A stretch of 64,000 nucleotides of DNA from Porphyra umbilicalis (Eukaryota; Rhodophyta; Bangiophyceae; Bangiales; Bangiaceae). The stretch's first letter is position 1. Each line of letters starts with the position of its first letter. Below are positions 1 through 64,000 of this stretch, in pieces. The DNA lies in NCBI GenBank assembly GCA_002049455.2, contig KV918833.1, forward strand, positions 1-64,000. The letters are read 5' to 3'. The position numbers were made by a program, and so were the translations under genes. Under the pieces are notes generated by a model. That model was not told the DNA's origin and searched no databases. It saw nothing but the letters and a program-made list of their open reading frames with translations.

Positions 1-158
1 GCCCAAGAGGCTTCCGTAACTTGATCCGCGGTTCGGGCCGGGGAAAGGTCGCGGTCGGGCCAGAAATCTGACACCTGCGCGAGTAAGGTCGTTGGGGCAC
101 CTCTTAACTAATTTCGCCTAATCCTTCGGGCCCAACCTTTCCCGGGGCACAATAACCT
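1..158. other. Left flank, no gene seen
   Basis: About 160 bases outside the KDZ transposon. I see no ORF, RNA gene or repeat that I can name. If the transposon insertion is read correctly, this DNA was originally continuous with the sequence after 16386. Confidence 0.5.
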
Positions 159-167
159 GTAGTTCTC
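159..167 (+). repeat. Left target-site duplication of KDZ element
   Basis: GTAGTTCTC occurs here and again, same orientation, at 16378-16386, immediately outside the two inverted termini. A duplication of 8 bases (GTAGTTCT) or 9 fits the target-site duplication length known for KDZ/Zisupton elements. Confidence 0.7.
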
Positions 168-220
168 ATGGAGTAAATGAACGTCCCAGTTCGACGTTGC
201 AGAACTCAAGAGCATCCAAT
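168..220 (+). repeat. Left terminal inverted repeat
   Basis: Pairs with 16324-16377. A 24-base core (185-208 against 16336-16359) is perfectly inverted; the core contains AGTTC and GAACT arms separated by nine bases. The outer 17 bases match imperfectly with one gap, and the inner 12 bases differ at two positions, so the termini have diverged or were never perfect. Confidence 0.75.
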
Positions 221-899
221 GGGGTCGCAGCATCTCAACTCGGGCGCAGGAGCCCTGGCAATACAATTAGGCACGGATTGTAGTTGCCACACAGCCCCGC
301 GGTCAGGCGCTACCGGCTTATCATCCGGGCCGGGGATGAGACAGCTGTTCGGTTCATCAGCCGTCTATCCGTCTGTCATGGCCAGCCATCCGCTCTACGT
401 GCAGCCGTCGTACCGCCGTGGGGAGAACGAGGGGTGCTTTCTTGCTCGGGCACGCACAGCACAGCGCATCTTTCTTCTTGTGCGTGAGTATGAGGCAGAA
501 TCGTGGACCAATGAGGAGCCTCATACATCGCTGCGTGGGCGCCCTGCAGGCCGTCCTGGGCGGGAGTATGAGCCGGCCGCCCAGGCTGTAGCGGCGGCCA
601 TTTTTGCACCAGGCTGATCCGGTGCTTTTTGGCCACACATTCACCCCCATCTGCAGCTCCCTTGGGGGGGCGATATTTTCCCGCGCGCGCGCGCTCGCAC
701 TCCATAACGGTCATCAGCGACGGCTGCCGCCGCCGCCACCTGGGGCACTGGATCGCGCCTCCTTTGGAGGCCCTCGCCGTGGGGCCCCTCCACACCCGCC
801 CGGGGCCTCACTTCAGGGCCCTGGGTGGCCCATTTGTGCGCGTCGGCCAGCGCGCTGTCCGCGCGAGCAGGCGAACCGGCCACGGCCGCGCTGGGTGGT

Positions 900-1970
900 G
901 GGGGACGGGCGAGTTTTGCGCGTGGCGCCCGCCGCGGCCGCCGCCAGCCCGCGGCCACCGCCGCCGCTAGCGCGCCCGGGTGCACCGTCACCGGCGCCGC
1001 AGGGGGGTGCGGCGGCGGGTGGTTTTTTCACGCCGCGCGGCGCGCCACGGCCGCCGCCCGGGGCTGCCGTGCGCCGCGGCCGCCGCCCGGGGCTGCTGCC
1101 GCCGCCTGCGTGCGCGGGCGCACCGGCCCGGGGGCGGTGCGGGGGGGGGGGGGGGGCGGTTTTTGCGCGCCGCGGCAGCCGCCCGCGGCCGCGGCCGCCG
1201 CCCGCGTGCGCGGGCGCACCGGTGCTGGCGTCGATTGGGGGGGGGGGGGGGCGTTCTTGTGCGCCGCGCCGTCCGCTGTGGGGGACTGCCACCGCCGCCC
1301 ACGTGCGCGGGCGCACCGGCCCGGCGGCGGTGCGGGGGGTGGGGGGGGGCTGTTCATTGGCGCCGCGCCGCCCGCCGTGGCCGCCGCCCGGAGCTGGTGC
1401 CGCCGCCCGCGTGGGTGGGTGCACCGGCCCCGGCCGCGCTGGAGGGGTGGGGGCGGTGGGCGGGTTTTGCGAGCCGCCTCCGCCGCCCGTGGCCGTCGTC
1501 CCCGCCCGCGTGAGCGGGTGCACCTGCCCCGGGGACGCTGGGGGGCGGGGGGGCGGGCGGGTTTTTCTCGCCGCGCCGCGCGCCACGGCCGGCGCCGGCG
1601 CTGCTGCTGCAGACCGCGTGCACCGGCGCACCGGCCCCGGCGGCGCTGGAGGAGGCGGCGTTCGGGTGCTGCGCAGCGTGCAACGACCGGACGCCGCTGT
1701 CGCCGGCCGGGGCCGCCGCACGCGGCAGCTGCTCGCGGCTGTCGCACAGTTGGCGGCGGCGCTGAGGGGGGCGGAACGTCTACGGTGGGGCGGGAGGGGG
1801 CGGCCCGCCTTCTTTTGTGCGCTGAGCCGCGCGGTGTGCCCGCCCCTCGCGGCTGTCACCGCCACCTGCGGGCACGAGCGCACCTTCCGCGAAGGCGCTG
1901 GGCGGGGGGGACCGGGTGGTTTTTGGGCGCCACGCCGGGCGCCGTGCGGCGACGCGAGCGCCCGCATCAT
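900..1970 (+). repeat. Left subterminal GC-rich tandem array
   Basis: About ten degenerate units of roughly 100-110 bp. Each begins with a T-run followed by GCGCGCCGCG-like sequence and ends in CGTGCGCGGGCGCACC-like sequence; T-runs lie near 913, 1022, 1160, 1251, 1353, 1463, 1560, 1810 and 1918. The array leaves long overlapping ORFs open on both strands, but these are compositional. Its units resemble the reverse complement of the array at 14650-16160, so it reads as a subterminal repeat of the transposon rather than a gene. Confidence 0.65.
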
Positions 1971-2020
1971 CCCCGGAATCCCAGATGCCGCCGCGGCTTC
2001 CACCGTCCTCCTGGAGTAGC

Positions 2021-2758
2021 CACATCATCTCTGCCGTTTTCACTCCGTAGCCACTGCGGAGGCCTCCCCCGCGCTGCCGCCGCCGTTGCTGCTCACGTGA
2101 CGCCGCCGCGGCCGCCCGCGCATTCCTGTCGGGGTTTTGGTGTTCGGCGTTCTTTCCTATTCCGCTGCAGGCTCGCTATATGCGTGTCACGGGGACGTTT
2201 GGGCGTCGGGAATGAGGCCTCAGGCGCCACAGCCGATTCCGCGGCCGACCATGATGCCACCGCCAGTGCTGCAGGGCACGGTGACGCTGCTTTCAAGGCT
2301 GCGGCCGCAAGAACCGCTACGTTCTCTCTCGCACCCGTTGCCAATCAGTTCTACCGCCCGTTGCCACACCGAGTTCTGTGCAGTGCGACGGCAGCTGCTC
2401 CACCTCTAGATTGTTTTCAACGCCACCTGTCTCCTCGCTGTTGTGTCCCATGAACGCTGTGGCTTGTTATCTACCCCCCATTTCTTTGCAAATAAAAACA
2501 GAGGTGTTCCACACGGGTTACGCAGTCGTGCATATGAGCAGAGGAGCGAGCATACTTGGTAGAAGGTCTTTGTGCATGATCAGCGTACGTCCGTTGGGAG
2601 CCGAGGAAAGGAAATGGATACAAGGCACGCAACTGTTTACTCGCCTACCACTTCCAGCCACGAAGGTGCAACAAGGAAGCGAAGAAACGTTCATTTGACA
2701 GGGTGGAAGATGCACGCAAATACAGCCAAGAAAGACACAAAAGAAAAGCGTGCACAAC
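2021..2758. other. Spacer between left array and transposase gene
   Basis: No convincing gene. AATAAA on the plus strand at 2491-2496 could be a polyadenylation signal for transcription leaving the left array, but no plus-strand protein upstream looks conserved. Confidence 0.3.
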
Positions 2759-5700
2759 CTAGACTTCATCTTCATCCCCCGAGGCCTCCCCACCAGAATA
2801 TACTGCACCCTGCGAGTCCGAGGACTCTTGCCCGAGCAGGTTGGCGCGGACAGCAACAGCCCGATGCTTGCTCGCACCACCATCGCCTTGCACAACAGCT
2901 CCATCGGCAACGATTGGGTCGTCCAGGGCGACGACAACCCCAAGACCCCGAAGAGTGTCACGCAGAACGGCGCGGACAGCAGCTTGTCCAGACACCAATC
3001 CATCGGCGAAGAGTTGTTCGCGAGCCTCATCGTCAGCATCGTCGGCGTGGCGCAGATGAACGCCTCCATCCACACATGGCCCTTCCCGTCTCTGCTCAGC
3101 CGCCCCGCCGTAGACTTGGTCCGCGGCGCGTTGCTCACCCCTCGCAACGTTCTCAGCGACGGCAACACGTGAATCAGCTGCAGGCTGCGGTCGACCAGCA
3201 GCGCCATCCACAGCCCGAGCTGCCGCGAGGCCGGCAACGTGACACCGATCGCCACAAAATCCGGAGACGGCCGCTCGTGCGCTGCGTTGGCCAACCTCCG
3301 AAGCGCAGACAAGAACAGCTTCTTGAACGACGGTTTGTACGGTTGCTTGAACGGGGAAGAGGGCGGCGCATTGACCTGCCGCTGCGGCGGCGGCCTGGCC
3401 GGCAGCCGCGCCGGCGTCGCTGATGCCCGCCTCGAGCGCAACGTGATAAGCGGCCTGCACAGCCGCCAGCCCGGCGGCTCGGCCAAAAACTTGGCCGGCT
3501 GCTTGGCCGGCAGCTAGACCTGCCTCCTGCGCCGCCGAGTCGACAGCTTGCACGATTACCACAGGCAGTGCATCGGCGACAGCCACGTGTACGTTGTGGA
3601 GAGGGGCAACGTGGGCGGCAGCGGCAGGGTCGGCGGCAGGGTCAGGGCGCCCGTCTTGCTGCCCGCCGCCTCCGCGTCGACCATCATCGTCATCGTAGTT
3701 GTCGTCATCGCCACCATCCGCTGCATCTGCAGCAGCACCAGCAGCAGCGGCCTGTCGCATGCCGGCTGCGCACGTGCAGCGCCACCGGTCGCAGTAGTCC
3801 TGTACGTTGGTGTGAAAGAAGGCGCACATCCGCCGGTGGCCGGTCTCTTTGCCCAGCTCCCGCCTCATTTTGACCCGCAAGTTGATTGTCGCCGCCAGGA
3901 GCCGCATCTGGATGATAAAGTGGTCTTGCCGCAGGTGGGCCAGGTGCGTCTTGTAGGCCTTGTTGATGGAGTGACGGCTCTCTGCACAGGCAGTGCTGTG
4001 TCTCACAGAGCGTGACGGGTATGCGTCGGCGTCGAAGATGCGCGAGCACCCGTGCTGGTGCTTGACGTTGTGGGGGCGGTCGAGGCTGCACGCCATAAAA
4101 GACTCGTTCACCAACCACGGCACGCGGCGCGCCGCGTTGCGCGCGAGCTGACATGCCGTGTCAAAATAGACGACCTTAGGAAGCAGGGGGAAGCGCTGCA
4201 CGAGCGACGCCAGCACATGCGATGGCGCCTCGGCCTTGTCGAGGAAGTCATAGCCGATGAGCAGACCGCACGGGCACAAAAAGTTTTCGATGCCCGGCAT
4301 GAATGTCTCCGACGTCAGCCACTTGTGCCGGCAGTCGTCCTCGCCGAGCTCCTTGGCTGCCATGGCGCGGAGCGTCTCCCGGTCTGCGCCTACCTTGGAA
4401 GCCCGAGCGGCGTTGACCGCGTCGGCCTTGCCGTCTATAATGAAAGGGCGAACCGGCTCCAGGTCAGGCCACACCTGGCCGCTGCGCACTTCTTCCGCCT
4501 GGGCGTCGGCACGCGCAAGCGAGTGGGCGGTGCAGGAGAGGCGCCGAGACGCAGGGGGCGGACCTGGCCGGGCGGCCACGTGCGCCGCCATCTTGGTGGG
4601 AGACGCCTCTCTCCACTCGCTCTCAAACTCGGTGGAGGCGGAGGGGGCGCGCCGCCGCCACTCCGACTCCCAGAGCGCGTCGACGTCGCATGCGTAGATC
4701 AGAAGCTCCGCGATGGCCCGCGTCATCAGCGGCTCCGTGTCGGCGCCCATGCCGACGAGGCGGAGAAAGGGCCAAACGATGCCCACCGACTCCACCGCGA
4801 CGGCAAAGCGCCGCCAGTCCTCCACCTCCTGAGCACGAACCATCTTGACCGCCAGCGCCCGAATGCGCACCCGGTCTAGACCAGCAAACGCACCCAGAAC
4901 CGGCTGGCCCAAGAAGGTCGACAGGAATCGTCGCACCGTCCGCCACCGCTCCCGCATTTCGACGGCGGGCAGCCCCGTGCCGACTGCCTCGGCAATGGGC
5001 ACAGCGACGGGGAAGGCACCAATGGGCGCTGCAGCGGGCTGGGCACCGCCGCCACCAGCCAGAGCCACAGGGACGCCGGCCGCAATGGGGGCGGCAAAAG
5101 CCGCTTGGGCGGCCTCGACGTTGACCCCCCGGCCACCAACAATGTCACGAGTCCCGGCCGCCGCGGTGTCGCCGTCGTCGTCGCCATCGACGTGCTCCCC
5201 GTCGTCTGTGATCGGCGGCGGGGCCTGGTCCGTCAACCCAAGGGAGAAGTAAGAGAAGAAGAGAAGACTGGCCGCCCACTGCAACGTCATCGGGCTGGCG
5301 ACAACCACTCCCGGCCCCCGCGGCGCAGGCGTGTCCGCCATGGAAGATGCGAGGTCCCTCAAGGCCGCAAAATTTGTCTTGGACAGCCGGACCGCTTCCA
5401 TCCTCTCCGATGTGAGCGCCTTGCGGACCGCAGCGCGTAGGGACGCCACGGGAAGCAACGAGGCAAAGTTGGTGTCGATCGGTACGACCCGGATGTCCTC
5501 CGTCACCCGATAAAGCGGCTGCGACTGGCTCCGCAGGATTGATAGCACCTCCCCGTCGGCAATGACCGCCCAGTACGGGCGGTCGCCGTCAACCTTGCAT
5601 TTCGTGCATCGGAAGAGGGAGGCGGGCACGATCAGCGTCCGTGCGTAGCGGTGCACCGCGGCGATGACCGTCTGGCGCGCCAGCGCCGAGGAGGCCCCGG

Positions 5701-7375
5701 AGAGGGACTTGGACACTTCCAACAAGAAACATAGCACTGCCGCGGCGGAGGAGAGCGTGCTGTGGCCTGTAAAAACCATCTGCGTGATCACGTCCATGAA
5801 GGTCCGCGTGAAGACCGTCTTGGTGGTGGAGGCAAACAGCGACTCGCTCGCGCCATCGTACGGCACAAGCTGGCCGCACGCGCACGTCCATCGTCGCACG
5901 GTCACCGCCACGCGGCCGCGCAGCGTGTGCAGCGTGGCCCCCGAGTTCTTGACCCCCAAGCCATTGTACGCCGCGCCGCATGTGAAACAGACCGCCTCAC
6001 ACAGCACCTCGGGGAAGTGCGTAGGCTCTTCCGTTGCCCGACCAGCGGAGGCGAGTTGGTCCCACAAAAGGCAGTCGGCCACCTCCCCTGTGCACGGGAG
6101 GAAATTGCGGGAGCTCCGCCACCGGGCCTCGTCCGCGAACGCCGCGTCTGCATCCGCGTCGGGCGACACGGTTGGCGCGGACGCGCGCTCCGCTGGCGCC
6201 TCCGGCAGGTGAACGTCCTTGAAGGGGTCGTCAAAGTTGCCGCCCATCTCGTTGGCGGCGGCGGTTGTGGCGCGCAGCTCCGTGCACCACTCGGTCACGG
6301 CCGCCGCGTGCGGACACCACCAGTGGTCCTTCGCGCAGCTCAACTGCGTGCACGCCGCGCGCATGTGCTGGCGCTTCTTGGACCTGCTCTTGCCCATTCG
6401 GGGGCGGATGACCACCACCGCCCAGGCGCCTCCAGATTGCACGGCAAACACGCCGCGCTTCTTGGCCGTCTTGGTGGCAAAGTGCGCGGTGTAATCGCTC
6501 ACCGTCGCCCCTGCCCCATTGTCGAGCTTGGGGAAGCGGTTCAGGAACTCTGCGGCCGTGTCTAAGCCGGCCGCCGCCGTTAGCGTGACCACGGACGCCT
6601 TAAGCGCACGGGCATGGCAGCAAGACGACGATAAGCCGATGGAAGTGCGCATTTCCACCGACTCGGCGCCGCCGCGGCCGCCGCACGAGCAGAGGAAGAG
6701 CACCTCGCCGCGAACGCGGCCACACCACACGGCGTAACCCCGCTCGCCCTCGGACAACACCACCGCCGCACCGTCGGAAACGCATGCAACGCGGAACAAC
6801 GTGCCCTGCGACCCTATGGGCTGCGGCTCCGACGAGATTGCCAACCCCAGCGCCTCGGCGATGCGCGATGCGATGATGCCGATCAGCCCCAGGACCTCCG
6901 GCCGGTCGTCCACCACGTCCTGCTCGGGCTCGGACAGGTAAGCACCGTCACCGATATCGTGATCCCCCGCCCCCGCCGGGTCGACCCGCTCCGTCGGAGC
7001 GTCTGGGTCGGAAGCGCCAGCGGCAGGGTCTCGAGCACCCCGCCGTTGGCGTCGCGGCCGCCGCTGACCGTCGCCCGCCCTGGCAGTCATACCAGCTGCG
7101 CCCGCCCCGCCCGCCCCTCCTTCCCCGCCCGCCACGCCCGCACTGCCCGCAGCACCCGCTCTTCGCCGACGAGTGCGCTTGGTGGGGCGGGAAGGCGCGT
7201 CGGTCCTGGGGCGGCGAGCCCGGAGATCTTGCGGGAAAAATGCGAGGGCTGCGCGCAAGTCCTCGGCAAGGACGATAGGGACCGCCCGCGCGCACCGGCG
7301 GATGGCCAGTATTGGCAGCGGGAGCGCAACACGGCCGTCCTCAGCGTCCCCCTCCGACCCGCCATCCTCCTCCAT
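2759..7375 (-). CDS. KDZ/Zisupton-type DDE transposase, 1538 aa
   Basis: Predicted transposase of the enclosing element. Three candidate catalytic acids are visible: D607 in YWAVIADGE, preceded by a CTKC zinc pair; D1072 in YFDTACQ, preceded by FLCPCGLLIGYDFL; and E1132 in CAESRHSINKAY. The stretch between D1072 and E1132 includes SLDRPHN and HQHGCS, matching the block order of the Zisupton-like family also annotated in animals as HMG domain-containing protein 3. The N-terminal 400 residues hold two CxC/CxH clusters (CSC...CCHA and CAKDHWWCPHA) that look SWIM-like. The first 120 residues are basic and disordered. The last 330 residues are Ala/Gln-rich and end in the acidic DEDEV. The start ATG at 7375 gives MEEDGGSEG. 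The frame is open throughout without introns. Plus-strand ORFs across 2750-3172 are antisense shadows. The family assignment is strong; activity is inferred. Confidence 0.85.
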   Translation of the reverse strand: MEEDGGSEGDAEDGRVALPLPILAIRRCARAVPIVLAEDLRAALAFFPQDLRARRPRTDAPSRPTKRTRRRRAGAAGSAGVAGGEGGAGGAGAAGMTARAGDGQRRPRRQRRGARDPAAGASDPDAPTERVDPAGAGDHDIGDGAYLSEPEQDVVDDRPEVLGLIGIIASRIAEALGLAISSEPQPIGSQGTLFRVACVSDGAAVVLSEGERGYAVWCGRVRGEVLFLCSCGGRGGAESVEMRTSIGLSSSCCHARALKASVVTLTAAAGLDTAAEFLNRFPKLDNGAGATVSDYTAHFATKTAKKRGVFAVQSGGAWAVVVIRPRMGKSRSKKRQHMRAACTQLSCAKDHWWCPHAAAVTEWCTELRATTAAANEMGGNFDDPFKDVHLPEAPAERASAPTVSPDADADAAFADEARWRSSRNFLPCTGEVADCLLWDQLASAGRATEEPTHFPEVLCEAVCFTCGAAYNGLGVKNSGATLHTLRGRVAVTVRRWTCACGQLVPYDGASESLFASTTKTVFTRTFMDVITQMVFTGHSTLSSAAAVLCFLLEVSKSLSGASSALARQTVIAAVHRYARTLIVPASLFRCTKCKVDGDRPYWAVIADGEVLSILRSQSQPLYRVTEDIRVVPIDTNFASLLPVASLRAAVRKALTSERMEAVRLSKTNFAALRDLASSMADTPAPRGPGVVVASPMTLQWAASLLFFSYFSLGLTDQAPPPITDDGEHVDGDDDGDTAAAGTRDIVGGRGVNVEAAQAAFAAPIAAGVPVALAGGGGAQPAAAPIGAFPVAVPIAEAVGTGLPAVEMRERWRTVRRFLSTFLGQPVLGAFAGLDRVRIRALAVKMVRAQEVEDWRRFAVAVESVGIVWPFLRLVGMGADTEPLMTRAIAELLIYACDVDALWESEWRRRAPSASTEFESEWREASPTKMAAHVAARPGPPPASRRLSCTAHSLARADAQAEEVRSGQVWPDLEPVRPFIIDGKADAVNAARASKVGADRETLRAMAAKELGEDDCRHKWLTSETFMPGIENFLCPCGLLIGYDFLDKAEAPSHVLASLVQRFPLLPKVVYFDTACQLARNAARRVPWLVNESFMACSLDRPHNVKHQHGCSRIFDADAYPSRSVRHSTACAESRHSINKAYKTHLAHLRQDHFIIQMRLLAATINLRVKMRRELGKETGHRRMCAFFHTNVQDYCDRWRCTCAAGMRQAAAAGAAADAADGGDDDNYDDDDGRRGGGGQQDGRPDPAADPAAAAHVAPLHNVHVAVADALPVVIVQAVDSAAQEAGLAAGQAAGQVFGRAAGLAAVQAAYHVALEAGISDAGAAAGQAAAAAAGQCAALFPVQATVQTVVQEAVLVCASEVGQRSARAAVSGFCGDRCHVAGLAAARAVDGAAGRPQPAADSRVAVAENVARGEQRAADQVYGGAAEQRREGPCVDGGVHLRHADDADDEAREQLFADGLVSGQAAVRAVLRDTLRGLGVVVALDDPIVADGAVVQGDGGASKHRAVAVRANLLGQESSDSQGAVYSGGEASGDEDEV

Positions 7376-10300
7376 TTCGCCGCCGCCGCAGAAATCAACA
7401 GCGTCGCCGAGCAGCGGAACGGAGAGAAGCAGCCAGTGTCGAGCCCGCCCGAGGACGCGGCGATGGCCGCACGGTTGAGCGGGTCGACGTCGTGGAGGAG
7501 ACGAGGCAGGCCAGAACCTGCCAGGCGTCCGCCTTGACGTCCCAGTCTCGCGGAGTTAGAGACGATGAGAGCACGTCCACAGCAGGGTCGGCATGACCAC
7601 AGCCGAGGAGGGGGGGGGGAGGGTGGCAGGACAATGGGAGCACGTCGGCGGAAGGGGCGACGTGGAGGCGCTGCAGCGAGCAAGATCGGTGATCGCGAGC
7701 GGCCCGCGGAGGTGTGCGGTCCGCTCGCCCACCGCCACACATCTCCGCGCCACAGCTGACAGAGAGCACTTGACCAAGCATGACAGTGCAATAATTCCGG
7801 ATTGTATCCACCAACACGAATATTAAGTACGAAAACGTCCCCTCTTCCCCTTCCAACTCCCGCTTGCAGTGGAGGCCGTCGTTCTCTCACTGTAACCACA
7901 CCACCCTTCTGGCAGTCTCAGTCGCCACTGCTAAGCATCTGGGCGACCAGGTGTCTGTCTCTGGCGGCATTGGCGCCGTCGCGCTGGGGCATGGACTTCC
8001 GCACAACAGCAACGGGCTGCTGCCGTTCCCGCCCGTCTGCTGCCGCTTGGTGCAACCTCAGCCTGGCTTGACGCCCCAGAGTTCCATGGCGGGTGAGCAC
8101 AGGCGCCCATCGCTGGTAGAGCACCCTCCGACTGTGCCGGCGCTGGCAGTGATTGACTGCTCCCCATACTGACAGCCACCTTCGTGCAGAAATACGCTCG
8201 CAGGCAAGACAGCAGCAGCATTTCCAAAAGTTCACATGTCCCCATAGTTGTCCATACATGACGTACCCCGACCTACACGGCCGCATAACATAGTACTGGA
8301 AGCAGCCCACGCGTCGCTTCGTCCATCTGCAGAGCGCCCCTGTCAGTTCGTATACGCACACATACATGGCATCCAGCTGACTGTGTCATACAAGATGGCG
8401 TTGTATCTGGCACGCATTGTGTACGGTTAACAGCCTGACGACGCCGTCAGACTCTCGCCTGTTAATGGCTGGGGTTTCCTTTTTCGACACTCCCTCCTGA
8501 TGGGGGCTCCATTCCAGCCGGTCCGCCACTGGAACCTCCACCGATTGCCTGAGGACTGTCACCGCGTCCCCAGAGGTGAGAAACGACGAGAGAGCCCAAC
8601 CTGACCACTGCCGATTGCCGTCACCGCCACCGCCTCTCCCTTCCACACACCCGCATGCATCGCACAAGCGCTTGTCATTTATCCACTCCCCTGGCTGCGA
8701 TCCCGCCGCGCTGAAAGTGAGGACGGCAGTCTATGTCATTTTCGGCGGCCATCTTGCCGCCTCCCGAGTGGGTCCCACCTCTGATGCTCCCGCCGCAACG
8801 TCCGAGAACCTCGGGCGGCGGAGGCAGCGGCGCAGCGCCGACATGCCAGTCCATCACTCACACCTCCCCACTCCCACCCATTCTCGTGCAGACCCAGGAG
8901 CGTGCAGGCCGAGCGACCGAGTTGCACAACCGCCAAGCGATGCTCCCCGAGGCTAGTAGAATAGGAGGCAGATGCCCGCGTGGCCAGGAGCGAGTGAAGC
9001 GGGGACTTCAATAGGGAGGAGGGGCGGAGTGCTGTTGGGTGGGGGGCTGGGGCGACAGCAGCAGCAGCTGCGACGACGCGGTGCGGGGATGACAATGCAA
9101 GGGAATGGGAAGTAGGAAACGGCGCGACGCTTGGCGCATCCGTCCAATACATGGCCCTCCATTTTCCGAGATACTTCCCTGTCCTTTCGTGGCCATGAGT
9201 TCCTGATATTTTTTCACTTCACACGTGCTGGCGGCGGATCGCGAGCTGTGTCGGGTCGAAAGGCTTGAGCAGATCCGGCGAGAAACACGGATGCTGAGTC
9301 TTCCATGCGACCTCCCTCTCGAGACTAGTGACAGTGAAAAAAGAGGCCGTATCCTGGCAGCCTGCCGCTTGTAGACTTGTGACCGGCCCGCGCGCGGGCT
9401 GGCCCAACCGCCTCTGCCACCGGAGGTGAATGGAGCACGGCGGAGACCCCATCCCCATTGCACCCCTCCTGCGCAAGATCCACTGCCTGGCAGGGGCACC
9501 CCATCAGCGGTGACCGCCTGGAGTCAACGCGGCCTCAAGATGACCTGTTTTGGTCTGCATGGAGGGGGTAAAAGAGAGGTGCACGTTGCGTGCGTGCGTG
9601 GGTGTTGAGGGACCGGGATTGGGGTAGAGCGCCTCTGCACGAGGCCCATGTCCAAGGAGCACCCCATGACACCCTGGATGCATGGACAGAACGGGACAAG
9701 GGGTGATAACCACCCTCGTCTGGTAGAGAAGTCAAGCAGGCGGTGGCGTACAGCGACAGCAAAGATGGCAATACCATGAGCCTCGCGCCCGGTACACACA
9801 TTTTTGCCACTACTGCCGAAGACCCGCTGCGGCTGGCAGGCAGTCTCTGTGTGTCTCCTCCCCGGGGGGGATCCATCAATGGTCGCTTCCAGCAGCCGGC
9901 GACGCGCCCCCTCTGGAGCCGCCACCACACTGGCTGTTGGCCATGCCGCGGACAGATGGCGGCCTCGCCATTCGTGGATGCCGGTCACGACACCACCAGC
10001 CTGTCACAGAGACCCACCTGGCAGATGGCCCCGCGGGCTGCGCTACAATCACGTGACTCAGACACTGCCACCCGACCCGAACCACTGCTGTGGCAGTCCA
10101 GGGGCGGTTGCCACAAGAACCTTCTCCAGGCCTCCGACGATTGAGTCCCCCTTCACCGGGAGGACAAAGAGGAGCGTGGTGGTCTCCTAGGACGCTGCGG
10201 ACGTGTCCGCGAGGAGAGCTGCTTTTACGGGGGAGGCACGGGTGACAGAGACGGTGACGGCGGTGCGGGCGCTGACGGCGGCGGCCGCGTCGGTGAGAGC

Positions 10301-10851
10301 GTGCGACTGGAGATGGAGGGTACACCGGCCGACTGCGACGGTAGCGGCCGCGGTCAAGGAGTTCGTTGCTCCGGCCCAGGGGGGGGCGAGGGCGTGTAGT
10401 GCGTCACCAAGGCCCCTCTGTTGGGGTGCCGCGGGCTAGTTGTCCGGCGGCGGCGGGTCGGGCGGCGGAGGGCGATGGCGGCCGAGGGTGGGGGTGCACC
10501 CGCTCAATGCCGCGCGGGGGTGGGGTGCGCCACGCGGTCGTGGCGCGCAAATGTGCCATCCGCTAGAAACCCTCTAAAAAAGGATGCCCAGTACAGATTC
10601 ACCTGAGGACAGAGAAAGACAGAGGCAGTGGGTTTTATGCTCCGTCGTAATACAGCTCCCGACCCGCCACGGCTTCATTCCGTTCTGGGTTGTAGGACCA
10701 AGCGAAGGGCTCGTAGACAGTATATACGACACAACTGAAAGTGGAGAAACACCTACACACAACAGATACAAGGTAATAAATGAAGGTACTGCTCCAGAAC
10801 ACGTGAGCAGAAGGACAAATAGAAAGGCACTCTAACAACGATAGAAGAAAG
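7376..10851. other. Interior of KDZ element without clear gene
   Basis: About 3.5 kb between the transposase and the second gene. Many short ORFs occur on both strands, none with recognisable motifs or a consistent codon pattern. It may hold promoters for the transposase or small exons that I cannot identify. Confidence 0.4.
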
Positions 10852-13509
10852 CTAAGCAGGAAGAATCAGATCGCGGTCCCACACGATGAAGCTGCCGATG
10901 GCATCCCCCAGCACTCGAGTCGATACCCCCGGCGGCTCAACAGGGAAGTCTGCCTCGTGCGTGTAGATGCAGCGGGGGTTGAAGACGCCCTCCAACAGCA
11001 CGACCACTAGGTCGTCCGACAATGTTCGGCCGTGCAGTACCTTGCGCGTGGGATGCACAACACCGTGCCCGACTTGTAGACCATCTGCGTCGAGCAGATC
11101 ATGCGGCCCGTCGTCCATGCCTGGCGCAGCTGCCATGGACGAGACAAGAGGCCCCGCAGGGGCTGGGGAAGGAGCCAAAGCTGTGGCAGCAGCAACAGCT
11201 GTGGTAGCAGCGAAAGATGACAGCGCAGCACTGGCCGCCTGGCCGCGCTTCCATGCGGCAGCATGCCGTCCCCGCTTGGTGGGGCTGCCACCCGGCGCTT
11301 CCGGCCCGCCGCGTTTGACCGTCTGCGTGGTAGCTGGCGCCGGGGGAAGCACGCTGAAGACTGTGCCCGTTGTGGCAGCAGCACGGGCGGCAGCACGGGC
11401 TGCCACAACCGACGAGCCGCCGAAGGTACCCCGTACCCCCGTGCCGTTGTTGGCGGCGGAGGTCACGGCGGCGGCGGCACCACCGCCCGCAATCGGCCCC
11501 GGCCGAGGTGCAAGTACGACAGGGTTGTGGGAACCGTGGGTGCTCCGACGAGCTGCAGCCGCCGCGCTCGCGGCCGCCACACCGGGGGCGACCGCCGCCG
11601 CTGACGCCGCCACAGCGTCCGTCGCTCGGCGAGATGCCGCAGCCGCTCGGTTCCTCTTGGCTTGTTGCGCCAGTTGCGCACGGAACAACGCCGTCCGGAT
11701 TGGCCTTCGGACGCGCGACTCTTTGCCCCAGAGCAGGAGCAGAGAAGCAATCGCCTCCTCCTGCGTGCAGCGGTCGCTGTTGGGGATGCTCGACAGGAAG
11801 ACCACGCGGCGACCGAGGCCGCCCGCTACGCCGTTTTCCGCACCTCGCGTCCGCTGCGTCGCGGGCAGGAGACACAGGGGCACGCTGACACCGAGCGGCC
11901 AGCGCCCGCCCACCACCTGCCCGTCCCCGGCCGGGTTGACAATCAGCCGGTGGGACCACCAGCGGGCGAGCCCCTCCTGCATCATCCGCGGGTGCACCCC
12001 AAACTTGGCGGCCAACAGGATGACGATAACCTTGAGGACGTTCCTGACGACCTTGGAGGCGGCGGCCATGCCCATCAGCTCCATGAGGATGTCCTCGATC
12101 TCCTTCTCGGGCATGTAGGCGGGGAGAGGCAGGATCGACTCGACTAGAAACGGCATGCACGTGGCGGTGGGCGCCGGGATGGCGTCGGTCGAGCGCTCTG
12201 TATCCCCCTCGGAGACGTCGGGAGGGGTGTGGGACCGCGACCGACAGACCCTGCGGGCCAACCGCTGCCACTCCACGGGTGGCGGCAGGTCGTCGTCAAA
12301 AGGCGACGTCATGAGCTCGTGCAGCTCCATGTCCTCGTCAGATAGGGCCGGCAGAGGGGCGACGACAGGCGTTGGGTGTGTGGCGGCGCCGACGAGGCGC
12401 GCCGACCGGGAGCCGGGAGCCAGCGTGCCTTTCGACAGCACGTCACCGGATCGCACAAACCCATGGACGTCGGATAGGACCCGCAAAACGTCGGGGTCCG
12501 AGTACTTTCCCTTTCCCGCCAGGGTGAGGAAGCCGACGTTGCCCGCGGCGTCCACTCCCGACGCGTGCACCAACAGCCCCAGACCAAGGTGTGCCTCGGC
12601 CTCCTCGGCGGCCGCCACAAGCGCACCAAGCGCGCGCAGCGCACCAGTGGGGACCGCCGACGCGCCCTTGCCCGTGATCGCCGAGACGTACTTGGCGAGG
12701 CGTCGCATAAGCGGGCTGTTCCGGTCGCTCGCCGCCGCCGCCGCACGCTCAAGCGCCGCCGCCGCCCCAGCAGCAGTGCTAGCCGCGACACTCGCGGAGA
12801 CGATGGCGGCAGTGGCGCTGCTGGCAGCGCCGCTGGTGACAGGAGCACGCACTGCGGCAGTCGACATAGGGAGATGAGGTCGGTCCGCCAGAGGGTGCGT
12901 AAAGCCCGTCGCACCGCCCGCATTAGGGGCGGTACCGGCCGCCGCGGCCAGGAGCGCACCCTCGAGGTTGTGGGCCGTCACTGCGCCGTCAGCAGACGCT
13001 CCGACAGAGGCCGTCGCTGCGGCAGCAGCTGGCGAACCGACGGCAGCCGTCGCGGCGGCAGGAGCCAGTGCACCGACGGCGGCCGTCGTTGCGGCAGCAG
13101 CCGGCGCGCCGACGGCGCCCGGCGCCGCGGCAGCAGCCGGCGCACCGACAGCGACCGTCGCCGAGGAGGTAGCGGGAGACCTGACAGCGGCCGTCGCCGA
13201 AGCAGCGGCCGTCGCCGAAGCAGCAGCCGGTGCAGAGATGTAGGTCGTCACCGACGTGGCAGGCACACCAACAGCCGCCGTTTGCGACGAAGGCGTGTCC
13301 GCCACCTCTTTGTCCGCAGCGGCCGTCGGAAGGGCGGGCGCCGCCGACTCGTCCGTTCCTGCGGCAGTCGCGGAGGAAGCTCGCGCAGCCGCCGTCGACG
13401 AGCCGACCAGAACAACCGGAGCCGGATTGGGCAAGACAAGGACGGCAGGAAAGAAGCTAGGAGTTGTCGCCAGCGTCACGCCACGCACGGCAGCATGGGG
13501 TAACGACAT
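10852..13509 (-). CDS. Large Ala-rich transposon-encoded protein with DUF8039-like C-terminus
   Basis: 885 aa if translation begins at the ATG at 13509 (MSLPHAAVRG); the frame stays open to 13785, but a TATA-like site lies at 13688-13695, so the internal Met is preferred. Residues about 30-230 are Ala/Val/Thr-rich with imperfect 14-residue repeats (VGAPAAAATTA type). A globular region follows (KYVSAITGKG...GFLTLAGKGKYSDPDVLRVLSD). A helical segment (KEIEDILMELMGMAAASKVV) and a long Ala/Arg-rich linker come next. The last 90 residues (GHGVVHPTRKVLHG...VLGDAIGSFIVWDRDLILP) resemble the domain of unknown function found in plant transposon-associated proteins (DUF8039). Its function is unknown. 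Lying inside the transposon, it is likely an accessory transposition or DNA-binding factor. I recognise no gene name. Confidence 0.6.
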   Translation of the reverse strand: MSLPHAAVRGVTLATTPSFFPAVLVLPNPAPVVLVGSSTAAARASSATAAGTDESAAPALPTAAADKEVADTPSSQTAAVGVPATSVTTYISAPAAASATAAASATAAVRSPATSSATVAVGAPAAAAAPGAVGAPAAAATTAAVGALAPAAATAAVGSPAAAAATASVGASADGAVTAHNLEGALLAAAAGTAPNAGGATGFTHPLADRPHLPMSTAAVRAPVTSGAASSATAAIVSASVAASTAAGAAAALERAAAAASDRNSPLMRRLAKYVSAITGKGASAVPTGALRALGALVAAAEEAEAHLGLGLLVHASGVDAAGNVGFLTLAGKGKYSDPDVLRVLSDVHGFVRSGDVLSKGTLAPGSRSARLVGAATHPTPVVAPLPALSDEDMELHELMTSPFDDDLPPPVEWQRLARRVCRSRSHTPPDVSEGDTERSTDAIPAPTATCMPFLVESILPLPAYMPEKEIEDILMELMGMAAASKVVRNVLKVIVILLAAKFGVHPRMMQEGLARWWSHRLIVNPAGDGQVVGGRWPLGVSVPLCLLPATQRTRGAENGVAGGLGRRVVFLSSIPNSDRCTQEEAIASLLLLWGKESRVRRPIRTALFRAQLAQQAKRNRAAAASRRATDAVAASAAAVAPGVAAASAAAAARRSTHGSHNPVVLAPRPGPIAGGGAAAAVTSAANNGTGVRGTFGGSSVVAARAAARAAATTGTVFSVLPPAPATTQTVKRGGPEAPGGSPTKRGRHAAAWKRGQAASAALSSFAATTAVAAATALAPSPAPAGPLVSSMAAAPGMDDGPHDLLDADGLQVGHGVVHPTRKVLHGRTLSDDLVVVLLEGVFNPRCIYTHEADFPVEPPGVSTRVLGDAIGSFIVWDRDLILPA

Positions 13510-13687
13510 CCACCGGGAGGGCGACCGAAGGTGCCATCGTGCGTAGAGCGGGCGAAAAGAGAGAGGGGGAGGGAGAGAAGCAGGTGGGTGAAGAGGTAGT
13601 AGGGGGTGGAAGGAGCAGGTGACGACCAGGTTGTGCAGATGGAGGGGGAGAGAGGGGAGCCAGGCACCACAGAACACGACCCGCCAG

Positions 13688-13695
13688 CTATATAG
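13688..13695 (-). promoter_or_regulatory. Candidate TATA box for the second KDZ-element gene
   Basis: CTATATAG, an isolated AT-rich octamer in GC-rich DNA, about 180 bases upstream of the ATG at 13509 on the minus strand. It supports starting the protein at that ATG rather than at 13785. Only a motif match. Confidence 0.35.
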
Positions 13696-14649
13696 GAGCC
13701 TGCTGGTCGCCGGCGGCACCGGAATGAGGTGCCCTGGCACCCACGCCGTAGCATCGACGCGTGCAGGCCACGGTGTGGCTCCCACCAGGTTCCGCCGGCA
13801 CGCCCGCCCTCAGCTACTGCTGCTTGGGAGAATGGTATGGCGCCACGGGCGGCGGCGCCAAAAAAGGGCGGCCCACCCACCGTCAAGCCGCGCCTTCGCA
13901 ACCAGCAACGCACCCAAAAAAGCGGCGACCATGCGAACACCAGCTACGGCGAGGTGCATCCTAGCTTAGCCCGCCGTTCGCCTCACCGGCGCCGTGGCGG
14001 ACGCGGCAAAAACGCGGCACGTGCCTCTAGTCAATGGCCAGAGACCAAGGCACCCATCCCGCGCCGTTAAGCGGGTAGGCAGAGGACTGGCGCCCGTCGG
14101 CCGTGCGTCAGCCTCCAGATAACCATTGTCCGCGGCGGCGGGCGGCGGCTGGGTCGAGAGCGGTGACGGCGGGGTGGGCAGACGCCGGCAGTGCCGGTCG
14201 CGGGGCCGGGGAGTGGCGGTGAAGGTGGGGGGAGGGCCAAAACGCAGCCACCAAGAGCCCGACGAAGAGCCCCCCAAGCCCGACTGGAGCCGGCGGCGAC
14301 GGGAACGTGACGACGGCAGGGTTGGAAGACGCTGGCAGTGCCAGTCGAGGGGCCGTGCGGTGGCGGTGACGGTGGGTGGAGGACCAAGACGCAGCCACCA
14401 AGCGCCCGCCGCGGGTCGCTCAACAGGGACTATGCGCGGCGTCCACGCACTGCGCCAGCGAGGGCGGCGGCGGCTAGGGCCGCGCGCGGCGCAAACGACC
14501 GTCCGGCGCCCCCTCGAACCAAGCGCCCGCTCACCACAACAACAACCCGCGCGCGGGCCGGCGCAAAAAGACACGCCACTCAGTGGCCATGCGGAGACCC
14601 CCATACGCGATTGCGGGAGACGGCACCGGCGGTAGCGACGGCGCAGCCA

Positions 14650-16160
14650 GCTACTGTAAAAAGCCCGCCCCCCCTGGCAGCCCCTCAGGGGCCCCCAGAC
14701 GCACCTGCGGGCGGCGCCGGCAGTGGCTGCGTGGAGCGGCGCGCGCGAAACAGTGACGACCGAGCAGCCCCGTGGGGCCCCCCAAATGCGTCCGCGGGCG
14801 GTGCGGGCCGCGGCGCGCGGCGGCGACGGGCTAAAAAAACAGCCCCAGCAACCCCCCAGGGGCCCCCAAACTCGCCCGCGGGCGGCGGTGGCTGCGGTGC
14901 ATAGCGGCTCACGCAAAACAATGCCGCTCGAGCAGCCCCACAGAAGCCCCCAAAACGCGCCCGCGAGCTGCGCGGGCGGCGGCGCGCTGCGGCGCGCGCA
15001 AAAAAATGCCGCACCAGCAGCCCCCCAGATGCGCCCGCGGGTGGCGGGGGCGGCGGTGCGCAGCGGCGCGCGCAAAAAAAAAAACCGCCCCAGCAGCCAC
15101 CCAGGGGCCCCCCAAACGCGCCCGCGGGCGGCGGCGGCGGCGGCGCGCAGCGGCGCGCGGAAAAAAGGGCGTTCCAGGAGCCCCCCAGGGGCGCCCCCCA
15201 AACGTGCCCGCGGGCGGTGGCGGCGGCGGCGCGCTGCGGCGCGCGCAAAAAAATGCCGCACCAGCAGCCTCCCAGATGCGCCCGCGGGTGGTGGGGGCGG
15301 CGGTGCGCAGCGGCGCGCGCAAAAAAAAAAAACCGCCCCAGCAGCCACCCAGGGGCCCCCCAAACGCGCCCGCGGGCGGCGGCGGCGGCGGCGCGCAGCG
15401 GCGCACGGAAAAAAACGCCGCCCCAGGAGCCCCCCAGGGGTGCCCCCCGAACGTGCCCACGGGCGGTGGCGGCGGCGGCGCGCTGCGGCGCGCGGAAAAA
15501 AGGGCGTTCCAGGAGCCCCCCAGGGGTGCCCCCCAAACGTGCCCGCGGGCGGTGGCGGCGGCGGCGCGCTGCGGCGCGCGCAAAAAAATGCCGCACCAGC
15601 AGCCCCCCAGATGCGCCCGCGGGTGGCGGGGGCGGCGGCGCGCAGCGGCGCACGGAAAAAAACGCCGCCCCAGGAGCCCCCCAGGGGTGCCCCCCAAACG
15701 TGCCCACGGGCGGTGGCGGCGGCGGCGCGCTGCGGCGCGCGGAAAAAAGGGCGTTCCAGGAGCCCCCGAGGGGCGCCCCCCAAACGTGCCCGCGGGCGGT
15801 GGCGGCGGCGGCGCGCTGCGGCGCGCGCAAAAAAATGCCGCACCAGCAGCCTCCCAGATGCGCCCGCGGGTGGTGGGGGCGGCGGTGCGCAGCGGCGCGC
15901 GCAAAAAAAAAACCGCCCCAGCAGCCACCCAGTGGCTCCCCAAACGCGCCCGCGGGCGGCGGCGGCGGCGGCGCGCAGCGGCGCGCGGAAAAAAGGGCGT
16001 TCCAGGAGCCCCCCAGGGGCGCCCCCCAAACGTGCCCGTGGGCGGCGGCGGCGGCGGCGCGCAGCGGCGCGCGGAAAAAACTGCCGCCCCAGGAGCCGCA
16101 GAGGGGCCCCCCAGAGGGCGGCGGGGGCGGTGGCGCGCGGCGGCCGCGGCCAAAATATGC
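14650..16160 (-). repeat. Right subterminal GC-rich tandem array
   Basis: About 18 units of roughly 75-90 bp. Each contains an A-run of 5-11 bases followed by a GCCGC/GGGCGTTCC-like stretch, then CAGCAGCC or CAGGAGCC, GGGGCCCCCCAAACG, GCCCGCGGGCGG and a GCGCGC-rich end. A-runs recur near 14836, 14999, 15075, 15160, 15247, 15320, 15411, 15495, 15587, 15657, 15745, 15829, 15903, 15988 and 16076. At least two unit types alternate, distinguished by the block after the A-run. Long ORFs across it on both strands are compositional. Its reverse complement resembles the array at 900-1970. Confidence 0.7.
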
Positions 16161-16323
16161 CTGAACGGATGCGGACGAGCCATCCGGCCCAGGCGGAAAC
16201 AGCAGATCGTCCGCCTCGTCCAGTAACTCTCATGCACTTGCTGAGCCTGTACTTCGCGTCCCGAGCGCGGTGCATTGCGGCTGCTCAGGTGCCCCGTCCG
16301 CTGCCGATGCACGCGCGCATGTG

Positions 16324-16377
16324 ATTGGATGCGCCTGAGTTCTGCAACGTCGAACTGGGCGTCTCAGTTACACCCTC
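16324..16377 (-). repeat. Right terminal inverted repeat of KDZ element
   Basis: Reverse complement of 168-220, with a 24-base perfect core at 16336-16359. It is immediately followed by the second copy of GTAGTTCTC. Confidence 0.75.
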
Positions 16378-16386
16378 GTAGTTCTC
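16378..16386 (+). repeat. Right target-site duplication of KDZ element
   Basis: GTAGTTCTC, same orientation as 159-167. The next bases contain a short tandem GGGGTCAACC repeat (about 16395-16420). Confidence 0.7.
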
Positions 16387-16904
16387 CGGTAAACTGGGGT
16401 CAACCGGGGTCAACCCCGGTGGTTATCGAATCCGTCCCAGAGGCGGCGGTGGCTTGACGAGGCACCGTCTTTCCCGCGCCCGAGCGCATCCGTACGACCC
16501 ACCGCCGTCGACACGCCCTGTCCCTCGCGCACGACCCACCGCCTCGGCCCCCTGCCATCCAGACCCGTCCGCACACCCCCTCCCGCTCCCCCGCCGCCAC
16601 CCGCAGCCGTGACGCGCGCCGACGGCGGGCCCGACAGAGCCCAGCCGACGCACGACGCGCGCCCCACGCCAGCAGCGCCTCGAGGGACGCCGCCCGCGTC
16701 TCCACCGCCCGCCCGGCCAAGCGTCGCAATGGGCGCCCCCACCAGCCCGCCTGTGCCGCCCTTGCCCCTCGACGGCGCCACCGACACCAACGACGGCGCC
16801 GCGCCGCGCCGCCCCCACCCCCGCGCGCGCGCGCGTAGCGCCGCGCTCCACCCACCCGCCGCCGCCGGCGACGCGCCCGCCGACCCCGCGGGCGGGCGGG
16901 CGGC

Positions 16905-17796
16905 TCAGTGCACGGCGGCTTCCACCGCCGAGACGACGAGCGCCCCCCCCAGGGCGCTCGCCACTTCGAGGGCGAGCCACCCCCCCCCCCCCCCCCGAGG
17001 GCGACGAGCTCCGGCAGCATCACGCCGACGGCGAGGTAGAGGAGCCCCCCCGCGGCCAGCGGCAGGAGCACCCCCCGCGCCGCGTCGGCGCCCGCGGCGC
17101 CCGCCGCCAGGGCGGTGGCGGTGCCCGCCAGCGCCGCCCCCGAGCACCCCACGTTGAGCACCACGGCGGCGGGGCGGGAGAGGCCCGCCCGCCGCAGCAG
17201 CGCGTAATCCGATACCTCCTGCGGCAGCTCGTGGAGAAAGATGGCAGCGGACGTGCGGATGCCCAGGGCAGGGGACGCGAGGAAGGCGGCGCCAATGGCC
17301 AAGCCGTCGGCGTAGTTGTGGATGGCCTGTGGGGGTGGGGGGGGGCGGTGCGGTCGTAGGCACGCCATGCAGCGGTCGCGGGCGAGCAAAAGGGGTGCAG
17401 GGAACCAGTTGGACGGCACGGGCGGCGCACAAAGCGGGCGGGTGCGAGAAAGAGGAAATTAGTCGGGCGGTCTGACACAGACAGCAAACACACGCGGGCA
17501 TCGGATGTCGCGGAGGACAGTGGGAGAGGGCGCCCTCAACGCCGCGCATCGCACGTGCCAGGCACTCTGCCGACGCACCGTCGCAGCCCAACGCACTGCC
17601 GGCGCCTCGCCCACGGGCCCACCCCGCCTTTGCCCAGCCACGCCCCCCACATGCACGTACGTCTGCGGCCAAGTTCAGCCACGCCACGGGCTTGACCGCC
17701 GCCCAGTCGGTGCCCCTCCGCACCGGCACGGCCCCGTTCACCGCCCCCGCTGCCGCCGCCGCCGCGTCTGCCTTGGTGTCCCCCTCAACCACCAGT

Positions 17797-17828
<32 letters not shown>

Positions 17829-18083
17829 GCCCCCATCGGCCGCCGGCGCCCCCCCCGCGTGCCCCCCGTGCGGGTGCCCCCCCCCCCCAGCAGCGCCGTC
17901 ACCATCTCCGTCACGCGCTCCAGGACGTAAAACGCGGCGACGCCGACGAGCACCCACCCGCCCACGCCGAGCCCGTCCGCGCCGTGCGCCCCCCCCCCTT
18001 CATACGCGTGCGGGAGGACGTGCAAAAACACGTCGGCGAGCAGCGCGCCCGCCGCAAAGCCCGTGGCAATGACCGCGCCGACG

Positions 18084-18134
<51 letters not shown>

Positions 18135-19042
18135 CCACCCCCAAAGCCGGGCAGCGCGAGGACGCCAACGAGCGACGCCGCCGCGCCGGCGGCGGTGCCC
18201 GCGTAGGCGAGTGCCGCGGGCGACGCGTCTGCCGCTGCGGGCAGGGCGGCCGTCAGGGTGCGGGCGGTGGCGTCGAGGGCGCCGCGGAGGGCGGTGGTGA
18301 CCGCCGACGCCGCGCCGTCGCCGCGGCCGTGCGCGTGCGCGTGCGCGTGCCCGTGCCCGTGCGCGTGCGCGTGCCCGTGCCCGTGCCCGTGCCCGTGCCC
18401 GTGGTCGAGCCCGTGGCCATGGACGTGGCCGTGGCCGTGGCTGTCGCCGGCGTGCGCGTGGCCATGCCCGCCCCGGTCGTCGTGCGCGTCGTCGCCACGC
18501 CGGCACCCCCCCCCCGCGTGCACCCCGCCCGCGTGCCCCCCACCCGCGCACCGCCCGACCGATGCGCGCCCGTCGGTGCCGCCCGGTCCGCCGCCGCCCG
18601 GTCCGCCGCCCGCGCCACGCGCGCCGCCACCGGCGCGCCCGTCGTCGCACCGCGCCGCCTCCCCGCGTCGGCCGACGTCGTCCGCCGCCGCCACTCCCCC
18701 AACCGCCTGACGCGCCTCATGAGCGGCGCCCTCCGCCGCCGCCGCCGCCGACGCCGCCGCCGCCGCGTCGGCGGCCGCCCCCGCCGCCGCCGCCGCAACG
18801 GCACCCGGCGTCGGCGCCGCACAGGGGGCGGCGGCACCCCCCCCGGCGCGCCCCGCTGGGGCGCACACGCCCTCCCCCGCCGCCGTCGACGCAGAGGCGG
18901 CCGCTGCCGCCGCCGCCGCGGCGGCGGCCGCGGCGGCGAGGAGGCGGCCGCCCGCGCCGCGGCGGCGGGCCAAGGGGGCACGCCGGTGCGGGGCGCCGGG
19001 CGTGACCGCCGCCGCGGCGGCGCGGGCGTGCGCCGTCGGCAT
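16905..19042 (-). CDS. ZIP-family metal transporter (SLC39/LIV-1 type), two exons
   Basis: Predicted zinc/iron importer of the ZIP family, a multipass membrane protein. The Ala-rich N-terminus leads to a His-rich loop (alternating HGHG/HAHA, plus coordinates about 18300-18490). Then come helices containing ATGFAAGALLADVFLHVLPHA and VLVGVAAFYVLER. After a 334-bp intron (17327-17660; donor GTACGT, acceptor CAG) the ZIP signature follows: HNYADGLAIGAAF, then HELPQEVSDYALL. The intron falls between WLNLAAD and AIHNYADG, phase 0. The C-terminus is ALEVASALGGALVVSAVEAAVH. The frame shifts once at the C-run near 17878-17889 and again at 16980-16997, both homopolymers, so assembly indels are more likely than a dead gene. 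The start ATG at 19042 is a choice; the frame is open to 19243 and a signal-peptide-like stretch lies just upstream. Metal specificity cannot be read. Confidence 0.8.
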
Positions 19043-19408
19043 TGTCGGTGAGGCCAACAACAAGAAACAGGCGAGGGGCAGACGGGGAGAAGCGCAGTGG
19101 CTTGGCCACGGGGGGGGGGGAGGATGGACGCGGCGGTCTCCTGCGCGGCGAGGGGCGGTTCTGTATTGTACCGACCGTATCGGGGAGAAGCGCGGAACCA
19201 ACCCCTGCAACGGGCAACGGTCACTGGCAGCAGGGGGAATCACAACAGTAGTGCCGCTGGACTGTATTTACTCTGGCAAGGGGAAGGACTTGGCTTCCCT
19301 CCCGTGCCGGCTTTGTTTGAATTTCAAAAGGCGGACGAGTGTTGCGTGCACCTCGCCTTCCCCCGCACCCCCCAGCGGTCGCTGCGCGACCCGCCTCCCC
19401 CTGCCTAG

Positions 19409-21534
<2,126 letters not shown>

Positions 21535-21535
21535 C

Positions 21536-22864
21536 CACGCCCATCTGCTTGACTCTGATCCTTATTATCTGATCAATCGGCAGGCGTTCTGAGATCCCGG
21601 TCAGAAATTGATCAATTCGACCCTCTGATCGACAGCAGGGTTAGACAGCCACACACACAAGCTCCTCTCGAGTTGTTGCGACTTGGTATTGTTCTGGAAC
21701 AACGCATCCTTTGATGTTCCGTACTCCCTGCGGCGTGTTTCCTGCGCTCGCCCGCCCTTTGCTTTCTTCCCTCTACACCTTTCCCACCCCATGTACCTCT
21801 TCTGCTTGTATGCACAGGGAATGAAGCGGTCTCCCCCCTGTCCCCCCCCCTCCTTGTGCCTCCACAGCTGCCCACTTCCCCAGTGGTGACCTCACCTGTG
21901 GGGCAGACGGAGGACGAACACCAGGCACCGGAGGTTGGGGTGATGGTAACAATGCAATGGGGTCCAAGAACAGGTAGGGATGGGGAAGGGGGGGGGGCGG
22001 GTGGCGGGGGAAGGTGGAGAGGGGGGGATGAGGAGTAGGGGACGGGGGGGGGTGGCCGGGACGACAGGATCAGAAACAACAGCGAGCCGGGCTGTCGGAG
22101 CAGCCGGTCCAAGCGCAGATGTGTCGCATGCGGAACAGTGGGCGGGTTCCGCCCGCAAGGCACCCATCCAATGCGCCAACCATTCTGGGCGGGCAACAAG
22201 CTTCAGCCAGTCAACGTGCCAAGATCAATCCGCCACCGTCATCGGGACTCACCTCAAAGAGGTCTCGCCCCATCACAGCGTCGATTGCATCGACTGCAGG
22301 CCCACATCGCCCCGCGTCGTCCGTTTTCCTCCAGCCGCACTCCTCCTTTGTTCTACACTTCCTCCCCCCTCCCCCCTCCCATTCCTTCTCTCCCCCCCCC
22401 CCTCCCCCTCTCCCTCTCCTCCGCTTCCTCTTTCTTCCGCTTCTATCCGTCCCCACTCTTCCCCGTCCGTCCTCTATTTCCCCCGCCTTGTGGCTGGGTG
22501 CTGGGAATAGCACGAGTGGTCACAGGACTGGACAACTGCGCATGCACAGGGAATGAGGGGGGGGAGGGGGGAGACCGCTTCATCCCCTGCGCATACAAGC
22601 AGAACAGATACATGGGGTGGGAAAGGGGTAGAAGGAAGAAAGCGAAGGGCGGGCGAGCGCAGGAAACACGCCGCAGGGAGTACGGAACATCAAAGGATGC
22701 GTTGTTTCAAAACGAAGTCACAACAACTCGAAAGGAGCTTGTGTGTGTGGCTGTCTAACTCCAGCTGTCGATCAAAGAGTCGAATTGAACAATTTCTGAC
22801 CCGGATCTCAGAACGCCTGCCGATTGATCAGATAATAAGGATCAGAGTAAAGCAGATGGGCGTG
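21536..22864. mobile_element. Foldback/MITE-like element with about 320-bp inverted arms
   Basis: Left arm about 21536-21855 and right arm about 22545-22864 are inverted copies. Both begin CACGCCCATCTGCTT at the outer edge and run through the same sequence with scattered substitutions; both arms encode the same shadow peptide in opposite directions. The central 690 bases hold no coding sequence, only C- and G-rich runs. No terminal direct repeat is evident (left flank ends TAACTGAC, right flank begins TTTAGC). It is non-autonomous; the superfamily cannot be named. Confidence 0.75.
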
Positions 22865-24245
22865 TTTAGCTATCGTCCCTGTGCCTATTCTGGATCACTC
22901 AGGTCAAATGTGGATCACCGGAATCGTCGATTTCAGCCTATTTGCCCACTGTTTTTTCTTCCTCTGACGAGCGCTCAGTACAGAAGCACGCGGGAGGGCT
23001 ATAAACATACGAGCAGAAGCCTGAGCTGAAGGGCTTTCGAACGGTGTAGAGAAAAGCACCATGATCGAAGATAAACACGTGTTTATGTCGCATAGCCCTA
23101 TCGATCGGGCAGAACCGCCGCCAAGTCGCTTGTATTGTTACACACACACGATCGATCGAAGGCAAATTTATTTTAATCACCAACATATTGTCACTCGGTG
23201 GCCGCAAAGTCCTCCGTGGCCGTCCATCCAACCGGCGCGAGATCCACTGGATGGGCGTCAAGCGAATGCACGTCCACAGAGCGTGACCAGGCGCGGCTAC
23301 GTCGCTGGCCTCAGATGGCCGAGACACAGTATTGTTCCCCGTTGGGCAGCAATGATCCTACAATTACTCTTTCATTGTGTCTTCGTGTGTCCTTTTTCGA
23401 TCGATTGCCGTCGCGTGGTGTGAAACGATCCGACGATCGGTGATCCAGAGATGCCGCTGGATGGTAATTCTACGTCACACTGGAGAGCGCTATAGAAGAG
23501 CAGAAAAGAGTAAGAAGACATGCACAAAACGTATTACTTCTCGCGTGGCGTTTGTAGAGAAACTCACAGGCTTTCCAGTGCACTCGCGCAACCCGTGCTC
23601 TGATGGACGTTGCCTTCTCTGAGCCCAGAAAAGGACAAAAGTGATCCATATTTGACACAGCGACGTTACTCCATGTGCTGATCGCGGCGACGGACCGCCA
23701 CTGGCAGTTGAGGCGGTGTCGTCGTCGCAGGCCCGCGCGTCTGTGGCTGCGCTGCGCCTGCAGCACCCCCTCCCCCCCTCGCCTCGGCACACTGCGGACC
23801 GCACGCGCGGGCGCCGTCCGGCGTGGACCGCCGCCGCGGCGCGTGGATTCGCGTTGGGCGGCCTGGTGTGCGCTGCCGCCGCCTCCCGAGCGTCCAGGGG
23901 GGTGCACGCGCGGCGGCGGGACGGCGCCGCGCGCCGGCGGTTCCGTGCTGCCACTGCGCGCGGGTGCTGCTGACGCGGCGGGTCTGCAGCGGCCGCGCCG
24001 CCGCGGCCGCGCGTGGGCAGCGCGGTTGGTTTTCGAGGCGCCGCCGCGGCCAGCAGGGTTGCCAGCGGGCCGTCGCGCGCCACGCTCACGGCCTGCTCAA
24101 AGTGACCACCCCCCCCTGCCATACGGCCGCCCCAACCCCTGCCGCTGCCCCCACAGCTCGTCCTCCCCTGCCGTGTCCAGACGTCCCCCGTTCCCCCGTT
24201 GGCGTGCGGCCTTTCCCCCCCACCCCGCCCCGCCGGCCCACCGCC
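22865..24245. other. Gene-poor spacer
   Basis: Lower-GC DNA to about 23680 with several GATCGATCG-type clusters, then GC-rich DNA leading to the NTF2-like gene. No supported coding sequence. Confidence 0.4.
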
Positions 24246-24566
24246 ATGGCGGCCAACGTCGAGACCGCCAACGCGTACATGACCGCGCGGATGGCCAACA
24301 AGCACGACGAGGTGCTGTCGATGGTCGCCCCCTCCATCCGCCTGACCTCCTCCCGCGACGGCACCTACACGGGGTTGGACGGTATGAAGACGTACCTGTC
24401 CAAGGTGGCCCCGACGGGCACGTGGCAGCCGGCGTCGTCGTCCCCCGATGGCCATGTGGAGATTGCGGGCACCGTCAAGTTTATGATGGTGCCCGTGTCG
24501 GTCAAGGCCAAGTTTGGGTTTGACGATGCGGGCAAGATCACGTCTATCGACGTGGGGCGCAAGTAA
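24246..24566 (+). CDS. Small NTF2-like (SnoaL-fold) protein, 106 aa
   Basis: A compact single-domain protein beginning MAANVETANAYMTARMAN and ending ITSIDVGRK. The pattern of an N-terminal helix, LSMVAPSIRLTSSRDGTYTG (strand and turn), GMKTYLSKV, and C-terminal strands VEIAGTVKFMMVPV and VKAKFGFDDAGKITSIDV is that of NTF2-like/SnoaL-like cone-shaped domains, commonly 100-150 residues. The start is well supported: GCCGCCATGG is a near-perfect Kozak context, and the sequence upstream is not protein-like. The family includes enzymes and ligand binders; I see no catalytic residue that picks one, so the function is unknown. No intron. Confidence 0.7.
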   Translation: MAANVETANAYMTARMANKHDEVLSMVAPSIRLTSSRDGTYTGLDGMKTYLSKVAPTGTWQPASSSPDGHVEIAGTVKFMMVPVSVKAKFGFDDAGKITSIDVGRK

Positions 24567-25480
24567 GCGGCGGCGGGGGGGGCGGCTGGGGCGGCAGCTG
24601 GCTTGGGCACGGGCGTGTGTCGGCGGCGGCGGTGACTGGCCCCAAGCGTTGGGGGAGCTGCCAGTGGAGGGGGGGGGGGAGGAGGACGAGGCGGGCGCGG
24701 CCTGTGGGTCGGGCGTGGGCCCTAACGGGGCTGGCGCGTGTGGAGGAGGCGGCGGGGGCGGTGAAGGAGGCAGTGGAGGAGGCGGTGGCGTGATGCCTGG
24801 CAGTTGGCTGTGCGTCTGGGCAGTCTGCTGTGACCATGCACGGCACCGCGGCGGTGCCGGGTGGGGTGGACGAGGGCGCCGCTGGCACCCCCCGCCGATG
24901 CGACCGGGCACGGGCGGCGGGGGGGGCTGCGCCGACGCTGCAGTGGCGTGGCGAGTTGTGGCCGCGCGCCGGCTGTGGGTTGGGGCCGCCGCCTGCCGTG
25001 CAGCTGCGGCGTCGGGGCCCTGGCAGCGCCGGGCGTGCCCGCGGCGGGCGGTATCGACCGTCTTGTTTTAATGTCTTGCGTGTTTTGTGTGTATGCGTAA
25101 GTGGGGTGACGTCCGTTGCTCGCGTCGGGGGCGGTGCACGGCGGCGCGGACCGCGTGGCCGCGTTGTGGATTTCGACGTTGGCGTGGCACGGGCGGTGCT
25201 CTTTGCGCTGTGTGGCTGTCACCCGGCTGTAGTTTTGCCTCGTCTTGGCTTTTTCTGGGTGGGGGATGTGTACTTTTTCGTCGTTGTTTGTGGCTGCTCT
25301 GGAGCTCAAGCCGGCGGCGGTAGCCCCTCGCAAGCGTCACTGCCCGCTGCTGGCAGCCGCGACGGAACCGCGGGCAGCCATACCAGTGACGCCGCCACCG
25401 TGCCCTCCCGCAGCAGACACCCGGCCCAGAGTCTGGCCGTTGCGGCCGCGTGGTGGCGCCTCTGCCCGCCCCCCGGCCGC
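24567..25480. other. Intergenic GC-rich DNA
   Basis: No supported gene. Open frames on both strands are low-complexity Gly/Ala/Arg. Confidence 0.35.
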
Positions 25481-25482
25481 CG

Positions 25483-25675
25483 CGCCCCCGCTCAGCGGCC
25501 GCCGCGCCCCCGCTCAGCGGCCGCCGCGCCCCCGCTCAGCGGCCGCCGCGCCCCCGCTCAGCGGCCGCCGCGCCCCCGCTCAGCGGCCGCCGCGCCCCCG
25601 CTCAGCGGCTGCCGCGCCCCCGCTCAGCGGCCGCCGCGCCCCCGCTCAGCGGCCGCCGCGCTCAGCGGCCGCCGC
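25483..25675 (+). repeat. 22-bp minisatellite next to a 24-base C-run
   Basis: About eight copies of a 22-bp unit, CGCTCAGCGGCCGCCGCGCC plus two C, with the last copies shortened. A run of 24 C follows (25675-25698). It lies at the 3' end of the minus-strand nucleotidyltransferase gene and may be read into its tail. Confidence 0.8.
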
Positions 25676-25680
25676 CCCCC

Positions 25681-27254
25681 CCCCCCCCCCCCCCCCCCGC
25701 GACCGGATCTCGGTCGACGACACGTCGGCACGAAAGGCGTCGACGGGCACGGCCTCAAACAGGCGCGCAAAGGGCCCCCCCTCCCCCCCCCCGGCAGCAC
25801 CACGTCGGCGGCGGTCGCCAGCCGCCCCCCCCCCGCGTCCCAGCGGGCCGCGACCAAAAAATCACACCCCCGCGCCGCCACGGCGGCGAGGCTCGCGACC
25901 AGCGCCGCCTCGCTGCCGCCGTAATACTTGCGGTCGACGAGCCGCACCGCCGTGTCGGCGCCAATGACAAACGTGGTGCCGGGGAGGAGCGTGGCCTTGT
26001 GCGCAAAGAGCGGCGCCGCCGTGACGAGGACGACGGGGGGGGGAGGCCCGGGGGGGGGGGGCGTCGAGGATGGCGCCGACGCGCGCGCGGAGGGTGGGGG
26101 GGGGAGCGGCGGCTTGTCCACGTTGGTCGCCGACAACTCATAGGCGGGCGTGCGGCCCTGTGGAGGGAGCAGCGGGGGGGGTCGCACGGCACGCGCCGGT
26201 GGAGCAGGGCAGAGCCGTCCGCGTCCACAAAAGACACGGCAACAGGACGGCACAGAAAACAAGCCCCGTCAGTTGTGCCGGTCAACAGGAGCGACACCCA
26301 CTCGTTCCCCTGCGCGGGGCGTCCCCACGCACCGCCCCCCTCGTTCAACTGCCGCGGCCGCCCCCGTGGCCACCCACCCCAACGCACAGGCCGCATCTTG
26401 GACGCCACCGCCAGCAGCTCCCGGTGCCCCCGGTGCTGCGGATTAAAGCTCCCCGGCAGCACCAGCGTCGCGCCCGTCGCACCAACATCGGCCACTACCC
26501 CCCCCACGCCCTTTGCAAATTGCACGAGGCGCACGCGCTCGGGCGACTCGCCGTCCACCTCCTCCCCTGCCCCCCCCCGCCCCCCCCCCACACCGTCGTC
26601 GTCCGCCGACGACAGCAGTGCGGCGAGCACATCCGGCTGCCCAAACACCGCCGGCACGTGCAGCTCGTCGCCCGCGCGCAGCGCCGGCCGCACAAGGGCC
26701 ACGCGGCCGAGGGCGCCCGGCGTCCCCCCGCCCCCCCCCGCGTCGACGAGCGCTTGGAGGACGAGGCGGGAGGCGACCTCGTCTTCCCCGACGCGCCCCC
26801 GCCCGGCGCCCTTGGCGAGCGTCAGCCCGTAGGCGGCCACGCCCGACCGCGAGCGCGCGGCCACGTACACGCGGTGGTCCCCCCGGCGGGGCGCCGCCGC
26901 CACGAGCGCGGCGGTGGCGCCGACGCCGACAACGTCCGAGCCGGGGGGGGCGAGCGCGACGGCGCGGCGGTAGGCGGCGGCCGCGAGCGCGCGCGCCGTC
27001 GCCGCCGACGCGGCCGACGCGGGGGGGGGCGCCGCCCCGGCGTCGCCCGCGGGCGGGGAGGCGGCCAGCGCCGCCGCCAGCGCGGTGGGGGCGTAGGGGA
27101 TGGTGGCGTCAAGGAGGGTGCCCGAGCACCCGGGGACGGTGAGGAGCCACGCGAGCGCCGCCCCGCCGCCGCCCGTGACGTGGAGAACCGCGCGGGTGGG
27201 GGACGCGTGGAGCGCCGCGACGGCCGCGCGGAGGGGGGGGTCCATGGCTGCCAT
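25681..27254 (-). CDS. CinA-like/cytidylyltransferase fusion, NMN-adenylyltransferase-like
   Basis: The N-terminal half (about residues 1-200) has CinA C-terminal-type features: HVTGGGGAALAWLL, VPGCSGTLLDATIPYAP, VVGVGATAALV. The second half carries the nucleotidyltransferase HxGH motif in LVLPGSFNPQHRGHRELLAVA and the distal SSTEIR motif in FRADVSSTEIRSR, typical of NaMN/NMN adenylyltransferases. The two halves therefore pair NMN deamidase-like and adenylyltransferase-like folds, suggesting NAD or related nucleotide metabolism; substrate inferred only. A 230-bp intron (26158-26387, donor GTGCGT, acceptor CCACAG) joins ASKMRP to GRTPAYELSATNVDKPPL in phase 0. The start MAAMDPPL at 27254 keeps exon 1 in frame. 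One frame shift is needed at the C-rich run 25779-25795, after ADVVLPGGG. The exact stop is uncertain because it lies in the C-run and minisatellite. Confidence 0.75.
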
Positions 27255-27774
27255 GGGGGTGGGGGGGGGGGGCGCCGCCGTGGGCAGGGAAAGGGGTCCC
27301 GTTTCGGGCACCGCCGCGACGGCGGCGGTGGAGCAGGCAGGCAACACAAAAAAAGGGGGCGACCACGGCGGACGCCGAGACGTCTAGACGGACCCCGTTT
27401 CGCACCCCGCCGCGGAGGTCCAGCGTGGGGGCACCGCACGATCAGCATGCCTCGATGATCGAGGCCAGGCCGGCCTGCGGTGATCCTTGGGCGGCATCGA
27501 GAGCAAACACAGACACGTGGCCGAGTGGGAGGCGGCCCCGCTGCGTCGCGTTGCCGCGTCACACGCGTGCCCAACAGAACGTTGGGCGGGAATACCGTGC
27601 CCGCCACTAGCGCCGGTACAGTACCGGACCGCAACAAGTAGCGCATAGGAAACGGCTCTGCCCAGGGGCGGGTGGGTACGCGACCCTGACATGCCCCAGG
27701 CGGCACAGACGGTGGCAAAAAAGGACGACAACCTACCTTTACACGGCCACTGGCGAGCCCCCGCTGTTCCCCGC

Positions 27775-30375
27775 CTAGTTTTGCGCGCTCAGGTTGCGCT
27801 TGAAGTTGGCCTTGCGCAACGACGCCAGCAGCGACGCGCGGTATTCGCGAAAGTCGCCCGGGTAGCGCTGTACGGCACCATTCTCGCAAATGAAAATCTC
27901 GTCGCAGACCGTGGAGATGAGGCGGGCGTCGTGAGAAATGACCAAGACGCCGCCCGAAAACTCGTTGAGCGCCTCGACCAGCGCGTCAATGGACTCGATA
28001 TCCAAATGGTTGGTAATCCTGCGAGGGGGTGGGTGGTCAGAGGCGAGGGGTGGCGGCAAGGGCGGCGGCAGACGGCCGCGCATCCAAAGACCAGGTCGGA
28101 CAGCAGGCAGACAAAAGCAGCAGGAGCACCAGTAGAGGGCACAAGAACAAGACACGCAGTGTTAGAAAGTCGCGTAACCAGAGCAGGTCAACAACCCACA
28201 TCCAATGGACGGTCACAGAAAACGCTCCACGCACACGGCCAGCGCGCGCCTGTGCCCGTCCCCTGCCATGCCCAACGTACTCGTCCAGCAGCAGGATGTG
28301 CGGGTTGCTGTACGTGATGACGGCGAGCGCCACGCGCGACTTTTGCCCCCCCGACAGCGTGCTAATCGGCCGCAACGCCATATCCGACGACACCCCCAGC
28401 TTGTGGAGGTGCCCCCGCAGCACGTCGTTCGTCGCCGCCGGGAAGATCACCTTCATGTGCTCGAGCGGGGTGCGCCAGAGCACCAGCTGCTCGACGTGGT
28501 GCTGCGAAAAGTAGCCGACACGGAGCTTGGTCGACCGCTTGACGTTGCCCTCAGACGGCACATTGTCGCCGAGGAGCAGCTTGAGAAGAGTTGTCTTGCC
28601 CGCGCCGTTGGGGCCGACGAGCGCCGCGCGGCTGTCCATGTCGACCGAAAAGTCGACGCCCTTGAAGAGGATCTTGGGTGCCACCGTTGGCGGCGGTGCC
28701 GTGTCATCGCCAAGGTCGGTGGTGGCCACCCGCTGGCGGGCGGCGTACCCAAACGTCACGTCGGACAGCTGCAGGGAGCCATGGGAGCCCGTCAGCGGCC
28801 CCGGCTCGGGGAAGGAAAAGGCAAACTCCTCCTCCTCCCCGGGGAGCACCACCCGGTCTTCCTCCATGCGCTGGAGCAGCTTGATGCGCGACTGGGCCAT
28901 GGCCGCGCGCTTGGCGTTGGCGCGGAACTTGTCGACAAACTTTTGGACGTGCGCGCGGCGCATCTCAAACGACTCGGCGGCGCGAGTCGCCTCCTTGAGC
29001 CGCTCGATGCGCGCCCGATCGAAGTCGTCATAATTGCCGCTGTACGTGTGGAGGAGCTTGTCCTTGACGTACACAATGTCCGTACAAACGGTGTTGAGGA
29101 AGTCGCGGTCGTGACTGACGACGACCAGCGTGCCTTCCCAGCGGGTCAGATAGTCAGACAGCCACAACACGGTGTGGAGGTCGAGATGGTTGGTCGGCTC
29201 ATCCGCCAGCAGCAGCCGCGGGTTGCCAAACAGCGCGCGCGCGAGCGCGATGCGCATCCGCCAGCCGCCACTAAACTCGGAGCTCCGCATCTCCCGCATC
29301 ATCTGCACGGAAAAGCCGAGGCCGTCGAGGATGGAGGAAGCGCGGCTTTCGGCTGCGTCCGCGTCCATCTCGCTCAGCGCCGCGTAGACGAGGTTGAGGC
29401 GCTCCTCCCCGGCCGCATTGAGGGTATCGAGAGAGGCGGTCAGCTGGGCCTCCTCAGCCAGCAGCGCCGTCCGCTTCTCGTCGGCCGACAAGACGCACTC
29501 GAGGGGCGTCTGGTCGTTGCCCGCCACCTCTTGCTCCACGTACAGCACGTCCATGTCTGGGGGCAGCGGCAACTCCCGCCGCGCCAACGCACGCATGAGC
29601 GTCGACTTGCCAATGCCGTTGCGCCCAATGACGCCGTACCGCCGCCCCGCGGCCAGGTGGAGGCTCGCCCCCGACAGGAGCGTCAGCCCCCCAAACGATA
29701 AGTCAATCCCCTCAATGTGCACGTCGCGGGTGCCTTCTGCGATCTTGGCCTTGGTCGACCCGACGGCCGCCTCGGACGGCGCGTGGGTGTAGCTCCGCAG
29801 CGACGCGCCGGTGCGACGCGACCGCCGCACGTCAGCGGCATCCTTGGCTTTGGCCGCCTCGAGGGAGCGGTCGAGCGTCGCGTTGGCGTTGCCGCCCCCG
29901 TCGACGGCGGGGTTGACCGCCGCGCGGCGGCGGCGGCGGCGGCGGCTTTTACCCTCCGCCCCATCGTCGACGCCCCGAAAGCCGACGGCCGCGCCGAGGC
30001 GCTTCGGCTTGGCCAGCCGCTGCGGTTGGCCAGCGGCGCCGCCTTCCGTCAACGGCGCGGGCACGCCGTGGAGCTCCCGGCGGAGGCCCCGCGCCACGTC
30101 GAAGGCGGCGGCGCCCGTGACGGGCGTCTCCCCATCGCGGGCCATGTATTCGAGGAAGGGGGCGACGACCGCCACCGCGTCCTCTTCGGCAGCAATGGCG
30201 TCGGCTAGCGCCGACACCACATAGTCGCTCACATCAACGTCGACGGCGTCGAGGTCGAGGCGGGCGCCGAGAAGCGCTCGTGTGCGGGCTTCCCACTCCT
30301 TGGGGGACACGACCGGGGGGGGGGGGGGGGGGGGGCCGTCAGGTCCAGCGTCGCCTCGGCCTCGGCGGCGACCAT
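27775..30375 (-). CDS. ABC-F ATPase, ABCF3/GCN20 type, two exons
   Basis: A soluble tandem-ATPase without membrane segments. First domain: Walker A VIGRNGIGKSTLMRAL, signature EFSGGWRMRIALARAL, Walker B LLLADEPTNHLDLHT. After the helical linker, second domain: LVGPNGAGKTTLLKLLLGD, YFSQHHVEQLV, signature TLSGGQKSRVALAV, Walker B ILLLDE, then SGGVLVISHDARLI. YFSQHHVEQL and the N-terminal acidic domain (DYVVSALADAI) point to the ABCF3/GCN20 group, which binds ribosomes and, in yeast, acts with GCN1 in eIF2-kinase signalling. Intron 28019-28280 (donor GTACGT) splits the second Walker B codon; the joined protein reads LLLDEITNHLD, with Ile where Pro is usual. The N-terminus MVAAEAEATLDLT (ATG 30375) is in another frame, separated by a 21-base G-run (30315-30335), a likely assembly indel. 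The stop is TAG at 27775. Confidence 0.9.
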
Positions 30376-31869
30376 AATGGAGGAGGACCAGGGGAGCGAC
30401 GCTCCCGCCTTGGTCGGAGGGAGGGGGGGTTGGCGAGGTCGTCGTTGGGAGGATGGGACGCGCGGGACCGACGTCGTGACTTGCAGCAACGACGACGAGT
30501 CTTGTTGAAGGAGGCTGCTGATGTGGTGGGGTTTGACGAGGTGAAAAACACGTGTTCAGTCAAGGAATTCTGATTTATTATTGGTCCAAAACTGTGGCGG
30601 CTTCCTCATTTTTATTGCAGATTGGCACTCGACTGCACTCTTCGAGGACATTCATTGGGCTTCCCTCCTTTTTAATACGTTTGTTGACGACATTTGTCCC
30701 CTCCGTCGGAGAGCCAGGAGTTGCCCGATGGTCGAGCGGAGGGATTGCCGGGTGCCTTCCTCCGCCTTGCTGAGAGGACGCTCGACGAAAGAAAAATATG
30801 AGAGCCTGGTGGGGCGCATGCTCATCGCTACTCACCTCACCACACTGTGGTACCAAACTCTATGGTCACCTAAAGACCAAGGACAGACGCAAAGAAAAGC
30901 TGAGTCTCTCCGGTCCTGGCGGACATAGACGAACCCGTCCGGCATTGACCTAAGTGCATCGCTAGCGCCCAACGCGTCTGAAGCGGCAGTTGATAGGCAG
31001 AATCACTTTCAGGCCTACGGCCGTCCTAACAAGTTAGCCCTCGCGCAGCGTAGCCGTCGAAGGAGGTGTTCTCGATGCAAGCAGCGTGTCTGCAAGGGGA
31101 CCTGGACGTGCACTGGGTGACAAGGTGGTCAACAGCCAGCGGCCAACGCTGCAGAGATACCCTGTTTTTGTTCGGCTCCGTCCCTCGCTGCAAGTCATTG
31201 TGGACCTCGTAAGACCGAAGCGCAGTCGATAGCATAAGCGGCTCGGCTCATCATTCCTCGCAATAAGTCACGGCAGCCCCGCTCGAGGACGTTGTCATCA
31301 TCGACTGGAAAAAGCAATCATCGTGCCGCACAGGAGCGACGGGAGCTGTCTTCTTTGGCACTCGTGTACCACCCAGTCCCCGTGGTGGAGGCTTCGATTC
31401 ACGCGCGGCACCGCCACCCAGAACGCAGGGCGATTCTTCAGCACGGAATCTGATGGCTTCGATGACGGTGAATGGGCGTCATCTCAATGTGCTGTCTGAC
31501 AGTTGACCACTAGCAGCAGTGGCTGTTGCATCGTGCCCCCCCTGCACGTGTTCTCTGCCGGTGGGTCTGCTCACAGGGTGCAAAAGAGCTGTCTCGATCT
31601 TGCCCGGGTGAGCTCGAATACGCCCGCTCACAGACCTGTGCCAAACGCCTGTGCGCCGTCTCCCTTGCTGTCGCCTCGTCGCGACCTGCGTCGAGCACAG
31701 CGCTCCAGTCAACCCGCTGTTGTTACAGCCTAGCCCCGCTCTCGCTGCCAACCAGCTCCACAAGTCGCTGCAACGGAATTCTACCGCTCTCGCGAGCCGC
31801 TCCCGCCCGCGCTGACGGTGGGAAGCTCATTTTCTCTTCCCAACGGCTGCCACCGCCGTCAAGACATCC
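30376..31869. other. Intergenic region without supported gene
   Basis: Mixed-composition DNA of about 1.5 kb. Short ORFs only; no RNA gene recognised. It contains the promoter regions of the divergent ABCF3-like and RBR genes. Confidence 0.4.
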
Positions 31870-32772
31870 ATGGAGCGATGCGCTAGTGTCGACCGAGAGC
31901 CGCTACCGTCAGGGGTGGCGGTGGCGGATGCGTGGACCAGCGAAACAGCCGTGGCGGGGTCCGACGTGGATACCCGACGAGTCGCCGAGGCACCGCCGTT
32001 GCTAGATGGAAACCCCGGCGCCACGGGCGGTGGGGCGTCAAGCGCCCCTGTTTCGTTTAGAGAACTACCAGCGGTACGAGCTCGGCCCTCGCCACAGACG
32101 ACCTTCCAAAACATTGGTGCGGCCGCCGCCTCTACGGTTGACACCATCGGCGGCCGGCTGCTCCCTACCCGCTACGCCGCCAACTCGTCGACCAAGATCT
32201 TTATGGGGCTGCCCACGGGCGTCAGCGGTGGCGTCTTCATCACCGACCGCTTGTCGATGCGACCGGCACCCATCCGCGCGCGGCCAGCTTCCGACGTGGG
32301 GGCATCGTTGACCTGGCGACCCGGCGAGCTACAGCAACTGCCCCAGTCCATGCCCCTGCATCTGCGGCTGCAGCGGCGGGACTTGATCAACGCGCCGCCG
32401 ACGTCAGCGTCCTCCCCACCGCCGCCGGCAGTCAACCAGAGCCTCGCCGCCAACCCGGGGGCGGCCCGTTCTCTGGTAAACGACAACGTTAGCGCAACAC
32501 AGCTGGCCTACACGTCGCCCTCACCACCCCCACTCGCGGCGCTCCCAGAGCCCATGCGGCCCTCCCCAGTTACCCCAGTTTGTTTCGCGCCGCCGGCCTC
32601 CCCTGCTGCTGCAGCCACCGACGCCGTGCTCCCCCCCAACTGCCCAGCACCGAGCCCCCACGTAGCAGACGCCCCTGATGGCGAATCGCCTGCCACGACT
32701 ACCCTGCTACGGACCTGCGACATTTGCTTCCACGACTTGCCGCCGACAATGTTCGGGTCGGTTGCTTCGTGC
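31870..32772 (+). pseudogene. RBR E3 ubiquitin ligase, 5' part (interrupted in RING1)
   Basis: 301 codons from ATG 31870. The first 270 residues are low complexity (Pro/Ala/Ser). The tail LLRTCDICFHDLPPTMFGSVASC supplies the first two cysteines and the third cysteine of a RING1 finger. After the TGC codon ending at 32772 the frame runs into retrotransposon sequence and stops (TGT ATT TAA). Joining 32772 to 38868 continues in frame with GHPYCRPCLAAHLRTRI, the rest of the finger. The allele as sequenced would make a protein truncated in RING1. Confidence 0.85.
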
Positions 32773-33370
32773 TGTATTTAACGTAGTTTTCGGTGTAACT
32801 GGCATGGCTGATTATTTGTCAGCCGGCCGGACGCGGGCAACTGGCCAGGCGGAGGCGGCTGACGGAGGGGGGCGGCGCGACGCACGGTCGGGGGACCGAG
32901 CGGACGCGCGAGACCGAGCGTGGGCGGTGCGTGGCCGCCAATGGGGGCGGCACGCGACGGCGACGCTCGGGCGGGCGTGGCGCCTCTTTGGGCACCACCG
33001 CCCGCGACCGCGGGCAACCACGGTTCTGACACGCAGCCGCGGCGACGGGCGGCGACGGGCGCGCGGCAATGACGCCCGCTCGCCGCGGCGCCTGCTGGCG
33101 GGCGCATCGGGCGCCACGCCCGCGCGCGCGCGCGCGCGTCGCGCGCCGCGCGCGCGGCGCAGCGCGCGCGCCGGCACCGGCCCCCCTCCCCCAACGGGCG
33201 CCCGGGGCGTGCTCCGGGCGCACGCGCAGAGACCCCTTGCGGCGGCGGGGTGCGGCTTGCCCTGCCGGCGGCGGCCGCGCCAGCGGCCGCAGCCGACTAC
33301 TTGATGCCGCGCGGCGGCGACCACCCGCCGGCCTCTACCGGCCGGCAGCGTCCTCGTCTTCTCGCGGCCC
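32773..33370 (+). repeat. Split direct repeat A1
   Basis: 598 bp, beginning TGTATTTAACGTAG and ending CTTCTCGCGGCCC. Matches A2 at 37839-38436; shadow ORFs inside both copies have identical translations. Contains a CG-dinucleotide run near 33120-33175. Confidence 0.95.
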
Positions 33371-33469
33371 GCGCTCGCCGCTGACCGCTCGAAGCCGAGA
33401 CCCCCCTCCCGGGCCCACTGCCCGTGGTTGACGTGACCCCGCCCCCCCCTCCCCTGTGTGGGCGGCACG

Positions 33470-34708
33470 ATGCCGGGGACGCCCCCCCCCCCACCGCTTG
33501 CCGGCGGGGACCCCGCAGCGCTTGACCCGGCCGCACTGCGCGTGCGCCTCGAAGAGACCGAGGCGCGCCTGTCGCAGACGCACGCCGAGTTGGCGACCGC
33601 CCGGCTTGCCATTGCCGGGCACGATGCCGCCCAAGGCGCCGCCACAGCCGCGGCGGCTGCGCTCCACGACGGAGCGGGCGCAGCTGGCGGCCGCCGTACG
33701 GGCGGCGCAGCTCCTAGTGGGGCAAACGGGGTCACCCCCGCCGCCCCCGCTACCGGCATCACGGGCGGCGCCGGGGGCATCATCCCGGCGCCAACGGACG
33801 GCGGCACGACCGACCGCCCCTACGTCCTCCCGGCCCCCGTCAATGGCGGCGGCCAGGACTACGAGCGCATCGGCGACGGCGAGGGCTCCGACAGCCCCGC
33901 CGACTGGCTTGCGCGCACCAACTCCGTCCACGCCGGCCGTGGCGCCACGCCGCGCCACTACCCGTACGTCGACGACGCGGCCGTCTACAACGACGGCTTC
34001 GACACCATCAAGGTGCCCGCCGCCGACGAATGGCTCCAGGCGTTCGCCGTCCCGCGCTCCATCCTCCGCGGCGATGGCATGCCCGTCCCCTTTGCGCCCG
34101 ACGACAACGTCCACTCGGCCACCTTCCCCAACGGCGGGCGAGACGAGGTCGAGGCCAGGCACTGGTACTGCATCTTGGCGTGGCTCCAGCACACCCACAA
34201 CGAGGCCTTGGACGGGCACCACGCCGTCGACCGCACGCCCGACGAGGACAAGCAGCTCGTCGAGTTCCTCCTTTGCGCCCTCAACCGCACCTACGCCATC
34301 GGCGTCTTGAGGTACGACTACCTCGCCTTGCGCCAGTCCGAGCCCGCCTTGGCGGAGGCGTTCGCCCACAGCGACGCTGTCCCGCGCAACACCCTCCGAG
34401 GTGACGGCGCCCGCCGGTACCTCTCCCGCGTCGTACGGCAAGAGACCCTCGCCTCCGCCAAGATTGGAGCCGCGGAGCGCGGCTTCTCGTACGGCTCCCG
34501 CACGACCGGTCGAGCCGGCGGCAGCACTGCCCCGGCAGGCGGCGGCCCGTCACGGGCCGGCGCTCGCAGGGGCGGCGGCAGCAGCAGCGGTCGAGGCGGG
34601 GGCGGGTCCGGCCACACCGGCGGTGGCGGACGAGGTGGCGGCGGCGGCGGCGGCGGCGGCCGCGGCCGCGGAGGGGGCCGAGGTGGGCGCGGCGGCGGCC
34701 GCGCCTAA
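33470..34708 (+). CDS. Gag-like protein of the YR retrotransposon
   Basis: 412 aa from ATG 33470 (MPGTPPPPPLAG). It has a short Pro-rich start, a helical coiled-coil-like segment (ALRVRLEETEARLSQTHAEL), a Gly/Ala linker, and a globular core (about residues 160-330) containing EVEARHWYCILAWLQHTHN and LLCALNRTYAIGVLRYDYL. The last 80 residues are RGG-rich, suitable for nucleic acid binding. No zinc knuckle. The core position and size fit gag proteins of DIRS-like elements, but the sequence itself is not diagnostic. The 3' end overlaps the RT frame by about 300 bases, with RT in the -1 frame. Confidence 0.75.
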   Translation: MPGTPPPPPLAGGDPAALDPAALRVRLEETEARLSQTHAELATARLAIAGHDAAQGAATAAAAALHDGAGAAGGRRTGGAAPSGANGVTPAAPATGITGGAGGIIPAPTDGGTTDRPYVLPAPVNGGGQDYERIGDGEGSDSPADWLARTNSVHAGRGATPRHYPYVDDAAVYNDGFDTIKVPAADEWLQAFAVPRSILRGDGMPVPFAPDDNVHSATFPNGGRDEVEARHWYCILAWLQHTHNEALDGHHAVDRTPDEDKQLVEFLLCALNRTYAIGVLRYDYLALRQSEPALAEAFAHSDAVPRNTLRGDGARRYLSRVVRQETLASAKIGAAERGFSYGSRTTGRAGGSTAPAGGGPSRAGARRGGGSSSGRGGGGSGHTGGGGRGGGGGGGGGRGRGGGRGGRGGGRA

Positions 34709-36780
34709 ATTTCGACCCCGCGCCGGGTGGCCTAGCCTCGCTCCCGGCGCCCAACGGCCTAGAGGCAGCAGCGCGGCGACACCGCACGCGCAAGCACCGA
34801 CGGCGGCTGCCAAGGCCCAGACACACGCCAACGGTGCCGGTCTACGACGCCCTCCGCGCAGCGCTCCCCGAGTGGCGCGCGCTGGGCGCGTCGACCTGGG
34901 TGCTCGACACGATCGAGCACGGCGTCAAGATCGACTGGGTGGACCGTCCCCCCTACTTCCGCTCCAAGGAGTACCCAATGGGGACGGACGACACGGCGTT
35001 CATGACGGGCGAGATTGCGCGCGGGCTACAGGAGGGCTACATCGAGGAAGTAACCTGCCCCCGCAAGATCGCCAACCTGGTCTGCATTTCGTCGGCCTTC
35101 GTCGCCCACACGGGCCACAAGCCACGCGCGGTCTACGATTTGAAGCACCCGAACGAATTTCAAGGGAACGCGGCCTGCAAGTACGAGACGCTGCAGGAGC
35201 TGTCCATGTCGCTGCGCCCCAACGACGCCCTCTTGTCGTGGGACATTCGAGACGCATACCACCACCTCCGCATCCGCCCCGCGGACCGCACGTACCTCGC
35301 GTTTCGGACGCTGGGGCGCGTGTTTGTGCCAATCACCATGCCCTTCGGGCTGCGGGTCGCCCCGCGCACCTGGACCAAGGTGTGCCGGCCCCTGGTGCAG
35401 GAGCTGCGGCGGCTGGGCTTCCGAATTATCGCGTACGTGGACGACTTTGGGGGAGCCCCCCCAGCGCCAGCTGGCGTACCGGCCACGCGGGCGCAGGCAG
35501 TGGCGGCCTTCGACCTGGTGGCCAAGCTACTGGCGCGCCTCGGTCTTTACCTCCACCCCAGGAAGGGCACGCGCGACGGCCCAACGGAGATGCAACTCCT
35601 GGGGCACGTCATCGACACGCGCGCCGGTATCTTCCGGCTCCCGACCGAGCGGGTGAGCAAGACCGCGGCTCTGGCGGCGGGCCTCGCCCGCTACGCCACC
35701 TCCCACGAGCGGTGGGTCAGCTTCAAGGCGCTCCGCCGTTTTTGCGGCACCGCCGTCTCCACCACCCTGTCGGTCCCCGCCGCGCGCCTCCACCTCCGCA
35801 GCCTGTTCAATGCTCTCCAGTTCCGCCACCCGCGGACCGGCGACGCCCGCCTGGGCAACCAGGCGTTCCAAGACCTGCGCTGGTGGGTAGACCTCGACAC
35901 CAACTCCCTGGGCGGCCGGCCTATATGGCCGGGCGCGGCGACGGTGCAAATGGATACGGATGCGTCTGGCGTGGGCTGGGGTGCGGTGCTGGGCGGTTTA
36001 CTGGAGGCCAGGGGCTTCCACGGGACGCTGAGGAGTGGGCTCCACATCAACGTCCTGGAGCTGGGCGCCATCACCCTGGCGCTTCGCTCCTTCCGCGCGG
36101 ACATCCCCCCGGGCACCATCATCCGCCTCCGGACGGACTCAATGGTGGCGCTCGGCGTGCTCAACGCCCAGTCATCACGCTCCCTCGTCCTCATGGAGGA
36201 GTACCGAGCGCTGCACGCCCTCTGCGCGGAGATGGACGTGGAGCTGCGAGCCGAGCATCTCTCTTCGGCCCTGAACGAATGGGCCGATCGGCTCAGTCGG
36301 GAGAACGACTCTACCGTCTGGACGCTCGCGGCCGCGTCCTTTACGAGATTGGACGCCCTGTTCGGGCCACACACGGTGGACCTATTCACCACCGAGCTCG
36401 ACGCCCGATGCCCGAGGTTCTACATCCGATGGGCTGCGCCGGGCACCCTCGGCGTCAACGCCATGGCGCACCGCTGGACGGGGGAGAACGCCTGGGCGAA
36501 CCCCCCCTTCCACATGCTGGGCCCGGTCGTGCACAAGATCATCACCGAGGGCGCCACCGTCACGCTGATCGCACCCGCATGGCGCGCCCAGCCGTGGTGG
36601 CGCCGCGCCACGGAGGCGGCGACGGACTGGTGGCTCCTGCCCGTGACGGACGGCGTCGGCGCACAAGGTACGAGATCGGCGCCGGGGCAACGGCCGCACT
36701 GGCGAACTGCGGTGTTCCGCTTCGCGCCGGTGGAATGCGCAACGACGGCGAGCGATGGGACCACCTCTTCACTCGCCTAG
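34405..36780 (+). CDS. Reverse transcriptase/RNase H of the YR retrotransposon
   Basis: RT core: PRAVYDLKHPNEF, LLSWDIRDAYHHLRIRP, ITMPFGLRVAPRTWTK, and the catalytic box IIAYVDDFGG, followed by KGTRDGPTEMQLLGHVID. RNase H: TDASGVGWG, NVLELGAITLAL, LRTDSMVALGVL, NEWADRLSR. The C-terminal extension VDLFTTELDARCPRFY ... ENAWANPPFHM is characteristic of DIRS/Ngaro polyproteins. The frame is open from 34405, 304 bases inside gag, and has no ATG until about 34979 within the RT itself, so expression as a gag-RT fusion by -1 frameshifting is likely. I see no perfect slippery heptamer. The stop is TAG at 36778-36780, overlapping the recombinase ORF. Confidence 0.9.
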   Translation, partial: RRPPVPLPRRTARDPRLRQDWSRGARLLVRLPHDRSSRRQHCPGRRRPVTGRRSQGRRQQQRSRRGRVRPHRRWRTRWRRRRRRRPRPRRGPRWARRRPRLNFDPAPGGLASLPAPNGLEAAARRHRTRKHRRRLPRPRHTPTVPVYDALRAALPEWRALGASTWVLDTIEHGVKIDWVDRPPYFRSKEYPMGTDDTAFMTGEIARGLQEGYIEEVTCPRKIANLVCISSAFVAHTGHKPRAVYDLKHPNEFQGNAACKYETLQELSMSLRPNDALLSWDIRDAYHHLRIRPADRTYLAFRTLGRVFVPITMPFGLRVAPRTWTKVCRPLVQELRRLGFRIIAYVDDFGGAPPAPAGVPATRAQAVAAFDLVAKLLARLGLYLHPRKGTRDGPTEMQLLGHVIDTRAGIFRLPTERVSKTAALAAGLARYATSHERWVSFKALRRFCGTAVSTTLSVPAARLHLRSLFNALQFRHPRTGDARLGNQAFQDLRWWVDLDTNSLGGRPIWPGAATVQMDTDASGVGWGAVLGGLLEARGFHGTLRSGLHINVLELGAITLALRSFRADIPPGTIIRLRTDSMVALGVLNAQSSRSLVLMEEYRALHALCAEMDVELRAEHLSSALNEWADRLSRENDSTVWTLAAASFTRLDALFGPHTVDLFTTELDARCPRFYIRWAAPGTLGVNAMAHRWTGENAWANPPFHMLGPVVHKIITEGATVTLIAPAWRAQPWWRRATEAATDWWLLPVTDGVGAQGTRSAPGQRPHWRTAVFRFAPVECATTASDGTTSSLA

Positions 36781-37805
36781 TCGGCCCCACGGCCGCCGAC
36801 ACCCACGACCCGGCAGCGGTGACGGCGCTCCTGCGCCGCGGCTATCGGCCCAACACCGAGGCGTCGTACATGTCTAAGTACCGGGCATTTGCCCGCTACT
36901 GCAACGAGCACGGACGCGCGGCGCTCCCAGCCGACCCATCAACTGTCGTTGGATACGTGCTACACGAGCAGCACCGCGGGGCACTCGCACCGCCGTCGCT
37001 CGAGAAGTACATCTCGGCCGTGGCGTCCATCCATCGCATAGCTGCGTACGAGGACCCCACCAAAAGCTTCCTGGTGCGTCTGGCGATCTACGGCTATCGC
37101 TCCTGGGCGCTCGAGGAGCGCGGTGGCGAGCTCGCGCTGCAACGCATGCCGCTACCCGCCGCCTTTATCCTCGGGGTCTGCGACGTGGGCCTGTCCACCC
37201 CCGACGCGCTCTTGCGCGTCCAGTGCGCGGGCCTGGTACTGGGGTTCCTCCTCTTCAACCGTCCCGGCGCCGCCGCCTGTATGCGGCACAAGGACGTGGC
37301 ATTCACGCCGAACGGCATGGAGCTCCAGATCGTCGACTTCAAGCTCGCCCTGCGCACTGGCCGCGAGAGGCACGCGTTCACCGTGCCTATCGACTGCAAC
37401 CCCGACGTGCGCGACAGGCCCGCCGCACTGGTGCGGCTGGTCTGGGAGCAGCACCGCGCTGCCGGCCGGGGCACAGCGGCGTTGCTGTTTGCCGACCCCC
37501 ACCTGCCACCGGAGGTCCGCCTGTTCAACCTCGCCGCCCGTGTCACCAACGTGTGGTTGCGCCGCCTTCTCGGACTGGTGCCTGTGCCTGTGACACTGGG
37601 CGGCATCTACCAAGGCCACTCATTGCGGAGCGGGGCGGCCACCGCGGCGTACTCCATTGGCGTCCCTCTTCCCATGGTGGCCGAGATGCTGGGCCACTCA
37701 TCGATGGAGGTCACCATGCGCTCCTACGTGAAGTCGCGGTTCCGGGCTACCCCGGAGGCCCGGGAGGTGATGGGGAGGTTCCTCCCCTCACATTTCCGAC
37801 TATGA
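36735..37805 (+). CDS. Tyrosine recombinase of the YR retrotransposon
   Basis: 356 aa from ATG 36735 (MRNDGERWDHLF), overlapping the RT ORF by 46 bases in another frame. The N-terminal SAM-like domain is GYRPNTEASYMSKYRAFARYC. Catalytic residues are visible in order: Arg in LLFNRPGAAACMRHKDV, HxxR in YQGHSLRSGAAT, His in EMLGHSSMEVT, and nucleophilic Tyr in MRSYVKSRF. This enzyme would integrate a circular cDNA. The stop TGA at 37803-37805 abuts repeat B1. Confidence 0.9.
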   Translation: MRNDGERWDHLFTRLVGPTAADTHDPAAVTALLRRGYRPNTEASYMSKYRAFARYCNEHGRAALPADPSTVVGYVLHEQHRGALAPPSLEKYISAVASIHRIAAYEDPTKSFLVRLAIYGYRSWALEERGGELALQRMPLPAAFILGVCDVGLSTPDALLRVQCAGLVLGFLLFNRPGAAACMRHKDVAFTPNGMELQIVDFKLALRTGRERHAFTVPIDCNPDVRDRPAALVRLVWEQHRAAGRGTAALLFADPHLPPEVRLFNLAARVTNVWLRRLLGLVPVPVTLGGIYQGHSLRSGAATAAYSIGVPLPMVAEMLGHSSMEVTMRSYVKSRFRATPEAREVMGRFLPSHFRL

Positions 37806-37838
37806 TGGCGCACTCCTTCTCGGCTACCTCACTGGTTA
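37806..37838 (+). repeat. Split direct repeat B1
   Basis: 33 bp, TGGCGCACTCCTTCTCGGCT through CTCACTGGTTA, identical to B2 at 38835-38867. Lies between the recombinase stop codon and A2. Confidence 0.95.
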
Positions 37839-38436
37839 TGTATTTAACGTAGTTTTCGGTGTAACTGGCATGGCTGATTATTTGTCAGCCGGCCGGACGC
37901 GGGCAACTGGCCAGGCGGAGGCGGCTGACGGAGGGGGGCGGCGCGACGCACGGTCGGGGGACCGAGCGGACGCGCGAGACCGAGCGTGGGCGGTGCGTGG
38001 CCGCCAATGGGGGCGGCACGCGACGGCGACGCTCGGGCGGGCGTGGCGCCTCTTTGGGCACCACCGCCCGCGACCGCGGGCAACCACGGTTCTGACACGC
38101 AGCCGCGGCGACGGGCGGCGACGGGCGCGCGGCAATGACGCCCGCTCGCCGCGGCGCCTGCTGGCGGGCGCATCGGGCGCCACGCCCGCGCGCGCGCGCG
38201 CGCGTCGCGCGCCGCGCGCGCGGCGCAGCGCGCGCGCCGGCACCGGCCCCCCTCCCCCAACGGGCGCCCGGGGCGTGCTCCGGGCGCACGCGCAGAGACC
38301 CCTTGCGGCGGCGGGGTGCGGCTTGCCCTGCCGGCGGCGGCCGCGCCAGCGGCCGCAGCCGACTACTTGATGCCGCGCGGCGGCGACCACCCGCCGGCCT
38401 CTACCGGCCGGCAGCGTCCTCGTCTTCTCGCGGCCC
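37839..38436 (+). repeat. Split direct repeat A2
   Basis: 598-bp copy of A1. Directly follows B1, so B1/A2 carries the same junction a circularised element would have. The sequence between A2 and B2 (38437-38834) is unique to the right end and has no ORF I can support. Confidence 0.95.
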
Positions 38437-38834
38437 CGCCCACCCCCCTGGGCACGCACGCACCGAGCGGTGCCCACTGTACATCATGTTCAACCCTCGG
38501 CCTGTACCTGCTGTTTGACTCTACCGCGGCCGCTCCGTTAGCGGCCACGTCCTGTACCTGTTACACACGCTGGTTGCACTTTATCCCCCCCTCTCGGGTG
38601 GGGCGCGACCGCTTGTACTACCTGCTGCATAACCGTGCCGAGGCGGTATGCGCCCATGACTTCTGGCGGCTGGGCAGCACGCCGCATGCCGGCGCGCGTG
38701 ACCCAGCTCGCAGCTCAATGCACTTGCTTCTTCTTCTTCTTGTCTTCCCGCAGGGCCGGCGAAAGCCGGTCAGCCAACCGCATCGGGGGGGTTGGCGTAG
38801 CCTGCATTGGGAATTATTTAAAAATCACGTTTAT

Positions 38835-38867
38835 TGGCGCACTCCTTCTCGGCTACCTCACTGGTTA
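38835..38867 (+). repeat. Split direct repeat B2 (right end of retrotransposon)
   Basis: 33-bp copy of B1 ending CACTGGTTA. The next base, 38868, is the first base of the GGG codon that continues the interrupted RBR gene. Confidence 0.95.
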
Positions 38868-39731
38868 GGGCACCCATACTGCCGCCCATGCCTCGCCGCC
38901 CATTTGCGCACCCGCATAGTCGACGAGTGCCAAGCGACACCGGCATGTCCTCGGCCTGGATGCCGCGCCGTCGCTACGATGGAGGACGTGACTGCCGCGG
39001 GCGGGCCCGACGCGGCGTCCACGGCGCGGCGGCTGCGGTACTTGCGCTCCCTAGCCGCCGCAGTGGGGGACCCGACCGCCCGCTGGTGTGCCAACGAGGG
39101 CTGCCGCGAGCGCCTGCCCCTTGCCGCCTCCAATACCACCGCCGCCGCTGCGGCCGACGGTGGGACGGTAGTGTCGTGCCTTGACTGTGGCCGCCTCAAC
39201 TGTCTTGACTGCGGCGGGGACCACACCGCCGACGGGGTGTGTCCCCTCTCCTCAAGAATGAGCGGCGGCGGCAGGGTCGCGTGCGGGGTGGACCCCCTTT
39301 ACGCCGCCTGGGCGGCCCATCGCGTCGGCGCCTGCTTGACGTGTGGCGCTCACATTGAAAAATCGGGCGGCTGTGACACGGTCGTGTGCGCTGCATGCGG
39401 GCGGGCATTTCGGTGGGCGCCGTTTGGCCGCCTCGAAGCCGTCTCCCCCCCGCGCGTCACCACCCACCGCCTCCGCCGATGGTACCAGGGCCCCCGCTCG
39501 TGCCCCGCGCTTCTCGGCGCGCTCGTCGCGACGGCGATATTAGCCATTTTCGTGAGCCCTTTCTTGTACGGCTTTGTCGTGTGGCCGGTGCGGGTGCTTG
39601 CATCGAGCGGGAAGGGCACGAGCACAAAAGTGAGTATGGGGTTATTACTGGGCCTGTTTGGCGTGCCCATGGCCCTCGCGTCGCTCAAGTGGTCGATAGC
39701 ATTGTGGCGCGCATATTGGTGGAGGCGCTGA
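38868..39731 (+). pseudogene. RBR E3 ubiquitin ligase, 3' part, RNF19/RNF144-like
   Basis: 287 codons continuing from 32772. It supplies the rest of RING1 (GHPYCRPCLAAHLRTRI, ACPRPGC), the IBR (RWCANEGC, VVSCLDCGRLNCLDCGGDH) and RING2 (CLTCGAHIEKSGGCDTVVC then CGRAFRW). The GGC cysteine is the position of the catalytic thioester cysteine of RBR ligases. Two hydrophobic segments follow (ALLGALVATAILAIFVSPFL and MGLLLGLFGVPMALASLKW), so the enzyme is probably anchored in a membrane, as in RNF19/RNF144 types. The intact protein would have about 588 residues. The 3' part has no start codon of its own near the junction. The gene is broken on this haplotype; another allele may be intact. Confidence 0.85.
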
Positions 39732-40674
39732 GCGAAGTGAGGGAGGAAGCAGAGCGGGGTGACAAGCTGCGGGGCCCGAGCTGGACGCGTGTGCAGCCTG
39801 ACCACGACTGCCAGGGCGGCGGCCGGAGGTGGCACGATGATTGAATCCCCCCCCGCCGCCACCGTCGCCGTCGCCGTCGGCGCGCCCGACGACGCACGCG
39901 CCCGCAACGGGCGGCCGTCGGGAGTGAGCGCCTGCAGGGAGGGGCGCAGCGCCTCCCCCCCGCCCTGCCGCCCCGAGCTGCCCGCCACGTAGACGGCCGC
40001 TCCGTCCGACTGTTTCTGATTGTCATTGCTCTCATATGCCCGCCCCTGGTTACCGACGCTCGTGGCCGCCGTCCTTCGCATGACGTCATGACGTCACCAG
40101 AAACAGACTCTGCAAAGAGTGCAGCACCATCCGCTCAGCGTTTCCTTCCCGCTGACCCCCACACCCCTGCCAAAACTCACCTCCGCTCTGTTGCTCGACC
40201 ACCATTGTGAGAACAAAGGTGTATAGATGCTAACGAGCGCTCACCCCTCGCTCTCGCCCCAACAGCGGGTCTTATCAAGCGACCCTCCCCGCCGCACCGC
40301 CGTCGTCGACGGCCGAGTAGCCGGTCGTCGCCGTCGGCCGAGTAGCCGGTCATCTGATGGCGTGTCCGGCGGAGTGGCCGATCGTCTCGCGGCGCCTCAC
40401 TCGTGTGTGCCACTTACTGTGCACACCTCCCCCACTTCACAACCATGACAATCGTTCCCGCCAAGGCCGAGGCACCGACTTCTGCGCAAAAGCACGCCAC
40501 CGCCCTGACGGTGAGCTCCCGCACCGACGGCTCACGTACCACGCAGAAGGCCCTACGGCGGGGCACCGGTCAACGTCAACCACGACTCCTCGCCCCTCCC
40601 AATGACGCTGCCGTCTCCTCCGCGTCGCCCACCGCTGCCCCCCCCCCTATTCCCAGCCTTGGCCGTCCCCTGCC
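39732..40674. other. Intergenic, no supported gene
   Basis: Short ORFs only. A small imperfect duplication of GGCCGAGTAGCCGGTC lies near 40310-40350. The antisense ORF opposite the RBR C-terminus (39350-40081) is a shadow. Confidence 0.4.
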
Positions 40675-41144
40675 TCACTTGCGCACGACCAGCTTCACGT
40701 TACCTGACAGCGCACACGCGCACACGCCCCCCCCCGTCTTGGCGTCGACCCTCACACTGCCAAACGCGCAATACCGCTGCGGCGGCGCGCATGTGACCGC
40801 ACACGTTAGCCCCCCCCCCGGGTGGCACGTGAGCGTGGCGTCGGGCCGCTCCGACACTGCGCAGGCGGTGCCGTCGCGCATCGACGGCGGCCGAGGGGCA
40901 ACGACGACCAGGCGCGGGGACGCCGCCACCTCCTCCCGGCAAGCACACGTGGATAAGACGGCGCCGACGGTCGGGCACGCGTCGGCGGGGGGCCAACGTA
41001 CACGGGGCTGCCGACGCCAAACAGGCGGCCGGCGCACGCGGGGGGGGGGGCGCTTGCGGCGGTGGCAACGAGGACGGTGGCGGTGGTGGCGAGAGACACA
41101 AGGGTGAGCGTGGCGCGGCGCGCCCGACCACGGGGCGGAGCCAT
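40675..41144 (-). CDS. Small Cys-rich secreted protein, predicted
   Basis: ATG at 41144 gives MAPPRGRARRATLTLVSLAT, followed by VLVATAASA, a clear signal-peptide pattern (basic n-region, hydrophobic core, small residues before the cut). The mature part contains CAGRLFGVGSPVYVG, then, after a one-frame change at the six-base run 40987-40992, DACPTVGAVLSTCACREEV, DATLTCHPGGGLTCAVTC, RYCAFGS and CACALSGNVKLVVRK. About ten cysteines suggest a disulphide-rich extracellular domain. I do not recognise the family. The frame change could be a sequencing indel or a short unrecognised intron. Confidence 0.5.
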
Positions 41145-42433
41145 TGCGAGGGGGGAGGGCAAGAGGCAGGGAGGGCACCGCTCAAAGGGCGACGTGTAAG
41201 AGCGTGCGAGCAACGGAGACGCAGCTGCCCCGGGGTTTCCGCGACGGGCAAGGACCCCAAAAAGTGTCAGCGAAAGACCGGGACGCGAGATTACGACAGC
41301 GACGGGGGAGGGGTTGGGGAATGAAAGTGGACGTCAATGCTGTGACGGGCACAAGAGATATGTTCAAAAAGCCGGGACACCGCATTGGCGTCAAAGCACC
41401 CTCAAGGTCAAGGCGTCCGTTCCACACCCGAGCAAGTGACGCCGTTCCCCACAAGTAGTGCGCGCAACGTCGTCTACTCCCACCCCCGAGGGCGCCACGC
41501 ATGTGCCCTACGGGTAAACTTTCCTGGATATCCAGCCGGCTCAAAATGCTTCAGTTTGACAGCCACAGGTGATGTGTTGGGGCTGCATCATCCAAGTTTG
41601 TCCGCTGCGTTTCGGTCGCGAGGGCACATCGATGGCACAAGATCCGGGAAAAAAACTGGATCAGATGGGACTCTGATTGGTTCACAACACTTCTCGCGTC
41701 ACTGTCAGCCTCGTCTTGATTAGGCGTCGTTGCTCCATAATGCACACGCTTACAGCTTTTGTACCGCAATCGCGTTTATTCATCCTATTAATAATAGCGC
41801 CATGAATGGCGATCGAGTACCACTATGGTGCTTTGCGAAATTCTGTCCAGGTTGAGTTTCGCATAGTTTGCAGGAACATAATGTGGACCGACGGCAGACC
41901 ACACCCGAGAGGATCTCTGCCAATTGGAAGCGTGTTTAGTCGGGATGATGGTCTCTGCGTCTCGGGAGGGCCGTCTCGTCGTCGGCCCTGTCGCAAAGCC
42001 CTCTTCTCCCCGCTCTACGCCCCCCTGGACGCGCTTTCCAGGCGAGTGCCACAGCTGCTGTCCCCGGTACCGGCCAGATGGGCCGCAGCCATACCTGAAA
42101 CATGCTCACACGTGGGCGTCTGCTTCAGGACTGTCCACGGGCACTAGCAAGTGGGGTGGTTGATCTCGCGCTTGGCCCTCTCCAATGAGATCCGTCGAGG
42201 TGATTGCCGTCGTCGTGCCCATTGCTTCGTCCGCCGCCCGAGGACGTGTTTTGTGTCGCTGCTCTTTGACAAAAGTCGTGCATGTGCGAAAGTCGTTGAA
42301 TCTACTCTCGACCGTCACCGCAAGGCCTTCTTCACGAACGGCCGCGACGAGCCCGGACAAAACGCGGCGGATCAAGCTCTCGTGCCTTTTGACCCTCTCC
42401 CCCCGCCACGCGCCCCCTACCACCCGTCCCACG
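41145..42433. other. Intergenic, no supported gene
   Basis: No conserved ORF. AT-rich around 41550-41900 (including TTATTCATCCTATTAATAAT near 41775), possibly an old transposon remnant. Confidence 0.35.
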
Positions 42434-43741
42434 ATGGGGCGCTGCGGCGTTTGCCACTACCTGAGCCCCGTGGGGGTCAAGGGTCACACTGCCCGCACAT
42501 GTCCGATCAACCAAGTCGAGTGTCGCCACGGTCTACCCGTCGGCCACCCCTTTAGGAAGGTGGGCCAATGTGTGCTTGGCGGCTGCATCCACAAGGAGAC
42601 GTGCACGTCGTGCGGTGACACTGGGCATCTGTTGGGCACCCAGAAGCTGACGGAGGCGCGCTACAGATTCAATGACATGGGCAACATCGTGCCCAAGCAG
42701 AACAAGAAGGCGCTGACCACAGCCGACTTTGTCTGCACCAAGATGACGCAAGCAGCCATCAACACCCTCGTTGCCAATTCCAACAACGCCTCCACGGCGT
42801 CCGACCACGTCAAGATCAAGCGTCGCGAGTCCGTGTCGCGCCTCAGAGGCAACGTCAACGCCGCGCGCATCGACGTGGAAGGGACGATTGAGCTGATGGA
42901 GGAGATGGGCAGCGACGCCGCTCTCCTGAGTTTGGTCAACAAGCCGGTGTTCAAGTCGCTGGTGAACCACGCCCACCTGGGAGCGTTCGAAGCGGAAAAG
43001 AAGGCCGCGGAAGCCGCAGAGAGCGATGTTGACGACGAGGCGTCCTGCGACGACTCGGCGGAGCTGTCTGTGGGCGTTGAAGAGAATGGAGGTGGGGATG
43101 GCAAGACGGAGAAGAAGGGGAAGGGAAAGGCGGTGTACCGCGGCCCTTCGGCGCGCCGCATCAACAAGTACGCGGAAGCGGTCATCAAGGGGCGCCGCTT
43201 GTCGAAGTCGAAGGCGCCGCGCAAGCTGACCAAGTGCTCGGAGATGCAGACCCAAGAGGTGCGTAAGTCCCTCACAGCATCAGAACAGGGGAATCGTGCG
43301 TCTGGTGCGTCCGGTTCGGTCGTGTCGGTGCCCGTGCTATGGGATGATAGCAGCGCCGATGTCTCTACACGCTGGCCGTCTGGCACGCGCGCACTCTACT
43401 CGAACATGCTCCCTATGTTTGCCTCACCGGTGTTTGGGGCATACACGCCGCTGCAGGTTGCGCACCTCGTGCTCGAGAAGGTGACGCAGAGCCCCATGGC
43501 GCAGACTGAGATGGAGCTGGCTGGCTGTGTGGTCAAGGCGGCCGTCGACCGGCACGTACGCGGATACACGCTCGCGTCAGGCGCTCTGAGTGCCGCGCAC
43601 GTCTCCGAGTGGCTGTGCTCGAGTATGCCGGCTCCCATGCAGTCGGCGATGCTGACCGGTGTGGCACAGGCCATCCTAAGCATTGTCATCGAGTTCAAGG
43701 CGCAGTCTGAGGCACCGGCAGGTCCTGCGGCGCGCTCTTAG
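42434..43741 (+). CDS. Zinc-knuckle protein of unknown function, 435 aa
   Basis: Begins MGRCGVCHYLSPVGVKGHTARTCP, a CxxC...HxxxxC knuckle like those in plant transposon and FAR1/MuDR-associated proteins. A second cluster (CLGGCIHKETCTSCGDTGH) follows. The middle is charged: DVEGTIELMEEMGSDAALL, an acidic stretch (ESDVDDEASCDDSAEL) and a Lys/Arg-rich, possibly nuclear-targeting stretch (GKGKAVYRGPSARRINKYAE, GRRLSKSKAPRKL). The C-terminal 130 residues look folded and helical (LYSNMLPMFASPVFGAYTPL, SAAHVSEWLCSSM). The open frame extends upstream to 42185 without protein-like content, so ATG 42434 is chosen. No intron. It is either a host nuclear factor or a domesticated transposon protein; I cannot choose. 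Confidence 0.6.
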   Translation: MGRCGVCHYLSPVGVKGHTARTCPINQVECRHGLPVGHPFRKVGQCVLGGCIHKETCTSCGDTGHLLGTQKLTEARYRFNDMGNIVPKQNKKALTTADFVCTKMTQAAINTLVANSNNASTASDHVKIKRRESVSRLRGNVNAARIDVEGTIELMEEMGSDAALLSLVNKPVFKSLVNHAHLGAFEAEKKAAEAAESDVDDEASCDDSAELSVGVEENGGGDGKTEKKGKGKAVYRGPSARRINKYAEAVIKGRRLSKSKAPRKLTKCSEMQTQEVRKSLTASEQGNRASGASGSVVSVPVLWDDSSADVSTRWPSGTRALYSNMLPMFASPVFGAYTPLQVAHLVLEKVTQSPMAQTEMELAGCVVKAAVDRHVRGYTLASGALSAAHVSEWLCSSMPAPMQSAMLTGVAQAILSIVIEFKAQSEAPAGPAARS

Positions 43742-44464
43742 AGCGCTCCAGCGAACGAGAATAGCGCAGCTCGCTCACCCTCTTTCCGCATGACGGCGTT
43801 CCGGTGCCCGTTGGCCCGGACTGTCGTACAGGGGCCCCGGTAGGTTTTGTAGGTAGGTAGACATGCCGCCCGTGCGCGACATCCCGTGCGTGCTGCAGAC
43901 GTAAAATTGCCTCACTGCTCGTCAAGCGGTGCAGAGTTGCGGGGACGAGCATGGCCGGTCAGAGGCAAAAAAAAGGCGGGGACAGTGCGATCTCAACTCA
44001 TGGTGAGGTGCCTGCAGGTCATAAGTTCATGCTTCTGCGGTAACGCTGCCAATATCTAGGTTTCTCGAGAAGTATCTGAGCTCACGGCCACTGTGTGGCG
44101 CTCAGTCTCATGACTGGCGCCTGCCATGACTCCTCCTAGGGCACTATGCCACCCAGTGGTCGCGCAAACTCGTTGTGCCAAAAGCAATGGCGACGGAGGC
44201 CATGGATCGCACCTTGTCGCAAGCCATCGCCGCACAATCGCTCAGCTCCCCACCGTCGAGTGTGGCCTGCCCCCGTTTTTCCGCCGCTGTACCCCACATT
44301 GCGTCAGCTCGCCTGCCGCTGTTGTGACTCTTTCGTGACTCTTGCCGCCCCCGCCTGCCAAAGGCACATCAACCTTGAGTGCCTCCGTCGAGCTTCTGAG
44401 TATGAGCTCCTCGCGGTTTCCCCCACCGTTCGCGCCGATGCGCCTGTTGCTGCTGTGAGAACAG
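43742..44464. other. Intergenic, no supported gene
   Basis: Contains the promoter region of the ePHD gene. No motif that I can support. Confidence 0.3.
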
Positions 44465-46747
44465 ATGAGCTCTTCAGGGTCTTATGCAGCCCCCGTCGAC
44501 GGCGGTGGCCAGTCCTCTGTGCCGCCCGCGCCCAACGACGAGCGTGCTGCCTGCCACAGTGACAGCCGCTGCCATACAGCTGGCGCTGCAGCTCACGCTG
44601 GCCATCACGGCCCTCCTGCCGCCTCCAAAGACGTCGGAGAGGGTGGTACAACCTCCAAAGCCGCTGCTGCCCCTGTCGCCGTCCTCGGCTTTGTTGCAGC
44701 GGCTATCCCTCAAGCTCAAGGTGTCCGAGGCCCCGTGACTGGCGGCGGTATGCTTGCCACTGCTACAGACCGACCCCATGTCGTTGGCGGAGGCGAAGAG
44801 CTGCCAGCAGCACGCAATGAGGACGATGAGATTCAGTTTGTAAGGCGGGTGGAGCACGCGCCGGTCGCCGACGACAATGACCTGTCCGACGACGATTGAA
44901 AGAAAGATGACCACTCCTCCTCCGACGGCGAGCAGACGATCAAGTGCAGCCTCTGCCGTGTCCCCAAACCCGGCTCTGGTCGATTCTTGCCCTCCCACAT
45001 CATTTGCCCCTTTTCAAGCGCTACTGGGCTCTCCCAGGTCTACGTTCACCACGTTTGCGCCATGTGGGCGCCGGAGGTGTACTGGGAACGCAAGACGAAG
45101 GAGCTGAAAAACGTCTACAGGTCGTTCCTACGTGGTCGTCGACAGTCGTGCTCCGCCTGCAAGGAGCGGGGCGCCACCGTCCCGTGCTGCATTGAGTCAT
45201 GTACCGAGGTCTTCCATTACCTGTGCTTGGCGTCTGCGCAGTGTACTGTTCGCATGTCAGCCCACATGGCCTTTTGCCCGTCGCATCACAAGGTGGCGGC
45301 GGCAAGGCCCGGGGAGCCGCTCGTGGCGGCTGGCCTTATAGGTTTGATCATGGCGCGCCAGGTGGTGCGCTTCCCGCCGGACTCGGACGACGAGTCTTTC
45401 ACGGTCGACTCCCTCGACCTGTGGGACACACCCCACGCGTCACACACGCGGCTCCGTCGGTATGAGACCGAAATCATCTTTTCTCGGTTGTGGCTGGTGG
45501 GGTCCGTCGTACCAGAGCCTGCCGACGTCCTGGTCTCCTTCCGACAGGGCTGCTTGATGAAAGCCGGGGAGCAGATGTCCGTGCGCATCGGGCTGCGTTT
45601 CGTTACAAAGTCGGTTGCGGACTTCGTCATTGCGCGACATGCTCGTGCACAGAAAGCAGGGGCCGATATGGACCCGAATGTACCGGCATCTCGGTGCAGG
45701 AGAGCGCCTCTGTTTCTCCTCCGCAACTTTCGACATGCGCCCGTCCTCCCTGCCGGTAGGATCCGCCACGTTTCACCTATGCTACCATCGTCCCGCGATC
45801 GGAGCACAAGGGCTCAGAACAAGAGTCCTGGCGCAGCCTCGGGCTCGCGTACTCCCGCTATGGGAGATGCTGTACGTGATCGCAAGCGTGCCAACGTAGA
45901 GTCCCTCTGGGATAAGCTCGGGCAGCAGAACGCCAAGCGACAGAAGATGATGGCCAACTCTGCCGATGGCACCATGGTCACTGGCGTTGGCTCGCTGCCT
46001 AAGGTCAGTGGCAAAGCGGTGGCGGTAGATGCGGCCACCACGCACCCGGTCTACCAGATGGACCCAGCGGCGCCCGACGCGCACGTCGTCGTCGACACGA
46101 CTGCGGCGGCTCACGAGGAGGGCGTGGCGCACGCGGCGGTGCCCGTTGAGGTGGGCGTAGCCGCGCCCGACGCGCACCTCGCCCTCAGCATGGCGCCGGA
46201 TGACGCGGCGAGAACCAAGCGCGTTGAGGCGCCCGTAGAGGTGGGCGTCGCGGCGGAGGACGTGAACGTCCTAGGAGACACGGCGGCGGCGCTTGAAGTC
46301 GCGGCCACGGGACGGGTAGAGGCGCTCGTCGAGGGGGGGGTGGTATTGCCGGACGCGCACGTCCGCACCTCCACGGCGGCGGCGGTGCACGCGGCGCCCG
46401 TGGCGCACGTGGCGGAGCCCGTCGAGGTCGGCACGGCGGCGCCCGCCGCACACCTCGTCGTCGAAACTGCAGGTTTGGCTCACACAGCAGACGGCGGGGG
46501 CGTGGAGGCGCCCATCCAGGTGGGCGTGGCGGCGGTGGACGAGCATGTCCTCTTCAACACGGCAGCAATGACGACGGCTCCAGCAGGCGGTGCTGGCGCT
46601 CTCGGCAACAACGGAATGCCACCCGGGGCTCGCATGAATCGGCCATCCGTGGGGGACGCTCGAGTCAAGAAAGAGGGCGGTGCAGGTAGTGGGGCTGTCG
46701 TAGCAGTCGATGATGACGCAGTCATCATCATCAGTGACTCTGACTAG
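44465..46747 (+). CDS. ePHD zinc-finger protein with C-terminal SUMO-interaction motif, interrupted by one TGA
   Basis: ATG 44465 gives MSSSGSYAAPVDGGG. An acidic linker ends DNDLSDDD, then TGA at 44897-44899, and the same frame continues KKDDHSSSDGEQTIKCSLC. The extended PHD finger follows: CSLC, HIIC, VHHVCAMWAPEVYW, SCSACKERGATVPC, CTEVFHYLCLA, MAFCPSH, a chromatin-reader module. The middle has basic motifs (RDRKRANVESLWDKL, NAKRQKMM). Residues encoded about 46071-46590 form about six imperfect 30-residue repeats of the VEVGVAAPDAHL type. The protein ends VAVDDDAVIIISDSD, a textbook SUMO-interaction motif (hydrophobic run followed by acidic/Ser). The second part has no ATG before the zinc finger, so it must be read with the first part. 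TGA is either a nonsense mutation, a readthrough site or an error. Confidence 0.75.
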
Positions 46748-48362
46748 ATGGCTCGGGTGCATGTAGTGCTTTTTTCTGTTAGTCTTGGTCTCTTGCGGTA
46801 CGCGTCTTTCAACTGCGAGCCCATGACGAAGGCCAAGACACTGCGACCACACCCAGAGCCAAGTGGAAGAGGCGCACGCATGGACGTTCCCCTTGAAACG
46901 TGGAGGATGAGCCCAGATTCGAAAAAGGGCCAGTGTAGTCCTCACAGTGATTACGGCCGATGGGAGCCCCCCATCGGTTCTGGGAGGGCTCGACGACGCG
47001 ATTCAATTGAGTGCAGAGACCAAAGTACGCTGATGCCAACTTCAGCGTTCTTTTCTCACTTGGTCAAGGGCCCGTGGCTCTCCGTGACCAGCCCAGAAGT
47101 GATTCCCTTCCTGCGCTTCCGCGCCATGACATCCTGCCCAGTGCCAAAGCAAAGAACTGACTCGGTATCTCTCTTGGCAGCAACCCATTCAGTCGAGAAA
47201 TACTATGGAGTCACGACTGCGGCAAATACTGTGCGCCATAGAAGTAGCAGAGACTCGATCGTACGCGCGCTTGCGGGCGTGGTTGTGGTGAAACAGAGAG
47301 AAGGCGCGGTAGCAGAAGCGATGGAAATTCGCACTCCAGGCACTAATGCCTCGCGTTCCATCCCTCGCTCGCTGCATCATGAAAGTGAGATCTCTGATAG
47401 GCGAAGGGAGTTCACGTGGAGGTCCACTACCAGGTGGCGTGCAAGCGCTTTCGCTTGTTCTGTATTCTGAGTGCGAGGCAGTGGATTCCGTAGGTAGGGT
47501 GGTGCCGGTGATGAATGCGGCAGATTGACACCACCGTGCGGGGCCGGCTACTTGTGAGCGTCACGTTTGGCGGAAGTCATGATGACGGGCAAACGACACT
47601 GAGTGGTGGTCGTTGGCAAATACGTCCGTTCCTATCGGGAAAACGCATGAGAATGGCCGCGATCGAGCCTTTGCGGTCGACATTTCGTTTCGCATTCGTC
47701 CACGAGTATGCGTGCAACGTTCCCTGGATGATTGCCAGCTGAAGACACAGGTTCTGGCACACATCTCGTCTTCCTCGCCGACGCCGCAACCGCCACCGTA
47801 GTCAAGCACCGGCGGCAACATCTCTGATGTTCTCCTGCGGCATCTTGCACGCCACCACACTCGCCAGCACCTTCCCTGGAACGTGAAGGTAAGCGTACAG
47901 CGTGTGCGATGTGGCCATCGAGCAGGACTACTTGTGCTTGTCTGTTGTCACTGTTGTCAGCACAAGGCGAGCCAGTGTCTTGTAGTGCGCGCATGGGTTA
48001 AGGGTATCGACTGACCATGAAAGAGGCACTGGTCACTCCTTTTGGCAGTACGCACAGTGTTCGTGAATGCCACGCGCGTAGCGACTGGAAGCCGACGTGC
48101 GTATGCAATCCTCGTTTTTATCTTTGTCTCTTCAACCCTTTGTCAGAGGCCTTCCTTGGCTATAAGTGTGCCGTCCCATATCCCAGTCCGCAGCGTCCTG
48201 AAGTGCCACCACTCAGCGTCGTCGTGGACGTCCACTCTCTTTGGACTCCCGGGCTATTTCATTGCTCTCCATCTTTCTGTACGCGGGCACAATTGGGGAG
48301 CAATCAGAGACGTCGTCTCCTGTCCTAACGAGCGGCCCGCCGCTCCTGGCGGCCGCAGTCGG
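46748..48362. other. Intergenic, no supported gene
   Basis: About 1.6 kb of mixed composition. Short ORFs lack conserved features. Confidence 0.35.
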
Positions 48363-49061
48363 ATGGCCGGCCGCCGTCCTCTATCTCCTCGCAAGGTGGG
48401 CTTCCCTCCCAGCTTCTTCTCCAGCATTCAACATGGAGTGGCTAAATCCACCGGTCGTGGCCGCTGCTCGCGGACTTCCTTTGTGTCGGTTGGGTGGGAC
48501 GACCACCACGACGCACCGTGGGACCGAGACGCTGAGACGCTATCACCACAGCCCGCGGTTTTCTTCAAGCCCTGTGGCGATGGTGCGGACGCTGTCTCCT
48601 CTGCTCTGTCGCGCCGGCGGCGCCGATGCACTGGCGGCACGCCAGATCGAACCGATGCAATGGGAGCCCTGGGGCCCCCAAATGGAGCATCCTCCTGGCC
48701 TGCTGCTTGCGCGTCACACGCAAGGCAAGTCAAGTCGCCGGCAGACATGGCCCGTGTGATGGCCGCAGCGGCCGAGGCCAAAGCAACGGCGGTGCTGATG
48801 TGTCCCCTCACCATTCGTGCAGCAGCTGATAAGGTGATTGAAGCCGAGCAGAAGGTGATGGCGGCTGTCCGGGTGGCTGATGAGGAGCTTGAGAGCGCAC
48901 TTGGTGCAGCAGAGGCTGCCGCCGCCGAAGCCAAGGCAGCTGAGGAAGCGGCCGCGCAAGACGCGGCGGCGGGTATGGCCGAGGAAGCAACAGCATCCGT
49001 GGCGGCAGACGCCGGGATGCCGGTTGTAGTGTACCTGTCTCCATTGTCTGAGTGGGAATGA
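48363..49061 (+). CDS. Ala/Glu-rich hypothetical protein
   Basis: 232 aa from ATG 48363 (MAGRRPLSPRKVGF). The first half has basic and polar residues; the second half is a long amphipathic helix (VIEAEQKVMAAVRVADEELE, then AAEAAAAEAKAAEEAAAQDA), likely coiled coil, ending PVVVYLSPLSEWE. The frame is open upstream to 48042. No recognised domain. Composition resembles other proteins in this genome, so I regard it as probably real but unassigned. Confidence 0.4.
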   Translation: MAGRRPLSPRKVGFPPSFFSSIQHGVAKSTGRGRCSRTSFVSVGWDDHHDAPWDRDAETLSPQPAVFFKPCGDGADAVSSALSRRRRRCTGGTPDRTDAMGALGPPNGASSWPAACASHARQVKSPADMARVMAAAAEAKATAVLMCPLTIRAAADKVIEAEQKVMAAVRVADEELESALGAAEAAAAEAKAAEEAAAQDAAAGMAEEATASVAADAGMPVVVYLSPLSEWE

Positions 49062-50254
49062 CTAGTAAATCGCAGGAACAGAATGCCTGGTGGACACGAA
49101 GCCGAAAGGGGATACAACGGCGACACTTTCTGACTGCGCCTCCACTCTTAAACGCGACGTGGTGACAAGAAGCACAAAAAGTCCGTCGGTGTGTACGCGG
49201 GGAACGCGTGGATCGCGCAGACGGAAATGGTGGGCACAGGCAACGACATTTATTGAGCTACGCAAGGAAGCGGCCTGCTCTTGTCTCAACACCAGGGGCT
49301 TTTTAATCTGTCACTCTTCATAGAATCTGAATATACTCCAGTTGCGCTGACATGCACTCAGATTTGAGTTTTTGATGATATCATGTATCTGGATTCGTAT
49401 CTGACCTCGTCGGTCGGATTCAGGATCAGCATTATATTCGGATATGTCATCGCTCCGATTTCGATTATAATCTGTGTACCTAGAGTGAGTATATGCCGTC
49501 CGAGGACACTTCTGCGCAAATAGGGATCGATGCATGTACCAACGAGAGGTTGACCGACGACGCCGCCAACACAGTCCAGCGCCAGCCAACGTACGTTTTG
49601 AGGTGGTCTCAATCTCCTGGGAAACTGGAGTGGTATGGTGTACCTGCACAATTCCAGCGTGCAAACTAACATCTACAATCTCGTCGTCGGACACAGAAAG
49701 ATTTGTGGTGCTGCGGGCAGTGCTCCCAAAGTCACGACGAGTGCTCGTCGGGGTGCAACAGTGGACGACGCTGGAGGGTGTTGTGACATCAAAGAGGCGC
49801 AGTTTTTATGCGACGAGAAGCAGGGCGGCAGGGCTGCTCCTCACGCGAAGGGGATAGGATCATGCTGCGGATACCCAAACACCTTCACGTCGTGGTCCGG
49901 GCATCCGGCTCAGGTGTGCCAGACACATTTCTCTCTTAGTTGCGAAGGTCCAGCCCCTATCGCATATCTGGTAGCCAACATTGGCATCTTGTTCGCCTGC
50001 GGCGTCGCAAGGGCTGCCCCAGACTGTTGTTGTAGCGCACAGCCCATTCCGGGAGTCGGATAAACTCAGGAAAAGTATCTCCACTCTGATTACATTATAT
50101 CCTGACCTCAGAGAATTATTAAGGCACATTATAATCGTCGGTGCATGGACAGAGTAAATTAAGAATACGCAGCTACGGCATGAATATGGATATATCCGAG
50201 TATACTGTGCGGATATATCTAGCTCAACTTTATCCACCTCAGCCCCTGCTCAAC
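49062..50254. other. AT-richer region preceding transposase fragment
   Basis: Distinctly lower GC, with repeated GGATAT/ATATCC and GAATATACTC-like words at 49325-49480 and 50080-50230. Probably old transposon sequence bordering the Harbinger fragment; I could not pair clear termini. Confidence 0.35.
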
Positions 50255-51017
50255 ACCGTCGCTCAACGTCATGCACCAGTCGCCGCTGTACCTGGACGTT
50301 CCTGGCGGTCGGTGGCCGCCGCGCAACAAGCCCTACATGATAAATGGCCACACGCGCACGCTGCCCTACTACCTCGTCGACGGGAGTTACCCGCGCTTCG
50401 CTTTCCTGATCTCGCCTCACCGTAAGCCGTCCACCGAGGAGCAGACGACGTGCAACCGCCTCCAAGAGGCCATCTGGAAGGACGTGGAGCGCCCGTTTGG
50501 CGTCCTGATGAAGCGCTTTCATGTTGCGCTCCACCCTGGGCGCTACCGCTCTGTGTCGCAGCTGGTGACGACGTACAAGGCCATCTGTATTTTGCACAAC
50601 ATGTGTGTCGAGATCCGTCGTAGCACCTTTTTGAGCCGCCGTCGACGTGAGGCGGGGGGTGATGGTGGAACTAACTGTGTCGTAGGCGGCGACGCCGGTG
50701 GCGAGTCGGATGGCGGGGATGGACAGAGTGGTGGGGCGCATGCTGTCGGTGGTGCTGCCGCCGGGGGACCTGCACCTGGCGGCGCTGCTGCCGACGGCTC
50801 CGGCGGCGTCGCGGCTGCAATGGGCAATATCGACGCCGCCGGCAACGCACCTCCTGCTCTGCATCCGGCCCCTCACCCGCCCGCCGCCGGCATGGCTGCC
50901 AACTTTGACGCGTGGGCTGAGACACAGAACCCGGCGGAGTGCGAGAGCCTGCGCGACGACCTGACTGCGGACATCTTCCGGGACCGAGGCGATCTGCTTG
51001 CCCCTTACATTGGGTAA
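50255..51017 (+). pseudogene. 5'-truncated PIF/Harbinger transposase (DDE_Tnp_4)
   Basis: Homology begins abruptly at SLNVMHQSPLYLDV (normally NDLNV...SPLF) and continues YYLVDGSYPRFAFL, CNRLQEAIWKDVERPFGVLMKRF and YKAICILHNMCVE, the C-terminal half of the Harbinger nuclease including the VER acidic position. The first catalytic half and the partner MADF/Myb gene are absent, and the usual Asp of NDLNV is missing. A Gly/Ala-rich linker (50650-50890) leads to an acidic tail ending RGDLLAPYIG. The first ATG is at 50271, but homology starts before it, so this is a remnant. The open frame from there on is intact. Confidence 0.75.
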
Positions 51018-53407
51018 CACGTAGTACATGATAGAGGAGGCATACAACGGTTTTTCTTTCCCCACTGGTCAGGGTTTTTTTTTTTTCCAACACACTCTTG
51101 CGACGACCGTGTCTACGGGAGCGGCGGGAGACTCCGGCTCCGGCCTCAGTGGCGTCGCAGTAGGTGGTGCGTGGGTCCTTGTCAAGTGCAAGGTGGGGGA
51201 TAGTGGGCGGATATCGGCGGGTGCGCCGGTGGGCGTTGCGGGGCGTGGGGGTGCCCGACGGGTGCGGGGGTGAGTCGCGGCGTTCGGCGGGCCAGACGAA
51301 ACGGCCATTGTAACAGGGCCGGCCCGCTGGCGAACGCCATCGGCTCGGTGGCGGCGGGCGGCCGCCACGGCCAGCCCGCCGTGAGCAGCCCGTGCCGGCT
51401 GGCAGCGTGTCGGAGGCGGCGGGCAGAGAGGGGCTGTCAGAGGTGGCGGGTAGCTGGGTGTGGCGCGGCGCGCGTGCGGAGTGCGCGGTGTCGGGCGTGC
51501 CGTCTGTGCGGCGGCTGTCGTGGTAAGGTGCGGTGGATAGTCGGGCGCGGTGGTGGGCGTGGGGGGGCGGGGGGATTGTCGGGTGCGGGGCCTGGTGCGG
51601 TGAATTGCGGGCGAGTGTTGGGTGCAGTGGCGGGCAAGCGGTCGGTTCGGCGGCGGGCGTGGCGTGGGGAGGGCGCGTTCTCCACAGGCGGTGGGGCGGT
51701 TCGGCGAGCGGGAGGCGGCCGCAACGGCCAGCCCGCCGCTCCCAGGCCGCTGACGGCCAGCACATCTTTGGCGGCAGTGGCGTTGTGCGGCGGGGTCGTG
51801 GGTGCCGGCCGGTGCGGGGGATGGCGTCGTGGGGGCGGTGGGCCGCGTGCCGGGTGGGGGGGGGCAGTGCGGTTCGCGGTCCGCGGCGCCAACGGCGCGC
51901 CCGCCGTGCCCAGCCAGCTCTGGGCCGCCGCCGCGCCGCGTTGGCGGTGGCGGGCGGTCAGCGGCGGCGGTTGTCGCAGACGCAGGTGGCGGCGGCTCCG
52001 AGCGGTCGCTCCGCGGCGGCGGCGGCGGCAGCGGCTCGTTGGGGCGGCAGCCGCGGCCGCCGTGACGGACGCCGCGACGGACGCCGTCGCCGGGAGCAGT
52101 ACCACAGCGGTAGACGCCCGCCACAGGGGCCGCTGGCCGCCGCAGCCGCCGTCCGTCGCCATCAGCTGGGACGCGCCGCGGATGCGGACGCGTCGCAGGC
52201 GGCCGCACCTGCGACCTTCTGCTAAGTCGGGCGGGCGGCAGCGCGTCAGGCTCGTGCGCCACAGCTCTTTGGCCGCAGGGAACGCCTTCCGCCCGAAATT
52301 GCGGTAATAAATGAACATTTCTGCCTGCACGTAATATCAACAAACTTTTTGTCTTTACGAAAAGCAGGTCTCGGCACGAATCCAAATGATCGTTCTCCAA
52401 TGTGTCTCGAGACGGACCCGGTCCAATCAAAAGCGTCCATGTCTGAACAGAGCCCTAAATCACGAGTGTAGATCCCCTTCCGTGATCGCTTCAATAACGT
52501 AAAGAACCAATCAGCACACTTGGTTTGGTAAATCGGTGCAAGGCTTTCTTTAGCGTAGTCCCTTAATAACGATTCTAAGTCACATCATTGGTCCTGGTGA
52601 TGCTGTTCAAGTCGTCAGCATCCAATGGATGGTCGTGGGCAGGAGCCCCTGCGCAAACGAAGCGGGACGGGACCTGCAGACATTTAGTCACTAGAACTTC
52701 GCTGCTTGCCCTGAGGCCAGGTGGTGGGGATCTGCACGCCTTGTCGTGAGGCCGTGAGCCAGAGATCTGGGGGCGTGGACGGGGGTGCGCAAGACGAGGC
52801 AAGGCCATTGGAGCCGCACAGAGGGGGGCGGCATCGTCAACAGGAGGTGACTGGCGCGGCCCGTCGGATCAGCAGCCCTTTGTCTGCCGATGCAATGCGC
52901 ACTTCGGCATGAAAACAGTCCGGCTGAGGGTGCCAACCAAGCATTTCCACACAGTTACGGGGAGCCCAAGACGCTGGGATTGCATGACTCTGCGAGCTCA
53001 GTACCCCGCTGAAAAGGGCTCCCTCGATGCATCCAGCTCGCGGAGCGATGGACTTTGGGACCTGCCCCGGGGAACTGTGGGAGGCGCTGGGCGTGCAAGC
53101 GATCTACGGCGTGAACCGCAGGCCTATGGCTGCTACAAGAAGGAGGCCATCCTAGTCTTGTCTGCGTCGCCCTGTCGCACAGATTCTCCCGTCAGCCTAC
53201 CCCCCCCCCCCCCCCGCCCCGTTCCCCCGCCAGCCTTGGTCCGTGTCACGGCCTGCCCCTGCCGCGCCCACTGTGACTAGGCTTGCACCAACGCTCTCGC
53301 CTCCGCGCACGGCTCTGCCCACCGCAACCTCACTCCCCACTCACCTCGTCGTGTGCCCCCAACTCCGCCCCCATCTGCTCCTGCCACTGCCCCTCCCTCC
53401 CGCCGCA
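51018..53407. other. GC-rich low-complexity DNA then spacer
   Basis: 51070-52280 is very GC-rich with long open frames on both strands but no domain. Phrases like GGCCAGCCCGCCG recur near 51371 and 51730. 52300-53400 has ordinary composition, with CCCCCC runs at 53199-53220 and no gene. Confidence 0.4.
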
Positions 53408-53815
53408 ATGGCGCGGACGAAGCAGACGGCAATGCGGTCTACTGGCGGCAAGGCGCCGGCTGGTCTGGCGCGGGCTGCCGCGCGGCGGGAGACCAAGGCC
53501 GGTAGCAAGCCCGCGGTCAAGCGCCACTACCGGCCTGGCACGGTCGCCCTGCGCGACATTCGCAAGTTTCAGCGCTCGAGGGAGCTGCTGCTCAGCAAGC
53601 TCCCCTTTCAGCGACTTGTGCGCGAAGTCGCGCAAGAGTACACGAACGCACCGCGCTTCCAGGCGTCCGCCGTCCTCGCGCTGCAGGAGGCGGCCGAGGC
53701 GTACCTCGTCGGGCTTTTTCAAGACGCGCAACTGTGCGCTGTCCACGCGAAGCGCGTCACTGTCATGTCGAAGGACATCCAGCTTGCTCGCCGCATCCGC
53801 GGTGAGCGGGCGTAG
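53408..53815 (+). CDS. Divergent histone H3 variant, 135 aa
   Basis: Nucleosome core histone. It begins [17 protein letters not shown] and ends [14 protein letters not shown]. The histone fold is well kept ([75 protein letters not shown]). The tail is not canonical: K4 and K14 remain, but R8K9 is MR, K18 and K23 are lost, one residue is deleted around position 19, and R26K27S28 is RRE; K36 aligns with Ala. Loop 1 is TNAPR instead of KTDLR and is not lengthened, so a CENP-A identity is not supported. Single exon; AATGG start context. Conventional H3 genes must exist elsewhere. Function unknown; a replication-independent or stage-specific variant is an inference. Confidence 0.9.
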
Positions 53816-53986
53816 ATTTATCTGTTTTATGAGGGACCTGCCTATAGTTCATTACCGTCATTCACTGCTGCGAGTGGCCTTGCTTGTGTGCTGGATGGAG
53901 ACGGGAAAGAAAGTGGGAAAGTTTTCGCAAGAGAAAAAAAAAGAACAAACAGGTGGACTTCCCCATCCACCCTTGTCACCGCCCCC

Positions 53987-55045
53987 TTACAGGGGCACCA
54001 AGTCAAAGCGGGCCAGCGTCGAGTGAGCCGGGCGGCCGGCGGCGACGGCGCGACGGGCGGTGGGGGCGGTGGCTGCCGTGCTCGGGGTGGCGGCTCCGCC
54101 GGCGGGCCTGCCACCTACCACTTCCCCCGCGACGTGGTCGGCGGCACGGCGCTCGCGGCGGCCGCCTTCCGCACCGCCGTCCAAGCGGCGGCGGTCGGCG
54201 GGCCGGTGCGGCGGCGGGCGGCCGCCGTCTTGCGCGCAGCAGTCGTGCTGCTGCCGGCGCCGGGGGGGGTCGCCGCCGCCATCGCCGCCGAGGCGGCCAC
54301 CCAAGTCGTGCCGTTCGTTGGCGGCGGGGGGGGGGCGGGGTCCACCCCCCCCCCGCAACCCACGAGCGGCACGAGAACCATCGCCGCTGCGGAAGACACC
54401 CCCTCCCCCGCCCCCCCCGCTGCCGGGTCAGCAGGGCCTCGGAAGCGGCGGCGCCCGGCGGGGTGGCCCCTCGCACCCCCTGCGCCGCGCCACCGTCGCG
54501 AGCGCCGACGCATGCACCCCGTCGACGGCGGCGAGGAGGGCGGCGGGTCCGCCGGCGTCTGCCCACGCGAGACCGTGGCGCAGGCCGGGGATGGCCGCAT
54601 CGTTGTCGCGCGCGGCGGCCACCACCGCCGCGCTTGCGGTGGCCACGCGCCACCCCTCCCCTGCCCCCGCCGCGGCGCGCACAAACGCGCCCACGTGGGC
54701 CGGCAGCCGCCCCGCGAGGCGCGACGCGATGGCGGCGGCGAGCGGCGGGGGAGGTGGGGGGGGGGAGGGTACCCCGACAATGCCCCCCGCGCGATGGGGG
54801 GTGCGGCCGGGGGGGTGGGGGGGGGGCCCGCCCCATTCGACAAGGTCCCGCCGCCGCCGCTGCCGCCACCGCCACCGACTATGCGGGGTCGGCGGTTGAG
54901 ATGCCGGCAGCAGCGTCCGACGGCAGCGGCACCCCCGGCAACGGCATCGCCTGGGGCGGCGCTTGCGGCGCCGCGACCGCCAAAACCGCCGCCACCACCG
55001 CCGCCGCCGAGCCGCTCGTCGCCGGTGCCTTCAACACCGGCGCCA
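53987..55045 (-). CDS. Putative minus-strand protein, unknown
   Basis: Minus-strand frames carry protein-like stretches joined across C/G runs: MAPVLKAPATSGSAAAVVAA (ATG 55045), LPAHVGAFVRAAAGAGEGWR with GLRHGLAWADAGGPAALLAA, AAAMVLVPLVGC, and a final STLARFDLVPL stop at 53987. At least two frame changes at homopolymers are needed. Ala-rich, no known domain. Plus-strand ORFs over the same interval are equally long, so the strand assignment is weak. Confidence 0.25.
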
Positions 55046-55399
55046 TGGTCGGGAGGAGGGCGGCGCGCGCCGCCGCCGCCGCCGAATGTGCGGCGGCAAA
55101 AGGCACCGCGGACGCAGAGGGTACCGCCGTCGGGGGCGGGGTAGCAGCAGAGAACTTGCCGGCAGGGAGGTGGCCACGACGGAGAGGCTCGTGCGGGAGC
55201 GGGGCGTGGCGGTGGAGAGGGGAATGGCGTCGGTGGGAGGCCACCGGTGGGGTCGGGACCGCCGGCCAGAGGCGATGGCGCCACCCGTCACAGGGTCGCG
55301 GTGGTGGCCGCACCGAGGACAGACGGCGTGAAGGGGATCAAATCTCCCCCGCGCCGCCGCCATAGTTGGCCCGTGGCGCAGCGGGGACGGGCGGCGGAG

Positions 55400-56050
55400 C
55401 CTGCCTTTTTGGCCTGCCCTAGAACTGTATGCTTTAGAATTTCCGCACTCCATTGGCTACAGCGTACGATTCTCGCATGCGATTGCACAGTGAGTAATGC
55501 CAGCATCAGCCTATTTTCTTGCGTCCCTTTCTGTTAGGCTTAACAGATATGCAAGTTCGGTGTCAGATAACGGATCTCTTGCCATGCCAGGATCCACACG
55601 AGACTCCGGAAATGAGCATGCGACAGGCACACAACATGATCACAAGACACGCAATAGCAAACTCACAAAATTTGGAAATGAATCTAGTTGGGTGGTACTT
55701 TATTTCGATAAGTGATGCATGAACGTTGCCATTCTGGGCACCATCGACATGCTTGCTTGGTGCCCCCCGCTCGAAAAGTAGGATATGAAATGTGGAGGGA
55801 GATGTACGTATTCTGGCACATTGAACTCTGTGCACACGACACAGGCCTGGCATGGGTCATGCGGGGCCATTCATTTACGGCATCGTTCGACTGATCCCGA
55901 CACTCCCGAAATAAGAAGCGTTGTGCTCGAAGAATGCGGATTCAGTTTGGTTCAAAGTTGAAAGCCTACGCTGATAAATGATGTTCGATCTTTGGGATTC
56001 TAGGCTGGCCGAACAAAACGCGTTTCGACGCGGCACAAACGCGTTCTGAT
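55400..56050. other. Intergenic, lower GC
   Basis: No supported gene; contains ordinary-composition DNA between the GC-rich block and the 39-bp array. Confidence 0.35.
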
Positions 56051-56139
56051 GCGGCACGCGTGCTGTTGGCGGCGCACGGCCGCGCCCGCGGCGACAGCCT
56101 CAGTAACCGTCGGCGACGGTGGCGGTCCGCACGGCAGGC

Positions 56140-56580
56140 GCCCTGGCTGGGTGGCGCGCCCCCGAAACGGCGGCCAGCCTGGCTATGCGGCACGCTCTCG
56201 CGGCGGGCGCCCTGGCTGGGTGGCGCGCTCGCGGCACGGCGGGCAGTCTGGCGGGGCGCCGCGCCCCAGCGCGGCGGGCAGCCTCGGTCGGCGGCGCGTC
56301 CCCGCACGGCGGGCAGCCTCGGTGGGCGGCGCGCCCGGGCACGGCGGGCAGCCAGGATGGCTGGTGCTCTCCCGCAGCAGGCGCCCTGCCTGGGCGGCGC
56401 CCCCTCCGCACGGCGGGCAGCCTCGCTCGGTGGCGCGCTCCCGTGGTGGCCGCACTGGCTGGGCGGCGCCCTCCCGCGGCGGCCGCCCCGGCTGGGCGGC
56501 ACGCTCTCGCGGCGGGCAGCCTGCCTTGGCGGCGTGCCCTCAGCACGGCGGGCAGCCTGGCTGGTGCCGCCGGGCGGAGC
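56140..56580. repeat. 39-bp minisatellite
   Basis: About eleven degenerate units of about 39 bp built on GCACGGCGGGCAGCC followed by TGGCTGGGCGGCGCG-like sequence. As 39 is divisible by three, all frames stay open and encode 13-residue repeats on both strands. On the plus strand the ORF ends in a hydrophobic tail (VVLVARTAWAAAAAAAAVIG, to 56767); on the minus strand it starts MAPITAAAAAAAAHAV. I cannot tell which, if either, is translated. Confidence 0.75.
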
Positions 56581-57041
56581 GGCCGTGGCGGCCGGCAGCC
56601 GCTCGGTGGGCGGACAGGCGGGAGGGGTGATGGTCCTTAGACAGCTGTTCTGCGGAACAGCTTTTTTTACCGCCCTGTCGGGCCCTCCTGTAGTACTGGT
56701 GGCGAGGACCGCGTGGGCTGCCGCCGCTGCAGCAGCAGCCGTTATTGGCGCCACCGTTGTGTGGTGACGCTGTCGGAGGCAAGGCGGACGGGGTGCGACG
56801 TGCGGAGGGGAGAGAGGCAGGCAATGGTGGGTCAGGGGGGACCAACTCTGTGACGCACCCGGCGTGAAGCTAGTGGGGGACGTGGCTGCGGATGGCCCTG
56901 ACGCCGCCGCCTGGATGCGTGCGCTGCGTCACTGGCAACAGTGTGCACCGAGATGGGCGTGGACACAAGTGTAGGAAAAAAAAAAACCCACGAGGGATGA
57001 AAAAAAAAACTTTCGTGGGATCGGACTGCTGTCACATGGAG

Positions 57042-58328
57042 CTACGGCACAAAGAACAAAGCAACACACTCGATACTCTTCTCAGACTCCGTGGTGGTCG
57101 TCGTCGTCGTTTCAGACTCGCTGCTGTGCTCGAGACCGCGGGTGGTCTCGAGCGGTTTGTTGAGGGACGCAGAGGCGGCCAGCTGCTTTGCGGCTTGCGC
57201 CTTGCGGCCGCGCTGGTTGTCGCCCCCTTCGCTGCGCTGCTTCGCTGGTGTCGCCGGCGTCGCCGCCTTGTCCGCCAGAGCCGTGGCAGCTGCAGTGGTA
57301 TCTGCTGCCACGGACGCCGCCGGTGAGTCCTCCCCCGGCGGCGAGTTGGCTCCCGTGGTTGAGGCGGGCGCCGGCGGCGCCGACGAAGTCGCGTCAGCAG
57401 GGATGGAGGAGACGTACAGGGCGGCCACGCCGTCGTAGACCTCGACAACGAGGATATCCGTCGCAGGTTTGGTCTTGGCCGGCTTAGGTGGGGTAGGCTT
57501 TGGTGAGGCAGGCGGCGCAGGTTTCTACGCCAGGCCGGCACTTGCCATCATCTTCTGCATCACAGCTCGGCGATACTTGGCCGCCCCCGGGGTGTTGCGC
57601 ATTGCGGGGGAGTCTAAAAAGCACAGCGCGGTGCGCTCTTGCTGCGCCGCCGTCAGCTTGTCCACAGCCGCCGTGCTCGCCTTGACCTCACTCTCCATAC
57701 CCGCGTCCTTAAACCTCATCAGCTTGGCGGCCTTAATGCCACACGGTCGGCGCTGGTAGCCCTTGTTGCGCGCACTGGGGCTGCTCGTGCTGCCGCTGTC
57801 GGCGTCCGCGTCCGACGAGTCATCCGGGTCCACGCTCTGGTCGTCCGTTGTGTTGGCAGCGCCGCTGAACTTGTCCGACGTGCGCAGCACGCGCCAGCAT
57901 GCCACCCACTTGCAATGCACGAGCTTTGCCTTCCGCTTTGCCGCCTTGCCCTTGCGCTTGTCCTGCTTCCGGTCTTTGCGGATGGCCTCTTAGATGTCCA
58001 GCGAGCAGTACCGTGCGATGGCCCCACTGATAATGTCCTCCTCCGACAAGTTGCCAGTAGTTTGCATGTTCTTGACCGCCAGGTAGTGAGAGGTAAAGGT
58101 GCTCACCCCCTTTCGAATCTTCTTGAACTACTTCTCGAGCGCGCTCACGTTGCGCTTGACGCGCAAAGGACCCTTCTCGGCCATCAGGTCCGTCCACTTC
58201 TTGTGCACAGCCGCCCACAGCTCGTCCTTTGACCGCCCGGTAGCCATAACCGGATCACCGCTCACCTCGAGAAACGCGCGGCACAGCGGCACGCGGTCCT
58301 CATCAGTCCAGCCTAGGCTAGACCACAT
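57042..58328 (-). pseudogene. NAM-associated/SANT-like transposon-type protein with three in-frame stops
   Basis: From ATG 58328: MWSSLGWTDEDRVPLCRAFL, VSGDPVMATGRSKDELW, VHKKWTDLM. This is the pattern of the Myb/SANT-like 'no apical meristem-associated' proteins that accompany Harbinger-type transposons. Then come TAG (58128-58130) and, same frame, FKKIRKGVSTFTSHYLAVKN ... DIISGAIARYCSLDI; TAA (57990-57992); EAIRKDRKQDKRKGKAAKRK, KWVACWRVLRTSDKF and AAKYRRAVMQKMMASAGLA; TAG (57525-57527); then KPAPPASPKPTPPKPAKT, YDGVAALYVSSIPADA and a Thr/Ser/Glu tail to 57042. The frame is unbroken for 429 codons apart from these stops. Each is one C-to-T change from CAG or CAA. Probably inactivated; a Harbinger transposase remnant lies 7 kb away. 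Confidence 0.65.
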
Positions 58329-58348
58329 CGACTTCTGCACGTTGTAGT

Positions 58349-59419
58349 TTACTGCCGGTACGGCGGGGGGGGGTGAAGGAGACCTTGGTGGGGAGGATGG
58401 GCGCGAGCAGGCACCAGCATATACGACGACGAGGGCGGGGCTTGGCTCCCGCCGATGACGTACAGTTGTTGGGGCGCCGCCTCCGGCGGAGTCTGCTGCT
58501 GGGGCAGGGCTTGGCTCCCGACGAGTACGTACAGTGGTTGGGGCGCCGCCGTCTGCGTCGTTTGCTGCGGGGGCGGGGCTTGGCCCCCGCCGAGTGCGTA
58601 AAGTGGTTTAGGCGCCGCCGCCTGCGTCGTCTGCTGCTGGGGCGGGACTTGGTTGCCGCCGATGACGAACAGCGGTTGCCGCGCCGCCTCCGCCGGCGTT
58701 AGCTGCGGCAACGGCGGCGGCGGCGCGGGCAACAAGATCAACGGCGAGGATGTGCTCGGCTGTTGGGCGGGCGTCAGCCCCCACTCGTAGGCGTGCCCGC
58801 CGTGCGGATTGGCGGGTGACGCGCCGCTCCAGAGCGTCGGAGGGATGGACGGCGGCCGCCAGGCGCGAGCCCACGTGCTTGGTAGGGGGTGTCCAGAGGT
58901 GGGACCGTCATAGGGGAAGGGGCCGCCGTACGAGCACCGATGGTCGTCCAACGGCCGTCGAGGAGCGCTCCACCGGGGAGGACCTTGTGGGGGGCCCGCC
59001 CGCCCGCCAGGCGGGCTCCACCGAGGGGGGCCTTGTGGGGGACCCGCCGGCCCGCAAGGGGGGCTCCACCGAGGGGGGCCTTGTGGGGGACCCGCCGGCC
59101 CGCGAGGGGGGCTCCACCGAGGGGGGCCTTGTCGGGGACCCGTTGGCCCGCGAGGGGGGCCCCACCGAGGGGGGCCTTGTGGGGGACCCGCCGGCCCTCG
59201 CGGGGGGCTTGGCCAACAGGGGTAGTCACGACCGCCGTGCGAGTGCGCAAATCGCCGTGCGCCAGGTGAGAGCGGATGGCCGTCGCGCCCGTCGTCTAGC
59301 CGTGCACGAACGCGGCGCTCTTGTACGGGAGGCCGGCCGCCGTCCAAAAGCGGGCGATTGTCCCGCCGCTGCAATGGACGGGGGCGGGGGTCAAGGCGGG
59401 AAGGCAGGCGCGCCTGCAT
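58349..59419 (-). CDS. Pro/Gln-rich repeat protein, hypothetical
   Basis: 356 aa from ATG 59419 (MQARLPSRLDPRPRPL). Contains five copies of a 16-residue repeat (GPAGPPQGPPRWSPPR, plus coordinates about 58975-59215) and about three and a half copies of a 23-residue repeat (QPLYVLGGGQAPP plus a Gln/Thr/Ala run, about 58440-58690). It ends PPPPYRQ just 21 bases upstream of the ATG of the pseudogene at 57042-58328, on the same strand but in another frame. It may be a low-complexity 5' part of the same locus. No recognised domain. Confidence 0.35.
   Translation of the reverse strand: MQARLPSRLDPRPRPLQRRDNRPLLDGGRPPVQERRVRARLDDGRDGHPLSPGARRFAHSHGGRDYPCWPSPPRGPAGPPQGPPRWGPPRGPTGPRQGPPRWSPPRGPAGPPQGPPRWSPPCGPAGPPQGPPRWSPPGGRAGPPQGPPRWSAPRRPLDDHRCSYGGPFPYDGPTSGHPLPSTWARAWRPPSIPPTLWSGASPANPHGGHAYEWGLTPAQQPSTSSPLILLPAPPPPLPQLTPAEAARQPLFVIGGNQVPPQQQTTQAAAPKPLYALGGGQAPPPQQTTQTAAPQPLYVLVGSQALPQQQTPPEAAPQQLYVIGGSQAPPSSSYMLVPARAHPPHQGLLHPPPPYRQ
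58440..58690. repeat. 69-bp tandem repeat
   Basis: About 3.5 units of about 69 bp containing GGGGCGGGGCTTGG and CCGCCG-CGTCGTCTGCTG-like blocks; encodes the 23-residue repeats of the Pro/Gln-rich ORF. Confidence 0.75.
58975..59215. repeat. 48-bp tandem repeat
   Basis: Five units of 48 bp, GACCCGCCGGCCCGCGAGGG then GGGCTCCACCGAGGGGGGCC plus TTGTGGGG, nearly identical; encodes 16-residue repeats on the minus strand. Confidence 0.9.
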
Positions 59420-60099
59420 GGCCCGCGGCGGGGAAGGGGGGGGAGCGTCAAATGCGCCGTGGTCACAGGGACCGACACAGCGACAGGACCGGGGGCGCGA
59501 GCAGTGGCGGGGTGGCGCGCACCGTTGGGGAGGAGGTGGAAGGGGGGGGGGGGGCGCCCGTCGGCGGCCCCGTGGTTGCACGGCCCCGTACAGGTGCAGG
59601 GCGGGGAAGGCGGAGAGGGCGGGGCGGCCAGGCGACCGTTGCGGAGCCGTTGTGCACGGCGCCGTCGCGTGTCCCCGGCGCCCTCAACACGCGTCATGCG
59701 AGCGGTTGGGGTGCGTGGGAAGGGTGAGTGAGGGAGGGCTCGCACACGGCGCGCGAGGGTGAAAGAGCCGCGGGCGACAGAGCACGTCGGCGTCCGTGCC
59801 ACAGGAAGGAGGCGCGTCGCCGTGTCACGCCCACTCCCACCTGCCGTCCGACGGCGTGCGAGCGCCCAGCCCTCAGCCGGGCCCGCTTCGCAGGGGCCCA
59901 GGCAAACGAAAAAATGACACCCGCGGGGACCGACCAGCGCGCAGGCAGGCGGTCGACACACGTGGAGCACGTCCACAGCGCCCCACTGTCCGCGCAACAC
60001 AATCTGGGCCGATCCGGAGGGACGAGCCAGTGGGACCCGCCACCACAGCCTGTTCACGCCGACCCGTTTGAAGACGAGAACCGCACGCATGCACGCCAC

Positions 60100-60275
60100 C
60101 CACGTAGGACGGCTCGGGGGCCGCGCGGGCCACGTCGGACGGCTTGGGGGCCGCGCGACCCACGTCGGTCGGCTGAGAGGCCGTGCGGCCCCCATCGGAC
60201 GGCTGAGGGGCCGCGCGGGCCACATCGGACGCCTGAGGGACCGCGCGACTTGCGTCGGAGAGCTGAGAGGCCGCG
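60100..60275. repeat. 30-bp tandem repeat
   Basis: About six units of about 30 bp, of the form GGACGGCTGAGGGGCCGCGC plus GGGCCACATC. Translates as ten-residue repeats in all frames. Confidence 0.8.
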
Positions 60276-60310
60276 AGGCGGCCCCTGACGAGTCGCGGCG
60301 CTGACCGCCG

Positions 60311-60634
60311 TCACGCCTCCAGAGCCAGAGAGGGCGTTAGCGCGGGGGCCGTTCCAACTTCAAAGGATGACGAGCTTGTCACGTGACTGACTGGCCATCC
60401 GTTCTGTGCCGTCACTGTGTCAACAAATTGCGCAAAGCGCTTCGCCCCCTCTTCAGTGGCCCACTCGTGCACGATCTCAGCCGGTGACGCGGGCCAGGTT
60501 ACCTCGACCATTGGGCATGTCGGACCGAAACGGACAGTTTGTGGCGTCGACCAGATTCCAACAGTACAGTTCTTGGCAAAAGTGATGCAATCCAGGGCGA
60601 CAGATTGGTTCGATTTACTGCTTCGGCCAATCAC
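60311..60634 (-). CDS. Small hypothetical ORF
   Basis: Up to 107 codons, containing ALDCITFAKNCTVGIWSTPQ, VEVTWPASPAEIVHEWATEE and AKRFAQFVDTVTAQNGW. The composition is more protein-like than neighbouring frames, but no family is recognised and the ends may be exon boundaries. Confidence 0.25.
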   Translation of the reverse strand: MIGRSSKSNQSVALDCITFAKNCTVGIWSTPQTVRFGPTCPMVEVTWPASPAEIVHEWATEEGAKRFAQFVDTVTAQNGWPVSHVTSSSSFEVGTAPALTPSLALEA

Positions 60635-60639
60635 AACGC

Positions 60640-61690
60640 CTCCCCCCAGGCTGGGCGGTTTGAAAACAACTCCCGAGAGTGTCGCTGGCGATGTATCTGA
60701 CCTGTTGGCATCTCGCTACGATCCTGCGGCACGATGCGGATCGCACAAGTGACGACGCCCGTTGGCCTGTTTGCCCGCCCAGCCGCCTACCGCTTCTTGG
60801 GTGCCCCGAACAGATCCGATTGCCACCGAAGAGACTGTACACGAGGAGACTGCACAGTGCCCAGGGCCCGTCGCATCTTTTGGGTGCCATGTTTATGTCG
60901 TGGCCGTGCCAGGTGTCGGCCCGATAGACCCTTTAAATTTCCTTTTCTTCGACGTTGTCATCGGTTTCGACGATTGTAGCGGCATATCTGGCGCTTGATA
61001 GGGACGTGGCGATCTCACCGCGACTGCTTCACACGCTTTCAGGCCATATTTTCGGTGGCTCCGTTTCATTAAGCACCGATGGAGATCCTTTAGCGCTTCT
61101 TCGGTTTCACTCAAATTTGATGTAGCATAATGGGGCTGGGCTCAACCCAGCAATAATGACCCCATTCGGACGGTCTTGTGGCTCGTTTCAACCCAACTAC
61201 ATCGCGCCTGGCCCCAAACAGGGCTCCCAGAATGGGATTTCCATTCAGCGTGCCACACGTCGCACCTCTAGATTCACCAATTGGAGAATGGGATCAACGT
61301 TGTAGGGTTTGCTCTTACAAGGCGCTCTGGGTGGCCACAGGGGACGCCGTGGACGACGACACAGCGTACTTAGTTGCTGCATGCCGCTATCCATGACGTA
61401 GCAACATAGCCCTCGGAGAGCGGCCTTCAGGCGTGTCAGTTACCACCATTTGTCCTCGTCACGACGTGAAGTCAGCAAGCAGATGGGCAGTAGAGAAAAG
61501 TGTTACTTCTTTGCTGTCAGCAGCGAGACCTTGACCACTTGCAGGCTCCTGGAGAGACACGTTGTGCCGTCGGGCCGCACAAGCCAGACCACTGACGAAG
61601 GCATGGCCTGCCCGCTCTAGATGTGGTCCGCGCACGTGCCACGAGCGTCGAGTTACCGAGGTTACGAAACTGGCTTTCGTCTGGCTCGCG
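60640..61690. other. Intergenic, no supported gene
   Basis: Average composition, short ORFs only. Confidence 0.35.
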
Positions 61691-61698
61691 TCTGGCGC

Positions 61699-61925
61699 TC
61701 GTGTGTCAGACGATCGCCAGACGACGAACAGACGAATGCCAGACGGAATCATCGTTTGTTTTTCGTTCGTTTCGTCTGGCGTTCATTTGGCTGGTACCAA
61801 CTCCCGACGATGGCCGCGGCGGTGGTCGCGCAACTGGACGGCACTCGGGCGGCACGGGCACCGCGCAGGCTCGGTAGCCTACGGGTGCGCACCTTTGAGG
61901 AGCACCGTGGCCGACCGTGACCCAA
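61699..61925 (+). repeat. Duplicated module, copy 1
   Basis: A motif-rich leader with TGCCAGACG at about 61738 and its inverse CGTCTGGCG at about 61777, followed by a short open frame (MAAAVVAQLDGTRAARAPRR ... HRGRP) that matches the 3' part of 63656-63760. Probably a degraded repeat or a gene fragment. Confidence 0.5.
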
Positions 61926-62900
61926 ACGTGAACCTATCACTGTCGGAGGCGGTCGAGTGCGCGGCCGACACCGCGGGCCCGGCAAACTTGTCAAGCGGCC
62001 GCAACGCGGCGGCGGCAGCGCGCTGCCTGGAAGTGCGTGTTTCTCACACGTTGTGGCCTCTATCGTCGGAAGCCCGGTGCCGCCTGATGAAGCCCAAACG
62101 GCACAGGACGAACCCGAACGGCACGAAGTCGTTCGGCTGTTGTTGGAGTGTTCGTCCGGCGAACGATCGCCGGATGTTCTCTGATTTTCGTCCGACAGAG
62201 TGAAAATCCGCCCACAGCGACCTGTCAGAGAGTTGCTTGTCCAGGCCTCTGTGAGAGGCATACACACAGCCAGCCCGGCTCGAAGTCGATTTCCATGACA
62301 GTCCCAGATCTTGATAAAAACAAACATGGGCCAATCAGAGTCCCTCTGGAGGCAAGGTCACCAAGTCTATGAGACAAGTGAAGCCTCGAGTGCTGGTGCA
62401 AATCCAAGTCTGAATGAGAAGGCGCTCCTGGAACATCATGAGAGCGTCCTGCAATCGACCGCAGACAAACTATTGTATTGATGAAGACGTTAGGTGTTTG
62501 ATTTTTCAAACATGGGCACCCAACCGTGCCTGTCGTACGGTCTTGCCGGGGCAAGGAGAGGTGTGCCGGTCTGGAGTGGAAGCTACAGGAGAGGGGCGAG
62601 CTGTACGAGAGCAACCGACACATCTTACTGACAGGGCAGTCCTTGCCTTGGCTGACCCTTCCATGTCCGCCATCCTCCCCTGGTCGACGGACACGCACTC
62701 TGGTTGCCATGCTGCTGAAAGAGCCTTCCTGCATCTGGGGCGGCAGCAGCGGACAAGAGCTGGAGGATACTGTGGAGGCGCAAGTTTTACGACGCGGGGG
62801 AGCGGCAATGGCTGTGGAAGACGACAGCGGTGGACGTGGAGAAGGACAGCGGCGTCGGTGGGGGGGGGGCAGCGGTGGGCGGGGGGCGGGGGGTCGGCAG
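61926..62900. other. Intergenic, no supported gene
   Basis: Contains GTCCGGCGAACGATCGCCGGAT near 62155, a short inverted repeat. No gene seen. Confidence 0.35.
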
Positions 62901-62911
62901 GGACGAGGGCT

Positions 62912-63205
62912 TGACGTGAGCAAGAAGGGGCAGGTGCAGGGATTTGTGGAGAGTTGAGGCGTGGGGAGGGACGGGCAAGGTGGGGAGGGGGACGGCGGGG
63001 AGGGGGAGGTCGGAAGGGATGAGGTCTGGACGTGAGCAGGAAGGGGCAGGTGCAGGGATTTGTGGAGAGTTCAGGCGTGGGGAGGGAGGGGCAAGGTGGG
63101 GTGGGGGACGGCGGGGAGGGGGACGGCGGAGAGGGGGACGGCGGGGAGGGGACGGCGGGGAGGGGGACGGCGGGAAGGGGGACGGCGGGGAGGGGAAAGG
63201 TGGAG
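62912..63205. repeat. Duplicated 119-bp segment followed by a GGGGGACGGCGGGGA minisatellite
   Basis: The stretch containing GTGCAGGGATTTGTGGAGAG occurs at about 62934 and again at about 63052, with similar flanks. It is followed by about seven units of a 15-16-bp G-rich repeat. Confidence 0.8.
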
Positions 63206-63476
63206 AGGCAGAGGACCGGTGTCCTTAGCTTAGCAGTCTTAGTCGTCATCATTATTAGAGAAATTGTCGCACCGGAAGAAGTACTGTCAGGAGGGTGCCA
63301 AGCTGTGTTTTGGGCGCCAACATTTGTCCAGACGAAAGGCCTTTCGTTGGGCCGCTCGTCTCACCGGACGACTGCCGATCGCTGCGTCTGACGAATGTCG
63401 ATTCGTCAGGTAGATGCAATCCGAACGAGAAGCGGACAAAAAAGAGCGTTCGTTCGAGGGCACCTAATTTTCCACG

Positions 63477-63758
63477 ATGGCGACGAAAAAACCACCACCC
63501 GCTCACGCCGCCGACCGGGAGGCGCTGCGCCCCCCGCGGGCGTCCGCGTCTGCGGCTGCAGTGTCAACGGTAGCGTGGGCCGGGGCAGTGGCGGGGCCGC
63601 CCCCAACACTGCGCACACAAACCACCGACGGCCGGCTGGCCAATCGCGCCGCTGCGGCGGCGGTCGCGCGACTGGACGGCACTTGCACGGAACGGACACT
63701 GCGCAGGTTCAGTGGCAAAGGGGTATACGTGTTTTGGGAGTACTGTGGCCGCGCGTGA
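63477..63758 (+). CDS. Small hypothetical ORF, duplicated module copy 2
   Basis: 93 aa from ATG 63477 (MATKKPPPAHAADREALRPP), containing AAAAVARLDGTCTERTLRR and ending KGVYVFWEYCGRA. The last third matches copy 1 near 61811-61920 at DNA and protein level. A leader with CAGACGAAAGGCCTTTCGTTGG and GTCTGACGAATGTCGATTCG (63330-63410) resembles that of copy 1. Function unknown; may be a transposon-derived fragment. Confidence 0.35.
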   Translation: MATKKPPPAHAADREALRPPRASASAAAVSTVAWAGAVAGPPPTLRTQTTDGRLANRAAAAAVARLDGTCTERTLRRFSGKGVYVFWEYCGRA

Positions 63759-63816
63759 CCAAAATCTTACAAGGTGACATCGTCACGGCTACACCAATCG
63801 ACATCGGTTGACATCC

Positions 63817-63913
63817 AAAGCCCATCGGTATCCAACAGAGTTTTCGATGTGCGTTTTTACCCTCTGTGGAGGCCCTCCGATTAGACATCGAAAGCCATCG
63901 GCCGATGGGCTTT
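63817..63913. repeat. Compound inverted repeat
   Basis: AAAGCCCATCGG at 63817-63828 is exactly inverted at 63902-63913. TTTCGATGT near 63843 is inverted as ACATCGAAA near 63885. The right part is itself near-palindromic (AAAGCCATCGGCCGATGGGC). It can form alternative hairpins. Confidence 0.65.
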
Positions 63914-64000
63914 TCGGGCCTGCGCGACTGGAGACACGCGCCCAGGATGCGGGGCACGCCCGTTTCTTCCCCTTCTCGATCAGGGCCGTGGAGCGCATTC

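Follow-up and report, generated by a model that had tools for sequence, protein, structure and literature searches.

Does the beginning of one Porphyra umbilicalis contig hold a complete transposon of the KDZ superfamily, and what is the role of the second large gene that lies in it? Few DNA transposases are larger than those of the KDZ superfamily, which have been little studied and whose RNase H-like core holds DDE-type catalytic acids. Three groups make up the superfamily, Kyakuja, Dileera and Zisupton. The transposases of Zisupton and Dileera elements are very large and have, besides the KDZ core, clusters of cysteines, and the element described here resembles them in this. As far as the available parts of the published reports go, 8-bp target duplications occur in Zisupton and in a Dileera element (PMC12730594), Zisupton and Kyakuja elements are present in Chlamydomonas and its relatives (PMC8226300), in Chlamydomonas the KDZ element Kyakuja-3_cRei has landed in a gene (PMC10828217), and multi-exon Zisupton genes are present in a nematode, with inverted repeats present and duplications not detected (PMC9297572). 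In Ectocarpus, KDZ elements reach 30.3 kb, the giants carrying nested insertions and extra genes, and an active 31.7-kb KDZ element moved in Chlamydomonas (available part of PMC12477816). No title on KDZ elements in red algae was found in the literature searched, which is not proof of their absence from print.

The DNA analysed here (the window) comprises 64,000 nucleotides, the first 64 kb of contig C73. In this study, we describe the element near its start, the relatives of the element in the same genome, and the second gene, which is conserved, belongs to no recognised family and is the part that deserves a second look. With its readable ends, its 8-bp duplication, its two open genes and several relatives in the genome that can be aligned with it, this complete copy lends itself well to tests of which acids do the cutting, of what the ends require, and of whether the second protein takes part.

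Materials and methods

The genome searched comprises 83.8 Mb in 665 contigs. It encodes light-harvesting proteins, with 10 matches to PF00504; in a control set of 14 genomes, only Synechococcus has any. Two of these proteins were compared with PDB, and their best matches include chains of 9vfj, 7y5e, 9kz9 and 9kc5 and others bearing the names ACPI or CAC; such chains include red-algal and cryptophyte proteins, which indicates an alga of the red lineage. Nucleotide matches were obtained with blastn, matches of proteins to the genome with tblastn, and tandem arrays with TRF. Proteins were compared with Pfam, NCBIfam and PDB. The chance level for the termini was taken from 200,000 random pairs of 54-mers from the window. 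Two structure predictions were made from the window sequence alone, with no alignment.

Results and discussion

Limits of the element and its copies in the genome

Positions 167-16377 (16,211 bp; Table 1) are read as a complete DNA transposon of the KDZ superfamily, probably autonomous, with a probability of about 0.9. The element adjoins the start of the contig, its left flank being 158 bases long. A first-pass annotation of the window had recognised a complete element with two intact genes, and the shared termini, the duplications and the two open frames support this; its limits, 159-16386, gave way to 167-16377, the limits shown by the copies in the genome. The search for other copies, proposed at the same time, succeeded, and copies with the same ends were found. 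Their left ends begin -3 to +4 bases from window base 167; seven of their right ends stop exactly at 16377, and that of C107 stops at 16370.

The target-site duplication was first put at nine bases. Perfect 8-bp duplications flank the elements of C73, C122, C304, C32, C272 and C80, and 7 of 8 bases agree in C171, so that six other elements show eight bases (five perfect, one 7/8). In these six, of seven other elements with both ends, the duplication is followed by a single base that is not duplicated (C in five, T in one) and then by ATGGAG or a variant of it. A nine-base duplication was therefore rejected, and the ninth matching base of the window is a coincidence, since the duplications of the other elements stop at 8 bp. 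Because one non-duplicated base sits between the 8-bp duplication and the ATGGAG-like sequence in six of the seven other elements, base 167 is placed inside the element.

With the corrected limits, the terminal inverted repeats align ungapped with 44 of 54 bases identical, the 24-base core included, as against 39 identities in the best of the random pairs; the inverted termini of about 53 bp originally described are thus confirmed. The same terminal bases recur in independent insertions, with ends and duplications in seven elements (C73 included).

In C122, a copy of 16,151 bp is flanked by an 8/8 duplication and reads from one end through the transposase, the second gene and the array to the other end. 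For the family, this copy refutes a composite origin, in which two insertions would each have contributed one end and the intervening content would have come together by chance. Such an origin is hardly credible, even though C107 has flanking bases without a duplication (2 of 9 bases match) and several partial copies were found with one end only. In the C107 copy the right end is altered, and there is an insertion of 8.8 kb. By eye, the long frames of this insertion resemble retrotransposon gag and pol.

The ends also occur in a non-autonomous 1.43-kb family (C272, C304 and C171), of which C32 and C80 are longer, rearranged relatives. The family shares with the C73 element approximately its first 54-62 and last 41-60 bases and the 8-bp duplications; it differs in having long inverted repeats of its own (about 365-380 bp), and blastn matched nothing else in it to the C73 element. 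It is probably mobilised by a related transposase.

Fifteen other places match repeat A of the left flank from window position 130 and end at window positions 161-176, and two loci match it over more of its length (L044, window 1-165 at 98%; L045, 1-167 at 92%). The homologues of repeat B at three other places start at 16379 (C197), 16381 (C393) and 16390 (C305), and two of the three read through TAGTTCTCC or GTTCTCC. From either side, the homologues of the flanks extend as far as the duplication or into it, as would fit an element inserted where two older repeats met. An empty site, which the first-pass annotation had named as a check, was not seen in the same assembly, where the left-flank (15) and right-flank (3) homologues, searched separately, lie on different contigs.

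Arrays had been noted near both ends, and TRF places them at the positions in Table 1. They are mutually inverted, as 31 of 31 blastn matches between left and right are on the minus strand. Repeated matches to the arrays occur on the right side of the C122 copy and on both sides of the C107 copy. The arrays are candidate protein-binding sites.

Table 1. Features of the C73 element and its flanks, in window coordinates
Feature	Position	Strand	Remarks
Left host flank (end of repeat A, an older dispersed repeat)	1-158	+	repeat A runs on to about 165, inside the duplication
Target-site duplication, left copy	159-166	+	GTAGTTCT, 8 bp; 8/8 match to 16378-16385
Left terminal inverted repeat	167-220	+	begins CATGGAG; 44/54 identical to reverse complement of 16324-16377
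Left subterminal GC-rich tandem array, T-runs	933-1648	+	TRF periods 99-138
Putative KDZ-type transposase, 1538 aa	2759-7375	-	uninterrupted frame; homology to genome paralogues
Second gene, 885 aa from ATG	10852-13509	-	same strand as transposase and upstream of it; core and C-terminal domain conserved
Right subterminal GC-rich tandem array, A-runs	14777-16144	+	TRF period 86; higher-order 247 and 335
Right terminal inverted repeat	16324-16377	-	ends ACACCCTC; pairs with 167-220
Target-site duplication, right copy	16378-16385	+	GTAGTTCT, 8 bp
Right host flank, repeat B	16386-16445	+	CCGGTAAACTGGGGTCAACC...; homologues on C197, C393, C305

The transposase

By sequence homology, the 1538-aa frame is classed as a KDZ-type transposase. 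This agrees with the initial assignment as regards homology to PF18758-scoring paralogues; in the profile check, the protein itself gave no Pfam match at E 1, PF18758 (KDZ) included. Membership rests on homology to paralogues above the PF18758 cut-off. The PF18758 search of the genome gave at least 28 places, 19 of them over the cut-off (for two, only when neighbouring stretches are included), and the same profile had no match in 14 control genomes. L022 scores 28.5 bits (cut-off 26.6) and is 28% identical to the window transposase over 735 columns (E 3e-54). All ten PF18758 loci compared, of the 28, match the window transposase by tblastn, at 24.7-28.2% over 433-784 columns. Among three closer relatives, only L049 (46% identical) scores for PF18758, with E 0.0017 and 18.5 bits, below the 26.6 cut-off; L047 and L048 have no PF18758 match. 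In alignment A1, nine of 12 sequences match PF18758 at E 1 or better, eight of them having been chosen for that match and the ninth being L049. An alignment of 15 sequences has 43 positions at which at least 14 of them agree with the window transposase.

D607 is conserved in at least 90% of the 12-sequence alignment, and D1072 and E1132 are invariant; the contexts are D[GA][EQ], [FY]D.AC and AE..HS, respectively. In the light of the KDZ literature, we take these residues to be the candidate catalytic triad, and they are likely the catalytic acids. Other motifs are a CxC..CxH pattern at residues 229-254, presumably SWIM-like, WWCPH at 352, H1102/H1108/C1110, and CxC at 1200-1202. Both structure predictions are of low pLDDT (means 38.3 and 41.2), so the catalytic fold is proposed on the strength of the sequence. 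Searches of PDB gave only an irrelevant match at E 0.44 with the protein and none with the profile, and no relatives were found in viral contigs or prokaryote genomes.

The transposase has at least 35 matches in its own genome, with the best 30 of 11,071 candidates scored. Close copies are 83% (C107, four stops), 86% (C101, one stop) and 78% (C122, no stop) identical, and that of C17 is 90% identical, partial, with one stop. The transposase is under purifying selection, with a dN/dS of 0.16 against C122 (1405 codons) and 0.23 against C107 (1505 codons). The closest complete copies are far diverged (dS 0.42 and 0.83); thus, no recent burst is seen.

The second gene

The open frame of the second gene has 977 codons, and the ATG at 13509 (residue 93) leaves 885 aa. 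Against C122, its dN/dS is 0.38 (417 codons) and 0.29 (303 codons), and against C107 it is 0.41 (870 codons). Over residues 2-95 of the frame, nearly all before the ATG, it is 0.77 (91 codons). In C122 the gene can be aligned from residue 259 onwards to its end, in C107 from residue 99. The 885-aa frame is a real gene under purifying selection; as first described it is intact, with no stop in its 885 codons and a dN/dS of 0.29-0.41. It is broken in C122 (a frame change and a stop) and in C107 (three stops), and the C101 transposase has a stop, so among the close copies C73, C101, C107 and C122, only C73 has both frames open.

Spurious long frames are common in the window, which is 68% GC and holds 64 frames of at least 250 aa, and the element could be dead, a relic in which the GC-rich composition has kept the long frames open by chance. 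This is improbable, because both genes show a third-position excess and a dN/dS well below 1 against two copies, neither the 1538 nor the 885 codons contain a stop, and the duplication is still 8/8.

The second gene has no match in Pfam, NCBIfam or PDB; in Pfam, neither the whole protein nor three pieces of it gave a match at E 10. Its C-terminal domain presumably resembles the accessory proteins of plant CACTA elements (DUF8039-like), which is taken as a lead only.

Comparison with known KDZ elements

The C73 element is like Zisupton and Dileera in its 8-bp duplications (described for them in the available part of PMC12730594) and inverted termini. It differs from them in having no recognised TET/JBP gene and in carrying a second gene outside known families; when six of its stretches were compared with Pfam, no TET/JBP dioxygenase appeared, and the sole match was Rv0078B (E 0.57, under the cut-off). 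Compared by description, it shares an algal host and a size above 10 kb with the giant KDZ elements of Ectocarpus and Chlamydomonas (e.g., KDZ-1_Ec32), and the presence of extra genes with those of Ectocarpus, whereas it is about half their maximum size and has one accessory gene at a fixed place. The first-pass annotation had regarded the size as distinctive, a view that the published 30.3-kb Ectocarpus and 31.7-kb Chlamydomonas elements do not allow; since large algal KDZ elements with extra genes are already reported, the C73 element falls within a known kind (PMC12477816, as far as its available part goes).

Pairing of the second gene with the transposase

The genome matches listed include at least 24 to the core of the second gene and at least 19 to its C-terminal domain, and these 43 rows represent 27 loci. 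A transposase match is listed on the same contig for 16 of the 27. The nearest transposase is on the same strand in all 16; the second gene lies upstream of it at 15 loci, and at 13, the C73 element included, the two are no more than 6 kb apart. Larger distances are found in C107 (13 kb, across its insertion), C199 (17 kb) and C331 (34 kb, in reversed order). The other 11 loci have no transposase on the contig among the matches listed.

Transposase matches listed fall on 26 contigs, 20 with a match of at least 41% and six at 35-39%. By eye, among the matches listed, the second gene is on 16 of the 20 contigs (not on C17, C236, C2 and C203) and absent from all six with a 35-39% match. It is also near none of the 28 PF18758 places, as compared by eye among the matches listed; the only contigs common to both are C20 and C145, where they are more than 70 kb apart. 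The transposases associated with the second gene are approximately 43% or more identical to the C73 transposase, and the PF18758 places are 25-28% identical to it. The second gene seems to be a property of the closer relatives of the transposase, not of every KDZ element in the genome. The new lineage suggested at first reading may be accepted in this limited sense, judged from identities of about 43% or more on the one side and 25-28% on the other.

The second gene keeps its place and strand beside transposases that are only about 43-56% identical, which points to an old partnership rather than a recent capture. This conservation also speaks against an alternative that we regard as unlikely, although several observations suit it, namely that the 885-aa gene is a passenger (a captured host gene or an anti-silencing factor) outside the transposition machinery of a KDZ transposon. 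Accessory genes, TET/JBP dioxygenases among them, are found in the KDZ elements of fungi (available part of PMC12730594). The second gene has no recognised domain and evolves faster than the transposase (dN/dS 0.29-0.41 vs. 0.16-0.23), the C122 transposase is still open despite the broken second gene, and 4 of the 20 contigs with related transposases have no second gene among the matches listed.

We propose that the transposase, as an RNase H-like DDE nuclease with zinc-binding motifs in its N-terminal half, would bind the 54-bp termini, excise the element and join it to the target with an 8-bp stagger, and that gap repair at this stagger would yield the target-site duplication. The second protein would most likely be a DNA-binding helper of the transposase, perhaps acting on the mirrored arrays. 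The pairing kept across divergent elements and the absence of the second gene near the PF18758 places leave room for a KDZ lineage that needs two proteins. We hold this reading to be less likely than not; the 885-aa protein would then be an obligatory second subunit, possibly reading the mirrored arrays. A transposition helper of this kind was not found described for KDZ elements in the available parts of the literature searched. In these counts, C295 and C303 possibly represent the same locus assembled twice.

Relatives of the KDZ element and its flanking repeat

A 1.43-kb non-autonomous family (L032, L033, and L040) carries terminal bases resembling those of the KDZ element and inverted repeats of about 365-380 bp. 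Its members are flanked by 8-bp duplications (7/8 in L040). Two relatives, L034 and L039, are longer and rearranged or carry insertions. Gag- and pol-like frames were noted by eye within the insertion in the C107 copy, a related KDZ element retaining both ends. Repeat A, the older repeat whose end forms the left host flank of the KDZ element, ends in CCTGTAGTTC (CCTGTAGGTC in L045), and inverted stretches were noted inside it by eye.

Paired contigs

C619 and C284 (L010/L011) share a right end and flank, and the match scores of C295 and C303 are nearly equal, suggesting that each pair represents duplicated or allelic contigs of the assembly.

Other frames in the window

The long recombinase-like frame scored 26.2 bits for Phage_integrase (cut-off, 27.1) and 20.4 for SAM-like (cut-off, 22.3); it perhaps belongs to a DIRS- or Crypton-like element. 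The two frames with zinc-binding and half-RING domain matches are possible host genes.

Features of the window and of related loci
Feature	Location	Strand	Remarks
Repeat A	window 1-165; also L007, L008, L044, L045		dispersed, several hundred bases
36-bp tandem repeat	window 12973-13215		within the second gene, N-terminal Ala-rich part
Long frame, weak tyrosine-recombinase matches	window 34404-37805	+	domain family matches below cut-off
IBR half-RING domain	window 38319-39731	+	domain match
PHD-like zinc-binding domain (zf-HC5HC2H)	window 44990-46747	+	domain match
8.8-kb insertion in C107 KDZ copy	C107 about 10.7-19.5 kb (L027-L029)
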